Source: Gracilariopsis chorda (Eukaryota > Rhodophyta > Florideophyceae > Gracilariales > Gracilariaceae). From it: DNA of 64,000 bases. The DNA lies in NCBI GenBank assembly GCA_003194525.1, contig NBIV01000116.1, positions 1 to 64,000 on the forward strand, read 5' to 3'. Of this stretch, positions 1 to 64,000 are shown one piece after another (position 1 is the stretch's first letter; each line of letters begins with the position of its first letter). A program made the translations under genes and the position numbers. The notes beneath the pieces are model-generated. The model ran no database searches. It worked only from the letters and a program-made list of their open reading frames with translations, and was not told where the DNA came from.

Positions 1-1147
1 CGCGGTATTGTAGAATACCATCCTGGTTCCAGGTGTGTCCGACAAGTCGGTCTACTACGAACTCTCGTTCGTAGACCTGCCGGCCGTGCCGGGTGGTGGT
101 TGTACTCCCTTGCGAGGGCTGCCCGCTGTGCGGTATAATGTCCTTAGCAGGGTGTTCGGCGATAACTCCGACGTTGCCGTGCGCTGTCCTAGTGGCCGCT
201 GCTCATGCGGAAAAATATCCCTGAAGAGGGTGTGTGGTGTCACGGTTTTCCCCGGCAAGTCATTCCCCATTGGCGTGTCGTTGTTCCCGTCTTCACGGTA
301 GCCGGGCGAACCGCCAGTCGGCGGGGGACTTGGGCTCCCGCCTTCGCGGTTGAGCTCACGAACCGCGAGTTTGCGGGAAGATGACCGCTCCTGCGGGGTC
401 GGCATTTCCACAATCCCCTGGGGGTACCGTGCGACACGGTGATTGGGTGGCAAACCGCCTCCCTGCCAGGCGCACGAGCGCTCTGCACCATACGTTCCGG
501 CGATGCCGTGGTGTCCCTGGCTATTGACGGGTTGCCTGGGCTAACTCCGGTACAGCGGTATTTTGGTCAAAAGTCCCCTTTGGGGGGTTCTGGGCAGGTG
601 CCGATGACACCCTTTTCAGGGAAATTGCCGCTGAGCGCAGTGCACCATCTCCGTGATGAGGAGCAGCGTCCGGTACGACCGGTTTCGAGCGTGCGATGGC
701 GCGCGTTATTCCCGAGTTTCTCGGTTCTTCGCCGCAGCGATGCGGGGTTTGGCGCAAATTATTTCCCCGTAGCGGGGGCTTTGATTCCGTCAACGACGGG
801 AGGCGTTTCCGGTGCTTGCAAGCCAGGGCTTAAAGCTTCGACTGCAGCTTGGCCGCCTTTTTCCCCAAGAGGGGTGTGGGTATTTCCCAGCGGCGCTGGT
901 GTATATGGGCGCCTCTTCTCCGCGGGGCGCGGGTCTGATCGACCTGATTGAACCGCTTCCGCGGGGACTTCCGCCAACGGCGGCTTCGAGGCATCGGGCG
1001 ATTGCCTTTCCGCTGCTGCGGTCTTGGAGTGAGGCTTCTCGTTTTCCCGTGACAAACGGTGTATTTTGCCGCTTTTGCGGGGCCTGCGCGTCTGGTTCCT
1101 GTTGCACAGCACTGCCCGGGAACGGGGGATTAGTGTCGCGTGACATA
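1..1147 (-). other. 3' noncoding region of element A, hairpin-dense
   Basis: This stretch lies between the pol stop and the unseen 3' LTR. It does not resemble the LTR at 7708-8515, and its open frames on both strands look incidental. It is packed with short inverted repeats, for example CCGTGCGACACGG at 427-439 and CCGTCAACGACGG at 787-799. More than 1.1 kb between integrase and LTR is long for Ty3/gypsy elements. An env-like or accessory gene was looked for and not recognised. Confidence 0.6.
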
Positions 1148-4100
1148 CTAACGTGCTCCACGGTCAGTATTCCGTATGTTACGGTGTGTTTCCCGTTGCG
1201 ACGGTGATATCGTTCCTCGAAAACGAGTGTTCTCCTCCCCCTCCTTAGACGGAGTGGCGGGATAAGGGATAACATTCCCCACCTGGCGGGTATAAATGCG
1301 CGCCAGTGGGGCAGATGTGGTAGGGACGGGCGCTGAGGGGCCCGAATTACCCGGCTGAGCCGGTGAGTCTGACAGAGTCGGTAGGTCTGAGAGTCCCCGG
1401 CTGGGGTGTGGTAGTACCGTAGGTCTAGTACTCCCGGATTGTTCCGGTGTAGCGGAGTCCGTAGAAACGGGGCTGCCTGGACCCAGGACTACCTCTGACG
1501 AGGGAGGAGGGGCAAGGACAACACGATCACGGGAAATCCGTTGGTGCGTGTCCCCCATCTCTACCACGACAGTGTCGGTGTTAACAGAGATCACCTTGAA
1601 GGGTCCATCCGCCACAGGCGAGAGTTTGTGACGCTTCTCCCGTTCCGGGTTGTAGTATTCCTTCCTGATGAAGACGTAGTTATTTGCCCGAATCGGGGAC
1701 GGTTTTCCTCGCAAGCGAGCGTCAAAATCCCGCTTTTAAGCGGCTTGGGCCCGTGCCATAGACTTCCGCGCCGCGGGGACCAGCTTGGAAAGCCATTGCT
1801 TCCATTGCTGCCGGTAGATACCCACAGATGGGAAATTGTCCAAGGTAGCTTGGGGTTCCAGCGCCACAGGCGGGGGTGTTCTAGATAGAACCAACTCGAA
1901 TGGCGAAACTCCGGTAGTTCGGTGTACCTGCGTATTGTACGCGTAGGTTACCGCATCAGCGTAGAGATCCCAATTCGTTGGGTGGTCAGCGACGTAGGAA
2001 CGTAACGCCGCGAGTAACGTCCGGTTAAACCCTTCAACTTGCCCATTACACTGGGGGTGGTAGGTAGTCGTGAACAAGTTCTTGACATCCAGGATGCGAC
2101 AAACATCCTGGAAGAACTTGCTTACGAACTACTTCCCGTTGTCAGAGAGCACCTCTACAGGGGGACCGTAGACAAAAATCCAGTGCGTCACCAGAGCCTG
2201 GGCCACCGTGAGAGTGGTTATCCTCCGAAGAGGGACAGTCTGTACCAGCTTAGAAAAGCGGTCGGTAATGACAAGTAGAAACTTGTTTCCACGTTTCGTG
2301 GTGAGTAATGGTCCGAGAATATCGATCGCAATAAACTCGAGCGGCGCCCTTGCGGGGAATAGTTTCATCTTCTTCGCATTTTTGCGGAGTTTGACGCGAT
2401 TCTTCGCGCATTCGCTACAAAACCGCACAGTTGCGTAGCAATCCACCGCCATTGCGGGCCAATAGAAATCCCTTCGCAGGGTTAGGTAGAGTTTCCTCCC
2501 ACCTGGGTGACCTCCAATGGGGGCGTAGTGTGATAGATGTAACACCCGCGATTGCAGGGAATGTGGTACCACAATCTGTGGGCGGGCTTCGACCTTTCTT
2601 ACGAGGTAGCCTTTGTCGTTTACCCCGAAAGGGAGATCTTCACCACCGTTGATACGGGCACGAATTCTCGTACAGAATGGGTCGCCAAATTGTTCTCGGA
2701 TCATTTCTTCCGGTGATACCAGTACAAAGTTTCCCGGTAACGGGTTCTCAGATTTATCTCGCGATGCGAGTAGTTCGTCAAAATCAGCATCCTCGTCCCA
2801 GGTTTCTGGCCTAGCCTCGACGGCATGTTCCGGATCATCCGGGTCTATAGCCATGAAGCATGGGACTTCATCATCCTCCGTTGGGAGTGCTTCCCCACTT
2901 GTGGGTAACCGCGATAAAGCGTCGGCCTGGGTGTTCTGCGCACTTTTTTTATAAATGACTTGAAAGTCATATTCCGCGAGGCGGAGTCTCCAGCGCATGA
3001 GGCGTCCCGACGGGTCGGAGATAATCATCAACCACCTCAATGAGGAATGATCCGTGTACACGGTCAAGTGAATTCCCATAAGGTAGGGGCGCAGAGTGGT
3101 CATCGCCCATACGACGGCGAGGCACTCTTTCTCCGATACGGAGTAGTTCCGCTCATGAACATTGAGCGAACGTGACCAATAACCAATTGGATGCCGTTCC
3201 CCCTCGGGGGTGGTTTGAAAAAGAGCACACCCGACTTGGTAGTCGCTCGAGTCCGTATCTACGGAGTATGGCAACCCAAGTTTTGGGAGATGTAGGATTG
3301 GTGCTGATGTGACAGCCTCCTTTAAGGAGTTGAAGGCTTCCGATTGCTCGGGCGTAAATATTCCCAGTTTTGGGGGGTTCCCCTTTCGCAACAACGCGTT
3401 CAGGGGCGCTGCAGTATCCGAAAAGTTCGGGATAAACCGTCTATAGACGTTGACCAGTCCCAGAAAGGAGCGCAGTTCCGTTTGAGTACGGGGTTCTTTC
3501 GCCTCAACGAGGGATTTGAATCGAGCTTTCTCGATTGCTAACCGTCCAGGACGGATAATGTGACCCAGATACTTCACAGTATCTGTGAAAAACTCGCATT
3601 TCCTCAACTTGAGGGTAATTCGCGCATCGCGGAGTACGGTGAGCACGTCTCGGACGTGAGTGAGATGGTCGTCCAACGAGTTGGAGAAGATGATGATATC
3701 ATCAAGGTAGACCAGACAACTCCGCCACTTAAAGCGGTTGAGTAGAATATCTACTGCACGCTGAAAGGTGGCTGGGGCGTTGGTTAACCCAAATGGCATC
3801 CGCTTGAAGCGGTACGTTCCTGCATGGCAGGTGAATGCGGTTTTGTCGCGATCCTCCTGTCTGACAGGTACTTGCCAATATCCCCAATTGGCATCAAGGG
3901 CCGTGAACACGGTGGCGTCTCCAAGGGAGTCAATGCACTCGTCCATACGAGGGATGGGGTACGTGTCCCTAACAGTCACGGCATTGAGCCGGCGGTAGTC
4001 GACACAGAACCTCCAGGTTCCGTCGGCCTTTGAAGCCAGTACAACTGGGGATGCCCAGGGTGATTGAGCGGGCTCAATCACACCTGCGCGGAGCATCTTG

Positions 4101-5425
4101 TCCACCTGGGACTGCTCCTCTTCCCGAGCTTTCGGACCTGCCCTGTAAGGGGGTTGTGCAACCGGTCGCGCACTGGGGATTAAATCGATCCGGTGTCCCG
4201 TTGCATTAATCTCGCCAAGCGAGCCATCTCACATTGTGGTGAATTCCCGTAACATAGTACGGAGTTTGTCGCGGTGCGACTCTGGCACGTGGCTGAAGTC
4301 CAGCGCTTCAAGTGCTTTTTCCGGATCAATCCGGTCATTGCTCGATGGAGCATTGTCCTGTGGAACAGGTGTGGTTCGCAATTCCGAGTTACTCGGTATG
4401 TTCGGCGCTGAAGTAGCGGTTTCCTCCCCCTCTTTAGACTTGACGTCTTCGGACGGCGGGGCGAACTCCTCAGAAGAGGTGGTAACTCCGAGTACATCGG
4501 CGGCTGTCATCTTTGTTGGCAGCATTCCCATAGGATGGGGGGTTACACTCCCAATTACTTGGTGTTTGACCAGATACTGGGGGTGTTTGCCAAGGTTGGC
4601 AACCAATATCCGGAAAGGGACATCCGGGGAAATGGAGACAATTCCATTAGCCAGCGCCAGCTGGGATTTCTCGTACAACGAGGCGAGGGGTTGTATAACC
4701 CGAAGACCGTGTTGACGGGAATTTACCTGCACCCAGACTTGGGACTCAGCCGGTATAGAAACCGAGGCAGCGACGCGGAGCTTGGTGGACTCGCGGGACG
4801 CGGGCGGTGGTTCCTGCGCAGCAGGGAGGGGAACTTGTTTCCGAGAGGACCGCTTTAGCGGGCGGCGAACAATCGGAACCGACGATCCGTCGTCAAGTTC
4901 TACACGCCTGAGGCGGGGCCTTATTGCGTCGACAAATCTGTCGCAGTAATCACATCCCAGTATGACTGGTGCTGCCAATGAACGGCAAACGATGAAGTCC
5001 AACTTCACCACGGAGGTACCAAGTCTCACGACGAGGTCCACTGTGCCCACCGTTTGTAACGGGTTGTTATTCGCATCCGAAATGTCGGGGACCGCGTCAG
5101 AGCGGATACGAGACCGCACAAGCGGGGGTAACAATGATTCCACAACGAAGTTGGGACCTGCACCTGTATCCAGGACGGTGAGAAACCTCACCATAAACTG
5201 GGGGTCAAGGCCAAGTTCGGCATAGACCTTATAATTGCGCTTGGCCAAGACCAAGACTCTACCGGGAATCCGGGGATTTTTACTCCGTATCCACGGGCGA
5301 CGCAACACACCGAGGTGCGCAGAGTCCGCGTCAGCAGTGTGTTTCCTCGAGAGGACTTTCACCGGGGAGCGAGGCGAGGACGCCTCGGGCGCCAACAGCC
5401 TCGTTCTTGAGGACGCCTCTCCCAA
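1148..5425 (-). pseudogene. pol: Pol polyprotein of element A (PR-RT-RNase H-IN), three in-frame stops
   Basis: One reading frame of about 1426 codons is broken only by TGA at 4229-4231, TAG at 2129-2131 and TAA at 1736-1738. In order it carries an aspartic protease with LDTGAG near 5170, RT with YLDD near 3709-3698, RNase H (TDSSD, then YTDHSS), the H..H..C..C integrase zinc finger, and the integrase core with its first Asp in AIDILG and second Asp in LSDNG. The catalytic Glu lies in NGQVEGFN after the TAG. A GPF/Y-like module (DGPFKV) follows; no chromodomain is visible. The frame is -1 relative to gag and remains open upstream of the first ATG at 5425, so pol was probably made by -1 frameshifting from gag. 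The product would act in virus-like particles and then in nuclear integration. As it stands it cannot make full-length Pol without readthrough. Confidence 0.93.
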
Positions 5426-5442
5426 AGGGGAGACTCCCTCAG

Positions 5443-7602
5443 TTAGTTTTCCGCCTTCGGCGGTGGGTTGGTTTCCTCGACAACGAGTGCTTCATCCCGT
5501 TGACGGGGGTTTCTATCCGCATAAGCGGGGGTTGCAACGGATGGTTGCGTGATCTCCCGAATCCGGGTGTATGAAGCTTGCCGCGCACGCGGGGTCTGTG
5601 GTAGGGCGTGGGAAAAGTCCGTTTTAGCACGGAGGTAGGAAGCCATCGGGACGGAACGTTTCTCCTCTGGAGTGAGGGCCTCATAATTTGCCACCACCTT
5701 GGCCATATCCTTTAGTGAACAAATACACTGAGGAGAGGTATGGCCATGGGCATAGCACAGGTGGCAAATGAGAGCCAGCACCGCGAAACGCGGATTACTA
5801 TTCCGAGTATCGGAGCGGGTGTCAGCCCATCCAGGCCGTTGATAACGGGATTGACCGTTTGAAAACGGGAGTCGTTGGGGTTGAACCCGACTGTTACCAC
5901 CGTATAGAACGGGATCTTCTGTTCCCGTATCATGGGTCATCTCCGTCGTTGACGGTAACTCACTGGTGGGTATCGACACACCATCCCCCTGCGCTAAATG
6001 CACGGTATCAAATCCCTGTCCAGGGTTCCCATCCGCGGTGAGCGGGAGAGAGGAAGCTTCGCTTTCCAGCAACAACGCCTTGGCGGATTTAGACCGATTG
6101 TTCGGAGTTCTTGCACGAAGTGCATCCCCTTCCGCTCGAGCGTGTTGGACCAGCTCGAGGTAGGTGATCCTTCGCTTGTCCTCCCGATAACGGGTAACTA
6201 AACTCCGGATTGCCGGGTCAAGACCATCAATGAACATGGTACTGCGCTCCCCAGCGGGGTATACGTTACCACATCTGTGGAAAGCCTTGTTAAGGCGCAC
6301 CGAGTAATCGGTCTCGGTCTCTCCAGCACGCTGGCGTGTATCTCGCAAAGCGAGGATAGCCTGCTGAATAGCGGTGTTGGTGGCGTAGGAGCGCAGAAGA
6401 TACTGCACAGCCTCCGGCCAGCAAGTAACTCCTCCCTCGGAGGCGCGAGAAGATCCTCTGACAGAGGTGTATTGGTCCTCCGCCACTCCCCGTAAGAAAT
6501 ACGGTAAAGCCAAATAGGCTTGTCCCTCATTCATACCGAGGATATCGGCCTCCGCTACAAATCGGGATAGGAAATCCAGTACTAGGACTGGGTCCTCTCC
6601 AGTAAAATACTGGTTGCGGAGCGAGAGCTGCATTCGCTTAATGCATTCTCGCACCTTTCCCGTACCACGGGGCGTACGTCCAAGTGACGAATCTTCAAGC
6701 CGGTAGTACCGGTATGATAAAAGCTTCCGGTAATCCGGGTTTGTCGGTTTCAATTCCTGGAGACCGGGGTGTTTTCTCCCCTTCTGGCGGGTTCGGACCA
6801 CACCTTCAGTGGCCGATGACCGCTTCGAGCGGGAGGAGTAGCCTCGCTTCTCGTCCTCCGAGTCGGAGTCCGAGGAGCTCGAGCTAACCGAATGGTTTCG
6901 GGGTGAGCCCGAAGATGTCGAAGAATCGGAGTCCGAATATTTTCGGTGATGTTTCCGTCGGTGACGGCGTTTCTTCTTCCCAGCAAGCTGGTCGTTGTGC
7001 GATGCCTCGTTTACCGGATCACCCGGGGATGGTTTGTCCATGAGGACGAACTGCTCCAGCGTCTCCAGGCGGGCACCAATCCGATCAAATCGGGCTTCAA
7101 CTCCTTCGATGAAGGCGGCGGGTTGTCCCAAACTCTCCAACACGGAGTTGACGTCAGACAGTAAAATACGGAGCTCCTCGGCGACCTCCTTTACGGGGGT
7201 TGCCGAGACCACCTCTTGGAGGGATTTTAGTTCCCCTACAAGGGTGTCATGGGCGGTCCACAGAGCGCGGACCTGGGATTCCAGGGAAGTCCCCTGGGGG
7301 GTGTTATCGCCCGTTCCACGGGGGCTTGAAGCCGCGACAGCGGGAGCAGGCCGGGGTGCCTGTGGCACTGCGGCAACAGCCGGAGCCGATGCTGCATTAC
7401 CCTGCGGGGGTGATAACGAGGGCAAAAGGAGGTTCCGGGGTTCCCGGTCGGGGGTATCGTTCCGCGATGAAGCGGCGCAAGCACGGCTGGAACTTGTCCG
7501 TATAGGGATACGGGGTACGAACCGAACTTCGGAAGTGTCCGCGTTTTCGCGGGAGCGACTACGCGTAACCACTGGCTCCGCGTCGGAGGGATATCTCGAC
7601 AT
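5443..7602 (-). CDS. gag: Gag structural protein of element A
   Basis: This is an intact 719-residue frame. Residues about 106-185 look like a coiled coil. Residues about 209-262 form a basic stretch (KKKRRHRRKHHRK) followed by a Ser/Asp/Arg-rich tract. A capsid-like region follows at about 320-500, and a perfect CX2CX4HX4C zinc knuckle lies near residues 617-630, as expected of nucleocapsid. The protein should coat genomic RNA and assemble the particle. Residues 28-36 (FVPRIPIRT) match a motif in the two secreted host proteins at 13534 and 18816. The stop lies just upstream of the protease in the -1 frame. The coding sequence carries the same dense short inverted repeats as the LTR, so its codon choice is constrained by something other than protein. 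Confidence 0.9.
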   Translation of the reverse strand: MSRYPSDAEPVVTRSRSRENADTSEVRFVPRIPIRTSSSRACAASSRNDTPDREPRNLLLPSLSPPQGNAASAPAVAAVPQAPRPAPAVAASSPRGTGDNTPQGTSLESQVRALWTAHDTLVGELKSLQEVVSATPVKEVAEELRILLSDVNSVLESLGQPAAFIEGVEARFDRIGARLETLEQFVLMDKPSPGDPVNEASHNDQLAGKKKRRHRRKHHRKYSDSDSSTSSGSPRNHSVSSSSSDSDSEDEKRGYSSRSKRSSATEGVVRTRQKGRKHPGLQELKPTNPDYRKLLSYRYYRLEDSSLGRTPRGTGKVRECIKRMQLSLRNQYFTGEDPVLVLDFLSRFVAEADILGMNEGQAYLALPYFLRGVAEDQYTSVRGSSRASEGGVTCWPEAVQYLLRSYATNTAIQQAILALRDTRQRAGETETDYSVRLNKAFHRCGNVYPAGERSTMFIDGLDPAIRSLVTRYREDKRRITYLELVQHARAEGDALRARTPNNRSKSAKALLLESEASSLPLTADGNPGQGFDTVHLAQGDGVSIPTSELPSTTEMTHDTGTEDPVLYGGNSRVQPQRLPFSNGQSRYQRPGWADTRSDTRNSNPRFAVLALICHLCYAHGHTSPQCICSLKDMAKVVANYEALTPEEKRSVPMASYLRAKTDFSHALPQTPRARQASYTRIREITQPSVATPAYADRNPRQRDEALVVEETNPPPKAEN

Positions 7603-7684
7603 GAGAAAATACCGTTACGACGGGAAACGATCACGGAACTTCCGGTAAATAAAAACAAACCTCGTAAGAGGGAAAACAAAAACC

Positions 7685-7704
7685 GATTCTAGGTCGGGAG
7701 ACTA
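7685..7704 (-). promoter_or_regulatory. Primer-binding site of element A
   Basis: Read on the minus strand, 3 nt after the LTR, this is TAGTCTCCCGACCTAGAATC. Family C (29943-29962) and family E (59546-59564) carry the same block at the same place; the E copy begins TGGTCTCCCGACCT. The complement fits a tRNA 3' end exactly: T-loop end GATT, T-stem CTAGG, acceptor TCGGGAG, discriminator A, then CCA. The implied C1-G72 pair with A73 is typical of eukaryotic tRNA-Tyr, so that is the inferred primer. Confidence 0.72.
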
Positions 7705-7707
7705 CTT

Positions 7708-8515
7708 TGTGGTGCAATGCCCCAAAGGGGAAAAACACCGAAAGACGTCCGGGATCTTCCTCTCACGAGGTGAACCCAGTTGGGTAGAGCCCTCCCAGAG
7801 GTGTCACGGCGAAGCCGGTTTGTAAGACCAGGGACACCTGTCGCGACTCGCGCAGGGAGGTGAAGGCGAAGAATCGGTATCCGCGTGAGCGGGGTGTGAT
7901 CCTCAGTAGAGGTATGTTTCCACGTAAGTGGGGGTGTGTGAGCGGATGCGCACACGAGGGCCGCGGATAGCGGGAGGTGCTACCCTAAAAAGGGGAAAGA
8001 GGAAGGACGAAGTGGGTCGCAAGAGCGACGAGTAGATACGGCAATGCCGGTGGACAGGACTCTCTATACAGGGCGAAACACCAATATGATTGGAGCAATT
8101 AGTACTCCCAATGATGGGTCTCCTTTAGATGTGCAAGGGGGGTGAACTTCCGTACACTACGGTGCTTCCCTCCAAGGAGGGGTTGAGAACACGTGGAGGC
8201 GGTAAAGCTCAGAGCCAATTCCCCAGGTTGGGGTCCCTTGTTGGGGAAGGTTTACTGGTGCGACGGCAGTGCGCCGTCGCACTAAGTACTAGCTTCCCAG
8301 AAATGGGTGTGAAAATAATAAATAAAATTAACTAAAATACTCCACATTCCGTGGCAACATCCACTACTGTGGCCAACCGCCAATTGACCCAAAACCGTGT
8401 CCCACGTGTCCATACCCACCATTGTGGGGCGTAGTTCATATACACACTACACAACCGATAATATCGGGAAAGCGTTCAAGTACCCAGAATCCCTCCCTGA
8501 GGGCGTTGCACTTCA
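7708..8515 (-). repeat. 5' LTR of element A (808 bp)
   Basis: The LTR begins TGAAGTGCAA on the minus strand and ends TTGCACCACA, giving TG...CA ends with imperfect terminal inverted repeats. It aligns end to end with the 825-bp solo LTR at 54798-55622. It contains at least 24 short inverted repeats of CC...GG type, including CCAATATGATTGG (8081-8093), CCGTACACTACGG (8150-8162), CCTCCAAGGAGG (8169-8180), an 8-bp-arm hairpin at 8260-8280 and CCGATAATATCGG (8455-8467). A possible TATA-like TGTATATGAA is read on the minus strand near 8434-8443. Confidence 0.9.
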
Positions 8516-8868
8516 GAATGATCCGTGTACACGGTGAAGTGAATTCCCATAAGGTAGGGGCGCAGAGTGGTCATCGCCCATACGACGGCGAGGCACTCTT
8601 TCTCCGATACGGAGTAGTTCCACTCATGAACATTGAGCGAACGTGACCAATAACCAATTGGATGTCGTTCCCCCTCGAGGGTGGTTTGAAAAAGAGCACA
8701 CCCGACTTGGTAGTCGCTCGAGTCCGTATCTACGGAGTATGGCAACCCAAGTTTTGGGAGATGTAGGATGGGTGCTGATGTGATAGCCTCCTTTAAGGAG
8801 TTAAAAGCTTCCGATTGCTCGGGCGTAAATGTTCCCAGTTTTGGGAGGTTCCCCTTTCGCAACAACCG
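8516..8868 (-). pseudogene. RT/RNase H fragment of a second family A copy
   Basis: This block is nearly identical to 3046-3398 of element A and encodes the end of RT and the start of RNase H (TDSSDYQVGCALFQ). Element A inserted into this older copy, whose other half must lie left of the window. The right end stops abruptly at 8868, where the PIF1-like helicase sequence begins. CCCCCTCGGGGG in element A has become CCCCCTCGAGGG here, one of few differences. Confidence 0.88.
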
Positions 8869-10682
8869 AGCTACGAAGTCTGGTTGTCACACTATACCAA
8901 CAAGGCGCAGACCCAGAAAAAATGGTCGTCGAAAACTGGGAGGCACTATGTAGCGACATAAATACAGGAGATGAGCAGCAAAGAAAGCAAGAAATGTACC
9001 GACGTGTGGTGGAGATCTCAGACCGGCACGGTGGGCGACTGCTTCGCGATCACAGCTTCTTCTCCCAACACCTACAGCAGAACCATGCAGCATTGACTGA
9101 GGCGAATCGAGCTACAACAACTCGAGACGCGCGAGTGGTGCGAAATTCGTCAACTTTGCAGTCAAGGTACGCCACCTTAAAACCTCGCCAATGACAAGTC
9201 ATTGACACCGTCATTGCCGCATTACAACAACTACCGGCGCTGCAGGAGCAAACAAGCACTCCTGGAAACGTGTTCTTTGTGCAAGGATCCACAGGAACGG
9301 GAAAGACATACGTGCTCAACTTCCTTCGTGATATCGTTGAGTCGGAAGGAATGCTTGCTGAAATGACTGCTACAACAGGCATTGCAGCTTCGTTGTACGA
9401 AGGTGGCCGCACTTTACATAGCCTGCTCGGACTCGGTGTAGCTGATAGGGACAGCACAAGCAGCACTACAGCCACTTTGTCAAAGTACGGTCCCCGATCT
9501 CAACGTGCAGAACTGCTACGCGAAATACAACTGCTCGTCTTGGATGAGACGTCCATGCTCTCACAAAAGCTTTTCGAAGTCAGGGATGCGTTGCTCAAAG
9601 ATCTTCGCTGCAGTGGAATGGAAAATCCGCCTCCGTTTGGGGGCTTGACCATCGTTCTATCCGGCGACTACTCCCAGCTGCTTCCAGTGGTGCCGCAGGT
9701 GTACATGGAGGCCGAGCCAAGTGGAAATGTGAGACCAGTGTACACAAACATTCTCAACGAATTGCCGTGGAAGAGTGATCTGTGGACATTGTGCTCGGTT
9801 CAAGTGCTGTAATTCACGGAACAAGTACGCCAAGCCGATGATCCAGCATTTGCGTCGCTGTTACGTTCCATCGCACGAAACACAATATCCAACAACGCTC
9901 CACTACAACTCAGATCTACCAGTGGCATGCAAAACGCCTACCAATTCCTGTGGAAGTGGCTCACAACACGACGCAAGGAGGATGTGGATCTCAGCAAAAT
10001 GCTCATTGCGTCCACAAATCAGTTGGTCGATGAACACAATGCGGCAGCGCTGGATCTGTTTCCTGGTGAACGCTTTACTCTTCTGTCAGCTACGACGGTA
10101 CAACCTGACGGTGTACCAAACTCAGAGCCCGACGTCACCAATACCTTTGTTCCCGAGTTTGGGTATCAGTATGCACCTACTGGTGTACCTCCTCATAACT
10201 TGGATTTGAAGATTGGTGTGCCAGTTATGGTCATTCGGAACGTGCTGTATCCGGCTGTGGTCAACTGAAAGCTGTTCGTAGTCGTGCGTGTCGATCACTT
10301 TACGATGCAGGTGGCTCGATTCGACGAGAACGGACAGATACTGGAACGACAGCTCCTGCATCGTATCAACTTCTAGTTTTCTTTCGCAGACATTCGCATG
10401 ATTCCAAAGCAGTTCCCCATTCGTCTCTAGTTTGCAGCTACCGTTCACAAAAGACAGAGAAAGACGTTGGATGGCTTGGTTGTGGATGTATGATCCAACT
10501 TTTTCTGCGTCGGTCAGCTGTATGTCGCATTGTCGCGCGTTCGAAGGAACAACCATTTGCTGCTTCTGCATGACCCGCAGCTTACATCCGCGAATGCGCA
10601 CACAATTCATCCCATGCCTGTAGCCATCGCCAACCCAGTGATGCCTGAAGCCAGTCAGTTCTGCATCCCTCCACAACCATAA
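8869..10682 (+). pseudogene. PIF1-type helicase of a Helitron, multiple stops
   Basis: One frame runs through this interval with in-frame stops at 9192, 9810, 10266, 10374, 10428 and 10491, ending in TAA at 10680-10682. It has Walker A (GSTGTGKT, about 9285-9308), Walker B (LLVLDETSML, about 9530-9559), the SGDYSQLLPVV motif III and the late PIF1 block with QLYVALSRVRR. These are helicase domain motifs of the Helitron RepHel protein. The closest relative in the window is the helicase of the Helitron at 38735-40760, with which it shares the sequence before Walker A as well. The Rep half is missing: the homology begins at the junction with the gypsy fragment. The conserved KSQGQT motif is degraded (HKRQRKT), so it is dead. 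Confidence 0.88.
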
Positions 10683-10784
10683 TCATATTTCTTGCGTTCT
10701 TCATTTATTGAATTAAACTACTTGCTTTTCTGCTTTTGCTTTCTCGACCCTTTTTTCTTCTCCGCTGTTTATCACTCCTCAACT

Positions 10785-10832
10785 GCGGCGCGCAGCACCG
10801 CCCGCGGCCGAAGGCCGCTTCCATTTGTCTCT
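10785..10832 (+). repeat. GC-rich double-hairpin motif, copy 1 (putative Helitron 3' end)
   Basis: GCGGCGCGCAGCACCG is followed by the perfect hairpin GCGGCCGAAGGCCGC and TTCCA. It lies about 100 bp after the helicase stop, where a Helitron 3' terminal hairpin would be expected. A second copy is at 11247-11292. Its identity as a Helitron terminus is an inference from position and structure. Confidence 0.5.
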
Positions 10833-10880
10833 CCATAATAAGTATTTGTTTATATATGAGGGGGTTGGTCTTGATTGAAT

Positions 10881-10956
10881 GGAGGCGTTGCGTTAAAAAA
10901 TCGTCTTGCATGCCCCCGTTTGCGCATGCAAAACGCCTATTTGGCGCAACGCCTCC
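10881..10956. repeat. 76-bp foldback element
   Basis: The outer arms GGAGGCGTTGCG (10881-10892) and CGCAACGCCTCC (10945-10956) are perfect 12-bp complements. The inner arms TTGCATGC (10906-10913) and GCATGCAA (10924-10931) are also perfect. The unit could form a two-tier cruciform or a hairpin RNA. It may be a tiny foldback transposon or part of a Helitron end. Confidence 0.7.
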
Positions 10957-10973
10957 CTACCATTGAAAACATT

Positions 10974-10994
10974 CAGCAGCAGCAGCAGCAGCAA
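10974..10994 (+). repeat. CAG trinucleotide microsatellite
   Basis: Seven CAG units stand in tandem immediately after the foldback, outside any recognised coding frame. Confidence 0.9.
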
Positions 10995-11023
10995 AGCTCC
11001 TGCTCACTGGCTGGCACTCCCAT

Positions 11024-11098
11024 ATTGACTGCAGTGCCACCCAGTTACAAAAAGCAACGTGTCGCGCTTTCTCATCATTGGCTGGCACTGCAGTCAAT
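11024..11098. repeat. 16-bp inverted repeat pair
   Basis: ATTGACTGCAGTGCCA (11024-11039) is the exact complement of TGGCACTGCAGTCAAT (11083-11098), with a 43-bp spacer. It is a second foldback next to the one at 10881 and may mark a small nonautonomous transposon. Confidence 0.7.
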
Positions 11099-11246
11099 TT
11101 GCGCACCTAAACAAAAATCCTAAGGCTCCACATACTCTAGGCACCGCGGCGTCCCATGGTTCTACGAGCGCTATTGCGAGCGCAAGGGAGCAAAGTTCTC
11201 GGAGAGCCTCCGAACGCTACTAAATACACAAAGCTACAAAAAAAAC

Positions 11247-11292
11247 GCGGCGCGCAGCGCCGCCCACGGCCGAAGGCCGTTTCCACTTGTCT
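11247..11292 (+). repeat. GC-rich double-hairpin motif, copy 2
   Basis: GCGGCGCGCAGCGCCG is followed by ACGGCCGAAGGCCGT and TTCCACTTGTCT, a direct repeat of 10785-10832 with about 90 percent identity by eye. Differences within the second hairpin keep it paired (GCGGCC/GGCCGC against ACGGCC/GGCCGT), which is a compensatory change. Confidence 0.75.
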
Positions 11293-11299
11293 ATAACTA

Positions 11300-11745
11300 A
11301 ATATTGCGGCTACATTGTCCTGTAGCAATGCGTTTCTAAATTTGACAATTCTCATGGCAGGTAATGATGCGCTATATTGTACAATCGGTGTTTTCGCAAG
11401 GATTTCATTCCGAAATCTCGTATCTTGTACGACTTAGCTCCCCTTCAAAGATCAGTGGAGCCCCGCAGATTCCCCGCCTCTTCCGCAGTAAATAAATAAA
11501 CACTCTCCCCCAACTATGAATCGCTTTCTCTCCCCAACCCCAATTCTGAAGCTTTGTCAAGAACAGAAACCGAAATTTCCCACAACTCGACCTTCCAGGT
11601 TTCATATCTCTACAAAATATATCACCGCTGTCTGCCATCCAGGGCCGGAGCCACTTGTTTTCTCCATCGGAAAGATCAGCCGTCCCTGTCTCCGTAACAA
11701 TGTACCATAACAAAGCTCAAAGTGTTATCCCCGCATACCTTGAAC
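11300..11745. other. Noncoding stretch
   Basis: I see no recognisable gene. A 102-residue minus-strand open frame at 11405-11713 has no family features and is probably chance. AGTAAATAAATAAAC near 11488 is a possible TATA-like element for the frame that begins at 11746. Confidence 0.35.
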
Positions 11746-12326
11746 ATGAACAGCATTATTTCCGTGACATCAGCTATCACCGTTCTCATGACGTTGCTTC
11801 TCAAACAATATGCCTACGCTCATGGTCACAGCAATCGCACAGATCTTTGTCCTGCAGTTGCAGAATGCATCGAAAAACTTGATAGCGTCCGACAATATGA
11901 CATTTTACCAGTTCCACGCGCATCTCTAATTCCTCCCATGACGTGAATGCATACTTTCGCGTCCATGAGAAACTATTGAGGTTCAGCTTTGATACCTTCA
12001 TTGGGGGTCACGTGCTAATTGATACTAAGAAGGATGTCAGAATCAGCCAAGCGCTTAGCAGGGACCTATTAACGGCAGCTGAAACTGGTATCGGAACTGC
12101 GACCGCCCAGCATTTCGTAAGGCTGGGTATCGCAAAATCTGGTGACCCGAATGCTGTAGAATTCAGAAACGTTTGGTTTTCTTTTGCGCGTGTGATACGA
12201 AAAGCTCAAGTGGAGATCTGTTCTCGTATCATGATAGAGAAATGGGGATGTAGCCTTGGGGGCCTTGCCGTGGCGATCGACAGTCATTGCTTCACTGCGG
12301 TTGTGCACATGGTGGTGGTAGTATGA
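11746..12326 (+). pseudogene. Possible small secreted protein gene, frameshifted
   Basis: The ATG at 11746 opens a 67-codon frame whose first 25 residues look like a signal peptide (MNSIISVTSAITVLMTLLL, then AYAHG). The frame stops at 11946. A second frame is open from 11901 to 12326 and encodes about 140 residues with no stop. The two overlap and are related by a -1 shift, as after a one-base deletion between 11901 and 11943. An unspliced intron is the alternative, but no clear GT/AG pair restores the frame. I do not recognise the protein family. The N-terminal part has two cysteines (LCPAVAEC). Confidence 0.35.
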
Positions 12327-13533
12327 CGATTTGTCTATCTGGTTCATGTGGGCTTCACGACATCTTTCTTTGAAGACGGGAAGGAGTATTCATCTTTCGA
12401 GTAATCCTCTCCCAAGGAGAGATAGTCACATTCTCATTTATTCCTCGTCCTATGGCTTCCCTGTTACTCTTATATCAGTAGCCCACGGGCTCGACAGGTC
12501 TTCGCGGCGAGGAGTGTTCTGAAAAATATCGGAAAAGGTAAATCCTCTATTCTTTTATGCAATTTGTTTTGTACGAAGGTCAGGTGCCAGATATAGCGCA
12601 ATACGATAAATGTCTTGGGCCCTCAGGAAACATAAGCTTTGGCCTTCTAGGCAAACATTAAATCTCTCGGTGTCCATATGTTGATACCTAGACGAGTCGA
12701 CACTTCGTTTGTCCATCAATAATATATGTGATAAGCTTCATGATCTTTCTTCTAAGGTTACACTTGCGAAGCTTCACTGAAACCCCGTCCCTCGCAATCC
12801 TTTGCAACCAAGTTTTCTGTCATAGTGTAATACGATGAGAATGAATCATGTTAACCTTGCGGGTTTGAGTCTGGCCCCCTTGCCAAGAGGAGGCCGAGAA
12901 CTCTTTGAGCTTTATAGCGTACGAGAATCTAGCAACTTAGTGCTCAAGAGAGCTTGTAGTAATTACCACGGACGTAACTTCAAACCAGCGAGTCTATCTA
13001 CGGTTGTATCTGTGACACGGCTTGTAGCGTTACATTGGCCAGCGAGTCCATCTACGGTTGTATCTGTGACATGGCTTGTAGCGTTACACGTAGATCAGTT
13101 ATGATTTCCCAGGCTTTACCTGTTGCGCCGCCAAATATGATTCTCCTCGTCTTCTATTTGCGCTCCCTACAGATAAGATTTTCCCCCCAAAGAAAATCTA
13201 AGCAAGCAAATTGAAAACTGTCTAACTGTCTTGTGAAGGGCTGGGTCTTTGGCTCGTTGATGTATAGTAAAAGGAATGCTAACTGCTTTGCGTTTGATAC
13301 TGATGGCGTGATCTAGTAAAGGAAACGACCTAACAGTTCCACTGAATCGCGTGTAAGATAACTCCGAGACGTGCAGCAAAATAAGCCACATCAATGTTTC
13401 ACCAGGTTTCAAAGGTATTGTTGTTTTGTCTAGAGCGTTGAAGACATTGCGTTCCTCAAAGTTCCTCGATCGAACTTACCATGCGTAACTATTCCGCCCA
13501 TACCACAACCAGCTTTGGGGAAGTCGCAAAGCT
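12327..13533. other. Intergenic DNA with a 54-bp tandem duplication
   Basis: No gene is recognisable. At 12985-13090 a 54-bp unit beginning CCAGCGAGTCTATCTACGG is present twice in tandem with only two or three differences (second copy from 13039). The rest shows no strong structure. Confidence 0.6.
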
Positions 13534-14193
13534 TTAGCTTCGACAGACGCAGGAGTTCCTTTCGGGAAACGGGCACAGGTCGGACTTTGCTCCAAGAAGT
13601 GTCTTGCTGCGAAGTACAAGTGAATCCGTCACAGCTTTAGAGTACGCTTCAAGTAGATTCATTGCGAATTCTTCAAGTAAACCATCAAATTCGAAGAACA
13701 CCTTTGTTTCGATGAAGGGTATGGAAATGCTTTGGTTTCTGAGTGTTTCTACTTCGTCTTTCCGAATGGCCGCGGATAAAGACACAGTGTCGCTTTCAGA
13801 GAAAACCACTACACATGTATCCGGTCCACAAAGGGCTGGATTGTTATCCAGCGTACGATTAGTAGAACCAGAATAGTTGTACGATATAAGAGGGGACTCG
13901 TCACAGACGAGTGCTGAGGATTCCAAACTGTAATTTCCGGCAAAGTGTGTGATAAATCCATCGTTGTTCGTCGCGCATGTGGTTAAAACAGAAAATGTTT
14001 CGAAAGATTCCGAGAAGCTTCCAACAGCAGGATGTGAGTTCACTATGGAACACGGTTCCATGCGGGTTCTTTGAGTTCGAATAGGAATCCTTGGCAGGAA
14101 ATTACCCCTTACGGAGGCCAAAGAGACAGACACAGCGTGGACCGAAGAAGCGGTAAGAAGGAAGACCAAAATAACTGCAGCATAAAGGTCCAT
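13534..14193 (-). CDS. Secreted eight-cysteine protein, paralogue 1
   Basis: This intact 219-residue frame starts with a clear signal peptide (MDLYAAVILVFLLTASSVHA, probable cut after VHA). The mature protein has eight cysteines at the same relative places as in the protein at 18816-19487, so four disulfides are plausible, and several N-glycosylation sequons (NYS, NRT, NQS). Shared blocks with its paralogue include SVLTTC, ESP.ISYN, FSE, IPF and FEFDGL. Directly after the signal peptide, residues 34-40 read PRIPIRT. A TATA box lies 167 bp upstream. The family is not recognised; a cell-wall or extracellular role is inferred from secretion only. The flanking DNA lacks the CC...GG hairpins of the gypsy elements, which supports host origin. 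Confidence 0.85.
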   Translation of the reverse strand: MDLYAAVILVFLLTASSVHAVSVSLASVRGNFLPRIPIRTQRTRMEPCSIVNSHPAVGSFSESFETFSVLTTCATNNDGFITHFAGNYSLESSALVCDESPLISYNYSGSTNRTLDNNPALCGPDTCVVVFSESDTVSLSAAIRKDEVETLRNQSISIPFIETKVFFEFDGLLEEFAMNLLEAYSKAVTDSLVLRSKTLLGAKSDLCPFPERNSCVCRS

Positions 14194-14359
14194 TCTAGTG
14201 CGAAGAATGTCAGGGAAAAGAAGAATAAAGTGATGCGGCGAAAGCGGAATTGTTTGACTGAGTCAGAGGCTTTCGACACCTTTTTATGAACGAAGACGAG
14301 TGGTATGAAGTGATAGAGCCCGCGCAAAATGTTTAGCTGAGCCAATGATAGTGGGCACC

Positions 14360-14366
14360 TTTTATA
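14360..14366 (-). promoter_or_regulatory. TATA box of the 13534-14193 gene
   Basis: Read on the minus strand this is TATAAAA, 167 bp before the ATG at 14193. A minus-strand ATTGGCT lies about 20 bp further downstream, toward the gene. The position and sequence fit a core promoter. Confidence 0.6.
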
Positions 14367-17300
14367 CTGGAATCAGAGCAAGAGTTAAGTCTACATGGGT
14401 AGGTCTACGATCTCACGAGTGTTACACGTTCGGGTATTTTTGGAACAACGTTTTGTGGCGTTGGAATTCTCAGCGATCTTGAGATTATTCATTTTTTGTC
14501 TTGTTACCCTAACTTCAGCAACAAGATGATTTCGGAGATCAGTAATACCTTGGAACGTTTCGGTTTGGGTGAAGTTAAGGGAACTACAATGACTTGATTT
14601 TCAATGAACACGGAAGAAATTTCATTGGAACCTCGATCGGTCTTGTTTGTATATTGCTTCTAGCAACAAAGCGGTTCTTGCAATACGGAATACGTACCTT
14701 GGGTTGCAAGGCAGTATAGAAATCACAGCAGGGGGCTTTGTGGAAATCATGTAATCCTTCATTGCTGCAGTACCCGAAGTCACGAGAATGCTATTGTCTT
14801 GGACTCAATGGAAGTCGAAGTTTAAGAGGGAAGATGCTTCTGTATCGTTTTACATAGGAAGTTTCAGAATCAATACTGAGAGTTGACAATGTGTTGTGTC
14901 CACGTACATATATATCTTTGTAGTCCCTACCAGTGCTTCTCTATTCTTGGAGTTTCTATATCCTCTTGATGTTTGAGATTCCAAGATCACGATATGTGTG
15001 CTGTGGTCAACATGCTCTGCTCACTGATAAGAAATGCATATATACAAATCCCCGAGCTACATTAGGTGATTATTCTAAAATGGATGACAAACGATAAACA
15101 TTGGACAAAGAATTCAAGTTGTTCCAGCCCGCTCAATACCTCCTAAGGACTTCTGTCAAAGAGGGGAGTGAACTGGGGACAGCGTGTACCGAATTTGTAT
15201 TCATACAAAACTATGGCAGAGGCTGGTTTTCTTTCATATGTTGCAGTTCCAATTCTCAATGCAACACGAGGCGTACAATTTTGGAATAAAATATAACCTT
15301 GCACTGAGAACATCGATGCTGTTGTCAAAGAAGTCCACTGGATCATCTTGAATTCCGAACCCAACCATAGAGTTTGGATGACTTCTCTATTCCATACACG
15401 GGCCGAAATTGTATTGTCCCAGTCAGGATATGTTTGCCAAGAATTGACAAGCTCTGAACGTGTATCTCCAGAAATATCGAAGATTTAGTGGATAGACAGA
15501 GGAAGAAATTTACGTCTACAACTGCGTCTTGTTTGAATCTGTTGGTGGAGAGAAGAAGGTTTGATGTTAGATTTAGGCACTTCATCCTTTATTTACAAGT
15601 GTGCTAAATGCAGCAGGGCTTCGCTCAAAGTGAACGCAATAGAAAATATTGTGACAAGAAATGAATGCTTGTTCACGTCTGAGGGTTTTGGTTTTGTCGG
15701 TACAGACGAAGGTCGAGTAAGTAAGTGGAGAGCATGAAAAGAATGGAAGTGGAATTTTGGAGACGTAATTAAAGTGACGTTCCTTCAACGTTAAAAGCGG
15801 AGAACCGCTTCAGATTTTGAAACGGGTTGTCGTACAACACTAGTTTCACGGTTGACGAGGTGGAAATATAAAAGGTCATCTTCCAGTGCGTGACAAAGCC
15901 ATGCTGATATTCCCGAACGTATTCAAAGTGGAAACAGTGGCCAGAGTGATCTGGCTCAAGTCTGTTGCAAAGCCATTCTTGCTGTTTGTGGTGAAAGTGA
16001 AGCTTCATACGTGGCAGAAATTAAAAACTCTCTCCGGTGTCTTCTTCTATGGTTTTTATGCAAATCTTGTGCATGCGACTTAACGGAAAACAACAATACT
16101 GGAGCCTTGTTGTTCTGCGATTCATGCGCCCTTGCACCGTGCTGGTGTAACGTTCGTTAGAAGACAACTGAGACAACTGAGTCCGTCGCCCTCGTGTAGC
16201 GTTACCAATACGTACGCATTATACATGCGTTGATTGATGCTGTGTTAAGATATGAGCGATTGCACGTCGATGCCCTAATCATGGGGGCGTCACACGTTAT
16301 CGCTGCAATTGCTGCAACAGATATTGCGAGGTCGAAAGTCCTTACTGAGACCATCGCTATCAACCACAACTCGTAGAGGAAGGGGCAGTGGACAATATCC
16401 TGAGCACAAATGCGTTCAGGGCGGCGACCATGCACGTTGTCTGTAACAAAGCAAAGCAATGCTGAACGAGAGATCAGAGTTATCCGCGCCACTGTTATAT
16501 GCCCGTCAGACTTCGACGCAGACGGAAGAAAGGGAAGGTGAACTCTAACTGACGCTTATCGTGCCGGGTAGTATCGCATTAGACTCATGGGGATGTAGTA
16601 ATTTTGACATTGTTTCAGCCTTGTTGCCGCATCGCATATGCGTGGGCATGCTCCTGCATTGATACCGGCAGCAGTATCCGGCGTTACAGTGCCCTTCGTG
16701 GATGCAAGAGTGCTCCGACACGGAAGAAAATCTTCAACTCCGTTGATGCCGATCCGCATGATACCCTTGGTTCCGTTGGTTCCCTCTTGCGAATCATCAA
16801 TGTGCGCTGCTACTGGTACCAAAGGTATCGGTGGCAATACCTTCGTAGTACCCTTGGGTATACATATCGCACTGAACTCGAGAGAACAACTTAGAGGTCC
16901 ACGGCTATCCTCAATCCATCGAAGGTTTTGTGTTATCGATATGGGCTCTCTTGATTTGAATTCCTTTTTTTTCGTTCATTTCTCAAGCGTTCCTTCCTTG
17001 CGGCTGATTGGCTGTACGTTGGGCAACAGTGCGGTCAGCACGTTGCCTATATCCAAGAACTCGTGCATTTATAGGTCACTCAAAGAGAAAACCAGTTTCT
17101 CGCCTGGGGCTCTGTACTCACTTTGCCCCTGGTCGTGCCCAGTAATCCGCACTCGTTCGTCGATATAACTCATACTCCTCACGTGCAGGGACAGTCCGTT
17201 TCTCCGTACATTTAACGATACGGAGACTATGATGTCCAACGAAGAACAACTCTTTAAAAGGTTGTGGAGCGGAGGAGGTAGTTCTGAACAAGTGAATCCA

Positions 17301-18072
17301 GTGGGCTCGCAATTGATGCTTGCAACGATGTTCCTTAGACATTCTCTTTTCCTGTGGCTCCTCTGCCCGCTCAGAGACGATTCGGTAGTGAGGAGCAGCG
17401 TCAGGGGAGAATTGCACTGCCAGCCATTCCGGTTGTTCACAGCACACTCAAAGGAGCTCGACCTCCACAGTCGGGAACAAATTCAGAAGAAAGGCAATGA
17501 AGAAGATTTTGTAGTAATATCTATGACGCTGGGCCAAATGAACCCAAACAAATCGGAGGAGTGCTTAGGAGAGGCTCTGAGGATTGGAAAGGCTCTGAGG
17601 ATTGGAACGAACATCAGCAAGGGTAGTATTTTCCGCTTACTTACGACCGCAGTCGACAATACTCAAAGTAGAAATTTGAGCATTCTACTGAGTGAGTACT
17701 TGTACTCTACAGACGTGTACCAGCTCGGCTGCTCGGAGATAGGAGTTGAGATTCTTGGTGAGCTCGTATTTTGAGAGTATGGTTGCCTTAACGAGAAGTT
17801 CCACTGCGTTCTTTGATAACTAGGTGTGTTTGCTAGTTGGAGGCAGCTGTGTTTTTCCAACGCTAGGAGTTCATCTCCAATGATATCTGAAGCACACTCA
17901 CTCCTTAGAACTCTGTCGCCTGCAGCTGACAATGGCTGCGTGTTGATAGAATGAAATAACAAAGTCCAGTCTTCGTGTCCCTCTCTGGCATCGCTCTTTT
18001 CAGCGTCTAAATAGTCTCGGTGTCCTCGCCGGTAAAATCGGAGAAGCGTATCTATCCTAGCTCCACAATTTT
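14367..18072. other. Intergenic region, no supported gene
   Basis: Open frames here are short and overlap on both strands. On the minus strand, 15143-16008 holds three successive overlapping frames that might be a decayed gene, but no family is recognisable. An AATAAA in that strand near 15592 could be a poly(A) signal. An 11-bp unit (AGACAACTGAG) is doubled near 16158-16182, and GGCTCTGAGGATTGGAA is doubled near 17573-17606. A plus-strand 181-residue frame at 17229-17774 has no recognisable domain. Confidence 0.4.
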
Positions 18073-18104
18073 TTCACTTGACCCGGCAAGACGGGTCAAG
18101 TGAA
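18073..18104. repeat. Perfect 13-bp-arm hairpin
   Basis: TTCACTTGACCCG (18073-18085) and CGGGTCAAGTGAA (18092-18104) are perfect complements around a six-base loop GCAAGA. It is isolated and the longest perfect short-loop hairpin I noticed in the window. It could be a processed RNA hairpin, a protein-binding operator, or a relic of a transposon end. Confidence 0.85.
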
Positions 18105-18815
18105 TAACACAGTGCGGGAAAAGTCAAGCTACAAGCTGTACTAAATGTACAACTAGGGGAGGATGTTGTTGGCAAGGTCGCTCTGCCTTTCAGGTCCCAC
18201 TTTGTGGAGAGAGATCTGCCGTTTTATAGTTAATTAATATCTTCATTCAGGGCAGATCTTTCATTGTAGCTACATGACCGTAATTCAGAACTAGATCTGA
18301 GCATCGTGTCCCGATCAGGGCTCCGTAAATGATTTCTAACAGTTCAGAATGTATACTCTTTTCTATCTAAGGGACTGCTATATCCTTGCACGATCCGTAC
18401 AATAGGAGCTAGTTGTGGCGTATTATATGAATGCATTTGCCGGTGCTGCAACTCTATTCTCCACTGAGAAATGCATACAAAAAGCTTCCTAAACACAATG
18501 AGGGCAAAGGCAAATAAGCGGAGATAGGCCCATGAGATAGGAACGGTACAGGTTGAGAATCTATAGGACTCAAGCTACTTGATATCTATAAAGCGTGGCA
18601 GTCGTCATTATGGCATGTTTGTCCTATCGAAGAGAGAGAGAGAGAGAAAGCCTTTCGGCGCCAAGGACTATTTACTATGGATACTTTTAATGATGTTTGC
18701 CTTTACAGAAAACTTCTCCTCTTCCCTCCAAGAATTCCACTTATCTTCTGTTGAGAATGTAGCGGAACGAGAAACAGAACCAGTCTACACTTCGCCTTAT
18801 TTGTGCCTCTGCTCA
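18105..18815. other. Intergenic DNA with GA microsatellite
   Basis: No gene was recognised. A (GA)n microsatellite occupies about 18631-18647. This stretch is the 3' flank of the secreted-protein gene at 18816. Confidence 0.5.
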
Positions 18816-19487
18816 TCACAATGAAGAAGCACAGAAGCAAGAGGTGCTGAGAGGAAATTGGCAAACGTCTCGTTTTCCTCCCAGAAATACCTGAGCGCGC
18901 AGTACGACCGAATCAGTTGTACCTTCAAGGAAGGATTGAACCAACGCGAGCAAAAACGTTTCAAACAATCCATCAAACTCATAAAACACGTTTGTGGGCA
19001 AAAAGGGTATCATGATGCTTGAGTTGCGCCTGATTTCTTCTAGTTCGGCTTCACGTATTCCTGCAGATAAGAACACACTCTGATTTTCAGAGAATGCTGC
19101 CGCACACAGACTGCTCTCACAAACTGCTGTTGCGTTACCCAAAGGAAATGTAGGGAAATCAGTGCTATTGTACGATATAACTGGTGACTCGCCACAAAAC
19201 AGAGAGGAAGTCTCCAAACTGTTGTTCCCGGGGAAGATCGTGGTAATTCCATCATTGGTAGTGGAACAAGTAGTAAGAACTGAGAAGGACTCAGTACCGC
19301 CTGGCAAGGTTTCGTTCACAACGATTCGAGAATCCACGATAGAGCAAGATTCCGGGCGAGTCCTAGATGTTCGGATTGGAATACGAGGAAAGAACACACC
19401 TTCCACGAAAGTAGGGGCAGGTAGAAGAATCTGGGCGGATGAAAGTGAGCCAAGAACCACGAAGACTGCTACGATGAGGGCATTCAT
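18816..19487 (-). CDS. Secreted eight-cysteine protein, paralogue 2
   Basis: This intact 223-residue frame begins with a signal peptide (MNALIVAVFVVLGSLSSA). It aligns over its whole length with the protein at 13534-14193: same length, eight cysteines in the same order, and the blocks PRIPIRT at residues 34-40, SCSIV, ESFSVLTTC, SPVISYN, FSE, IPF and YEFDGL. Sequons NET, NNS, NST, NQS and NSS suggest glycosylation. Gene order and strand match paralogue 1 about 4.6 kb away, so the pair probably arose by local duplication. A TATA box lies 140 bp upstream. No known family is recognised. Confidence 0.86.
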   Translation of the reverse strand: MNALIVAVFVVLGSLSSAQILLPAPTFVEGVFFPRIPIRTSRTRPESCSIVDSRIVVNETLPGGTESFSVLTTCSTTNDGITTIFPGNNSLETSSLFCGESPVISYNSTDFPTFPLGNATAVCESSLCAAAFSENQSVFLSAGIREAELEEIRRNSSIMIPFLPTNVFYEFDGLFETFLLALVQSFLEGTTDSVVLRAQVFLGGKRDVCQFPLSTSCFCASSL

Positions 19488-19623
19488 CTTATGTATGAGT
19501 TGACAACTCTTTCGTATACTGAGACTTGAAGGACCTGACTTGTTGACGACCAGTTGCAGATATTGCTGGAGAAGAATGATGGAGCGTTGAGTTGAGCAGG
19601 AGTTCGAATGAGGCCGGTGGTCA

Positions 19624-19629
19624 TTTATA
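19624..19629 (-). promoter_or_regulatory. TATA box of the 18816-19487 gene
   Basis: The minus strand reads TATAAA, 137 bp before the ATG. Its distance matches the TATA-to-ATG distance of the paralogue. Confidence 0.6.
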
Positions 19630-20438
19630 GCGGATTGTGGAGAGCAGTGCCCCCCCTACGGACGAATTCACAAACACTATGATCAAGTGCACGGGACCGA
19701 TGAATCTCGCGCAGTGTTTTCTTTCGACTACCCAAGGGTGCACTGGCCTGCTGTAGAATGTCAATGTGGGTGCTGGGATGTGCGGGATACAGTGGCTTTG
19801 GGAAACAATGATTTGCGCAAAGTACAGTAGTTGCTTCAAGCAGCACGTCAGATGTTTCTCTTGTTCCTATAGCCCTTTGCACGTAAAAACGCTTGTAAAG
19901 ATAAGTGTGCGTGATAAACGCGATCAGTGTCATGGAAGATACGTACACTGCTGTGGGTACGAATAACAATATTAGCATATGCGAGAGAACCACACCGGAG
20001 AAAGAAGGTACGCGGCAACGATTCTGAGAACACGGTATTTCAAAAATGGCAGCAAAGCGGACAGCAAGAACAAATTAAACTCGTCCAAGGACTTTAAGGG
20101 ATTTCATTTCATTCTTTCGTTCTTCTCAGTTCTCTTGAAAGCTTCATGATATAATGGAAATTCTGGGTCTAGAATAACACATGATTCGACACGGTGGCAG
20201 TTATTCGTGGATCTGAACCCTTCAAGTCCTGCTCTGCTTTCAGCAAAGGTTTTCAAATGCTACATTTCTTCCGATGAGTATTCACTCAGAATGTTCATAA
20301 TCATGTAAAAGGCATTGGCATGTATTTGAAACAGTTTGTTTCGAATATTCCTGATATTCTGACTATCAAGCTCTACTCGCAGCTAGAGTCAATGAGAAGC
20401 AAAACAAACTCACTAATAGTGTCGTGACGTAGACGACA
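19630..20438. other. Intergenic DNA
   Basis: No supported gene. A 122-residue minus-strand frame at 19625-19993 overlaps the promoter of paralogue 2 and shows no family features. Confidence 0.4.
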
Positions 20439-20503
20439 GATTCAACCGGATTCAACCAGATGCAGTGCGATTCAAGAACTCAAACTGATTCAACGCGATT
20501 CAA
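20439..20503 (+). repeat. Cluster of GATTCAA motifs
   Basis: GATTCAA occurs at 20439, 20449, 20469, 20487 and 20497, spaced 10, 20, 18 and 10 bp apart, close to whole and double helical turns. A TATA box follows about 140 bp downstream. The arrangement looks like a binding-site array. Confidence 0.6.
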
Positions 20504-20641
20504 ACAAGAGTTTCACATGGTCTCGCTTGGGAAGCCATCACTGTAATAGAATAGAATTATGTGATTCACTGCTACGCACACCCACGCAGCTGAGTATGCG
20601 TGGTAGATAGTTTCTAGTTAACTATAGCGGCCGCCGAGCCC

Positions 20642-20648
20642 TATAAAA
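20642..20648 (+). promoter_or_regulatory. Orphan TATA box with GC-rich hairpin
   Basis: TATAAAA is followed by GGGGTCGGACCGGCCCC, a near-perfect GC-rich palindrome. An ATG at 20671 opens only nine codons. It could belong to a noncoding transcript or to the LTR of an unrecognised retroelement. Confidence 0.45.
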
Positions 20649-20699
20649 GGGGTCGGACCGGCCCCGTAAAATGAAGAGAGACCGTCAGGTGTCTGATTG

Positions 20700-21307
20700 A
20701 ACTTCCTCTACTCCCTTCTGACCAACAAATGGGCTTTGAGGCTCTGCGTCCTTCCGGAGCAGAGCTTGCCTTCACGGATTCAATACATGACGGGCCGGTC
20801 GCTCGTCTTCCCAATCTTCACACGACTTCAAATCACTGCTCATTTTGTAGTCAGCTGTCATCACTTGGCGCTTTTTCGGCATAGTATACACTGCTCTGCC
20901 TTGCGTGACATGATCATTGTAAAAAGCCATCCTTACCAGCACAAAGTCTTGACAAAACGTTTACTTCAAAATCAGTAGGAATTCTATGTGCTTGATGAGT
21001 GTCTAGGTTGTTGTATGCGGTGAAAGCCTATTCTATCTTCCACGTGCCCATTTTAGTGTCTTACTCAAAGGCTTGATTCCTGCCTTGTATTCCGTGTACA
21101 GGAATTCGCTTATGGACATCTGCGAGAGGCTGGAACACCAAAAGAGGCGAAGGGACGGGTCTCCTTGAAGACCGGAAAACTGTCAGCTCTGCACAAACAA
21201 TCATATCCGCGTTAATCCAGAACGGATATGACACCAATAAACAAAAACTTCTGAAAACACCGACGAAAAAACATCAGACCTTAGGTTATTTAAAACGTGT
21301 ACATGTA
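20700..21307. other. Unannotated stretch left of the Tigger element
   Basis: A 93-residue plus-strand frame at 20697-20978 lacks an ATG start and family features. Nothing else is visible. Confidence 0.35.
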
Positions 21308-23548
21308 GACGTTCAGCCCCTAATTCGACAACTGCAATAATTTTGGCGAAGCACCTCCATCAAAACGTAAACATCTCTGGCACCAATAGGGCTATCTCGG
21401 TTCTCATACAAGCATTTGATTTGCAACACAACCAACATTCAACCAGTTGCGTTACGACAGAAACAAAGCTTTACCACTCAAGAAAACAAAGCAACTAACA
21501 AACCGGCTCTCACAGCCCAAAAACCAAGTGTACCAAATAGTAACAACAAACATGCGCCCGTTGGCGCAACTGACCGTTCACATCACACCCGCGTCTGACT
21601 CTTCGTTGCAATCTGGAACTGCGACAACGCCGACGCGAACCAAAAGCGCAGTGCGCGCTTCGGCGCCCTACGCTCTAGCCATTTCTCAGCGGATGTGTAG
21701 CCTTTTCTTGCGGGTCTCTGCCAAACGATTGCGTCGTATGCTGCGCTGTGCAGCAAGCTCAATGAGACATTCAATGTCTTTCTTCGGTTCCTTGTAAGCA
21801 GCTGCTTGTCTTCTTGCCTTTTCTTTTCGTTCCTTCTTCTTAAGGTTTTCCGCACCTCTATGAAGAGTTTCAATAACCGCTGATGAAGTAACATGAGACC
21901 CACATTTGTATCAATTCGAACATGCCCGTTTTTCTGCACCACCGCATCGCGAAGCAGAGTACGATGCTGTCTTTTGAAGTGCGTTAAGATTTCATGCATG
22001 CTAACCTTTGAGTTTTCTGCTTTCCTTCCCATCGTCAGGTGTCTCTCTAAGAGTTCAATGTTTGGACCAAGAAGTTCATGGTCCCATATTCCGGTTTTGT
22101 GGAACCCGGATCGGATGTTTGTTGATGTGTGTGAGCTACAATAGGCGTTATGAATGCACTGTCCAATATCAAACGCATTCAGGAGTGTTTTCTGTCGTGC
22201 TGCTTTGTGGAGGTCACTTTGCAGAAATGACTTGTAGGAGCTGAAAACCGATGCGTCCAAGGGTTGGGTGGCATGGGAGGTGTGGGCAGGCAGAGAAATT
22301 ACAACAACGTTGTTGTCTTTGAAAAATTTCAAAGTTTGGTACTGAATGTGGGATCCATATCCATCGAGGAGAAGCATCAACTTTTGGTTGTTAACACAGA
22401 GATGCTTAGTTTCTTCGACGAACAGCTGGGCCAATTCGAACACAATATTGGTATCAACGCCGGGAGGGTTACGCTGAAAGAGGTAACAGGGTGGTAAGAC
22501 GGAGTGCAATGTTTTTGTTTTGCCACGAATGGTTCGATAGTGCGCAAGTATGCCGGGAAAGACTATCACGGGTTTATAAGCCTTTCCGCAGGCGCTTACA
22601 ACAGACATGACTGTAACGCGGTCCAGGTTTCCTTTTGTGGTCAACGCTTTCTGTAGAAGGCGCGAACCAGCCACTCCGAAACCTTTACGCCACCTCCGGC
22701 CCTTCAGTTTTTCAAACGATGCACCCGACTGGTCGGTGTTGAAGATGTACCTCGGCTCATGAATGTTGAACCGATTCATGGCGGCAGAGAGGCGAGCGAT
22801 ATGTTGTGCCAGGTTGTGTGGAGTCATTGCATTGACTCGTTTGTCCTCCACGAGATTAACCGGCAGCACTGCAAGATTGTTGCGTTGAGTGAAGCGAGCA
22901 ACCCAATTATTTGACGGTTTGTTGTTAACAAATGGAATTTGTCATTGACGTTGTACTGGTGACATGGATACATACTGTTGAACAAGATCTCGAACACCAT
23001 GCTTAGAGAGTGGTGTATTGTTCTCAGCATAATACTGTATTGCTTTTGCAATAGTTCTTTCTTCTTCAGCAGATAACACTGGAGGACTACCGCACAAAGT
23101 ACGGTAATTTGTATATCTGATTCATGAGTAGGCTGTCCGTTCGGATTTTGAGACACCCATGAGGCAAAGGCACGACGTACCTGCCCTACGGGGATGTTGT
23201 GCGTATTAGAAATGACTTTCCAAGATTGCTTGGTAGTAAAACGTTCGTATACTGCCGAACGTATAACCACATGTTGTGCGGCCATGGTGACGCTGGTAGA
23301 GCAGTGTTGCTCATGCCTCGTGACTACGACAAAGCGAATCTCGCCTAAATACCAGCTCTTGGATCAAGGAAAGCGCGCGCTTTTCAAAAACTAACTCAGG
23401 TTTGCGGATGGACGACTGGTTTGGACAGCAAACGAGATGCATTGCTTGCCGCTCGGAACATTTTGCATCATGAGGAAAGAATCCTTGCAAATTGAGAAAG
23501 AACGCCGTTGTCAGTTTTGGGTTTTTTTGTCGAATTAGGGGGTGAACG
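21308..23548 (-). mobile_element. Tigger/pogo-type DNA transposon
   Basis: Terminal inverted repeats at 21310-21331 and 23527-23548 match at 20 of 22 positions or better (left CGTTCAGCCCCTAATTCGAC then AA). TA dinucleotides lie at 21306-21307 and 23549-23550, as expected of Tc1/mariner-superfamily target duplications. The exact outer edge is uncertain by one or two bases. The 2.2-kb interval contains a single DDE transposase on the minus strand. Size, TIRs and transposase agree with a once-autonomous copy. Confidence 0.85.
21583..23285 (-). pseudogene. Tigger/pogo-like DDE transposase, intact catalytic part, broken N terminus
   Basis: The C-terminal 428-residue frame (21583-22869) is intact. 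It has the DDE signature: FNTDQSG (first Asp), LLLDGYGSH (second Asp) and LPAHTSHATQPLDASVF (third acidic position). The same frame continues upstream through the HTH linker (SNNWVARFTQRNNL) but meets TGA at 22942-22944. Upstream of that the frame encodes SAEEERTIAKAIQYYAEN and KHGVRDL, typical of the DNA-binding region. The first 60 residues, from the ATG at 23285 (AVYERFTTKQSWKVI), are in another frame. One stop and one frameshift therefore inactivate it, unless the frameshift is an unrecognised intron. The product would cut and paste elements at TA sites. Confidence 0.87.
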
Positions 23549-24078
23549 TATACCTAGAGCAGCAAGTATCCTTGATGTTCGCAGATTTCTGTTGTATTTC
23601 AAAGTAAAGGAAACTCTGGGGTAGATCTTTGCAATAACGGTTCCAATGGTACTGGATACTAACTCTCACACGGGCTCAATTTGGAGACGGGATCAATTTG
23701 GCAGAGCCAAATTCCGATCAAATCAATGGATATTCCAAGAGTACAAACGTTAGATAAGGTCGCAGATCTTTCCGAAAGTTTTACTTAACCTCCTGAGAAA
23801 AAAAGCTGAGTCCCGAGACTACAAACCTAACCATGGCTCTTTCAATGCGAAGAAAAATCACCAAACTGAAAGCCGATCACAAAAGGCGCCCGTAATTGCA
23901 ACAACGACTCCAAAAAAGGGCAAAACTACTTTCTGCTGATGAAACGGTGGCGGGCGTCGTAACCAACATCCTCGAAGCAGTAAGCTGTGAATTGCATACA
24001 GAACGCGATAAAAATGGACAGGTAAGAACATTTTAACACCTGCTCACCTGGACTGAGCATCATCTCGAGCAAACGCCT
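23549..24078. other. Spacer between two pogo-type elements
   Basis: No gene was recognised. An ATG at 23834 opens a short basic frame (RRKITKLKADHKRR) that could be the degraded start of the next transposase. Confidence 0.35.
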
Positions 24079-25160
24079 ATGCTTTTGTCCGCAGAAGAAA
24101 GACAGCTTTTACACCACGCCAGATATGTTGCTGAACGTACATGTACAATACCAAGGGTAGTAAAGTACGACACGCGATCAGTGATAGCGCAGGTTGCCAA
24201 ACATGGTGGACAGACCTATAAAAACGGCGTTCTTTCTGGTTACGCCTTGTGATCGTCTTGCTCACTGCGCTTAGAAGACCGAAAACATGAGGACAGTTGT
24301 GAACATAATTTCGAATGTCAAAGCAGATATGCCAAAAATGTTTACAAATCTCATATGGGTATGGAAAATAGATGAGACCGCCATTTTCACCTCCTATCAA
24401 TAATGCTACAGGGGGCTTAATGATGCAGCAAGCCGAAGGAACAGGGGCTGCAGAATGAAAATGATAGACACTGGGGAACATCTAACATCCGAAATTATCA
24501 TTTGTGCGGCAGAGCGCGTTGCATCCATGTGTCTAATCGCACAAGGCAAAGGCTTGGTCCAAAAGAGGACGAAGCCAACACCAGAACATGTCACATAGAA
24601 GCGTCCCGAGATTTACAAGTGGTTGCGCGAACAGAAATGGATTGCTAAAAGGCACTGAAGTTTTGTGCAACGCAAGTGGGTCTATAACGAAAGACGTTCT
24701 CCCAAATTCTAATGAACACTTCAATAATTTCGCAAGAAAGTTTCTGCTACACGATAAGAAGCTTTTGCTGTATATCGACTGTCACAGTTCACGGAAGGAC
24801 ACAGAATGGAATGTTCCAGCCGTTATGAAGAGTATTGAAGTTATTTAACGTCCTGCGAACACATCACCTTGACAGAGAGCAAGGAGTCCGATGACTCGAG
24901 AGTTTACGAAGGAGGAGGAGGTGGCGAGGTATCTATGTATGGAGCCCTGCCGGCGTCGGCTTCGGCTGCTGGCAACGTGTGACAACACTGCAAACACATC
25001 ACCTTTTCTCCAACCTTGCGACGATCGCATAAATAAAGTATTCAAGGATAATGTTAGAAATGTTCTGGACATTTTTTTGTACACTGCAGTTCATCTAAAT
25101 GCCAATATATCTGTCACGATAAAACTAGTGCCCGCAGCATTTTGGTCCCTCAATGCAAGA
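24079..25160 (+). pseudogene. Decayed pogo-like DDE transposase, second copy
   Basis: The first piece (24079-24252) encodes LLSAEERQLLHHARYVAE, resembling the HTH region of pogo-type transposases. Later pieces carry LLLYIDCHSSR (second Asp block) near 24760-24800 and ANTSPFLQPCDDRINKVFKDN near 24990-25055, the third catalytic block. Stops and frameshifts separate them. A 135-bp insertion interrupts the last two blocks. It is not a close copy of the Tigger transposase at 21583. Confidence 0.65.
24856..25005 (+). repeat. 135-bp insertion flanked by a 13-bp direct repeat
   Basis: AACACATCACCTT occurs at 24858-24870 and 24993-25005, exactly where the transposase frame breaks between the residues before and after its third catalytic block. 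The intervening DNA starts GACAGAGAGC. The geometry looks like an insertion with target duplication; a slipped duplication is less likely, as the insert does not otherwise repeat its flank. Confidence 0.6.
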
Positions 25161-26639
25161 ATTTTAGTGTAAAGCTTTTTGAACTGCGGATTGTATCCAT
25201 TGGTCACCGAAAAGATTAGAAGCTTCTCGACAACGCCGTATACCAAACCTGCAACTAACGCTAAAATATCCCTAACCGCCCAAAGAAGCACACGCATTGC
25301 GAAAAATGTCGTTGGGAAGAAGGTCAAAAATACTGCTTGCAGCATTGAAAATTCAGCTAATTATTTGTGCCTAATAGATACCCAGCTCCAGAAAAACAAT
25401 TCTGCAAAAAGCGGTATATGGCGTCCAGGACTTTTGATTATACCTGTGATATAACCAATAATAAATCACCTACATGCAGAGTAATTACTGTTAGATACAC
25501 GTGTCTGGATGTGCAACAAGGGCTAGCCCCGAAATTTGAAGAATAGGTAACCAAATGAGAGCGGCAGCACAAATTTAATAGGGAATCAAAACATCCAGGC
25601 GGGCTGATCGTAAAAAATTAGTAGTATTGGACATACGGCGCACACGGTTCATAGAGTCTGACTTGTCTTAAATAAACCAGGAAATTGACTGTAGTATCAA
25701 ACTCGTTTCAAATATAGCCAACAGGCACACAATTTTACCATTCCTGGTAAGGAAGGGCTACATCTTCCTCAAAGGGGAGTGAGCCTTCAAGTTAGGTGCA
25801 TAAAAAGCAAATTGGGGTAGTAGAAATCACATCTCAAGGCTTTTGGCGCGTCGTCCTCACAGACGGTGGTCTTAGAGACAGAGCCTTCTGTTTCAATTGC
25901 CACGCAATGCGCAATTTCCGAAGACGATGTAAGCAGTACTCACAGAGAAATGGTTCGAAACATTCACAGAAAGAACGTCAGCAGTATATAGTATATACGA
26001 ACCTACAAACAAGAACAGCAAACAAACACATGGCAGTCCAAGGAAGTGCAATAAGCGGTAGTGGCCTCAGTGGCGGTAGAAAAAAAAATTAACCAGACGC
26101 GATACACCAAATGATCCCTGTACAGCGTCGACAAGCTGTCCTCGGAAGGATACAAAAAGCAATAAACAGTTATAATGCAAATCGTCACGAGGAACCGTGC
26201 TTGCAGGTGATACGCGCCCCCAATGAAATACAATAATGGAACCGAGTCTTTGCTAATCTACTTATGGAGTTGTAACCGTACGAATACAAGTTTATATGGA
26301 ACCCAAGTTGGCCGTCTTTAGTTTGCCTCCCGATGAAGAGGTCTCTCGTCCCTATTTAGGATTCAATAGAACGAACTGAAATTATTGAAAAAATAGATGT
26401 ACAGGGACTGAGATCCATGAATTTAGAGGTCTTTCTGTCACCGAAAGCAAACTTAACCAACTAATCAAAGCTCCAAAATCGTAGCCAACAACGCCCCACG
26501 CGTACTACGCGTCGCGCTTGTTCAGGGCCGACTATACCCAGCTCATTGGATTTCCAACCCACCATGGGAGCCATCAATATGCCATCATTTGTAGGGGAAA
26601 GGGTCATAACATGAGCTTCTCCAGTGGAAGTAGGACCAA
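25161..26639. other. Unannotated stretch
   Basis: Only short open frames without family features are present. Near 26490-26640 ACGCGTACTACGCGT and similar palindromes suggest retrotransposon-derived DNA, but I could not assign it. Confidence 0.35.
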
Positions 26640-26910
26640 CCTAATATGAAGAGGGTAACTACTCACTTAGCCCAAGGCGTTGCTCCACAGTGCACTCCGC
26701 TACGCGGCATATGCTGGAGCCGGCCCTAATGACATGGCCCTTGCCAAAGTAGTGGAGTGTCAGTAGCCATCTAAAACAATTAAGCAAACTAGTACTATAT
26801 TTGGTTAGCCACTCTAACCCACGCAGACCACTAACCAACTGGTACAGCACGAACCCGTGCCTCCTTGCTGGTCTGAGCTCACTGTACCACAATCTGCACT
26901 CCAACATACA
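26640..26910 (-). repeat. Family C LTR fragment
   Basis: The reverse complement aligns with the family C LTRs near 29420-29600 and 51180-51350. Shared blocks are GCTGTACCAG, GGGTTAGAGTGGCTAAC, TAGATGG-TA-TGACACTCC and GGCCATG. It is diverged and incomplete, and its orientation is opposite to the main family C element. Confidence 0.65.
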
Positions 26911-28400
26911 AAAATGCCCTCTTGGCTAGACGCTATGAGCCATTGGCGGTACCTTTTTGTTTGCAGTTAAGCGCGCGCGTCGACTCAGCGTGCAGAGTAG
27001 TACATTCGATAATCCACTCTTCGGTCGGCAGCGCATCATTCTTGCTGTTGACTTCAATCGGAGGGTTGGAATCTCACTTTTTCCCTCCAGATTCCCATTT
27101 GGTTGCGCTTATTGGTCTCTGTAACCCTTTTGTTTGCGCTCATTACGCTTGGGTCTCCATCCCCGTGAGGTAGAGATATCTTTGGTCGGCACTTTCCATT
27201 GCTCAGCCGATAACTTGCATTTCCGCCATCGGTCTTGGGGGTGGAGCTCCCGATCTACCTTCCATTTAGTACCTGGCGTTAACATTGGTCAACTTCGTTG
27301 GTCTACTTAATGTTTCTATGGGTCGCTCTCTTGTCACGTTGATTTTCGCTGGTCGACTTGCGATTGGCCTATGCTGTTCCGTCACGTCATACGTACGCTC
27401 GAGGAGGTGGAGGCTTTTTTTGGTGTTGAGGTGGCGCCCCCTCTGCATAACGTTCCTACCGCACCCTCACAGAGTATTGCCACCGAGGAGGGTAGTCGGA
27501 GTGACCATTCACATCTTTCCTGCCGGACAGAACCACGTAATACTCTGCGACATATTATCCTTGCTTCGTAATCACTCACCGATGGCATGAAATCAAAAGA
27601 TATGAATTTTTCTAGAAGTCATGGATGTGTCACCTGACTCTCATAAAACCGCTTTGGACGGTTCTTCAGGGTTTCACACAGGACCAACCTGTTTGGCGCT
27701 AGCGATAAGCTTTCACTCTCGCATTGACCCCTACAGCGATATAGACAGATGGGTCACTCGCTCTGATATTCCATGATTGACTGCGAGTACATAGCAGCGG
27801 TTGCGGACTGGCCCTGGCCACCGGTGTTTCTCTCAGGATAACTACCCCAACCCGATACCGGTTGTGGGTGCCTGGCACATTGCTCCGGCTGCCATCTCTC
27901 CTACTGGTCAACCGACTCCTCGTCCTTTTCTTGTTGGTGAGTTATTTTGTTGCCAAGGTAATTATGGGACAGCCCTGGAGGACATTGATCCCCGTATCTT
28001 TGATTACACACACTGACCTATTTCTACCAACTCTGATGAGGCTCCCTACGAGTACCGTTGACCCTTCTCGGGCACTTACTTCACGTACAAACGTTCGGGT
28101 TGCGAGCGACTCCCCCAAATCACCACCTAGATGGCTCCCACACCCCTTATTTTAGGAATCTTCTCCTAAACCATTCGTCGCTAATCGATTCCAAACAACG
28201 CTGCACCCCATTTTCATACGTTATCCTTACATTGATTCTGTCAGACGTTTCCTCCGTCCAACTGGGGCCTTGCAAAGCTCCCAAGAGGTGTAATACGTCC
28301 GCCGAATGGTCCGGGCCCTATATGATATAGATCCCAAGAACTTCGCCGTACGGCAAAACTTCAACAGGTAATTTTAGTAGAATAATAGGTCTTACGATCA
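26911..28400. other. Probable retrotransposon-derived noncoding DNA
   Basis: Many TTGGTC and CGGTC motifs recur at short spacing, and short palindromes are frequent, resembling the noncoding parts of families A and C. No coding domain was recognised. It may be the 3' noncoding region attached to the LTR fragment at 26640-26910. Confidence 0.35.
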
Positions 28401-29060
28401 ACTGGAGTAGTATGCCACTGAACGTAGAAGTGACAGAGCGCCAGCCACTGACCTGACAGACCAGTGTTGTCTTTTTGTGACACGAGCACCAATTGGCAGC
28501 GAAGCGCAATGAACGGACGCTATCTCAAGTCTTTACAGGTCTGGAGAATGGTAGTGGTTGCTTGGAGGGCTTTGGGGTAGTAGTGGCTGTATTTGGCTGC
28601 ATAAAGACGGCGATGGTGTTCGCCTTGACTCTCCGAATATTGGCGGCACCCAAGGAACCCCATATGGCTGCAGATGTGCTCTGAACCCCAGTAACTATCA
28701 AACATTTTAAATAAAACTTCACACATAATAACAAGTATGGCCACAGTTCTTTTGGCACTGGCACTGTCTAGTGTTATCCCTTTTCTTGGCACAAATCTTG
28801 ATCACGTAAGAATCTTTGGCCAGCAATGTCATGACCACCTCTGCCATCCCGGACCCATGGTTACTACTTCCCCAACATGCCAAATTTTCATTCTCCTACA
28901 GACCCCTCTCCATAAGTTCGATCGCCCCAGTGGATCTCCTTGACCAAAGGCCTTCGCTTTCTCTTACTCCTATTTTGATTCGGGTACTTCTGCCACTCCC
29001 CTGTGCTCTACGTCTCACAGTCCGCCTTCCGTTCGGTACGGGTTCCATTCGTACAGCACC
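28400..29060 (-). repeat. Family E LTR fragment
   Basis: It aligns in the same orientation with 59700-60110. Shared blocks include GCTATCTCAA, TGGCTGCA, CCCTCTGA-like text, ACATAATAA, TATGGCCA, GGCACTG and ACTACTTCCCCAAC. The left limit is uncertain. It lies just upstream of family C's 5' LTR. Confidence 0.6.
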
Positions 29061-29329
29061 GTCCAGAGATCAACATTGAAGTTTTGACGATATCTCATTT
29101 GGTCTTATGTGTCCATCGGAAGCTTTTAACCAGTGCGGGTGCCACATGCCCTTCAGGAGCAACGTGACCTTATTGGTTGCAGTAAACCATATCGAACTTT
29201 CCGTCTGGGCTGTAAGCATATACCAAATATCCTAGCCATAGGTCCTTAGTTTGTCCTTTTTCGGTAGAACTCATACCTGGTGGTCATCATCGCTCTAGCC
29301 TCATTCTCCCTGAAATCCGCTTCCCCGAC

Positions 29330-29937
29330 CTGCTTTAGGCTCAAAGTCCATCTAGACCCACTTGCACCGCCGGTACACTCATGGGACCTGTAATACATTA
29401 AGATCTTAGCAAGTGTGCGGTGCATCGCGCGCTGTACCAGTAGGTTTGTGTGCCATGTGGGTAGAGTGGCTAACTAACTAGAACACTTATTTATTAGTAA
29501 ATTTAGATAGGTAGTGACACTCCGCTACTCTGGCGTGAGGCCATGCCACGAGTGCCGGCCTATACGTGAGACACGCAGCAGAGTGTACCTGAGGTTAAGC
29601 CTCACTCACCCTTGAGGTGGGTACAGCGATCCCTCGCCAAGATTTGTAAAGGTAAGCACCTCTTGGCTAAGTGTGATACCATTTGGTTTCTACAGTCAAT
29701 CTTTTGGTTTAGCTAAAACTATTCAGGTTCTGCTAGGCCGTGTGCGCCGTAGGACGTAAACTACCGATTTTGTACGGTCAGCCCGGCTGGCTATCTCGCG
29801 CCCCTAGTGGTTTGGTGCTGTCAACCCCATCCGGCTACATAACTTCCACCATTCAGGTTGATCCCTCGCCGCGCTCCCAAAAAAGGACATCCAGATGGAC
29901 TACCCAGCTGGAAATCGACACCCAACTGGTTGTACCA
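29330..29937 (+). repeat. 5' LTR of family C
   Basis: It aligns with the right copy near 51100-51685 through GTGGCTAACTAA, TAGATAGGTAGTGA-ACT, CCTTGAGGT-GGT and CTAGTGGTTTGGTGCTG, ending TTGTACCA. The 3' boundary (CA at 29937) is firm; the 5' boundary is approximate because similarity fades upstream. TGTGCCA at 29449 is the alternative start. Confidence 0.72.
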
Positions 29938-29942
29938 TATTT

Positions 29943-29962
29943 TGTTCTCCCAACCTAGAATC
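29943..29962 (+). promoter_or_regulatory. Primer-binding site of family C
   Basis: TGTTCTCCCAACCTAGAATC lies five bases after the LTR. It differs from the family A site at four positions at most and carries the same inferred tRNA-Tyr-like complement. Confidence 0.72.
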
Positions 29963-30162
29963 TGTAACTTTACCTATTGGTTCTGGAAAGAAGAGTTTGG
30001 AAGGAAGTGTATTTTGGAACACCGTTTGGTTTTGGTTATCACTAAAAAGCGATTGAGTCAAACATCAGTTTACCAATTGGATGTGCCACAACAGACCACA
30101 CGGTTCCGAGGTGCACCGAGCCGAAGAACGGGCGGGGGCACATCCCGATTTGTCGAGCCAAC

Positions 30163-32226
30163 AATGGACAACCTGGAGGAACTATTACGAACAACTACCA
30201 TACGGGCCTATGCTGACGACAAGGAGCAAACGGCGGAGGGTGCCGCTGCCCCAGTAACCAATGTCTTAGAGACAGCGTCCCCAGTGGGGCCGAGGTTCAG
30301 TACCACATCCGAACAAATTGTAGAGAACAAGGATGAAGACAAAGCTAAGGTGGTGATACTCATGTTGGATTTGGATAGAACTACCATGATGGGGATTGAA
30401 CGAGGTACGCAAGAGCTCACCCATCAAGAACCAGCTTTGGTTTTTCAATTCTTTGAGCAGGAGGCTCGGAGATATGTAGACCAATTAGTGCAGGAGTCCC
30501 TGCATAAACGCCAACAGGTGGCCCCGCAAAGCCCTCGAACCGTCCGGGTATTGACACTAACCAGTCAAGGTAAATCATAGGTGTTTTCGGTAGCGGAGGC
30601 TATCCAGCCTTCCCTTGCTATAAACCAAACTGGTGAAGAGCTTCCCGACCCATTTCTGAAACGCACGGGCCTTCAGGTAGACGAAGAGCTGGGGATATTT
30701 ACCTTCCGTAACCCACTGTTAGAGCCAAGCAGGGCCCTATGGAGGAAAACCTGGTGGTGTTGGTTCGTCGAGTGCGAAGGATGAGTGGCAACGGAGACAA
30801 AAAAGAATGAAAGAGACCAATAGGAGAAGCAGAAATGGCCATGGGTCGGACTCTGAGTCCTGGGACTCCAGCACCGATACGGAGTCATCTTAGTATGAAA
30901 GGCACCGTAAAAGTACGACAAAGAGGAAGAAAAAACGCCGTTGGAACGTGAAGAAGAACCATAAAGGTAAACCCAAACAGTATGACTCATCCGATGACAA
31001 TGAGTACGAAATGGATTCCGAGCTAGAGGTAATCTGGCCGTGGTTCGATCTGTGTATAGAGCACTGCGTATACGTATTCTCTCTAGGCGAGGTGGATCAT
31101 GAATGATTCAGTAGCGACGTAGCATCGGCTGAACTCAGGTATGAGAGGGCTCTTGGGAATTTTGGGTGACATTCGACGTGAATTATATTTCAAATTTTTA
31201 GAACCTTCGTGGGGCATTTCTGTGGCATCTGTTATAGATGGACGCGTGGTAAGCGTACGGATTTTATTCATGGCAGGCATGATTCACACGTCTCGTATCG
31301 CGCCGTGGCGGGCCAAACCGCTCAGTGACATAAACGTGTGGACCACATGTGTGGCACACTGGAGTAGTAGTATTCGTAGTTTTACTATGGCCCCAAAGTA
31401 CTTAAGGGAGGATTGCCCTACCGTCTCACTCTGAAGTAAAGCTAAGCTGCGACTCGGCTCTGAGGTTATTGACTGCGCAAAGAACCGACATAAGGTCGTA
31501 GATGCAAAATCATTTCGTGACAGACCAAAAGATGGATAATAACGGGCTCTTGCAGTATGCTCAAGCACGTGGAGACACTCACCCACTGCGTCGAGGACAG
31601 CCCAGCGCGGTTATCAAGCCTGACAAGGATATACCGAAACGGGATATCGCAGAGGTCGATTAGTTGTCATCCTCCGATGCCATGGAGCACGATGTCACAC
31701 CGGTTGGATCTTATACCCATTGGGTACACACCGGATCTGTCTCCGCACCGTTTTCTCAATCATCCAGCTGGACGTCCACAATGGCAGCCTCATCCCCTAC
31801 GGTATCAACGCCAGTCACACAGGTGTCCATCCCCGACCAACAGATACTCGAGATAAAATATTTTGGTACGCCAACACCACAGATATAGCTTTTTTCGTAC
31901 CATACGGCACGCGTCCGACCCATGGACCAAACGCCGGTACGTGGAACATGAATGGCTCTGAGAGATCCAACCAATAGGAATCTTCTTTGTTGGTTTTGTC
32001 TATCACCTCACCACTTCGTTACGACATGTCTGAGTATCATCCCTCAGGTTCTGGCCACACTTTCGAGGGGCGTCAGGAGAACCATCAAGTAGTATTTGGG
32101 CAAGCGGGTGGAAACCGACAGGTTCAGGACAAGTCGTCCCCTCGAAACCAACAGGTTAATCTATTGACCGGTACGGATTCGGCAACCAAAGCCGATACTG
32201 CACCATCCCAGGCGGAAAATGCCTAA
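30163..32226 (+). pseudogene. Gag of family C, broken
   Basis: The first frame (from ATG 30163 to 30580) encodes an acidic N-terminal region with heptad-like spacing. In another frame, 30810-31010 encodes a Ser/Asp stretch followed by KRKKKRRWNVKKNHKGK and DSSDDNEYEMDSE, matching the basic/serine tract of family A Gag. The capsid region follows in several frames with stops. A copy of 31050-31480 recurs at 60160-60590. It is nonfunctional. Confidence 0.72.
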
Positions 32227-32282
32227 AGCTCGTGCCACAGTCCACTCCCAGCCGGTCTCATTTGGAAGGCTAACCTGCAATA

Positions 32283-34677
32283 GTGGTTTCCTGCATCGAT
32301 ATTCACCCTTTGGTTACAGGACAGGAAGCGCTGGAAGACGAATCCCTACCTACCTGCTTTCTGAAGTATGATAACAACAAGGTAAACATCGCTCTTGTGT
32401 TCTCTATTAACCATTTGGTTCTGTGCACCACTATGTTGGATACGGGAGCTGGACCGATTCTGGTTTTTGCCAAGTTATTTTCCACAAAGCTGTTGGACAG
32501 GGTACTAAAATTTACCCTGACGAACCCTTCGGTGGATGCAAATAACCGATTTTTAGCTGTCTGTCACAGCGTAGACCTATTGGCAGCCGTGAAAACTCTC
32601 AAGTTCTGGGTACGGTGTATCGTGATCAACCAATTTTGGCAACGGATTATATCCTTGAAACTACGGTCATTGAAAACTGTGTCCGAGAAATTCTGCCTCA
32701 ACCCAGAGCGGTATAGCTCCAGAAGAGGCCTAGATTAGCCATAAATGGTTGGCACAAATCGAAAATTGCATCGGGACAAAGAAAAGAAAAGCCTTTGGCA
32801 ACAGTACCCAGTGCGGTTCGACTCGCAATGTCCATTCGGATCCCGCACAAGCATCAAGTGGTGGCCAAAGTGATGTGCGATCTACTTGGTCTACTAGCAC
32901 TAAAAAACAACCATAAGGTATTGGAACACCACATGACCATGATGGAAAATGGAATTCTGGACAAAATAGTGAATCAAACCTTACAGGTATGCTTAGGTTA
33001 CTTCAGTAACCACACAGTCAAATTGATAAATAACACCTTTATGGGATTAACTTCTCCCGCCCTGAATAGTACTTTTACGCTGACACCACAAACCTTGTCT
33101 GGAGAACTCTACCCTAAGGAGAGGGGGATCGAAACCAATCGCGGAAGAAGAGAAACCAACAAGGCCAGTAATCGCCAAAACGGCACCATCTCCGAACGCA
33201 AATTCCAATTAGAAAGAGGATTCAAGCATTAGATCTGAAGGGCATTCTTCTAGGTACCGTATACTTGACGTATGGAATCCGTTTACTACCATGTGTTGAG
33301 GTCACCTATGGGTAATCAAAGCCACGCATAACTGTATCGCAATTCGTTCCTGGACCTAAGCCGATACACCAGAAACCGTACCGCGCAGGTCCAAAAGCCC
33401 GAAAGGATGAAATCCAAGACGTGAAAAAAATGTTAGAGGAAGCGTTGATCGGGCTCACATATGCGGAGTGGACCAGCACAGTGTTGTTGGTCCAAAAAAA
33501 GGGACAAACCAGATAGAAGTTTTGTATTCCCTATCGAAACCTAAACGATACCGTTAGAGGTTCTAATCCTATTCCTAGAATGGACGACTGTTCAAATTTC
33601 CTCGGGGACGCAACAATGTTCACCAAACTGGATGCAAATTGTGGTTACTGGCAAGTGAAGATACCAAAGGAGGATAGGGTCAACACTACATTCACCTGGC
33701 ACGCGGGTCTCATCCCCTTCTTTCGAATGCCATTTGGTCTTCAAAACGCCCCTGCTATGCAGCAAGCTCTAGATACAATTTTATTGAAGGTAGTACGGCA
33801 GGTCGCACTGGTGTTCATAGATGACGTAGTCAACTACTCCAGATCAGTTTAAGAACACTCTGGGCACGTTCGAACGGTGTTCCAGGTCCTGAAAGAATGT
33901 TTAGGTCACGCTCTAGTTACATAGATGCGTGTTCTTCGACCAAACGGTGGGGCATCTGGGTCATATGATCAGTTCAGGTGGCCTGCAAGTAGTTGAAAGC
34001 ATCATTCAAGCGTTTTAGGGAACCAAATAACCACGCATCCAAACGGATATACGTCTCTTTCCTGGTTTTGGAAATGTATGCTGACGTTTTCTCAAGAGGT
34101 TCGCTAAGGTTACAGCTCCCCTTAACAAGGAGCTGCGGAAAGGACAACTAGATTGGTTTTGATACGTTGAGGGGGACAAACGTCAAGCGTTCCAGAAGCA
34201 GAAAGCTGCGCAGATCTCCCCACCAATATTGGCTTTACCCAATTCTGGTTATCACCACACCCTTGGTATGGATACATCCTCTGCTTAGGTAGGATGTTGC
34301 GTAATGTAAGACCAAGTGGATGGGAGCAAGTTACCGATCGGTTGCTGGAGTAGAACGCTCACCAAAACGAGGCAGACCTGCACCGTGATGGAGAAGAAAT
34401 GCGTAGTGGTTGTTTAGAGCATGCTGATGCTCTATCCTTACACCTATGGAAGGAAGTTCATCCAGTGAACTGATCATGATGCCTTAAGGAGTAAAATGGG
34501 CCTCACGGACACTTCTGTACACTTTTGTAGATGAAGGTTAAGTAAATCGAAGCTTTAGTACGAGGTACAATACCCCTGGTTGTGAAGCAAAATGTAGCCG
34601 ACATCATGTCACGCTTGATAACAATGGGCTAGAAGAAGCATCAGTGGATGACGATATCCCGTGGTTCACTATCTAAT
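32283..34677 (+). pseudogene. Protease-RT-RNase H of family C, broken
   Basis: Protease shows TMLDTGAGPILV near 32430-32470. RT pieces follow: YWQVKIPKEDR and FFRMPFGLQNAPA near 33640-33760, and VFIDDVVNYS near 33810 in place of YLDD. RNase H ends near 34610-34675 with ADIMSRL and DDIPWF, matching ADALSRL of family A. Multiple stops and frameshifts lie between the blocks. The Helitron sequence begins after the RNase H end. Confidence 0.82.
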
Positions 34678-35332
34678 CTAGTTAAGAATGTTTCTGACAA
34701 TGAGCAAGTTCACTCCTTAGAATACGTGAATAGACGCACATTTATTTCACTCCAAACGACTAGCCAATGAAAATCAACCGATTTGCCCCACTTGCGCGAG
34801 TCTTTCGAGCACTTGTAAGATCTGGCACTCTCGAACGCCTCAACTTCTATCAGCCCCGTCGAACCTGTCTCACACGGGGATATCTCTGAGGCCCAACGAA
34901 CAGGCAAATTGTTGGTGCATCCAATCGGGCAGTACTCTTCCAATTCCGTGTACACGCTGTTGGTCTTTGGGCCGACGGAGTCCAGAATCTCTCCCAAAAG
35001 GAACCAATTCAACGTGCGACGGTGAACATCAATTTACTTCAATTTAGGCTGTATTATGCACAAGTTTTACATTAATGTGAACAGGCGCGGTAGAATAGAA
35101 TTTTTACGGTTATTCAAACGACATAGTTGTAGGTAGCGAAGCTTTATTTGGGACATATTGGCCACGGCATTAGATGATAGTTGAAACGGAGGAGCAAGAA
35201 GAGTGAAATAGGTTGTAGGTGTATGCCTCAAGAAGAGTGGTCTGCAACTTCAGATCACATTCTAGCTTAAATAGAAAATCATTAACACATTAGCCAATAG
35301 GCAACATCGAAAGGTATTCTATTCTAACAACA

Positions 35333-35695
35333 AAAAGCATGTACATACGTACTTATATCTACGTATGCCCTTCTAAACAATAATAGTTATACGTTACGTA
35401 GTGCATATGTAGGCTTCACAGTACTGGAAACGTATACACTTATAACCGAAATAGCAATGCTTTGCATAGTGCATAGGTGGACTGCGCAGTACTGCAAACG
35501 CATACCCTTCTAAAGAAAATAGTTGCAATCTATGTAGTGCTTACGAAGGCCGCGCAGTACTGCAAAGTTATACCCTTCTAACAAAACTAGTTTTAATCTA
35601 TGTAGTGCATACGGAGGCCATACAATGCTAAAAACATATACCTCTCTAACAAGAATAGGAATTAGCTACACGATTCATATGTAGGTAAAACCGTC
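35333..35695 (+). repeat. 68-bp minisatellite, about five copies
   Basis: The motif GTGCATA-G-AGGC followed by GCAGTACTGCAAA and ATACCCTTCTAA recurs with anchors at 35401, 35469, 35537, 35605 and about 35672, a constant 68-bp period. Copies differ by roughly 15-25 percent. It lies in the noncoding 5' part of the Helitron. Units each contain the palindrome GCAGTACTGC. Confidence 0.82.
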
Positions 35696-36795
35696 CTCGA
35701 TATTTACTGAGGTCTGAAAGCAATACGAAATAAGAATGCAATGCATATGTACTCGGTAAAGTGCTACGTATGTAAACTATCAATGTATTGCTGGTATCAG
35801 GAACATTCTGACACCAGGAAGACAATAGATACACGTATACATCATATAGGAAACTATTATGCCCCACAAGTTCTCTACTTAACCGGCAGAGACGGTACAT
35901 ACTCCATCTAAAGGTGATCACCCAATACGTCAATCTCTCTCCGGTTCCTGCAGTCCGACATTACTTTTTCTTCCCATACACCTTCATCAAGACATGCTCG
36001 ATCCCGGTGGGGAGCAGGTTGTCTTCTAAGAGAGGATTCACAGCCCGTGCATCATTGAGCCATAACCGATGAGCTTGCGGGGATGGATTTAGGAACTAGA
36101 AATGAGCTTCCCAAAAATGTTATACCACTTCATAACTCATAACAGATGTACTTGAACTGCTTTCATTCTTCTGGCATTCAACAGGAACGAGAGAGGACGG
36201 TTATGCAGTTTGCTGGGAGACCTCGTCAAGGCAGTCACTATGGAGCAAACTATTTCTGGTATGCAAGTGCACAAATTGTTCATCAAGTCCTCTCACGTCC
36301 ACGTTCTTCACATCGAGAGTACCAACCAATCCCCGGCACACTTCCAGCGTGCCTTGGGACGTGCGGTGCAAACAGTCCTCGAGCAAACTCGATGTCCTCT
36401 CAAATATTTGGGGTTAGTGCTTCGTATTCATATGTGCAAGTATTTGCGCGCAGTTCTTCCTCTGCTAACATGATCCGGAAGGGACATGTTGTGGATATAA
36501 AAGCCCCAGATCGCTTAAAGTTTCTCTCAATCGAGTGCATATCAATTCGCAATTTGAAGACATATATCGCTTCCGTTCTTTTCAGACGCTATCAACACAC
36601 CTAAATGAGTTTTTTAGAAACCGTAGTCACATTCATGGATATGACGTACGTTCGTGGTGGAGGTCCGTCATTTCTTCGGCTTTAAGGCAATGTGTCTCTT
36701 TCTGTTCCAGACCATGACGTTCTCTACACATATTTGTTGTCAGAAGGTCCTCCAGGTCTAAAATCACAGGATTGTAATTCTTCTTTCAAGATACC
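35696..36795 (+). other. 5' part of the Helitron, no clear domain
   Basis: Two short plus-strand frames (36146-36604 and 36535-36717) overlap and carry no recognised domain. By position they may be the degraded N-terminal part of RepHel. Confidence 0.35.
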
Positions 36796-36801
36796 AATGG
36801 T

Positions 36802-38500
36802 GTGTCACTTGAATATTCGATACGTGGATCCGAATTTGTACGATCGCTTGCAGCGATGACCAGACAATACCGTGCAAAGGTACAAATATTGTTCAGATCA
36901 GACGAAACTGTTCGAAAGAGATCAGAAACGGACGAGCCCATTATGCATATCACTGCAGATGCTTTACAGGAAGGAGTAGCTGTCCGGAACCATCAAGTTA
37001 TCCATGAAGCCCGACTACAGATGAGCTCCGGTGCTGGACCTTTACCAGAAGACAGCCGAGGCAGAAATCTCCCAATGACACATTTTGCCGTAGTGGATTG
37101 TTCAGTTCAGAACCCCTAGTTCCCCAACAGATCGGGGAAGAGAATCCCATCACCTGTCAACCGGAAATCTTCGATGTGTTCTTTTCAAATACAAGCGTGA
37201 GAAGCCCGCTTCAATGGAGGCTGAGAAAGAAGGTTCATCACTGCTTTACCCTCACGGTGAGATTCATGCCCCGTATGATACAGCCAAATATAATGCATCC
37301 ACGGATGCGAAAAACCGAGAGGAAAAGAGCTTAACATGGGCAGAACACTCTAAGCGAAGACTGTATACCGATAATGTGCTGCTGAACTCTGGCACTCTTT
37401 TCCAAAAATAGTAGGTTCGTATTGGCACAAACTTTGAAGACTTGAGACTTTGCTACTTGGAAACAGAACGAATGAGACTGCTTTACGAACTTGAGCTGTG
37501 GGCTGAGTCTAGTACCAGAACAGATGAACTTGCCCTCCCGGTAAACTATTCCTTTCAGGTAATCACAAAATCTCTTCGGCGTTTTGGAGACAGATACACC
37601 TGGATTTGCAAAAAAAAGGTCACCCGACTAGGCTCCTCGATGCTTTTCGTCACAGTCACAATGAAATTATGGCCGGAAGAGATGAGAAGGTTTGCTATAG
37701 ACAACGAAAAGACCGCAGCATTTTCTTCACAGGGAGACAGAAGCCGGCGTCTTGATAGGCCAGATATTATTAAACAAGTTCACAATCAGTAAGCAAACTC
37801 AATCATGAAGGATCTCTATAATAATTCAGAAGAGCTCTTTGGCTTGAAATGCTTTTGTATGGCCGCCAACCGTGAGTTACAGGAGAAAAACACTCAACAT
37901 CATCATATTCTTCTTTGGTTGGAGGGGGACGGAATTGAAGATTCGAATATCATTAACACTTTGGTCAAAGCCGAACAACCTCAGAGTGGCTCACCCAAAG
38001 ACCAGCAACTCCGAAAATTGGTGAATAAATTCAATATGCCCAGACATTCTCCATATTGCCGTGGTCGTACCTCTGATGGGAGGTGCCAATTGGGGTATGA
38101 TAGACAAAAATTTGTTGCTGAAATATCGATAAATGAGTATACAAACTGAGTAACCTATGGAAGAAGAAAGATAGAAAATTTGAAAGTGGTTCCGTACAAT
38201 CCGAATCTCACAAGAAAGTACAAGGCTCACATCAATTTTGAAAAAAGCAAAGGTGGCAGCGCTGTATCATGCATGATGAGTTATACTTTCAATAGTGCCA
38301 AGGAAAAGGATTGGGTTGAATCAAGTCGAACAGAAAGCCAATCAGATCCACAGAGCGACATGCTTCGAAATGAGATCAGGGCGTACATGAGAGTGAGATT
38401 GGTGGGCACGGTTGAAGCTGCATGGAACCTCTTTGAGTTCAGGCATGATAGCATCAATTCAAATATACAGGCACCTCACGTACATCTCCCTGGGGTGTGA
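36802..38500 (+). pseudogene. Helitron Rep (HUH endonuclease) region, broken
   Basis: Successive frames carry LYPHGEIHAPYD-like text, then LFVTVTMKLWPEE and RPDIIKQV (Helitron-like N domain), then the HUH motif HHHILLWL at about 37898-37920. Next come MPRHSPYC...GRCQLGY and KVVPYNPNLTRKYKAHINFE, and finally EIRAYMRVRLVGTVEAAWNLFEF. These blocks occur in the standard Helitron Rep order. Rep nicks and joins DNA at the element ends during rolling-circle transposition. Stops and shifts between blocks make this copy inactive. Confidence 0.85.
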
Positions 38501-38734
38501 CAGGTTTTGATTCGAAATTTAAGACTGCCTAGACGTCTGAAGTCTTCTTTGCTAGAAAAATATTTGAAACGCCCCTCCCGGTACATGAATTTGCAGTACA
38601 TGATATAATACGAGATTGTAGTTGTATACTATAAGCTACCCCACTCTGCACCAGAATTTGAATATTCTCGGGATATAGGACGTCCACGAATGTACGTCTT
38701 GCACGATCCGAAAATGATCAAGCTGTGACTCGAA

Positions 38735-40760
38735 TTGGCTTCTCCCGAAAATCCCAAACTCTTAGTTCTTCTAATATTGCTCATCAACTCTGCATTCAGC
38801 TCCTTTGATGATCCGAAACGCGTTAGGAGCGAATCTTACTCAAACTATACACAAGCAGCAGTAGCCTGTGGAACATATATCCATGGTAAGAAGTACGAAA
38901 GAGCTTTTGATGTGGCAGTAGGATACCATTCTACTCCGGCTGAGCAGCGTTATTTGGGCTTCGCTTCCTTTCAAGAAGTGGTAAGTCCTAAAACTGTGAT
39001 TGAAAAACACGAAAAAGCTCTAACTGCAGATATAACCGAAGGAAACAGAGCACAAAGAAAAGAAGAACTACGTCGAAGAATCACTGCGATTTCGGACAGA
39101 TTGGGTGATAAAATTATCAGAAATGAATCCGTCTTTCATCATACGGTATCACAAGTTCATCTCAGAGAGTTCGAACTCCAATTAACAGTGAAAAAAGCTC
39201 AAAACGTCGGAGCTCTTCTTTGAGGTCCACGCGAGGGTTAAACAAGTGATAAGACTACCTGAACGAAGGCCAAAAGCAAGGGTTTGACACAATAATGAGA
39301 GAAGTACAGGACCAAGAGAAAATGAGATGGTCCGAAACACTCAAAACACACGGAAGCGTATTCTTCTTGAAACGACGAGCAGGGACAGGACAGACCTATC
39401 TCTTATATTTGCTAAAAGATATTGTTGAGTACGAACGGCTATTGGTGCAGATGAGAGCCACTACAGGTATTGCTGGTGCAATATATGAAGACAGAACAAC
39501 TTTGCAAGGTTTGGTTGGATTGAGACTTGATGATAACAATGAATTGGAAAGTAGTGAACATCCGACACTCTCAAAGTACGAACCACGATCATATAGAGCA
39601 AAGCTAGCCCGAAAGACTGTTTTCCTGGTGCTTGATGAAGCTCCAATGTGTCCGAAAATGCTCTTTGATATTATGAAGACCATATGGAAGACCTTAAGAA
39701 ACTCTACCAATACCTTTGAAGACATGGTCATAGGTATGGCCGGAGAATAGGTACAACCGCTTTCAGTGGCTCCAAAAACGAGAACAGTATCCGAAAGTGA
39801 TGTAACAATTCTTCTTATTCAATTAAGTATCTTAATGGAGCTTCTATGGTACTGTTGCGAGAGTTGAAACAGAACAGTCAAAGTTATTCGCATTGTAGAG
39901 CAGGTTCGTCAATAAGAAGAGTCCATGTTTGTCAAATGTTTGCTCAGTCTTGGTCGTGGAACGTTTACAGCATCTACAAGGCTTCCACTCATGTCTACAT
40001 AAGATATACAAGAAGCATACAAGTTGCTCTGGAAATGGTTTACAACACGAAAGAAGGAAGATTTCAAGTTCAACCAATTGATTCTGGCACCATTCACTTA
40101 TTGGAGGATCATAACCAGAACAAATTAAAGTATTTCCCACGAAGGATGTTTCACTTGAAGTCGGCAACGACAATCCTTCCCAATCGAAGTCCACACGGTG
40201 AAAATGTTCACACAAATAGTACCATTGGACCTGAAATGATGTATAATTATGCTTTAACTGGAGTCCCTCACCATCCTTCGAAACTGAAGTTGTTTGTTCC
40301 TGTTTTGGTGATTCGAAATGTACTTCATCCCCAATTGTTGTATGGAGAGGTATTCATCGGTATCAGTATTTCTCGCAGAGTGATTTGACTTTTGGGAATT
40401 GACGAAAATGAAAAAAGAATCCAGAAAAGGCTTTTGCTGTACCCTATCAACTTTCTCTTTGAGTTTGCAGATGTGAAAATCAATCGTCGACAGTCTCCCA
40501 TCAGATTGAAATTTCCACCAACTTTGCATGAATCGCAAAGAGAAACGCTGAAGAAAATGATAAATGACATTCGAACAAACGTTTTCTCGCCGGGTGAGGT
40601 CTATTTTGGATTTTCACGTTTGAGAACATCTGATTATGTGTTAGTCCTTGATAGTGAAAAAGCCACGTCCCGAAATGCGCACAATTTTAACCCAATGCCC
40701 GTAAGCATCAAATCCCAGGTTTTAAAGGAAGCTCTAGTTTTTGTAGAGTGGGCTCATTAG
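38735..40760 (+). pseudogene. Helitron PIF1 helicase region, broken
   Basis: A linker (RKEELRRRITAISDRLGD) precedes the degenerate Walker A (RRAGTGQT where GSTGTGKT stands in the other copy) and Walker B (VFLVLDEAPM). The C-terminal PIF1 block is at 40560-40660 (NVFSPGEVYFGFSRLRTSD). Stops and frameshifts separate the parts. The Walker A lysine is replaced by Gln, so ATP hydrolysis would be lost. Confidence 0.83.
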
Positions 40761-40869
40761 TTTTTGCGGATATATTATGCAAACTCCCGGCCACGATGCA
40801 AAGCGCCACCTGTGGCCTGAGGCTGCTTTTCCTTGCCCATTGGTTAATGATTGAAAAAAAGAGGAACCC

Positions 40870-42394
40870 GAAGTGGGTATCATTTTAGATGAAGGGGAGG
40901 ATTTCCATCATGTTATTGTCGCTGATGATCTACCAAACAGAGTGTTCGATGTAGTAGAGGAAGGGTATGGCCTTCTTACTAAAGAGGAATTCTTGCAAAA
41001 GCAGGAAATTGATTGGTACCGAACGTCATTGATACAATTTGGTGGACAGTAAGATATGCATTTCCAGGAGGAAAAGGAAGGTTATATAGTGAAACAATCC
41101 ACTTTTGGACGGCCTGTTCCAAAAGGTCGTACCAGAATCACTTCTCCAAAATGTTCTCCACCTGGCCCACTGCTCATGGTTGGCAGGTAACCCAGGAGGT
41201 ACAAGAATGTAATACAACCTGATGAGAGACTTCTCTTCGCCCCTGTTGGCTCACGATGATTATATCTATATAGCCACATGCAACTCGTGTGTCAAAACCA
41301 GTGGTGGTATTGGGACATATCGTACGTTTATGAAGCTTTTCCTGCTGGCTAGCTAATCGGAGGTCGTAGCTCTTGACTTATTGGGACCACGTCCTGAATC
41401 CAACAAAGTGAACAAGTACATCATGGTAGTTACTGATCGGTTCACAAAGCTTACTCGAGCTATCCTGCTCTAGCGCACAACATCTACAGTTTTAGCTGAA
41501 GCCTTTCTCCACCACTGGGTATTTCCGTACGGTCCTCCACTATACCTCCTCACCAATTATGGTTCCAACCTAGGTTCCAAGTTCTTTGAATCAGTCTGCA
41601 AAATGCTAGGTTTCAAGCACTATTTCACGAATGCGTACCATCCCCAAACCAATGAGCAAGTGAAAAGATTTAAGTGAACCCTTGTAGAACGTATGCGTCG
41701 CTACGTAGCGGAAAAAGAACTGGATTGGGTGGGCTTCGTCCAACTCTTGACGTACGTTTGTAACCTCCAGGTACACCGCTCAACAGGAACCAATCTTTTT
41801 GACACATTCTTTCGCAACACTGATCTGGTATTGTCGTCCCAGCTGGTCCAGCAAGCTGCCGTGCCACTGGGACATAATATGCCACTCAAGTGAAGATATA
41901 TATCTTATGGAATGTTGAGTGAAGTCCTGGCTGTAGCATCATCATAGATGCCTGCAGCCCAACAGCAGTACCAGAAGTGCTTTCACCAGAAGGTACCGGA
42001 AGTTACCAAAATGGAGGTTGGAGACTATTTCTTCGTGAAAATCTCATCAAATGGAGCTCTCCTAACCCTGAAAGATAAGACGAAGGGCCAACTGGTAGTG
42101 TAGGGGATAAAATACAATCTCTTTCCGAAGTAAACGGGACTTTATGAAGTTAGAAGAACGTGTGACCACACGGTAAAAATTCTACAGAGCGGTCAAGGAA
42201 ACACCTTTTGGTTGCTATGGTTATAAGAGCCCTTCTAGCTAAACCATCCTCCGAGGTTCTTGATGGAGCACAAAGCACTTCCGCTCGTGCGCAATCGGTC
42301 TATTTGGAACACCGCGCTACCAAGACCTATACTACCAGTCCGGCACCAGCTCCTACGACTGAACCAGTCGGACAGAAGGTAGTCACAGCCGACC
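40870..42394 (+). pseudogene. Integrase half of family C pol, catalytically dead
   Basis: Family A pol has counterparts for each block: the zinc-finger linker, LDLLGP (first Asp kept), VVTDRFTKLTR, YHPQTN and YVCNLQVHRSTGTN. The second Asp position reads LTNYGS where family A has LSDNGK, and the Glu block reads NEQVKRFK where family A has NGQVEGFN. Both catalytic residues are thus replaced. In-frame stops are frequent. Element D interrupts its tail at 42395. Confidence 0.82.
42391..42394. repeat. Target site duplication of element D, left
   Basis: GACC here is repeated at 48000-48003 directly outside the other LTR, giving a 4-bp target duplication. Confidence 0.8.
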
Positions 42395-42750
42395 TGTGAC
42401 GTTGCGGGGCTGAAAGGGAATCAGGTCGAACGACCAAGGGGCAGGCAAACACAGAGTTGGTGCTGCACCGGCCGCGGGGACTTGAGGTCAGTTCTGTTGT
42501 TCCCTCTCTGGCCTGACCGGGCTCACCTTTATTAGACCTACTCACTACCGCCGCCGGCCGCCCGGCGGTACCATGTCCTCCAATCACTGGACGCCATTGG
42601 TCCAAGTTGGCCGAACGGCTTACAGATGGGCGGGCTTCCACTACCGGAGAAACCTACCGCGCCATCCCGCTCTCGTCGTCCCGTGTCTGCCAAGCTCCCT
42701 CGACAGACCACAGCGACGGACGCAGGCGAGTAGAACTACTCAGCGTCACA
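42395..42750 (-). repeat. 3' LTR of element D (356 bp)
   Basis: It runs from TGTGACG to CGTCACA, perfect 7-bp terminal inverted repeats. AATAAA lies on the minus strand at 42528-42533, a likely poly(A) signal. It matches 47644-47999 base for base as far as I can check by eye. Confidence 0.95.
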
Positions 42751-42788
42751 GGGCCCCATGCCTTGGCCGCCCCGCGCGCGTTAAGGCA

Positions 42789-43613
42789 TCATTCAGATCC
42801 CAGCGAGCACTCACGAAGAGCACGACGCTTGAGACCCCGCTGTCCAGCGGTGTGGAGGTAGTCTTCCAGCAATCCTGGCAAGTCCTCAAACACTTGACCC
42901 AACGGTTCCCAAGTAAAGTCTATCTCATCGGGCAGACCTGCCCACTCCACGAGCACTTCCAGCTGACGATCTTTCTCACGAATGCCACGAAGCTGTTCAG
43001 CTGTCTCGTACTTCGTCTCCGAAGCTCGAGCAGCCTCCAGCAGCTTTGGGGTGAACACCCTACCATCCATATCTGCACGATAGGAGTGGAGGCGTCTAGC
43101 GTGCACAACTTCACGCTTGTCTTTGACCAGGTCCTGTACCTCATACACCCAGTCAGATCTTACTGCTGTAACTCTGCGAGGACCCCTCCAGGTGAACTGC
43201 AACTTGTGCCCACCCTTTGTCACCGTTCGGACGAGCACGAAGTCCCCGACGCTAAAGTCGGCCTCCTTGATGTTCGTCCGGCGGTTGTGCTTCTGTACCT
43301 TCCGCGCACGCGAAGCCGACGTCAGTCCTTCCACGTCGCGATGAACATCGCACAGGGCACCTTGCAACTTTCCGATGTCCACAAGTTGCCTGGCCCGCAC
43401 TTCGTCCTCCGTCCGAGCACTGCTGTATGCCGGGACCGGCAGCGCACGAAGAAGCGGGCGAACGGGAGATGGCCCGTGAAGACCTCCAGGGGTGTTCGAT
43501 AGACTTCGGAGTTCTCCGGGTCGCGTAACCCGAGCCGCTTGAGCGGAGCGTGATTGAGCACACTCTGCACGCACTCCGTTACCGCCGGCCAGTCCTGGGG
43601 CGCCAACTTCCAT
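42789..43613 (-). CDS. Integrase C-terminal and chromodomain-like segment of element D, -1 frame
   Basis: The functional part begins near 43450 and overlaps the end of the main frame. It encodes a GPF/Y-like module (DFVLVRTVTKGG...WRGPRRV) and then a chromodomain-like block (LEVLVEWAGLPDEIDFTWEP...LPGLLEDYL). Related elements carry these fused to integrase, so this segment should be translated in the -1 frame or has been separated by a one-base deletion. The chromodomain may guide integration to modified chromatin. The upstream part of this frame (43460-43613) is probably the shadow of integrase. Confidence 0.75.
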   Translation of the reverse strand: MEVGAPGLAGGNGVRAECAQSRSAQAARVTRPGELRSLSNTPGGLHGPSPVRPLLRALPVPAYSSARTEDEVRARQLVDIGKLQGALCDVHRDVEGLTSASRARKVQKHNRRTNIKEADFSVGDFVLVRTVTKGGHKLQFTWRGPRRVTAVRSDWVYEVQDLVKDKREVVHARRLHSYRADMDGRVFTPKLLEAARASETKYETAEQLRGIREKDRQLEVLVEWAGLPDEIDFTWEPLGQVFEDLPGLLEDYLHTAGQRGLKRRALRECSLGSE

Positions 43614-46600
43614 TCACTCAACAAGGCTTTGCACGCACGAAGCACTTCGCTGCACACCCTTTCAACGGTACCGTTGGCCCAGGGCGAGTAGGCCGTGGTA
43701 AAGTGATGGTGCACACGCACTTCGGCCGTCAACTCGGCAATCAGCTGGTTCTTGAAATGAGAACCCTGATCGCTGACGAGCCAAGTCATACTTCCAAACG
43801 TCCCGAACCATGTACCCAGGGCGTCGGCTGCAGCCTCGCTTGTACAAGCTGTTGTAGGCCAGAGCCACACAAACGACGAAAGGTCGTCTCGAATGAGCAG
43901 CAAGTACTTCTTGTCATCCCGTCCGGGCCCCATGAACAGATAGTCCATGTGCACAACTTCATTCGGCCTCGACCCATGGAGAGCCGATCCGAGCGGACGG
44001 GGAATCAAATCGCCACTACGGGTGACGATGCAATGGAGGCAGCCTCGAACGAGGGTCTCGACGTCAGCACCCATCGTCGGCCACCACCATTCCTCAGCCA
44101 GCACACTCCTCGTAGCGTCGCGCCCGCGATGACCTAAGGTCCCGCAATGGGAGACCACGAGGATCTTGAGCTGTAGCTCCTTGTCCTCCTGCGGCACCCA
44201 AACGCGACCGCGCTTCTTCCAGACTCCTTCTTGCTCATCGAGCTTCAGGCCGTCCGGCCGAGTTGCGGCTTCTTGCGATTTCTTGATCGAGTCCATGTCT
44301 GGCCAGACGAAATCATCCGGAGATGGGATGAGCTGCTCCGAGTCTTGCAACAGCATACTGCTGACGGCGGAGCGTTCGCTCCTATCTCTGCGATACCCGC
44401 GCGTCCACCGCGTGAGCATGTCTGCGCAGACGTTGTCCTTCCCATCGATATGCTCGATCACGTAAGCAAAGCGGGACAAGAACAGTGCCCACCGTTGCAC
44501 TTTCGATACCACGTGGCGACCAAGAGCTGGTTCCAGCGCCAACGGCGCAAAGACAAACAGCAAATTGCGATGGTCCGTGAACACGTGCGTACGCACATGA
44601 CTCTGGAACAAATAATCCATCTTCTCTAACGTCTGGAAAATGGCAAATCCCTCCTTCTCGAAGGTTGTCCAACCTATCTCAGCTCCCTTGAACGAGGAAC
44701 CCAGAAATCCGAGGGGCTCGTGCCGTTGCTCCTCGAAGGGCAGTCGGAGCTGCACAGCATCCGTTTGCGTGACCACGCCAGACCAGTACATTTCAGAAGC
44801 ATCTGTAAAGACGCAAAGCACTTTCTCCGGGTCCGGATGTGAGAGAGTAACAGCATTGCGGAGGCTTTCTTGCATATCTGCAAACGCTTGGTCGTGTGTA
44901 GGGCCCCAAGAAAGGCTTCGCAGAGAGATACGGCGAATAGATCTATTCGTTCGGCGACCCGATTGAGCGTACGCTCGTTCCAAAACTTCCACGAGGGGGG
45001 CTATGCGAGCGGCAAAGTTAGGGATAGCATTAGCCATCCACCGGCAACAATAAATAAACTGCGCCAATTCTTCCGCGGTTTGCGGTGCGTCCATGTCTTT
45101 GAGACCGTCGAGACGCGCCGGGTCCATTCGATATCCATCCTTTGATACGATGCGACCGCACCACTTGAGCTCACGCTCGAACAGCTTGCACTTCCGAGCG
45201 TGAAGGAAGAGGTTCCGCTCCCTGCAGATTGCCAAAAACTCCTGGAGCTTGCTCAGCAACGTTGACTCGTCTTTCGCATGAATACTGAAGTCGTCCAACC
45301 ACGCCTTGACCGAATCACGCAACGAAGCGAACAGTGGCTCCACTGAACTCTGAAAGTACGACGTCGCATTGGCCAGTCCTGGCAACACCCTCTTCGACAC
45401 CACGACTCCACGCGGTGTGACGATGCCACATGCCGAGTACGAATCGGGGTGCAAAGGCAACTGCCAATAGCCCGATACGAAGTCCAAACTTGCGAAACAT
45501 GTGCTTCCAGCAAAGTCGGAGACCTCCGAGTCCAGGTGAGGCATAGGCCACGCCTCCTTGATTGTTGCGGCGTTCACCGGCCGCAAGTCAACAGCCATGC
45601 GGTACCGCGCTTTCGACCCATGCTTGGGGACCAGCAGCGGTGCCGCTTGCCACGCAGCTGAGGGCATGTCTTCCACGAAGCCCATCTCTCGCAGCGCGTC
45701 CACGTACTTGTCCAAGAACAGGCGCTGGTCCGGCGAGTAGCGTCGTGCCTTCACTCTAACCGACCGCTTGCCTGGTTCCAGGCGTACCCTCATCGGCTCG
45801 ACGTCAGCTGGTGGGGATTTTCCCAGCCGGAGCCGAAAAACCGAACGGTACTCCTTCATCATCGTGGAGAGCCTCCCCACTCCTGTGGGGCTCAGGCCAT
45901 TTGATTGCGCTCGTTCGAGCATCTTGTCGAGCGCTGCGTCGAGAGCCTCAGGGGGATCATCGCCGAGATCGACGTACACGTCGCTATCTTCCAGGCGGTC
46001 GCCTCCTCCTTCTCCGCCCTCTCGATGAAAAGCACTGCCCCAATCGAACCCTCGTTCGCGGAGCATGCTCCCTATTGAGGTGGCACCACCCGCACTGGGG
46101 TCGTCGTTCTGTCCCCTGGCCTGCAACAGGCCAGGTACATCGACGCTACCACCCAGGCGGTCACGGGCAGCTGCCAGCATGACACGGTTGTCCAACCCCA
46201 AAGCAGCCAACAAATGTCGGCCGATGTAAGCATGAGCCAGCTCATCATCACTGACTAGCCAACGCACCCGACGCAGCAGGAGCTTCTCTCCATGCCTTAT
46301 CCTCAACTCGATATCCGATTGTGTCGATCGACTACAGCGAATCGGGGGGACGGACGTCGCCGCGTTGCCAAACAGCATGACTTCCTTGAGCTTCTCAACC
46401 CTTACATTCGGATCCGCCTTCATGATAGCCTTGAGCAAGGCAGATGAGATCACGTTCGTGTCCGAGCCTTGATCGGCGAGCAAGGTGCTCTCCACAGCGC
46501 CGTTGCAAAACGAAGCGCTGAACAGCGATGAATTGTCGTCCCGGTCATCGGCGCCCGAGATCGCACCGATCTTCTTACCCGACGAACTCCCACCTTCACT

Positions 46601-47599
46601 CTTGCGGCGCTTGTCGAAGTACTCTGCGAGATACTTCGTCTTCTCTTCATCCGAGGCCAGGTTGCAGTTACGGATGTAGTGCCGCTTACCACAGCGCGGC
46701 AGCAGACACAACGGCAGTTCTGCCGGGCGCTTCCGGCTGCCCTGCTGGGACCCACCGGTAGCCGCTTTCTCACCGTCACTCTGTCCTGATCTCGATTTGT
46801 CCTCTTTTTCGCGCCCGGGCGTGCGATTCCGCCCCCGGCGCTTCTTGCGGTGGGTGCTGGCACTGCCAGACCCCCCACCGTACACATCATCTCGATCGGA
46901 GTCGGACTGCTCAGCCCTGTAGCCCTTGGCCGACTCGTGTCGATCGATGACCTTGGCTTCCTCCGCGAGTTCTCGCATGAACTTGCCGAAGTCCTTCTCC
47001 AACTCGTCCTTGCGCAGTCGGAGCGTTAGCATCATGCGGGTCCGCAGATCGGCATGAGTGATGCGTTTCATGATATGCCGAACGGCCAACTTCGGTTGCC
47101 GCTTGACAAAATCGTCGTAGCCACAGTGACGGAGCTTCTCATTGTACTGTAAGCAAAGGCGCCACACCTGCCGCTGGAGGTTAGCGGTCTTGTCGGCGTT
47201 CGCCAGCTTCACATCTTGCAGCTCTCTCTCGATACGGGCCAGATCGTAGTCGGCGGGATCCACGCGTGCGCGCTCTTCGACGCACTGCCGCAGGTCCTCC
47301 TCGGTGATATCCTCCACTGTGTCGGCCGACACCCAGTTGGCTAACACCAGCAGCTCCAAGATTGACTTGTCGATCGAGTTGCGGTAGCTTGTGAGCGGAA
47401 TCTGAACAGATTGCTCTTCGTTCTTCTCGGCGACACGACGCTCATAGATCTCCCTCGCTTCCTTGAACTGGACGAAGTTCGCGGTCGCGATGTCTTCTAG
47501 CCGAGGTGCCTCGACTGTCTCAACGATGGTCTGCTTGACGGTAGCGTTGTCATCGCGCGTTCGCGCACCAGACCCTGCTTGTCTTGTCGCAGTTGGCAT
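43322..47599 (-). CDS. Gag-Pol polyprotein of element D (1425 aa)
   Basis: The ATG at 47599 lies 45 bp after the 5' LTR. Residues 1-290 are Gag-like with an RKKRRGRNR basic patch. A zinc knuckle variant CX4CX3HX4C follows at about 298-312. The protease active site reads LLADQGSD (about 373-380) where most have D-S/T-G. RT has PMPHLDSE, FASLDFVSGYWQ and WLDD. RNase H shows FTDASEMYWSG and FTDHRNL. The integrase zinc finger (HCGTLGH...CLHC) and DDE core (HMDYLF, SDQGSHF, NGTVERV) are all present. The frame has no internal stop. It ends at 43322 shortly after entering an incorrect frame past FTGHLPFARFF; the chromodomain-like tail is in the -1 frame. The element is probably active or very recently so. 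Confidence 0.93.
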   Translation of the reverse strand: MPTATRQAGSGARTRDDNATVKQTIVETVEAPRLEDIATANFVQFKEAREIYERRVAEKNEEQSVQIPLTSYRNSIDKSILELLVLANWVSADTVEDITEEDLRQCVEERARVDPADYDLARIERELQDVKLANADKTANLQRQVWRLCLQYNEKLRHCGYDDFVKRQPKLAVRHIMKRITHADLRTRMMLTLRLRKDELEKDFGKFMRELAEEAKVIDRHESAKGYRAEQSDSDRDDVYGGGSGSASTHRKKRRGRNRTPGREKEDKSRSGQSDGEKAATGGSQQGSRKRPAELPLCLLPRCGKRHYIRNCNLASDEEKTKYLAEYFDKRRKSEGGSSSGKKIGAISGADDRDDNSSLFSASFCNGAVESTLLADQGSDTNVISSALLKAIMKADPNVRVEKLKEVMLFGNAATSVPPIRCSRSTQSDIELRIRHGEKLLLRRVRWLVSDDELAHAYIGRHLLAALGLDNRVMLAAARDRLGGSVDVPGLLQARGQNDDPSAGGATSIGSMLRERGFDWGSAFHREGGEGGGDRLEDSDVYVDLGDDPPEALDAALDKMLERAQSNGLSPTGVGRLSTMMKEYRSVFRLRLGKSPPADVEPMRVRLEPGKRSVRVKARRYSPDQRLFLDKYVDALREMGFVEDMPSAAWQAAPLLVPKHGSKARYRMAVDLRPVNAATIKEAWPMPHLDSEVSDFAGSTCFASLDFVSGYWQLPLHPDSYSACGIVTPRGVVVSKRVLPGLANATSYFQSSVEPLFASLRDSVKAWLDDFSIHAKDESTLLSKLQEFLAICRERNLFLHARKCKLFERELKWCGRIVSKDGYRMDPARLDGLKDMDAPQTAEELAQFIYCCRWMANAIPNFAARIAPLVEVLERAYAQSGRRTNRSIRRISLRSLSWGPTHDQAFADMQESLRNAVTLSHPDPEKVLCVFTDASEMYWSGVVTQTDAVQLRLPFEEQRHEPLGFLGSSFKGAEIGWTTFEKEGFAIFQTLEKMDYLFQSHVRTHVFTDHRNLLFVFAPLALEPALGRHVVSKVQRWALFLSRFAYVIEHIDGKDNVCADMLTRWTRGYRRDRSERSAVSSMLLQDSEQLIPSPDDFVWPDMDSIKKSQEAATRPDGLKLDEQEGVWKKRGRVWVPQEDKELQLKILVVSHCGTLGHRGRDATRSVLAEEWWWPTMGADVETLVRGCLHCIVTRSGDLIPRPLGSALHGSRPNEVVHMDYLFMGPGRDDKKYLLLIRDDLSSFVWLWPTTACTSEAAADALGTWFGTFGSMTWLVSDQGSHFKNQLIAELTAEVRVHHHFTTAYSPWANGTVERVCSEVLRACKALLSEWKLAPQDWPAVTECVQSVLNHAPLKRLGLRDPENSEVYRTPLEVFTGHLPFARFFVRCRSRHTAVLGRRTKCGPGNLWTSESCKVPCAMFIATWKD

Positions 47600-47643
47600 G
47601 ATTTCCAGTCAACTCCAATACCCTCGCGCGATGGAGTATATAC

Positions 47644-47999
47644 TGTGACGTTGCGGGGCTGAAAGGGAATCAGGTCGAACGACCAAGGGGCAGGCAAACA
47701 CAGAGTTGGTGCTGCACCGGCCGCGGGGACTTGAGGTCAGTTCTGTTGTTCCCTCTCTGGCCTGACCGGGCTCACCTTTATTAGACCTACTCACTACCGC
47801 CGCCGGCCGCCCGGCGGTACCATGTCCTCCAATCACTGGACGCCATTGGTCCAAGTTGGCCGAACGGCTTACAGATGGGCGGGCTTCCACTACCGGAGAA
47901 ACCTACCGCGCCATCCCGCTCTCGTCGTCCCGTGTCTGCCAAGCTCCCTCGACAGACCACAGCGACGGACGCAGGCGAGTAGAACTACTCAGCGTCACA
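47644..47999 (-). repeat. 5' LTR of element D (356 bp)
   Basis: It is identical by eye to 42395-42750, including the AATAAA on the minus strand at 47777-47782. The sequence downstream (minus strand) begins GTATATACTCCATCGCGCG and shows no TGG-type tRNA complement; it contains the palindrome TCGCGCGA. The priming mechanism is thus unclear. Confidence 0.95.
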
Positions 48000-48003
48000 G
48001 ACC
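48000..48003. repeat. Target site duplication of element D, right
   Basis: GACC, matching 42391-42394. Confidence 0.8.
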
Positions 48004-51000
48004 CTACGGTGGCTCCTGCAACTTGAACAACTGGAGATAGTACGCCACCACAAGGGACGTCAACCAAACCTCTTGGAAATGTATGAACAAAAACCTGAGA
48101 GGTCATTGACTAGATGCTTGGTCACGTATTTAGCATATCCAGAATTTGGTACCGTAGAAGTTGGTATAGATGGACGGCGCTCTATGAAACCATGGAACCG
48201 CACCATCAAATACAAAATATTTTCCCGTAAGGTACTTGTGCCAACAGAATGTAAACCCACCAACTGGTTCACGTAACGCCCACGCTGTGCTTTGAAGCAA
48301 AGGGGAGGAGAAGAAAATATTTTTGAAGCAACATCACCAAAGTTTAACAGCAAACGAACCAGGGAAGTAGAACTACTGGTCAAATTTGTGAGTGGGATAT
48401 TTGCCGACCCAAGTAGAACTATGACCAAACGTAATACGGTATGGCCAGATGTTCACTGAGGTTCGTCACGATCATGGGTTGAATCTGCCACTAAAGATAA
48501 GCATGCTATATTGAAAGCTTCACAGATGGTCAAAGCATGGTCACTAGGACCAATAGGAATGACAGATCTGATTGCTTTGGAGCGATGTACCTCTCTTCGA
48601 ACCAATTGGTAAGGAACAGGAACAATTCATTCCGAGTGGTAGCTGAACCAGTCCCAGGATGTTGCATTCTACAAGGATAGTCTGCAGCAGGACACGTTCT
48701 ACCACAAGGTTAAACGGGCCTTGATCAGTTTGGATTCTGCATACTATACCGAATATCATCAAGTCGTGAACGGTTTCTGAGTGAGCAGACGTCAGGTTAA
48801 TAACCATTTAACAATGAGAACCTCTTGTGTGGATAAGATGGCGTACCTTTACTGACTTTTTAACAGTGTCTGGGCACTTGGGTGAACGCCATAGAGAACA
48901 ACCATGCCGATGGGCTTGCACGTAACGCCATCGATATGGTGCGAAGGGGTGAAAAGAAACTACCACTCCTGCTTTGGTCGGGGCCGTCCACATGCAGCCG
49001 AATAGTGTTGATCAAAGAATCTGCTTTTTTTGAAGGGCCGAGGTCAGCGCCAAACGATACAATGCACGTTAGTTGAGTAACCGAGTCGGTGTACACTATT
49101 GTGTGTAGAGCACTGGCGTTAGCGTGGTTGAAACATTTAAGTATTTGGAACGTTCTAAGAATGAAAATTGCGCGTTCCCAGCCTCTGAAATGGATAAGAT
49201 TCGGAGATACGGACCAAAAGGTGAATTGCATTTTTAGGTACCGTATGGAGAGGTAGTGTCCTTGTTGGATTTCTTGATTCACCTCATCAGTAGCCTAACG
49301 GCTGTGTGGCTGCGCACGATGGTAAATTGCCCGCGAAGGTTATTCTAAACCGGCTGGTACATTGATGGGGGTTGGCAGCTAGTGCTTCACTCGCTGCAAG
49401 CACATTTTGGTGTCGTGCGCTGCTTAATGTGCTCTCTCTGCGGTGTTTTTGGTCAACCAAAGAAGTTTTGCAGTGCTCAGAAGTGACGGTACCGAAATGT
49501 TCTTGAGGGGACACCGTCACAAAGCAGGGCTGGGTTCATTGCCATCAAGTCCACGAGAAGTTGAATCCTTGAACGTTTCTAGCAGTTTGTGCTGTCGCCT
49601 ACTGGCCGCATGGCAAAATGGAAAATCGCTTGGAAGCAGAATAGGTATGTGACCAGATGGAGCAGCTATCAAAAGGAAAAGCCTTGACCATCGGAACGAT
49701 ATCTCTTGGTTTGTTTGTAGAAATTGGGATGATGTTTCTATGTTCTATTCGGGTAGTTTAGCAAAATGGTTATGACGAACTCGTATGCGTGCCCACTGGT
49801 ATTTCATGCATGGCGGAAAATACGAAAAGGGGCAAACCGACCAGAAATAGCAGGATGTCAGCCAATTTGGATAGCTCAACCACTCCATAAAACTTCTTTT
49901 ATAAACACTTTTTCGGCTTCGTACTCAATAAGAGGAGGAGGCGTCTACGTTACATGGCACCCACGGATGATTTGACCCACTGGATAAAGGTGGGACGCCG
50001 TCGTAACTGGTTGGATAACACCAAGCCTACTGGTTGGGGTAAAACGATATCCAGTGGGTACCACTTGGTCGTGTTCCTCAACAGAGGTGAGGGCGGATGC
50101 CGATAGGTTTGTTCATGGATCCAACAGGTAGTTTATTTGTGCCGGATACCTTGCCTTGCAGGAAAACCAGCTGGTGTAGCGCCAGCTGTATAAGCGAATA
50201 GGGTAGGCATAAATCCGCCAGGAAAGAACGCAAACCATATGGTACGCTGAAGAAAATCCTAGAAGTTGTCTCAAATTTCGAACGAAGGGACCATGTTGCT
50301 AGAAGAAGATCATGACACCGAAAGACGTTTGCTGGCTATACCAAGATGTAGAATCCGAGGGACTCATTGGCCACTCCCTACTGGTGGAAAAGAACGGTAA
50401 GTGTATAAAGGGGGCGCTTCAACAAACTCGCTTTAGCAGACGGTGCGGGTTCCTGTGCAATTTTTGATCTTCTGTGCCTCATTTTGTTAGATTCTAATGC
50501 ATTTTCTAATCTGATGGGAGACATCAGCAGACCGCAAACCATAATGTACCAAATGGTAAATGGGTTGAAGGCCATGAAAGGATTTAAGACCGTGGTAAGC
50601 AACGTTTTGTGGTACTGATATAGTTCACGCATTCGGCATGAGTAAACCAGCTGGAATGATAATCATATCTTTTCGGAAATGACCGATTGGTTGGCAGGGA
50701 ACAAAGAAGACGTAGGGATACATCTTCTTTGGCCTTAGATCTATTTTTACTGAAGACGTGTATCAAAGGGAAGAACTGCAAGGCAAGAGGAAGTACCCGC
50801 ATGCACGAAATAAGACGTTATCCGCACGATGAAGCAAGTATGATCGGATCAGTGGTGAAGCCTACCATATGTTGCTGCAGAAGGAAAATATTACCAGAAT
50901 GGTGTCATAACCGAGGTAATGAGAGGAAGAGAGAACCAAATGGTATCCAGAGAATGGAGAACCCAGCCGGCAGGTAAGCATTGACCGCAAAGAAGGCGTT

Positions 51001-51099
51001 CTGATCGGCGTGTGGATTACCGAATGGATGACTACACACTCGGAATGATGGCGCAAGATCAAACCACGATCGAGACCGTTCACTGACACTACGCATCTG
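48004..51099 (+). other. 3' noncoding region of family C with palindromic motifs
   Basis: No gene is recognisable over 3.1 kb. The palindromic motif ACCA-N(2-4)-TGGT recurs: ACCAATTGGT near 48600, ACCAGCTGGT near 50169, AACCATATGGT near 50235, ACCAAATGGT near 50548 and 50937, and ACCAGAATGGT near 50893. Like 1-1147 in family A, the region lies between integrase and the 3' LTR. Confidence 0.5.
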
Positions 51100-51685
51100 G
51101 CCACAGTGTACAGCCACGAGGGCATGCCGGTTGGTAGGACGAGGGTCAGTAATACAGTGACATCTGACCACATGGGCCGTGCAGCGGCGGCTGTACGAAT
51201 AAGTTAGTGTGCCACGTTGGTTATAGTGGCTAACTAATGAGAGTACTCATTTACTTCATTATTCTAGATAGGTAGTGATACTGCAATACTGTAGCGTTGA
51301 GGGCCGGCCCCAAAATTTGTCACGTAGCAGAGTCCACCTGAGTTTGAGCCTTACTTATCCTTGAGGTAGGTGGAGCAATAACTCTCCGAGAATGTTAAGG
51401 GCAAGCGCCTCCTCGCTCAGTGTGATACTATTTGGTTTTGCAGTCAACCATCTAGTTTAGCCAAGACGATTCAGGCTCTACTAGCCCATGTGCGCCATAC
51501 AACCAACACTACTCATTGATTACGTTTAACACCGCAGGCTATCTCGCGCCTCTAGTGGTTTGGTGCTGCCACCCCCATCCGGGTGCCCCACGTTCACCCT
51601 TCAAGTTGAAACCTTGCCGCGCTCTCAATAAGTGTTATTCTGAGGATGTACCGAGCTGGTACTCAGTACCGAGTTGGTTGTAGCA
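51100..51685 (+). repeat. 3' LTR of family C
   Basis: It aligns with 29330-29937, ending GGTTGTAGCA. Divergence from the 5' LTR is high by eye (roughly a quarter of positions plus indels), so this insertion is old. Confidence 0.72.
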
Positions 51686-53199
51686 CAAAACCGAACAACC
51701 GAACACAGTGGAACTGATTCGCGCAAAACCATCCGAAAATTGCACCACTGCCAATGCGATACATACTGGACTCACCAAACCATGAGGGGGAGATTTGGCG
51801 TATCCGCTCCGGCCGAAGGCCATTCCAAAACGTCCACTCGAGATGGCCCGACTGTGCTCCGAGTGAGTCCAAATGGTCTTCGAGAGCTGCAACGTACGTC
51901 GCACGAAGTATGATAAGCATTTGGGGTGTCTGAAATTTCGTCAGCAACCATATTTGTCTGCTCGAGAAGCAGTCCTTATGGCCCAGATACCATCCATGGC
52001 AGTAAGTGACTTTAACATTTTGGGTGCCCAAGGGCCATTCTTACTAATAGAACAGTGCGGAAAGTAAAGAGAAGCGAGCATGCGCCAACCAGGAGACCAA
52101 TAGAACAAGATGTTCTCTTGTGAAAGTACTTGACCCCCCACGGTCAGTCAGACGCCATGTCAGAATATCATCGTTAGGCACGGCAAACCGCACTCTGACG
52201 AAAAACATGGCGGCCCAAGGGTGCTGGTGCTCATCTTGTGACCCAACCTTTCCACTCCAACCATCGGAGGTCTTGTCATCTGCGCTAAATGACCTCAGGA
52301 ACAATTGTTGAAATGTGCCAAATACAATGGTTTCGACCATTGAACCCCGACGTCGCCTCTGAACAACGTAAGCACTTACAATTCCCAAACTAATTCTGAA
52401 ATCTACGTTTGAATCTTTTCCTGTGCTTGATAGTAGAATACGTAGCCAAGGTTTTAGGGTCTGGGTTCTGCAAATGAGCTTCATCTTTGAGACTTAAAAA
52501 CAATTTTTCTGATACCACTTTGTGCACATCATATAAATAGGCCCATTGGTCGTCTCTCGTAATCTGAAGTTTATTGAAAAAAAGAAAGTTGGTGTCTCCA
52601 TCGTCCTCGACCACGGGACTTAAAATTGAAAACCCTTCAGGGGAGGGAGATCGTTCATGTAAAATAAGGCCAATTGATTGTAAAATTAACATCCAAACCA
52701 TCATAGCGTTCTAGATGTGAGCTCCAGTATGGTCATACGTCTCGAACACGACCAGACACAGAAAAAGGCAGAAAGTAACCGAGATATTTCGTTGAGGCCA
52801 ATGGACAAACCATCTACTCATTCCATGTGGTAAGGATTCTTACACACAGTCATAGGATTTCGTTGTAATTTCCGTGTATTCGGGCTGTCCACACTTCAAT
52901 CCTACTGCATCGAAAATACTGGAACAAGAAACTTCGGCAATACCTAAATTCCAAGTTGGTCATCGTGGGGGCACGTTTTGGGCAGAACCACCATACTTCC
53001 AGCAAGCGGGGATACGTGAGATGCGGTTCCCATCGCGCCGTGACCTTTGACAATGTCCCTACTGTTTAGAGGCCGATCGTTTCCGGCCAACACGTATTTC
53101 TGGCCAGGGATAGCCCCCTTGTGGCCACGCCACGCGTAACCTGTTTTCAGCCAATAGCGGGCCACAATATTTTCCAGGATTGCTGACTTTGGAAGCTAC
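51686..53199. other. Unannotated stretch between families C and E
   Basis: Minus-strand frames at 51663-52031, 52044-52484 and 52390-52704 partly overlap. The last (VVEDDGDTNFLFFNKLQITRDD) looks protein-like but matches no family I know. The right part (52750-53199) should be the degraded 3' end of family E. No LTR of family E was recognised on this side. Confidence 0.35.
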
Positions 53200-53930
53200 G
53201 TATTGTCATTGGGCGTTTAGCCGTACAACCGCAGTATGTATCACACTTCGCCATGTTCTGTCAGCACAGCTGACCCGATGCTATTAATAACGTACTCCCG
53301 TTGGTCGTCCATATCGGAGTCCTGAAGCACCATCTAGTCCAATGTTTCGTAGGTGTGGTGAGGAGGTGTTTTAGACCCGATGCCAAGTACAGATGCTCCA
53401 TGAAGTTGAAAATGATTTGGGATCGGTTGTCTGTGAGAACTTTGCCTGGTATGCCATAAGGGTAACTCCAGTGGGCCAGGAAAGCCGTAGCTACGTCTGT
53501 AGCAGTTGTTTATTTGAGCACAACTGATCCGGTCAGATTGGTAACCCGATCAGTAACTGCGAGTATAAATCGATTGCCATAACCATAGGATACGAAAGGC
53601 TATAAATTTCAAGGGCCCGAACGCCGGGAATAATTTAAATTTCTCTTGATGTAACGCTTTGGTCCCACGATTCCTGGCATATGGGTACAAGTCCTTGCGG
53701 TTGCTTTCACGTCGTTCGACATAGAGAGCCAACAGAGATATGTCCTCAGGATTTGATACATCTTGGTTCCCCCAGGGTGTCCAGCTAGACTTGGGTAGTG
53801 CAAAAGATAAAGTAGTCGTGCCCGCATTGTCTTAAGGACTACCCCATGTATTTCCCTGTCCAACAGCGAACGACCGTATAAGATTCCTATATTGTCATAA
53901 CCAAACAATGACCTAGGGGTCCGCACTCTT
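53200..53930 (-). pseudogene. Integrase region of family E, broken
   Basis: The zinc-finger part (HYPSLAGHPGGTKMYQILR) lies near 53740-53800. The core (FILAVTDRVTNL, then AHWSYPYGIPGKVLTDN) lies near 53440-53580. The rest is degraded. Stops occur throughout. Confidence 0.75.
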
Positions 53931-53968
53931 GCGCCTAGCCGTAGGCAATACTCGTACGTCTTCTGGGG

Positions 53969-54792
53969 CTAAAGAAATTCCTCCAGGCTAATTGGCGTCG
54001 GGTCTGTGCTTCTCAAGACGGCCATTTGGAAGTTCAATGAGGCACTTTCCGATTCCACAGTGCATAGAAGTGCTGCGACTTGTATGTCCATCCATTCAGC
54101 CATCCTCATCTCAGCCAGTATTGTTTTCTTTTCCTCATCCTTGGTGTTATATATTTCATCCAAGATCGTAGTAGTCTCGTCGTTTAATGGACTGGGCTTC
54201 ATACCATCGGTCAGGATGCGTGACAACGCATCTGCGGCCTGGTGTTCTACTCTTGACATACAGGACGTTTCTTAGTAATATTTGGCTAGCCGCAGTCTCC
54301 ATCAGGCCAGCTTGTATGACTTGTCGGTCATATTGAGCATCCAACGGAGATTGTGGTGATCCGTCCTAATGGTAAAGCAAATTACTTCAAAATGAGGCCG
54401 AAGGTGAAGCACTGAACATAAAATGGGTAAACACTCCTTTTCCGTGGTGCTATATGTCTATTTGGCCATGGCCAGAGACCTAAGTTAGTAGGATATTGGA
54501 CGATAATGCTGTAGAGACTCCTCCTCTTGAAGAACAGCACAGCGTACCTGGGTTCCAGAAACATCCATATCCGGGATATACAGGTTATTGAGATTGGTTA
54601 GTGCCACGACCGGTAGCCCAACCCAATCGTCCTTAAGTTGTTGGGAGGGCTCATATTGCTCAACCGTGAGGTCATCAAATTCCGATGGGATCTCTTTCTT
54701 CAGCACCTCATTCAGAGGTGCTGCAATCTTCGATAGCCCAGGGAAAAACTGAAAGTACAAATTATAAAGTAATAAGAAGAAGCGCAAGTCAT
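53969..54792 (-). pseudogene. End of RT and RNase H of family E, broken
   Basis: FPGLSKIAAPLNEVLKK matches FIPNFSDTAAPLNALLRKG of family A, and DMDVSGTQVRCAVLQ matches the RNase H start. RVEHQAADALSR near 54230-54260 marks the RNase H end. The RT part continues beyond the solo LTR from 55628. Confidence 0.8.
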
Positions 54793-54797
54793 TATGG
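54793..54797. repeat. Target site duplication of the solo LTR, left
   Basis: TATGG, repeated at 55623-55627. Confidence 0.88.
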
Positions 54798-55622
54798 TGA
54801 AGTGCAAAGCCTCAAGGAAGGGATTCTTGGTACTTGAATGCTTTCCTGATATTATCGGTTGTGTAGTGTGTATATGAACTACGCCCCACAATGGTGGATA
54901 TGGACACGTGGAACACTGTTTTGGATCAATTGGCGGTTGGCCACAGTAGTGGATGTTGCCACGAAATGTGGAGTATTTTAGTTGATTTTATTTATGATTT
55001 TCACACCCATTTCTGGGAAGCTAGTACTTAGTGTGACGGCGCACTGCCGTCGCACCAGTAAACCTTACCCAACAAGGGACCCCAACCTGGGGAATTGGCT
55101 CTAGTTGTTACCGCTTGCGCGCGTGCTCTACTCCTCCTTGGACGGAAACGCCGTGAACCACGGGAAATCTAACCCCCTTGCACATCTAACGGGACCCATC
55201 ACTGGGAGTCATATAATTCCAATTGCATTGGTGTTTCGCCCTGTATAGGGATATTGTTACCGGCATCGCCGTTCGCCCCCGTCGCTCTCGCGACTCACTT
55301 CGTCCTCTCTTCCTCCTCTTCGTCCTTCCTTTTCCTCTTTTTAGGGTACCACCTCCCGCTATCCGCGGCCCTCGTGTGCGCATCCCCTCACACACCCCCA
55401 CTTACGTGGAAACCTACCTCTGGGGAGGACGCATTCCCGCTCTCGCGGATAACGATTCTTGTCCTAAACCCTTCTGCGCTAGTCGCGAAGGGTGGCCTCG
55501 GTCTTACAAACCGGCTCCGCCGTGCCACCCCTGGAGGGGCTCTACCCAACTGGGTTTACCTCCACGGAGGAAAGATCCCGAACGTCTTTCGGTGTTTCTC
55601 CCCTTTGGGGCGTTGCACCGCA
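54798..55622 (+). repeat. Solo LTR of family A (825 bp)
   Basis: In this orientation it begins TGAAGTGCAA and ends GTTGCACCGCA, aligning end to end with the reverse complement of 7708-8515. Perfect 5-bp target repeats flank it and no internal element sequence is present, so it arose by LTR-LTR recombination. Family E RT text continues across it without loss once the LTR and one TATGG are disregarded. Stems of the short inverted repeats are kept while loops differ from the 5' LTR of element A (see findings). Confidence 0.95.
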
Positions 55623-55627
55623 TATGG
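55623..55627. repeat. Target site duplication of the solo LTR, right
   Basis: TATGG, matching 54793-54797. Confidence 0.88.
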
Positions 55628-56640
55628 GTTCTGGGAGGTCGTGCATCCTGTATGTCCTTAGTCGTAGCCTTAGAAACTTGGAGCTTTCCCACCAGAACCA
55701 CCTGGCAACGATAGTCCACGGAGTGCTATAAGGGAAACCCCTTCTTCAGTTTCAATGTAACTCTGGGCTGTTCGAGTGGCTTGAAGACCACCCTTCACAT
55801 GTATGAAGTGCTCCTTAAAGGTCACAGAAGATGATAAAATCATCTCAATGGACCATGGCCAACTGTACTTTGACTTTAGACCGAATTTTGGCCATCGTGC
55901 TCAAAAGTAGCTAGCGTAATCATAAGGCCAAGGGGCATACACGTAAACCAAAATAGTCTACTTGGACGTCCTCAAAGAAATCCCGAAAATACATTATACG
56001 GGGGATAGGCTACGTATCCTTCTTTTTCACCGCGTTTAATTTGCAGTAATCAATACAAAACCGTACTTTCCCGTCCTACATGGGCATGAGGACAAAAGAG
56101 CTCGCGTAGTCGGCCTCACTGGACGGTGCACGCTAAATGCACACTGCGGACTTATATTCTCAACCTTCTTGCCTACTACCTCTCTACCTTTTAGGTCTCT
56201 ACGATATGGTCCTTCACATTGGGTCATTGCCCTTTCCTTAAGGTCAATTCGGTGCTTCTCGGCGTCAGTCTCACCCAACCTCTCACACTACATATCAGAG
56301 ACGAACTTGAGAAGGTCAATGAACTGCTCCATGTATGGCTCAAATTTCTTCACCAGGTGGACATTGTGTTCCACACCGGTTCATGGCTCACCAACAGGGA
56401 GCATCTCTTCCGTTTCAATCTCCATAAAGGGGACCGGAGCAGGCATAGCGATCCCTGTTACTGCGACGTTTTGTAATTTTATGTGCTTTTCACGGAAATT
56501 GCTCATTTTGACCGCAAATGGTTGGTTGGGCACCACGTCCATCACCGCAGTTGCTATCAAAGAGAGCTTTCTCTTCACCAATTGAGGATTGTTTTGCAAC
56601 AAATGCAGACTTGAGGACTTGCATATTGCAGCAGTGGTCA
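55628..56640 (-). pseudogene. RT N-terminal half of family E, broken
   Basis: HRIDLKERAMTQ...PYRRDLKGREVV near 56200-56270 and GKVRFCIDYCKLN-like text near 56040-56090 align with family A RT. Later RT motifs appear in other frames. The segment 56381-56641 (PNQPFAVKMSNF) matches the protease-RT linker of family A. Confidence 0.77.
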
Positions 56641-56899
56641 CCTATATTAAAGAGCATATGACTGTTGGCTTCGCCAGTCTGGCCTTATTGGATACGGTCG
56701 TCGTGGCAAATTTTACAATTTCTGGGGCAGGCTTGGGTCTCGAGCGCGACCGTTTAATTGCCAGTGGTGGTCTTCGATGAAATTGACCACCTTTTAGAGG
56801 GGATACATTGATTTTACATAGCTACCAAGAAAGCTTGTACATTGGATGCCTTGTGCTGCATGGCTCGGATATAAACGGATCTAATTTCTCTCATTGAGG

Positions 56900-57140
56900 T
56901 GACTAAACTAGACATGAAGTGCAAGAATTCTGCAAATTACCATCGACCGAAGCCATGCGCCTGTAATCGTAGTCGAATTTTTATCCTTAATATCCCTTTC
57001 CCAGCCCAGTGTTAACGCCTTCGGATGTACGAAATTGGGGCCTGCTCTGTTATTTGAGACCGATTTCAACGTTATTGTGGTATTACATTGCATTACCAAG
57101 GTTCCATGCGCTTTATGAAAAATTTTCCCCACAACGCATA
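56900..57140 (-). pseudogene. Protease remnant of family E
   Basis: RAGPNFVHPKAL aligns with TGAGPNFVVESLL of family A; the active-site Asp-Thr-Gly has decayed (NNRAGP). Only this block is recognisable. Confidence 0.65.
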
Positions 57141-57639
57141 GTGCTTCCTCCAGGTCTTCTCATTGCTGCAGAGCATATACCGGCTCGAGACGTTCGTTTT
57201 ATTGTCATCTGGTTCCTTCTTCTTTCCTGTTTCTGTGGTCTTCCATTCCAGTGGTTTAAGCGACAGTTCTGAGAGAAGCCACACACCTCTATGGGTCCCT
57301 CTCGTCGCTTTTCTGCAACGTCTGCACCACAATATCATCCTGTCTGTCTAGTTACGCGAAGGTCTACCTTTCCTCCTCAACCATATTTAACTCAGGTTGC
57401 TACACCGGCATCGTCAAAATAGCAACATACTTCGAAAGCCCTGGTGTACCAACGGCCCTCGGAGAAAAGGTCCTACGAAAGTGGCCCACGGCTCTGTGCA
57501 CCTTAAAATTCCCCTTCCTTCGTGCAATAACTTATTTGCTGATGTCTTCAGGCATGTACGTAATACAACTACATGGCTGGAAGGTGAACTGACAGTTCTA
57601 ACAAGGCAGTTTAGACTTCGTAATGATGTCCTTTTCGCG

Positions 57640-59100
57640 GACTATGGTCGAAATACCGGGGTGTCTCCGGGGGCCATATGGTCGTTGTTCGTGACGAAAA
57701 GACCGGTGGTGCTCCTGACGGACATGAAGAGAATTTCATCCAAATAGCATCTGCAGTGTGATTTTTCTAATGCTAAGTACGTATCCGGTGGAGACTCTAT
57801 CATGTGGGTCTTTGCTTCTCCAGCTAGGGGTATGGAGCGGCCCCTGGTATCTTGTATCTCAGTCACCATTTTGACGAAAAGTAATGTAGTTCTTCCCGTA
57901 TTCTTCGGCACACGACACAAGTTGACGTAGCATAAAGTTCGTGTGGGCGGTTGAGAGGTTTCGAATATGAGACTGCATCGCTGGGAGTAGTCCGACGATA
58001 TATTGTCACTAAACCTCGCCCTGAGTGAAAGCAATCCCACATTTGGGGCTCTCGTGTATAGTTGGTCGGCGTAGTCCATCTCGGACATATTAGAGGTCTG
58101 ATAGCATCCATTTCTGTCCTGGTAGGCATCCATTACATTGTCAAAGGTCACGTACGTTTTCAGCGGGTAATACACGATCTCTGGAAAGGTCCTTAGGAGC
58201 CCATGATCTCGGGCATCGATGGCGTTAGCCGAGCCAGAGATGTTGGCGACCATTCGGTGCATTGCAATTCCCCTTCAGAAGAACTGGAAATAATAAGTGC
58301 AGCTCCTTCATGTACTCTATTCTGATCACAGGACACTTGGAACGAACGCAAGAACCTAAGCCCTGTAATGAGACCTTTCTCAGAGAACTCATCCAGGATG
58401 GGCAATTGCATTCTCTTCGCCCACCCGGAAATTATCTTGGCAACCAACGAGGTATCCCACGTACAGAGATCCAACAGGCAGTACGTAATTACGTCTAAGA
58501 CCTTTTGGAAAAGTTCATTAGTAGTGAAAATTGGTTTGAGGTGCCGAACGTCGGCCTCATCCGTATCGATGTCTGAAGACTCCAAAGAGTCCGAATGGTA
58601 AATGATCAAGTCCGATTAGCACCTCTTCCGATTACTCGTACTCGATTTACGCCTTCGGCTAAGTCTCTTCTTCCTATGGATTTAGAGACTCCGAAAGCTT
58701 TCTTTTTGGACTTGCTCTTCATGTTCCTCGATGTACTCGGCGGCGTACCGAACTCCATGTTGTCCACTTGTTCTACAACTGGAGCGGCCTCTTGGCCTCT
58801 AGGGTGTCACTTCTCCAGACGTTATGTGGGCGGATGGACCTTCCTGGGATGCATCCACGCCAGGGACTACTTTTATAGCCGATCCCTGAGGTCCAGTGTA
58901 AGCTGGCCGATGGCAGTGGAATGTGCCTGCATGGCGTGTGATTTCTCCTTGGATGTTCATGAAAGTAGACTCCATTAAGAAGGCTGGATAAACGACTGGA
59001 TGTACCAGTTGGTCTGCCAGAAAGAACAGGTGTTCCTGCAATAGTCTATTCAGTAGGTCTATTAGGAGTTGCTCTACTTGTTTTTTTTTCATTAATAGAG
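57640..59100 (-). pseudogene. Gag of family E, broken
   Basis: A coiled-coil-like N part (VEQLLIDLLNRLLQEH) near 59040-59090, a basic/serine tract (RLSRRRKSSTS, then HSDSLESSDIDTDEAD) near 58540-58670 and a capsid-like part (57642-58262, with MDYADQLYTRAPNVG aligned to ETDYSVRLNKAFHRCG of family A) occur in the Gag order of family A. Frames change several times. Confidence 0.72.
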
Positions 59101-59545
59101 GAGTTGCGGCCAGAGGAAAGCGGTGATATCTTTTACCATACGGGAAATGGGAGCAGGAGCGATTAAGTCGTGGTCAGCTTTATTCCTTGGACCTTGTGAA
59201 AGGTTGAGCGGGACCATCCTCTCGTGGACGTGAGCGACCAATGAAGAATCTACTTTTATCCTTTAAGGATTGCCCACAGGGTGTATTACACGTCCACTGG
59301 AGCTGCTTTGGGTACTCCTGCGGTCACTACTATTGTTCAACTGGGTGGGAAATGAGGTAAGAGCTCCTTCGGGAGGTACAGCTGCTGCCGGGTTCTCTTG
59401 TAAGAATTCGGTTCTGGGATTGGTTGGTTAGTTGTCCATATGGTCTGTGGTGCTTTGGAGCCAGTTGCTTGGACTAATCATCCTGTGGTAGAATTCCTAT
59501 TTCTAGGCTTCTTCCGTTGAGATCCAAAACGGCTGTTAAGGTAAT

Positions 59546-59564
59546 GGTTTAGGTCGGGAGACCA
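59546..59564 (-). promoter_or_regulatory. Primer-binding site of family E
   Basis: On the minus strand this reads TGGTCTCCCGACCT then AAACC. It begins with the canonical TGG, which complements the tRNA CCA tail. Confidence 0.72.
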
Positions 59565-59566
59565 GT

Positions 59567-60110
59567 TTTAGTACAATGCTACGCCTTTTAGCGAAGTAGA
59601 GTAGTAGTTTAATGGGTGTAGTAGGAGCAAAGGGCGGGGCACTTTTGTAAAGGTCCAATGGGGGTCTATTGATGATGCAGACGTCAACTGCTGGCGAGGC
59701 ACAATATGCAGGCGCTATCTCAAATCTGTATCTGTAGGAAGAATGATGGCTATGGCTTAGAAGTATTTGGCGTCCTACTCCCTGCATGTGGCTGCACGAT
59801 CACGGTGGTGGTTGCTTGCTTTTACTCTTCGGATATCGGTGCCACTGAAGCCACCCTGTATGGATGTTGAAGCCCTCTGACCTCCGTTAGCTATCCCTAA
59901 AAGAACAATAACATTATATACATAATAAAATCTATGGCCAACGTGCTTTGGCTCTGCCGCTGTTCACTGTTATGTCCTGCCTTGGTGCTCAGGTTGACCA
60001 CGTGGAATACGTTAGCCGGCAATGTTGTGACCACCTCTCCCAGCCCGCACGTATGCGGACTACTTCCCCAACCTGCCCCACTTTCATTGTTCTACAGCTA
60101 GGCACCCAAG
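59567..60110 (-). repeat. 5' LTR of family E (right boundary approximate)
   Basis: The start aligns with the start of the family A LTR (GTACAATGC against GGTGCAATGC). Much of it recurs at 28400-29060. The right limit is set where that similarity ends. Confidence 0.62.
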
Positions 60111-60159
60111 CAGAATGAATTACCACTTCCTAGAAGAGTAGAATATTCACGAAACTGAA

Positions 60160-60700
60160 GATTTCTAGAACCAAAACTGTAGAGCAATTCATATACGCAT
60201 ACCCTCTAGGCAACGTGGATCATGAATGATTCGGTACCGATGTGGCTTCGTTTCAACTCAGGTGTGAGTGGACCCTTCAACAATTTGGGTGAAATTCGAT
60301 ATTACTTTCATATGGTATTTTGAGACCCTTTGTGGGTGATTTCTATGATATCGGGAATAGATGGACGCACGGTAAGCTTACGAAGGTTATTCACGGCTAG
60401 CATGATTCACACATGTCGTATTGCGCAGTGGCCGGCCGTGCGACTCAGTGAAACAAACGTGTGAACCACAAGTTTGGCACACTACAGTAGTGGTAATCTT
60501 AGTTTTATTAGGTCCTAATAGTACTTAAGGGAGGACGGTCCAGCCGTCTCACCGTAGAGTAAAGAAAAGCTGTGACTTGGCTCTGAGTGTACCACCTGGG
60601 TGAAGTGACCAACTCATCCTGTGGTTTCATCCCGTCCGGTCTCGTTACAATCACCCACACGGTATCAACAGCGACCTATGATCCATTTTTCGCCGTGGTT
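60160..60700 (+). pseudogene. Family C gag fragment
   Basis: It aligns with 31050-31480 (GTGGATCATGAATGATTC, ATAGATGGACGC, GTACTTAAGGGAGGA), and its last part resembles 31680-31820. It is a truncated second copy in the same orientation. Confidence 0.8.
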
Positions 60701-62265
60701 TTGACTGGAGTCAAATGGAATCAATGTCTTGGTTACATGTTATTGTAAGAACAGATAGTCATTCGACTCAATACTGAGTTTTCCCGTGCTTGTTGAAGAA
60801 TTGACACCTTCAGCGCATGGTCTCTTTTGGCTTTCCCTACGAGCACACGGGATGTACATTCTTCCTTGGTTCTTTTCTGCTTTCATCCCTGTTTTCTTTG
60901 GACTCTTCATAGATCAGAACATCGTTAAAACGGACCTGTGCACCACCTCTACCAGCTGGTAGCACGATTTTCCATAACACCTCCACCGTGATAGCCGGGA
61001 GCCACCTCTGTGTTACACCCGAGCATTGCGTGGTACCCTGGGCTCCATCGACAAGCCTGCTTCGACAATGAGGAAAACTGCAAATAACGTAAGAGTTGAA
61101 TGCTCGTGTTTCGCACTTGCGTCACGCGCCATGAAGAATCGCGTCATAGAAAGGATACGGGGGTACTCCGCTCACTATAGCAAAATTAATGCTACACATG
61201 GTAGGTTAAGAGGCCATCAGTGGCATGCCCTACTTGCTGTTATTGCTTCTTCAAGTGCGTATATTTCATTCCTTGCTCAATCGTCGTTGCCTTTCCTTTC
61301 CTACTTCCTTCACGTCTTTAACTCATTTGACCATCCCTCAAACTATATACGCCTGGTTTGAAGAGAAGTTTGGAGATGAAAACCATTGAAACCGTCAAAG
61401 ATGACTCCAAAAGCTTGCATGAGTTAATTAAAGAAGATGTCGACTGCCAGTTGTCGTTTTTATTCCATCCGTTAATCATCACCAGCACGCTGCGATCTTT
61501 TCGTGAACTACTGGAGTATAGTGGGGCGTTCTGGGATGGGTAAAAGGCCACCGTGTGATAGGTTTGTGGGGGGCTACAGTAATTCATAAAGCGGGGAGAA
61601 GAAGGACGTACGGGTTCTGAATGTAAGGATCGTGCTTAATTTTAGTTACAATAAACTTGGATGCAAATTGACAAAGTGATTGTCGGGAAAACCTCGTCTC
61701 CCTTTTTTCAGCAAATCAAAACTCTCTCTGGTCATCTTTGCGGTCGCCTTTTCATGTTGGAATCCACCTAACCATCTCCGCCAACACAATCCACCCAATC
61801 CACTTTTTTTTACCAGTACGCCAACTTCATCGTCCTGCCCGACCACCCTGGCCGTTTCTACCTATTTCTTGACAGCATTCAATTCGCAACCTCAGTCTTT
61901 ATTAACACACACATGCCCCCAACCACATACAGTCGTTTACTTCGTTTGCGTTCGCACCGCCCTTGAGTCTCCCGCTGCCTCCCACACTTACACAAAAAGG
62001 AAGGACTTTGTCGGCTTTGTCCTCGTTCTCGGCCTGCGGAACCGCAGCAGCCTGCCGAGCCAGTTCTGCTGCGGCATCTTCCACGTCCTCTCTCTTGTCT
62101 ATCTTCCAGTCACCACCCTGTGCAACCTGGCCTTCAAGCAGTTTTCCCTGCAACCGCCTGTTCGCGTTCTTCTCCGCCTTGTCATCGACGTCACCACGAC
62201 CAACGAGGCACGCAAGAGAACCGTAAAACTTCTGCTCCTGCCTGCAGGGCTTGCCACTACTTTGC
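60701..62265. other. Unannotated stretch left of the Harbinger-like locus
   Basis: Opposed open frames at 61680-62273 (plus) and 61902-62288 (minus) overlap. The minus frame encodes a charged, helix-prone protein (KREDVEDAAAELARQAA), the plus frame a low-complexity one; neither is recognised. A 111-residue plus frame at 61026-61361 also lacks features. Confidence 0.35.
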
Positions 62266-63378
62266 ATGTGTGAAGGACGCGCGAGCAATGAACTTTATCG
62301 CTTTTGGCGTGCTTTTGAGACCACACTCAAAATGTCAAGCCCACGAACCGGAAGTGAGAAGAATGTGCTAGTCCCCACTGTGGAGGGGCGTGACACGCTA
62401 GAGTTTGATATGGCAAGAGAATGTATGAATGATACAGTCTTTCTTGATGACGACAAAGTCGTTGGAAGGTCCATGAACTGCAATAGGAGCGTTGTTTTGG
62501 AGGAAGGCGAGCAAGGAGCTCAGAGCGCTCCCGTGATTGATGCCCCGTTACTTGCGGAGAAAGATCTAAACGTCTCTGAGACTGCTGGCTCTGTCAGTTT
62601 ACCGGTCAAATGTGTAAAGAGAAAGAGGGCAACAGTTGGTGCTCAAGAATTAGCATCTTTTGTGGGCAGATATGGTAAACATTTTGCTGCGTACTACAAG
62701 GGAGGAGAGCGTGCTGTTCAACGAAAGATACCGGCCGCTGTGTGGAAAGCAATCTAAAAGGACTTTTTGGAGTCTACAGAAGCCCAATGAGTGGCTACGG
62801 GTGCGGTGTTCACTGAGGAGGATCTCCCACGGGAGAGGACAGTGCAGTATGCATTACGATCTGCCCTAAGAGAAGTTTCTACTGGCACATTTGACCCAGA
62901 AACCTGTAAAACGTTCTTCCCGCAAGATAATGATCTGATGTGACGTCTCAAAAACGCTGAAACTTTTAACAGGAAGAAGATGTTGGATTCTAGGGAATAT
63001 CTCACAAACGGCTCTATAGTCTCCAATGTCAGTGTAGAGGCCGAGTAAAGCGCAAGCAACAGTAGTTCCGGTAGCATAAAAACTAAAAAGCAACTTCAAA
63101 GTAGACGGGAATTGACGGAAAATGCTTTTGATGCCGTTACAAGTATGCGTGACCTGATTGAGACGAAATCTTCTCATTTGAAACGTGCTGTACAAGAGCA
63201 GACTAAACTGCAATCCGACGACGTCAAAAACCGTCAATACCTTCGTCAACTTCAGATCAATGCGCTCCACAGTAAGGAAGTGGATAGAAAGATGAAGCGC
63301 CTGATACTACTGCGCGACCAACAAGTCATAACAGAGGAAGAAGTTAATGAAAAGATGAAAATATTCGTACAACTGTAG
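62266..63378 (+). pseudogene. Harbinger-associated accessory protein (putative), four in-frame stops
   Basis: One frame is readable from ATG 62266 (or 62332) to 63378 with stops only at 62755, 62788, 62941 and 63046. The middle is moderately basic (VKCVKRKRATVG); the C terminus (from about 63112) is strongly helical, ending with ALHSKEVDRKMKRLILLRDQ and TEEEVNEKMKIF, a coiled-coil-like tail. Harbinger elements encode a DNA-binding partner beside the transposase, and this convergent frame is the natural candidate, though no clear Myb/SANT repeat is seen. Its last 127 bp overlap the 3' end of the opposing transposase frame. Confidence 0.5.
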
Positions 63379-63992
63379 CCCTGCCACTCACCCTCAATCA
63401 ATTCGAGCTGTTGCAGACTTATACTGAAATGTTGGCGCCTTCGATGCAAAACGTTTGTTATGATGGGTGCACTTTCGAACATGAGAGCAATTGAAGACCG
63501 CCGGTTAGGGCAGATGTCTAGAAACCTCTTAAAGAGCATTTTCATTCGACCAATATCCCACTCTATCCTCACCCAGTCTCCAGAATGCAGTTGGTTGAGT
63601 GCTCGCATGACCGGGTCTGAATCCACGCCGACTACCTCACGCGCGTCAATTCGTCGCAAAACAAAGTGGTCTAGCCCCAAATATCGTGGATTGCCAAGCC
63701 GATACTCCACAGGATAAGGCAAGTTGTGAGCTACAGAAAGGTATTGCTGACAGTTGCGTGCTAAATCTGTATCACGTAACACGGATATATCATGAAAAGA
63801 ACCCGTGTATCCAGCAGCAACAAACTGAAACACACAGTTGTGATCAATTAAAACAGCAGTTTTAAAACAGTACAGCTTCTTTCGGCCGTTAGAATATGCT
63901 CGATAATGAGCTCTCCGCGGTCGCCGTATTTTGCAGAGCGTACCGTCAACATATCCTAAGCACCCCAGACAAAAAGGGGTTCCTGTTGTGCA
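63252..63992 (-). CDS. Harbinger-type transposase (DDE_4 nuclease), partial
   Basis: The minus strand encodes CLGYVDGT (first catalytic Asp) near 63940-63970, then VLIDHNCVFQFVAAGYTGSFHDISVLRDTDL across 63833, then HFVLRRIDAREVVG, and RIEWDIGRMKMLFKRF with the Glu-bearing helix. These match the IS5/Harbinger nuclease fold. The frame is open up to 63992; an in-frame TGA lies at the extreme edge, where CAACAG suggests a 3' splice site, so an upstream exon probably lies to the right. The C-terminal tail past IEGEW looks unlike transposase and may be spurious. Confidence 0.78.
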   Translation of the reverse strand, partial: CTTGTPFCLGCLGYVDGTLCKIRRPRRAHYRAYSNGRKKLYCFKTAVLIDHNCVFQFVAAGYTGSFHDISVLRDTDLARNCQQYLSVAHNLPYPVEYRLGNPRYLGLDHFVLRRIDAREVVGVDSDPVMRALNQLHSGDWVRIEWDIGRMKMLFKRFLDICPNRRSSIALMFESAPIITNVLHRRRQHFSISLQQLELIEGEWQGYSCTNIFIFSLTSSSVMTCWSRSSIRRFIFLSTSLLWSALI

Positions 63993-64000
63993 TCACTTTC

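Follow-up and report, generated by a model that had tools for sequence, protein, structure and literature searches.

The window analysed here comprises 64,000 nucleotides of the Gracilariopsis chorda contig NBIV01000116.1. Its first 8,515 positions (1-8515, minus strand) hold element A, a Ty3/gypsy LTR retrotransposon that is incomplete because the window begins at the contig start; one of its LTRs lies within the window, and the partner would fall past the contig start. The edge of this LTR was placed where 6 of the 40 scored matches end; 6 of the 40 are without the inner 56-58 bases. Pfam domains follow the order RT, RNase H, integrase in both A and the distant element D (A's rve match being partial and below the curated cut-off), and the RTs of the two are 26% identical. 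Pfam searches of A returned no significant match for the gag-like ORF and no match for the 420-aa ORF or for the 195-aa frame, which from its position is probably the C-terminal part of integrase. A C-x2-C-x4-H-x4-C knuckle, CHLCYAHGHTSPQC, was spotted by eye in the translated gag-like ORF. The closest protein matches of A are from Agarophyton chilense (72%), and the RT fragment adjoining A is a possible insertion site of the element. Additionally, D has identical 300-nt stretches at its two ends, and the direct repeat CCATA stands on both sides of a solo LTR that belongs to sister subfamily B.

Table 1 Features of the window, with strand and basis or hairpin content
Feature	Position	Strand	Details
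5' LTR of A	7708..8515	-	808 bp, TG...CA; 17 strict CC hairpins vs 0.9 expected, GG 0
gag-like ORF of A	5443..7614	-	723 aa; 49 CC hairpins (spans 11-14)
420-aa ORF of A, protease/linker position	4229..5491	-	label from position only; 24 CC hairpins
Reverse transcriptase, RNase H, integrase start of A	2129..4228	-	Pfam RVT_1, RT_RNaseH, Integrase_H2C2, rve; 37 CC hairpins
195-aa open frame of A	1148..1735	-	ORF call; identity suggested by position
3' region of A, cut by contig start	1..1147	-	25 strict CC hairpins vs 1.4 expected
RT fragment of a relative	8516..8866	.	97% to 3045-3344 over 300 nt; adjoins end of A; right end by eye
Element D, distant Ty3 lineage	42394..47942	-	ORF and Pfam; palindromes of even span (10, 12 or 14 nt), frequently with G-NN-C at the centre
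Solo LTR, sister subfamily B (L035)	54798..55622	+	84.7% identical to A LTR; orientation opposite to A

A strict count finds 130 CC...GG mini-hairpins in element A against 8.4 expected, with the mirror GG...CC type at chance level (9). In a wider count of perfect inverted repeats (arm of at least 4, loop 1-6) against 20 dinucleotide shuffles, positions 1-8515 contain 418 repeats of all kinds versus 174±15 shuffled, 183 CC-first repeats versus 20.9±4.2 and 26 GG-first repeats versus 18.8±4.2. The CC-over-GG asymmetry that an earlier note had seen by eye is real. Under 200 synonymous shuffles, the CC counts of gag (49, spans 11-14), the PR-linker (24) and RT-IN (37) compare with 5.5 (mean), 3.4 and 5.0, and the corresponding GG counts of 5, 6 and 4 with 3.7, 2.6 and 3.0. 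Neither kind of shuffle, on which that note had staked its claim, reproduces the count or the CC:GG ratio. Its suggestion that the hairpins constrain codon choice is likewise borne out by the failure of the synonymous shuffles to match the counts and by compensating codon changes between lineages. Hairpins occur across LTR, non-coding and coding DNA of A alike, and host-like DNA of the window (10001-42000) shows no excess (CC 27 vs 26.8, GG 25 vs 24.7 expected), as the note had held. All seven sites that it quoted are present, five at the base given and the two given as "near" off by 1 and 11 (3052, 3199). Its densities were too high: there is one CC hairpin per ~51 bp (168 non-overlapping, spans 11-14) rather than one per 20-30 bp, and the LTR (7708-8515), credited with at least 24, holds 20 CC and 0 GG by the same definition; a figure of 24 instead matches bases 1-808, which belong to the 3' region of A. 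Stems that are not CC-first mildly exceed expectation (196 vs ~112, loops 3-6), in part as sub-registers of the CC hairpins. Regular spacing was rejected (sd/mean 0.70).

The hairpins of A are nearly fixed in size, with an outer span of 12-13 nt that consists of 4 bp and a tetraloop or 5 bp and a triloop. Specifically, both inner pairs form in 73 of 139 CC-N8-GG and 57 of 149 CC-N9-GG occurrences, compared with 4 of 78 and 5 of 78 for the mirror types, and loop-3 stems reach 5 bp in 65 cases (6.9 expected) versus 6 bp in 6 (1.7 expected). Pairing just beyond the stem is avoided in A (7/128 vs 26.6 expected) and in the related lineage g2 (3/71 vs 19.6), and only mildly in lineage g3 (13/68 vs 18.6). 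Pairing in A is nearly all-or-none: perfect inner pairing occurs 121 times versus 5.3 expected, and inner mismatches number 8 vs 4.5 for G-U, 10 vs 5.4 for A-C and 30 vs 22 for others, so that G-U is no commoner than A-C and one-mismatch sites are not depleted (the g2 rows, which pool the near-identical copies L065 and L069, are left out). The preferred sequence is C-C at the stem base in A and g2, and C in second place in g3. The codon phase of the hairpins is even in A's RT (11, 13, 13) and uneven in L065 of g2 (5, 8, 14) and L068 of g3 (2, 8, 9).

Element D, which the earlier note had described as lacking the pattern, is studded with hairpins too, under another rule (G-NN-C, even loops). 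Its 4-bp stems number 82 vs 24.1 with loop 2, 75 vs 24.2 with loop 4 and 39 vs 25.1 with loop 6, while loops 3 and 5 are at chance level. A stem surrounds G-NN-C in 65 of 455 cases, versus 96 of 4781 for other loops (42394-47643); should this G and C pair with each other, the loop would be 2 nt long. D's relatives are without this rule, L079 showing no excess and L080 a triloop excess (z 3.8). The lineages were hand-picked, 10 among the 150 RVT_1 matches listed (8 of the 10 within A's clade), 2 from the 36 D-like matches and 2 among the 150 copia matches listed; two other Ty3 pieces and two copia pieces show no comparable hairpin excess. Two of 12 matches in genome contigs were confirmed as relatives, and none of 46 pattern matches in viral contigs. 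One of the two, L078, is a bacterial MAG contig, probably eukaryotic contamination, that matches A's RT at 73% along query residues 1-139; its hairpins have odd loops and follow no CC rule (4-bp stems with loop 1 45 vs 17.0, loop 3 56 vs 16.7, loop 5 44 vs 16.3). The other, L077 (42%), has no hairpin excess. A known RNA family was rejected for A, as the Rfam 15 covariance models gave no match in 1-8600 at gathering score, and the literature titles listed contain no described counterpart, in keeping with the earlier note.

Four related lineages are nearly saturated at four-fold sites, yet some hairpins are kept at the same codons, and at one peptide position the codons covary between the four (CGC-TTC-AAG-CGG, CGT-TTC-AAA-CGG, CGA-TTC-AAT-CGG, CGC-TTT-AAG-CGA). 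A and g2 share 9 of 37 hairpin positions, compared with a mean of 0.97 and a maximum of 5 in 500 shifts, a comparison uncorrected for shared amino acids; the overlap of L071 and g2, 6 of 39, merely equals the largest shift value. The subfamily B solo LTR contains 15 CC hairpins versus 0.8 expected (54781-55596). Among five LTRs, stem identity exceeds that of loops and of the rest in 20 of 20 ordered comparisons (stems 0.82 and loops 0.59 from A to LTR D), and there are just 0 to 8 compensated pairs wherever LTR D is one of the two compared. Over the 20 overlapping comparisons, LTR pair-cells show 210 one-sided breaks versus 46 compensations, with 13 both changed and unpaired; the surplus of breaks probably reflects decayed copies and hairpin turnover. 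Within subfamilies (31 copies of A, 30 of B), stems are about as diverse as loops and as the remaining sequence, and a host-genome mutation process was rejected for this lack of a stem preference. The insertion of small palindromic units was rejected as well, since hairpins align over the five LTRs instead of showing as insertions. The alignment itself has gaps of 9, 13 and 14 columns, of which the 13-column gap adjoins a hairpin. Selection on active elements fits the conservation pattern best.

Folding was predicted for natural and shuffled contexts of ~110 nt. Formation probabilities in sense RNA (natural/shuffled) are 0.476/0.464 in A, 0.314/0.349 in g2 and 0.259/0.272 in D, and 0.341/0.301 in antisense RNA of D. 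DNA parameters predict higher values for the sense strand of all three (0.68/0.60, 0.53/0.51 and 0.33/0.29). As RNA, CC hairpins have a predicted pairing of 0.49 and other 4-bp hairpins one of 0.48, so that the CC type does not stand out in predicted stability; RNA thermodynamics was rejected as the selected trait, given that shuffled contexts fold equally well and CC hairpins are no stabler. The earlier idea of micro-stems shaping the genomic RNA is unsupported as stated, with natural contexts no better than shuffled ones, G-U not favoured in A and D's loops alike on both strands. The flanks in A are strand-specific, the sense strand reading A/C-CC...GG-A/T (bias p 1e-12 at ±1, 7e-5 at ±2, 0.73 at ±3), and strand-symmetric preferences are seen in the loops of D (difference p 0.87) and the flanks of g2 and g3. 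The missing G-U preference in A is unusual for RNA; in D, the 2-nt loops that G-C pairing would imply and the strand-alike loop preference suit DNA more than sense RNA.

In one and the same genome, dense perfect mini-hairpins of nearly fixed size and lineage-specific preference overlie several Ty3/gypsy lineages, in their LTRs, non-coding and coding DNA, and the patterns of A and D resemble a recognition code, not described before, written on top of the genes. Our tentative reading, of somewhat less than even confidence, is that the hairpins are putative binding sites, specific to each family, for a nucleic-acid-binding protein of the element itself, with as many favoured as the proteins tolerate. 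Each hairpin would be bound by such a protein, most likely the nucleocapsid part of Gag, with single-stranded genomic RNA or cDNA, or both, as the target. Sibling genomes may compete for packaging and copying, so that every extra matching site would make a genome slightly fitter; this competition would drive the genome to the maximum of sites its proteins tolerate and, in turn, make the rule family-specific, a self-recognition code. A broader claim, possible but doubtful, is that such a lineage-specific mini-hairpin alphabet constitutes a second, element-wide code over genes and LTRs, read by the element's own proteins for self/non-self, with independent origins in two or more Ty3 lineages of a single alga and a rapid turnover, as in an arms race.

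A mutational origin, in which the nascent strand folds back during reverse transcription and copies 3-4 nt, so that RT keeps making and correcting hairpins and the preference is a property of RT, would agree with the small loops, the strict Watson-Crick pairing without G-U in A, the strand symmetry in D, g2 and g3, and the excess in retroelements with none in 10001-42000. It is nevertheless unlikely, as self-correcting arms should diverge like loops, contrary to the A-LTR D identities and their few compensated pairs, one-mismatch sites are not depleted, copying would not cause avoided paired flanks or scarce 6-bp stems, and lineages close to saturation still have hairpins at identical codons. 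Quasipalindrome templated mutation, which perfects imperfect inverted repeats, should let stems diverge as much as loops and should yield longer stems; the stems here are instead more alike than the loops in every LTR comparison, and 6-bp stems are few.

DNA-level selection, in which the dyads of the integrated DNA or of double-stranded cDNA would either form small cruciforms or serve as symmetric sites for integrase or a protective or expressing chromatin factor, would account for the symmetric D loops and g2 and g3 flanks, the unfavoured G-U in A and the greater folding under DNA parameters, where natural A beats shuffled (0.68 vs 0.60). We consider it rather improbable: A's flanks are strand-specific, a double-strand reader has no obvious need for arbitrary yet matching arms, and 4-5 bp is probably too short for a stable cruciform. 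Neither chromatin targeting nor silencing evasion, both suggested in the earlier note, would on its own predict rules that differ between families. A structured-RNA defence, in which micro-stems impede small-RNA targeting or sense-antisense pairing, suits hairpins that are element-wide, coding DNA included, but requires stability rather than fixed size, fixed base-pair type or family rules, and with RNA context not optimised it is very unlikely. A purely statistical origin in base composition or codon usage has nothing in its favour beyond the elements' higher GC; its chance is negligible, and it is refuted by both shuffles, the mirror GG type and the different pattern of the GC-rich neighbour D.

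The recognition-site reading can be placed beside several systems already described. In single-stranded RNA viruses, dispersed packaging signals are some tens of degenerate, wobble-tolerant stem-loops, thought to be contacted by coat protein, and the palindromes of algal organelles and GC clusters are spreading copies of similar units. Like the former (PMC6281560 and PMC8384211), the hairpins of A are many small stem-loops with a shared motif, layered over codons. Unlike them, A has 168 non-overlapping sites in one truncated element, LTR included, with strict pairing intolerant of wobble and a preference at the stem base instead of a loop motif. With algal organelle palindromes (PMC4524435) and GC clusters, A shares many small palindromes per genome, but A-type stems are arbitrary in sequence, many lie within reading frames and some are compensated codon-wise. 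Like Ty3/gypsy elements such as yeast Ty3, A has an LTR and the order RT, RNase H, integrase. According to the excerpt of PMC11381356, yeast Ty3 requires both UTRs and POL for RNA localisation and packaging, its packaging sequences have no precise definition yet, and its hairpins lie at dimerisation and frameshift sites, whereas those of A are repeated element-wide.

How LTR retrotransposons select their own RNA is poorly defined, and A offers more than 100 candidate recognition sites. A distant lineage with another spelling and some lineages with none make the question of self-recognition directly testable. A is also an extreme example of a single sequence that bears two messages, a protein code and a hairpin code.

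The earlier note had proposed that element A, a retrotransposon, is studded with tiny inverted repeats whose stems start with C or CC and end with G or GG, and that the mirror GG...CC type is almost absent. By its own definition the CC-first excess is borne out (183 observed versus 20.9 ± 4.2 in shuffles), and GG-first stems show no comparable excess (26 versus 18.8 ± 4.2). Under a strict definition, CC plus two further pairs at an outer span (both arms and loop) of 12-13, element A contains 130 CC hairpins versus 8.4 expected (shuffle maximum 16, n=100) and 9 of the mirror type. Each tested part shows the excess: LTR (17 versus 0.9 expected), gag (32 versus 2.5), PR (18 versus 1.1), RT-RH (22 versus 1.1), IN (15 versus 1.5) and 3' region (25 versus 1.4); window positions 10001-42000 show none (8 versus 10.2). 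Synonymous-codon shuffles at spans 11-14 (n=200) likewise leave the signal standing in gag (49 versus a shuffle maximum of 14), PR-linker (24 versus 10) and RT-IN (37 versus 11).

The commonest forms in A are 4 bp with a 4-nt loop (52/193 CC stems) and 5 bp with a 3-nt loop (36/193). Specifically, both inner pairs are matched in 73 of 139 CC-N8-GG and 57 of 149 CC-N9-GG sites, in 29/110 at span 11 and 24/101 at span 14, and in 4/78 (span 12) and 5/78 (span 13) of the mirror type. Pairing in A is nearly all-or-none, with 121 perfect stems versus 5.3 expected and inner one-mismatch forms near shuffles (G-U 8 versus 4.5, A-C 10 versus 5.4, other 30 versus 22), the slight excess probably reflecting decay after insertion. 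Stems of 6 bp are few in A, both among all types with loops 3-8 (22 versus 9.1 expected) and among C-first stems with loops 3-6 (4 versus 1.9). Pairing immediately outside the stem is avoided in A (7/128 versus 26.6 expected from margins; 86 coding, 17 LTR and 25 3' region sites), in the related lineage g2 (3/71 versus 19.6) and in locus L071 (3/30 versus 6.3), and is only mildly below expectation in the related lineage g3 (13/68 versus 18.6).

The stem base C-C is favoured in A (172 versus 14.4 expected) and g2 (108 versus 7.3), with CG (34 versus 12.8) and CT (25 versus 6.3) also used in A. Lineage g3 prefers C in second place (TC 39 versus 8.1, CC 36 versus 7.6, AC 26 versus 5.1), with CT also raised (23 versus 5.3), and L071 uses CC (18 versus 2.5) and TC (17 versus 3.0). 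A Robiginitomaculum bacterial MAG contig (L078, JALZUP010000409.1) encodes a Ty3-like gag and an RT 73% identical to that of A over 139 residues; its hairpins have odd loops and lack the CC rule.

Within A-type or B-type LTR copies (31 and 30, with 3 of other subfamilies excluded from 64 distinct rows), stem, loop and rest are equally diverse (outer stem, inner stem, loop and rest 0.014, 0.013, 0.019 and 0.015 in A-type, 0.046, 0.040, 0.037 and 0.042 in B-type). Among five LTRs, stem identity exceeds that of loop and of rest in 20/20 ordered comparisons. These comparisons overlap; in their combined tally, 46/59 pairs changed on both sides are still paired, but 210 pairs are broken on one side only, as would be expected if copies had decayed or the hairpin were not old. 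The RT genes of A, L071, g2 (L065/66/69/70) and g3 (L067/68/72) share 72-79% of amino acids, with four-fold sites 28-43% identical. Coincident hairpin positions (span 11-14; CC for A and g2, CC, TC, AC and CT for L071 and g3), compared with 500 circular shifts and uncorrected for shared amino acids, number 9/37 for A-g2 (shift mean 0.97), 16/37 for A-L071 (1.26) and 10/27 for g2-g3 (1.06); L071-g2 (6/39, mean 1.00) merely ties with the largest shift. At the YRFKR site the hairpin is kept in all four lineages with different codons, with a T-A base pair in g3 and K replaced by N in g2. The majority of positions are lineage-specific, so hairpins also turn over. Hairpin starts favour one codon phase in the g2 (L065) and g3 (L068) RT frames, not in A.

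The hairpins may be read as sense RNA, given that the flanks in A are strand-specific (-1 A/C, +1 A/T; p 1e-12), an effect confined to the nearest 2 nt and showing the same trend in its LTR and 3' region. They may also be read as DNA or on both strands: G-U is not favoured in A, g2 and g3 flanks are strand-symmetric (p 0.46-0.65), and loop preferences of element D, a distant Ty3 lineage, are the same on both strands (strand difference p 0.87; between loop classes 9e-6). Also on the side of DNA, predicted sense-strand folding is higher with DNA than RNA parameters in A, g2 and D, and under DNA parameters natural context brings a clear gain in A only (DNA 0.68 versus 0.60 shuffled; RNA 0.48 versus 0.46). 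Dyads acting in double-stranded cDNA or integrated DNA are a less likely explanation, in view of A's strand-specific flanks and arms of arbitrary but matching sequence. Self-templated copying of a nascent strand folded back during reverse transcription is likewise less likely, considering the conserved stems, scarce 6-bp stems and avoided flank pairing.

Element D (RT 26% identical to A's; 7 places, window included, identical over 1501 bases) carries even-span palindromes. Its 4-bp stems are enriched at loop 2 (82 versus 24.1), loop 4 (75 versus 24.2) and loop 6 (39 versus 25.1), with loops 3 and 5 at chance. G-NN-C tips are preferred, three flanking pairs occurring at 65/455 such tetranucleotides versus 96/4781 others (GAAC 11/26, GTTC 11/28), and its ORF holds 56 such hairpins versus 7.8 in synonymous shuffles. 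This rule is absent from the D relatives L079 (no excess) and L080 (triloop excess, z 3.8), and no clear excess appears in Ty3 pieces L073 and L074, copia pieces L081 and L082, locus L077 or the PIF1-like stretch. In an unrooted RT tree, D and L080 group with L073 and L074 at a support of 0.62. This group is set apart from A's clade by L077 and a frog sequence, a layout that suggests separate hairpin gains in A's clade and D. D-like RT stretches recur about every 5 kb at G000:C308:49379-90560, perhaps a tandem retroelement array.

Features of the window
Feature	Position	Strand	Remarks
Element A, Ty3/gypsy LTR retrotransposon	1-8515	-	RT, RNase H, integrase by Pfam
LTR of element A	7708-8515	-	genome search
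RT fragment of a relative	8516-8866		adjoins end of element A
PIF1-like stretch	9195-10268		helicase ORF 9195-9812
Pogo-like DDE transposase ORF	21583-22941		mild hairpin excess, 39 versus 23.1, z 2.7
Element D	42394-47942	-	
Solo LTR, sister subfamily B	54798-55622		5-bp direct repeat CCATA flanking either side
F-x-PRIPIRT-xxx-R peptide sites	7512, 14091, 19385	-	codons differ between sites at DNA level

Element A is truncated by the contig start. Agarophyton chilense, a red alga, supplies its top protein match (72%), which points to a gracilarioid red alga as the probable host. Besides the window itself, at least 39 other LTR copies have 97-99% identity (40 of 2029 candidates scored). The adjoining RT fragment suggests that A may have inserted into another copy, and the PIF1-like stretch is perhaps a Helitron remnant. 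The tabulated peptide is common to A's gag ORF and two similar host-type ORFs, possibly through mimicry, capture or chance.

Among the titles and abstract openings listed, with few subscription papers covered, no retroelement with a comparable hairpin pattern was found. Taken together, the data indicate that active elements are selected to carry one hairpin shape, specific to the lineage, in many copies. The best candidate for its reader would be the element's own Gag/nucleocapsid, since the rule is family-specific, extends over both genes and LTR, and seemingly favours number over position.
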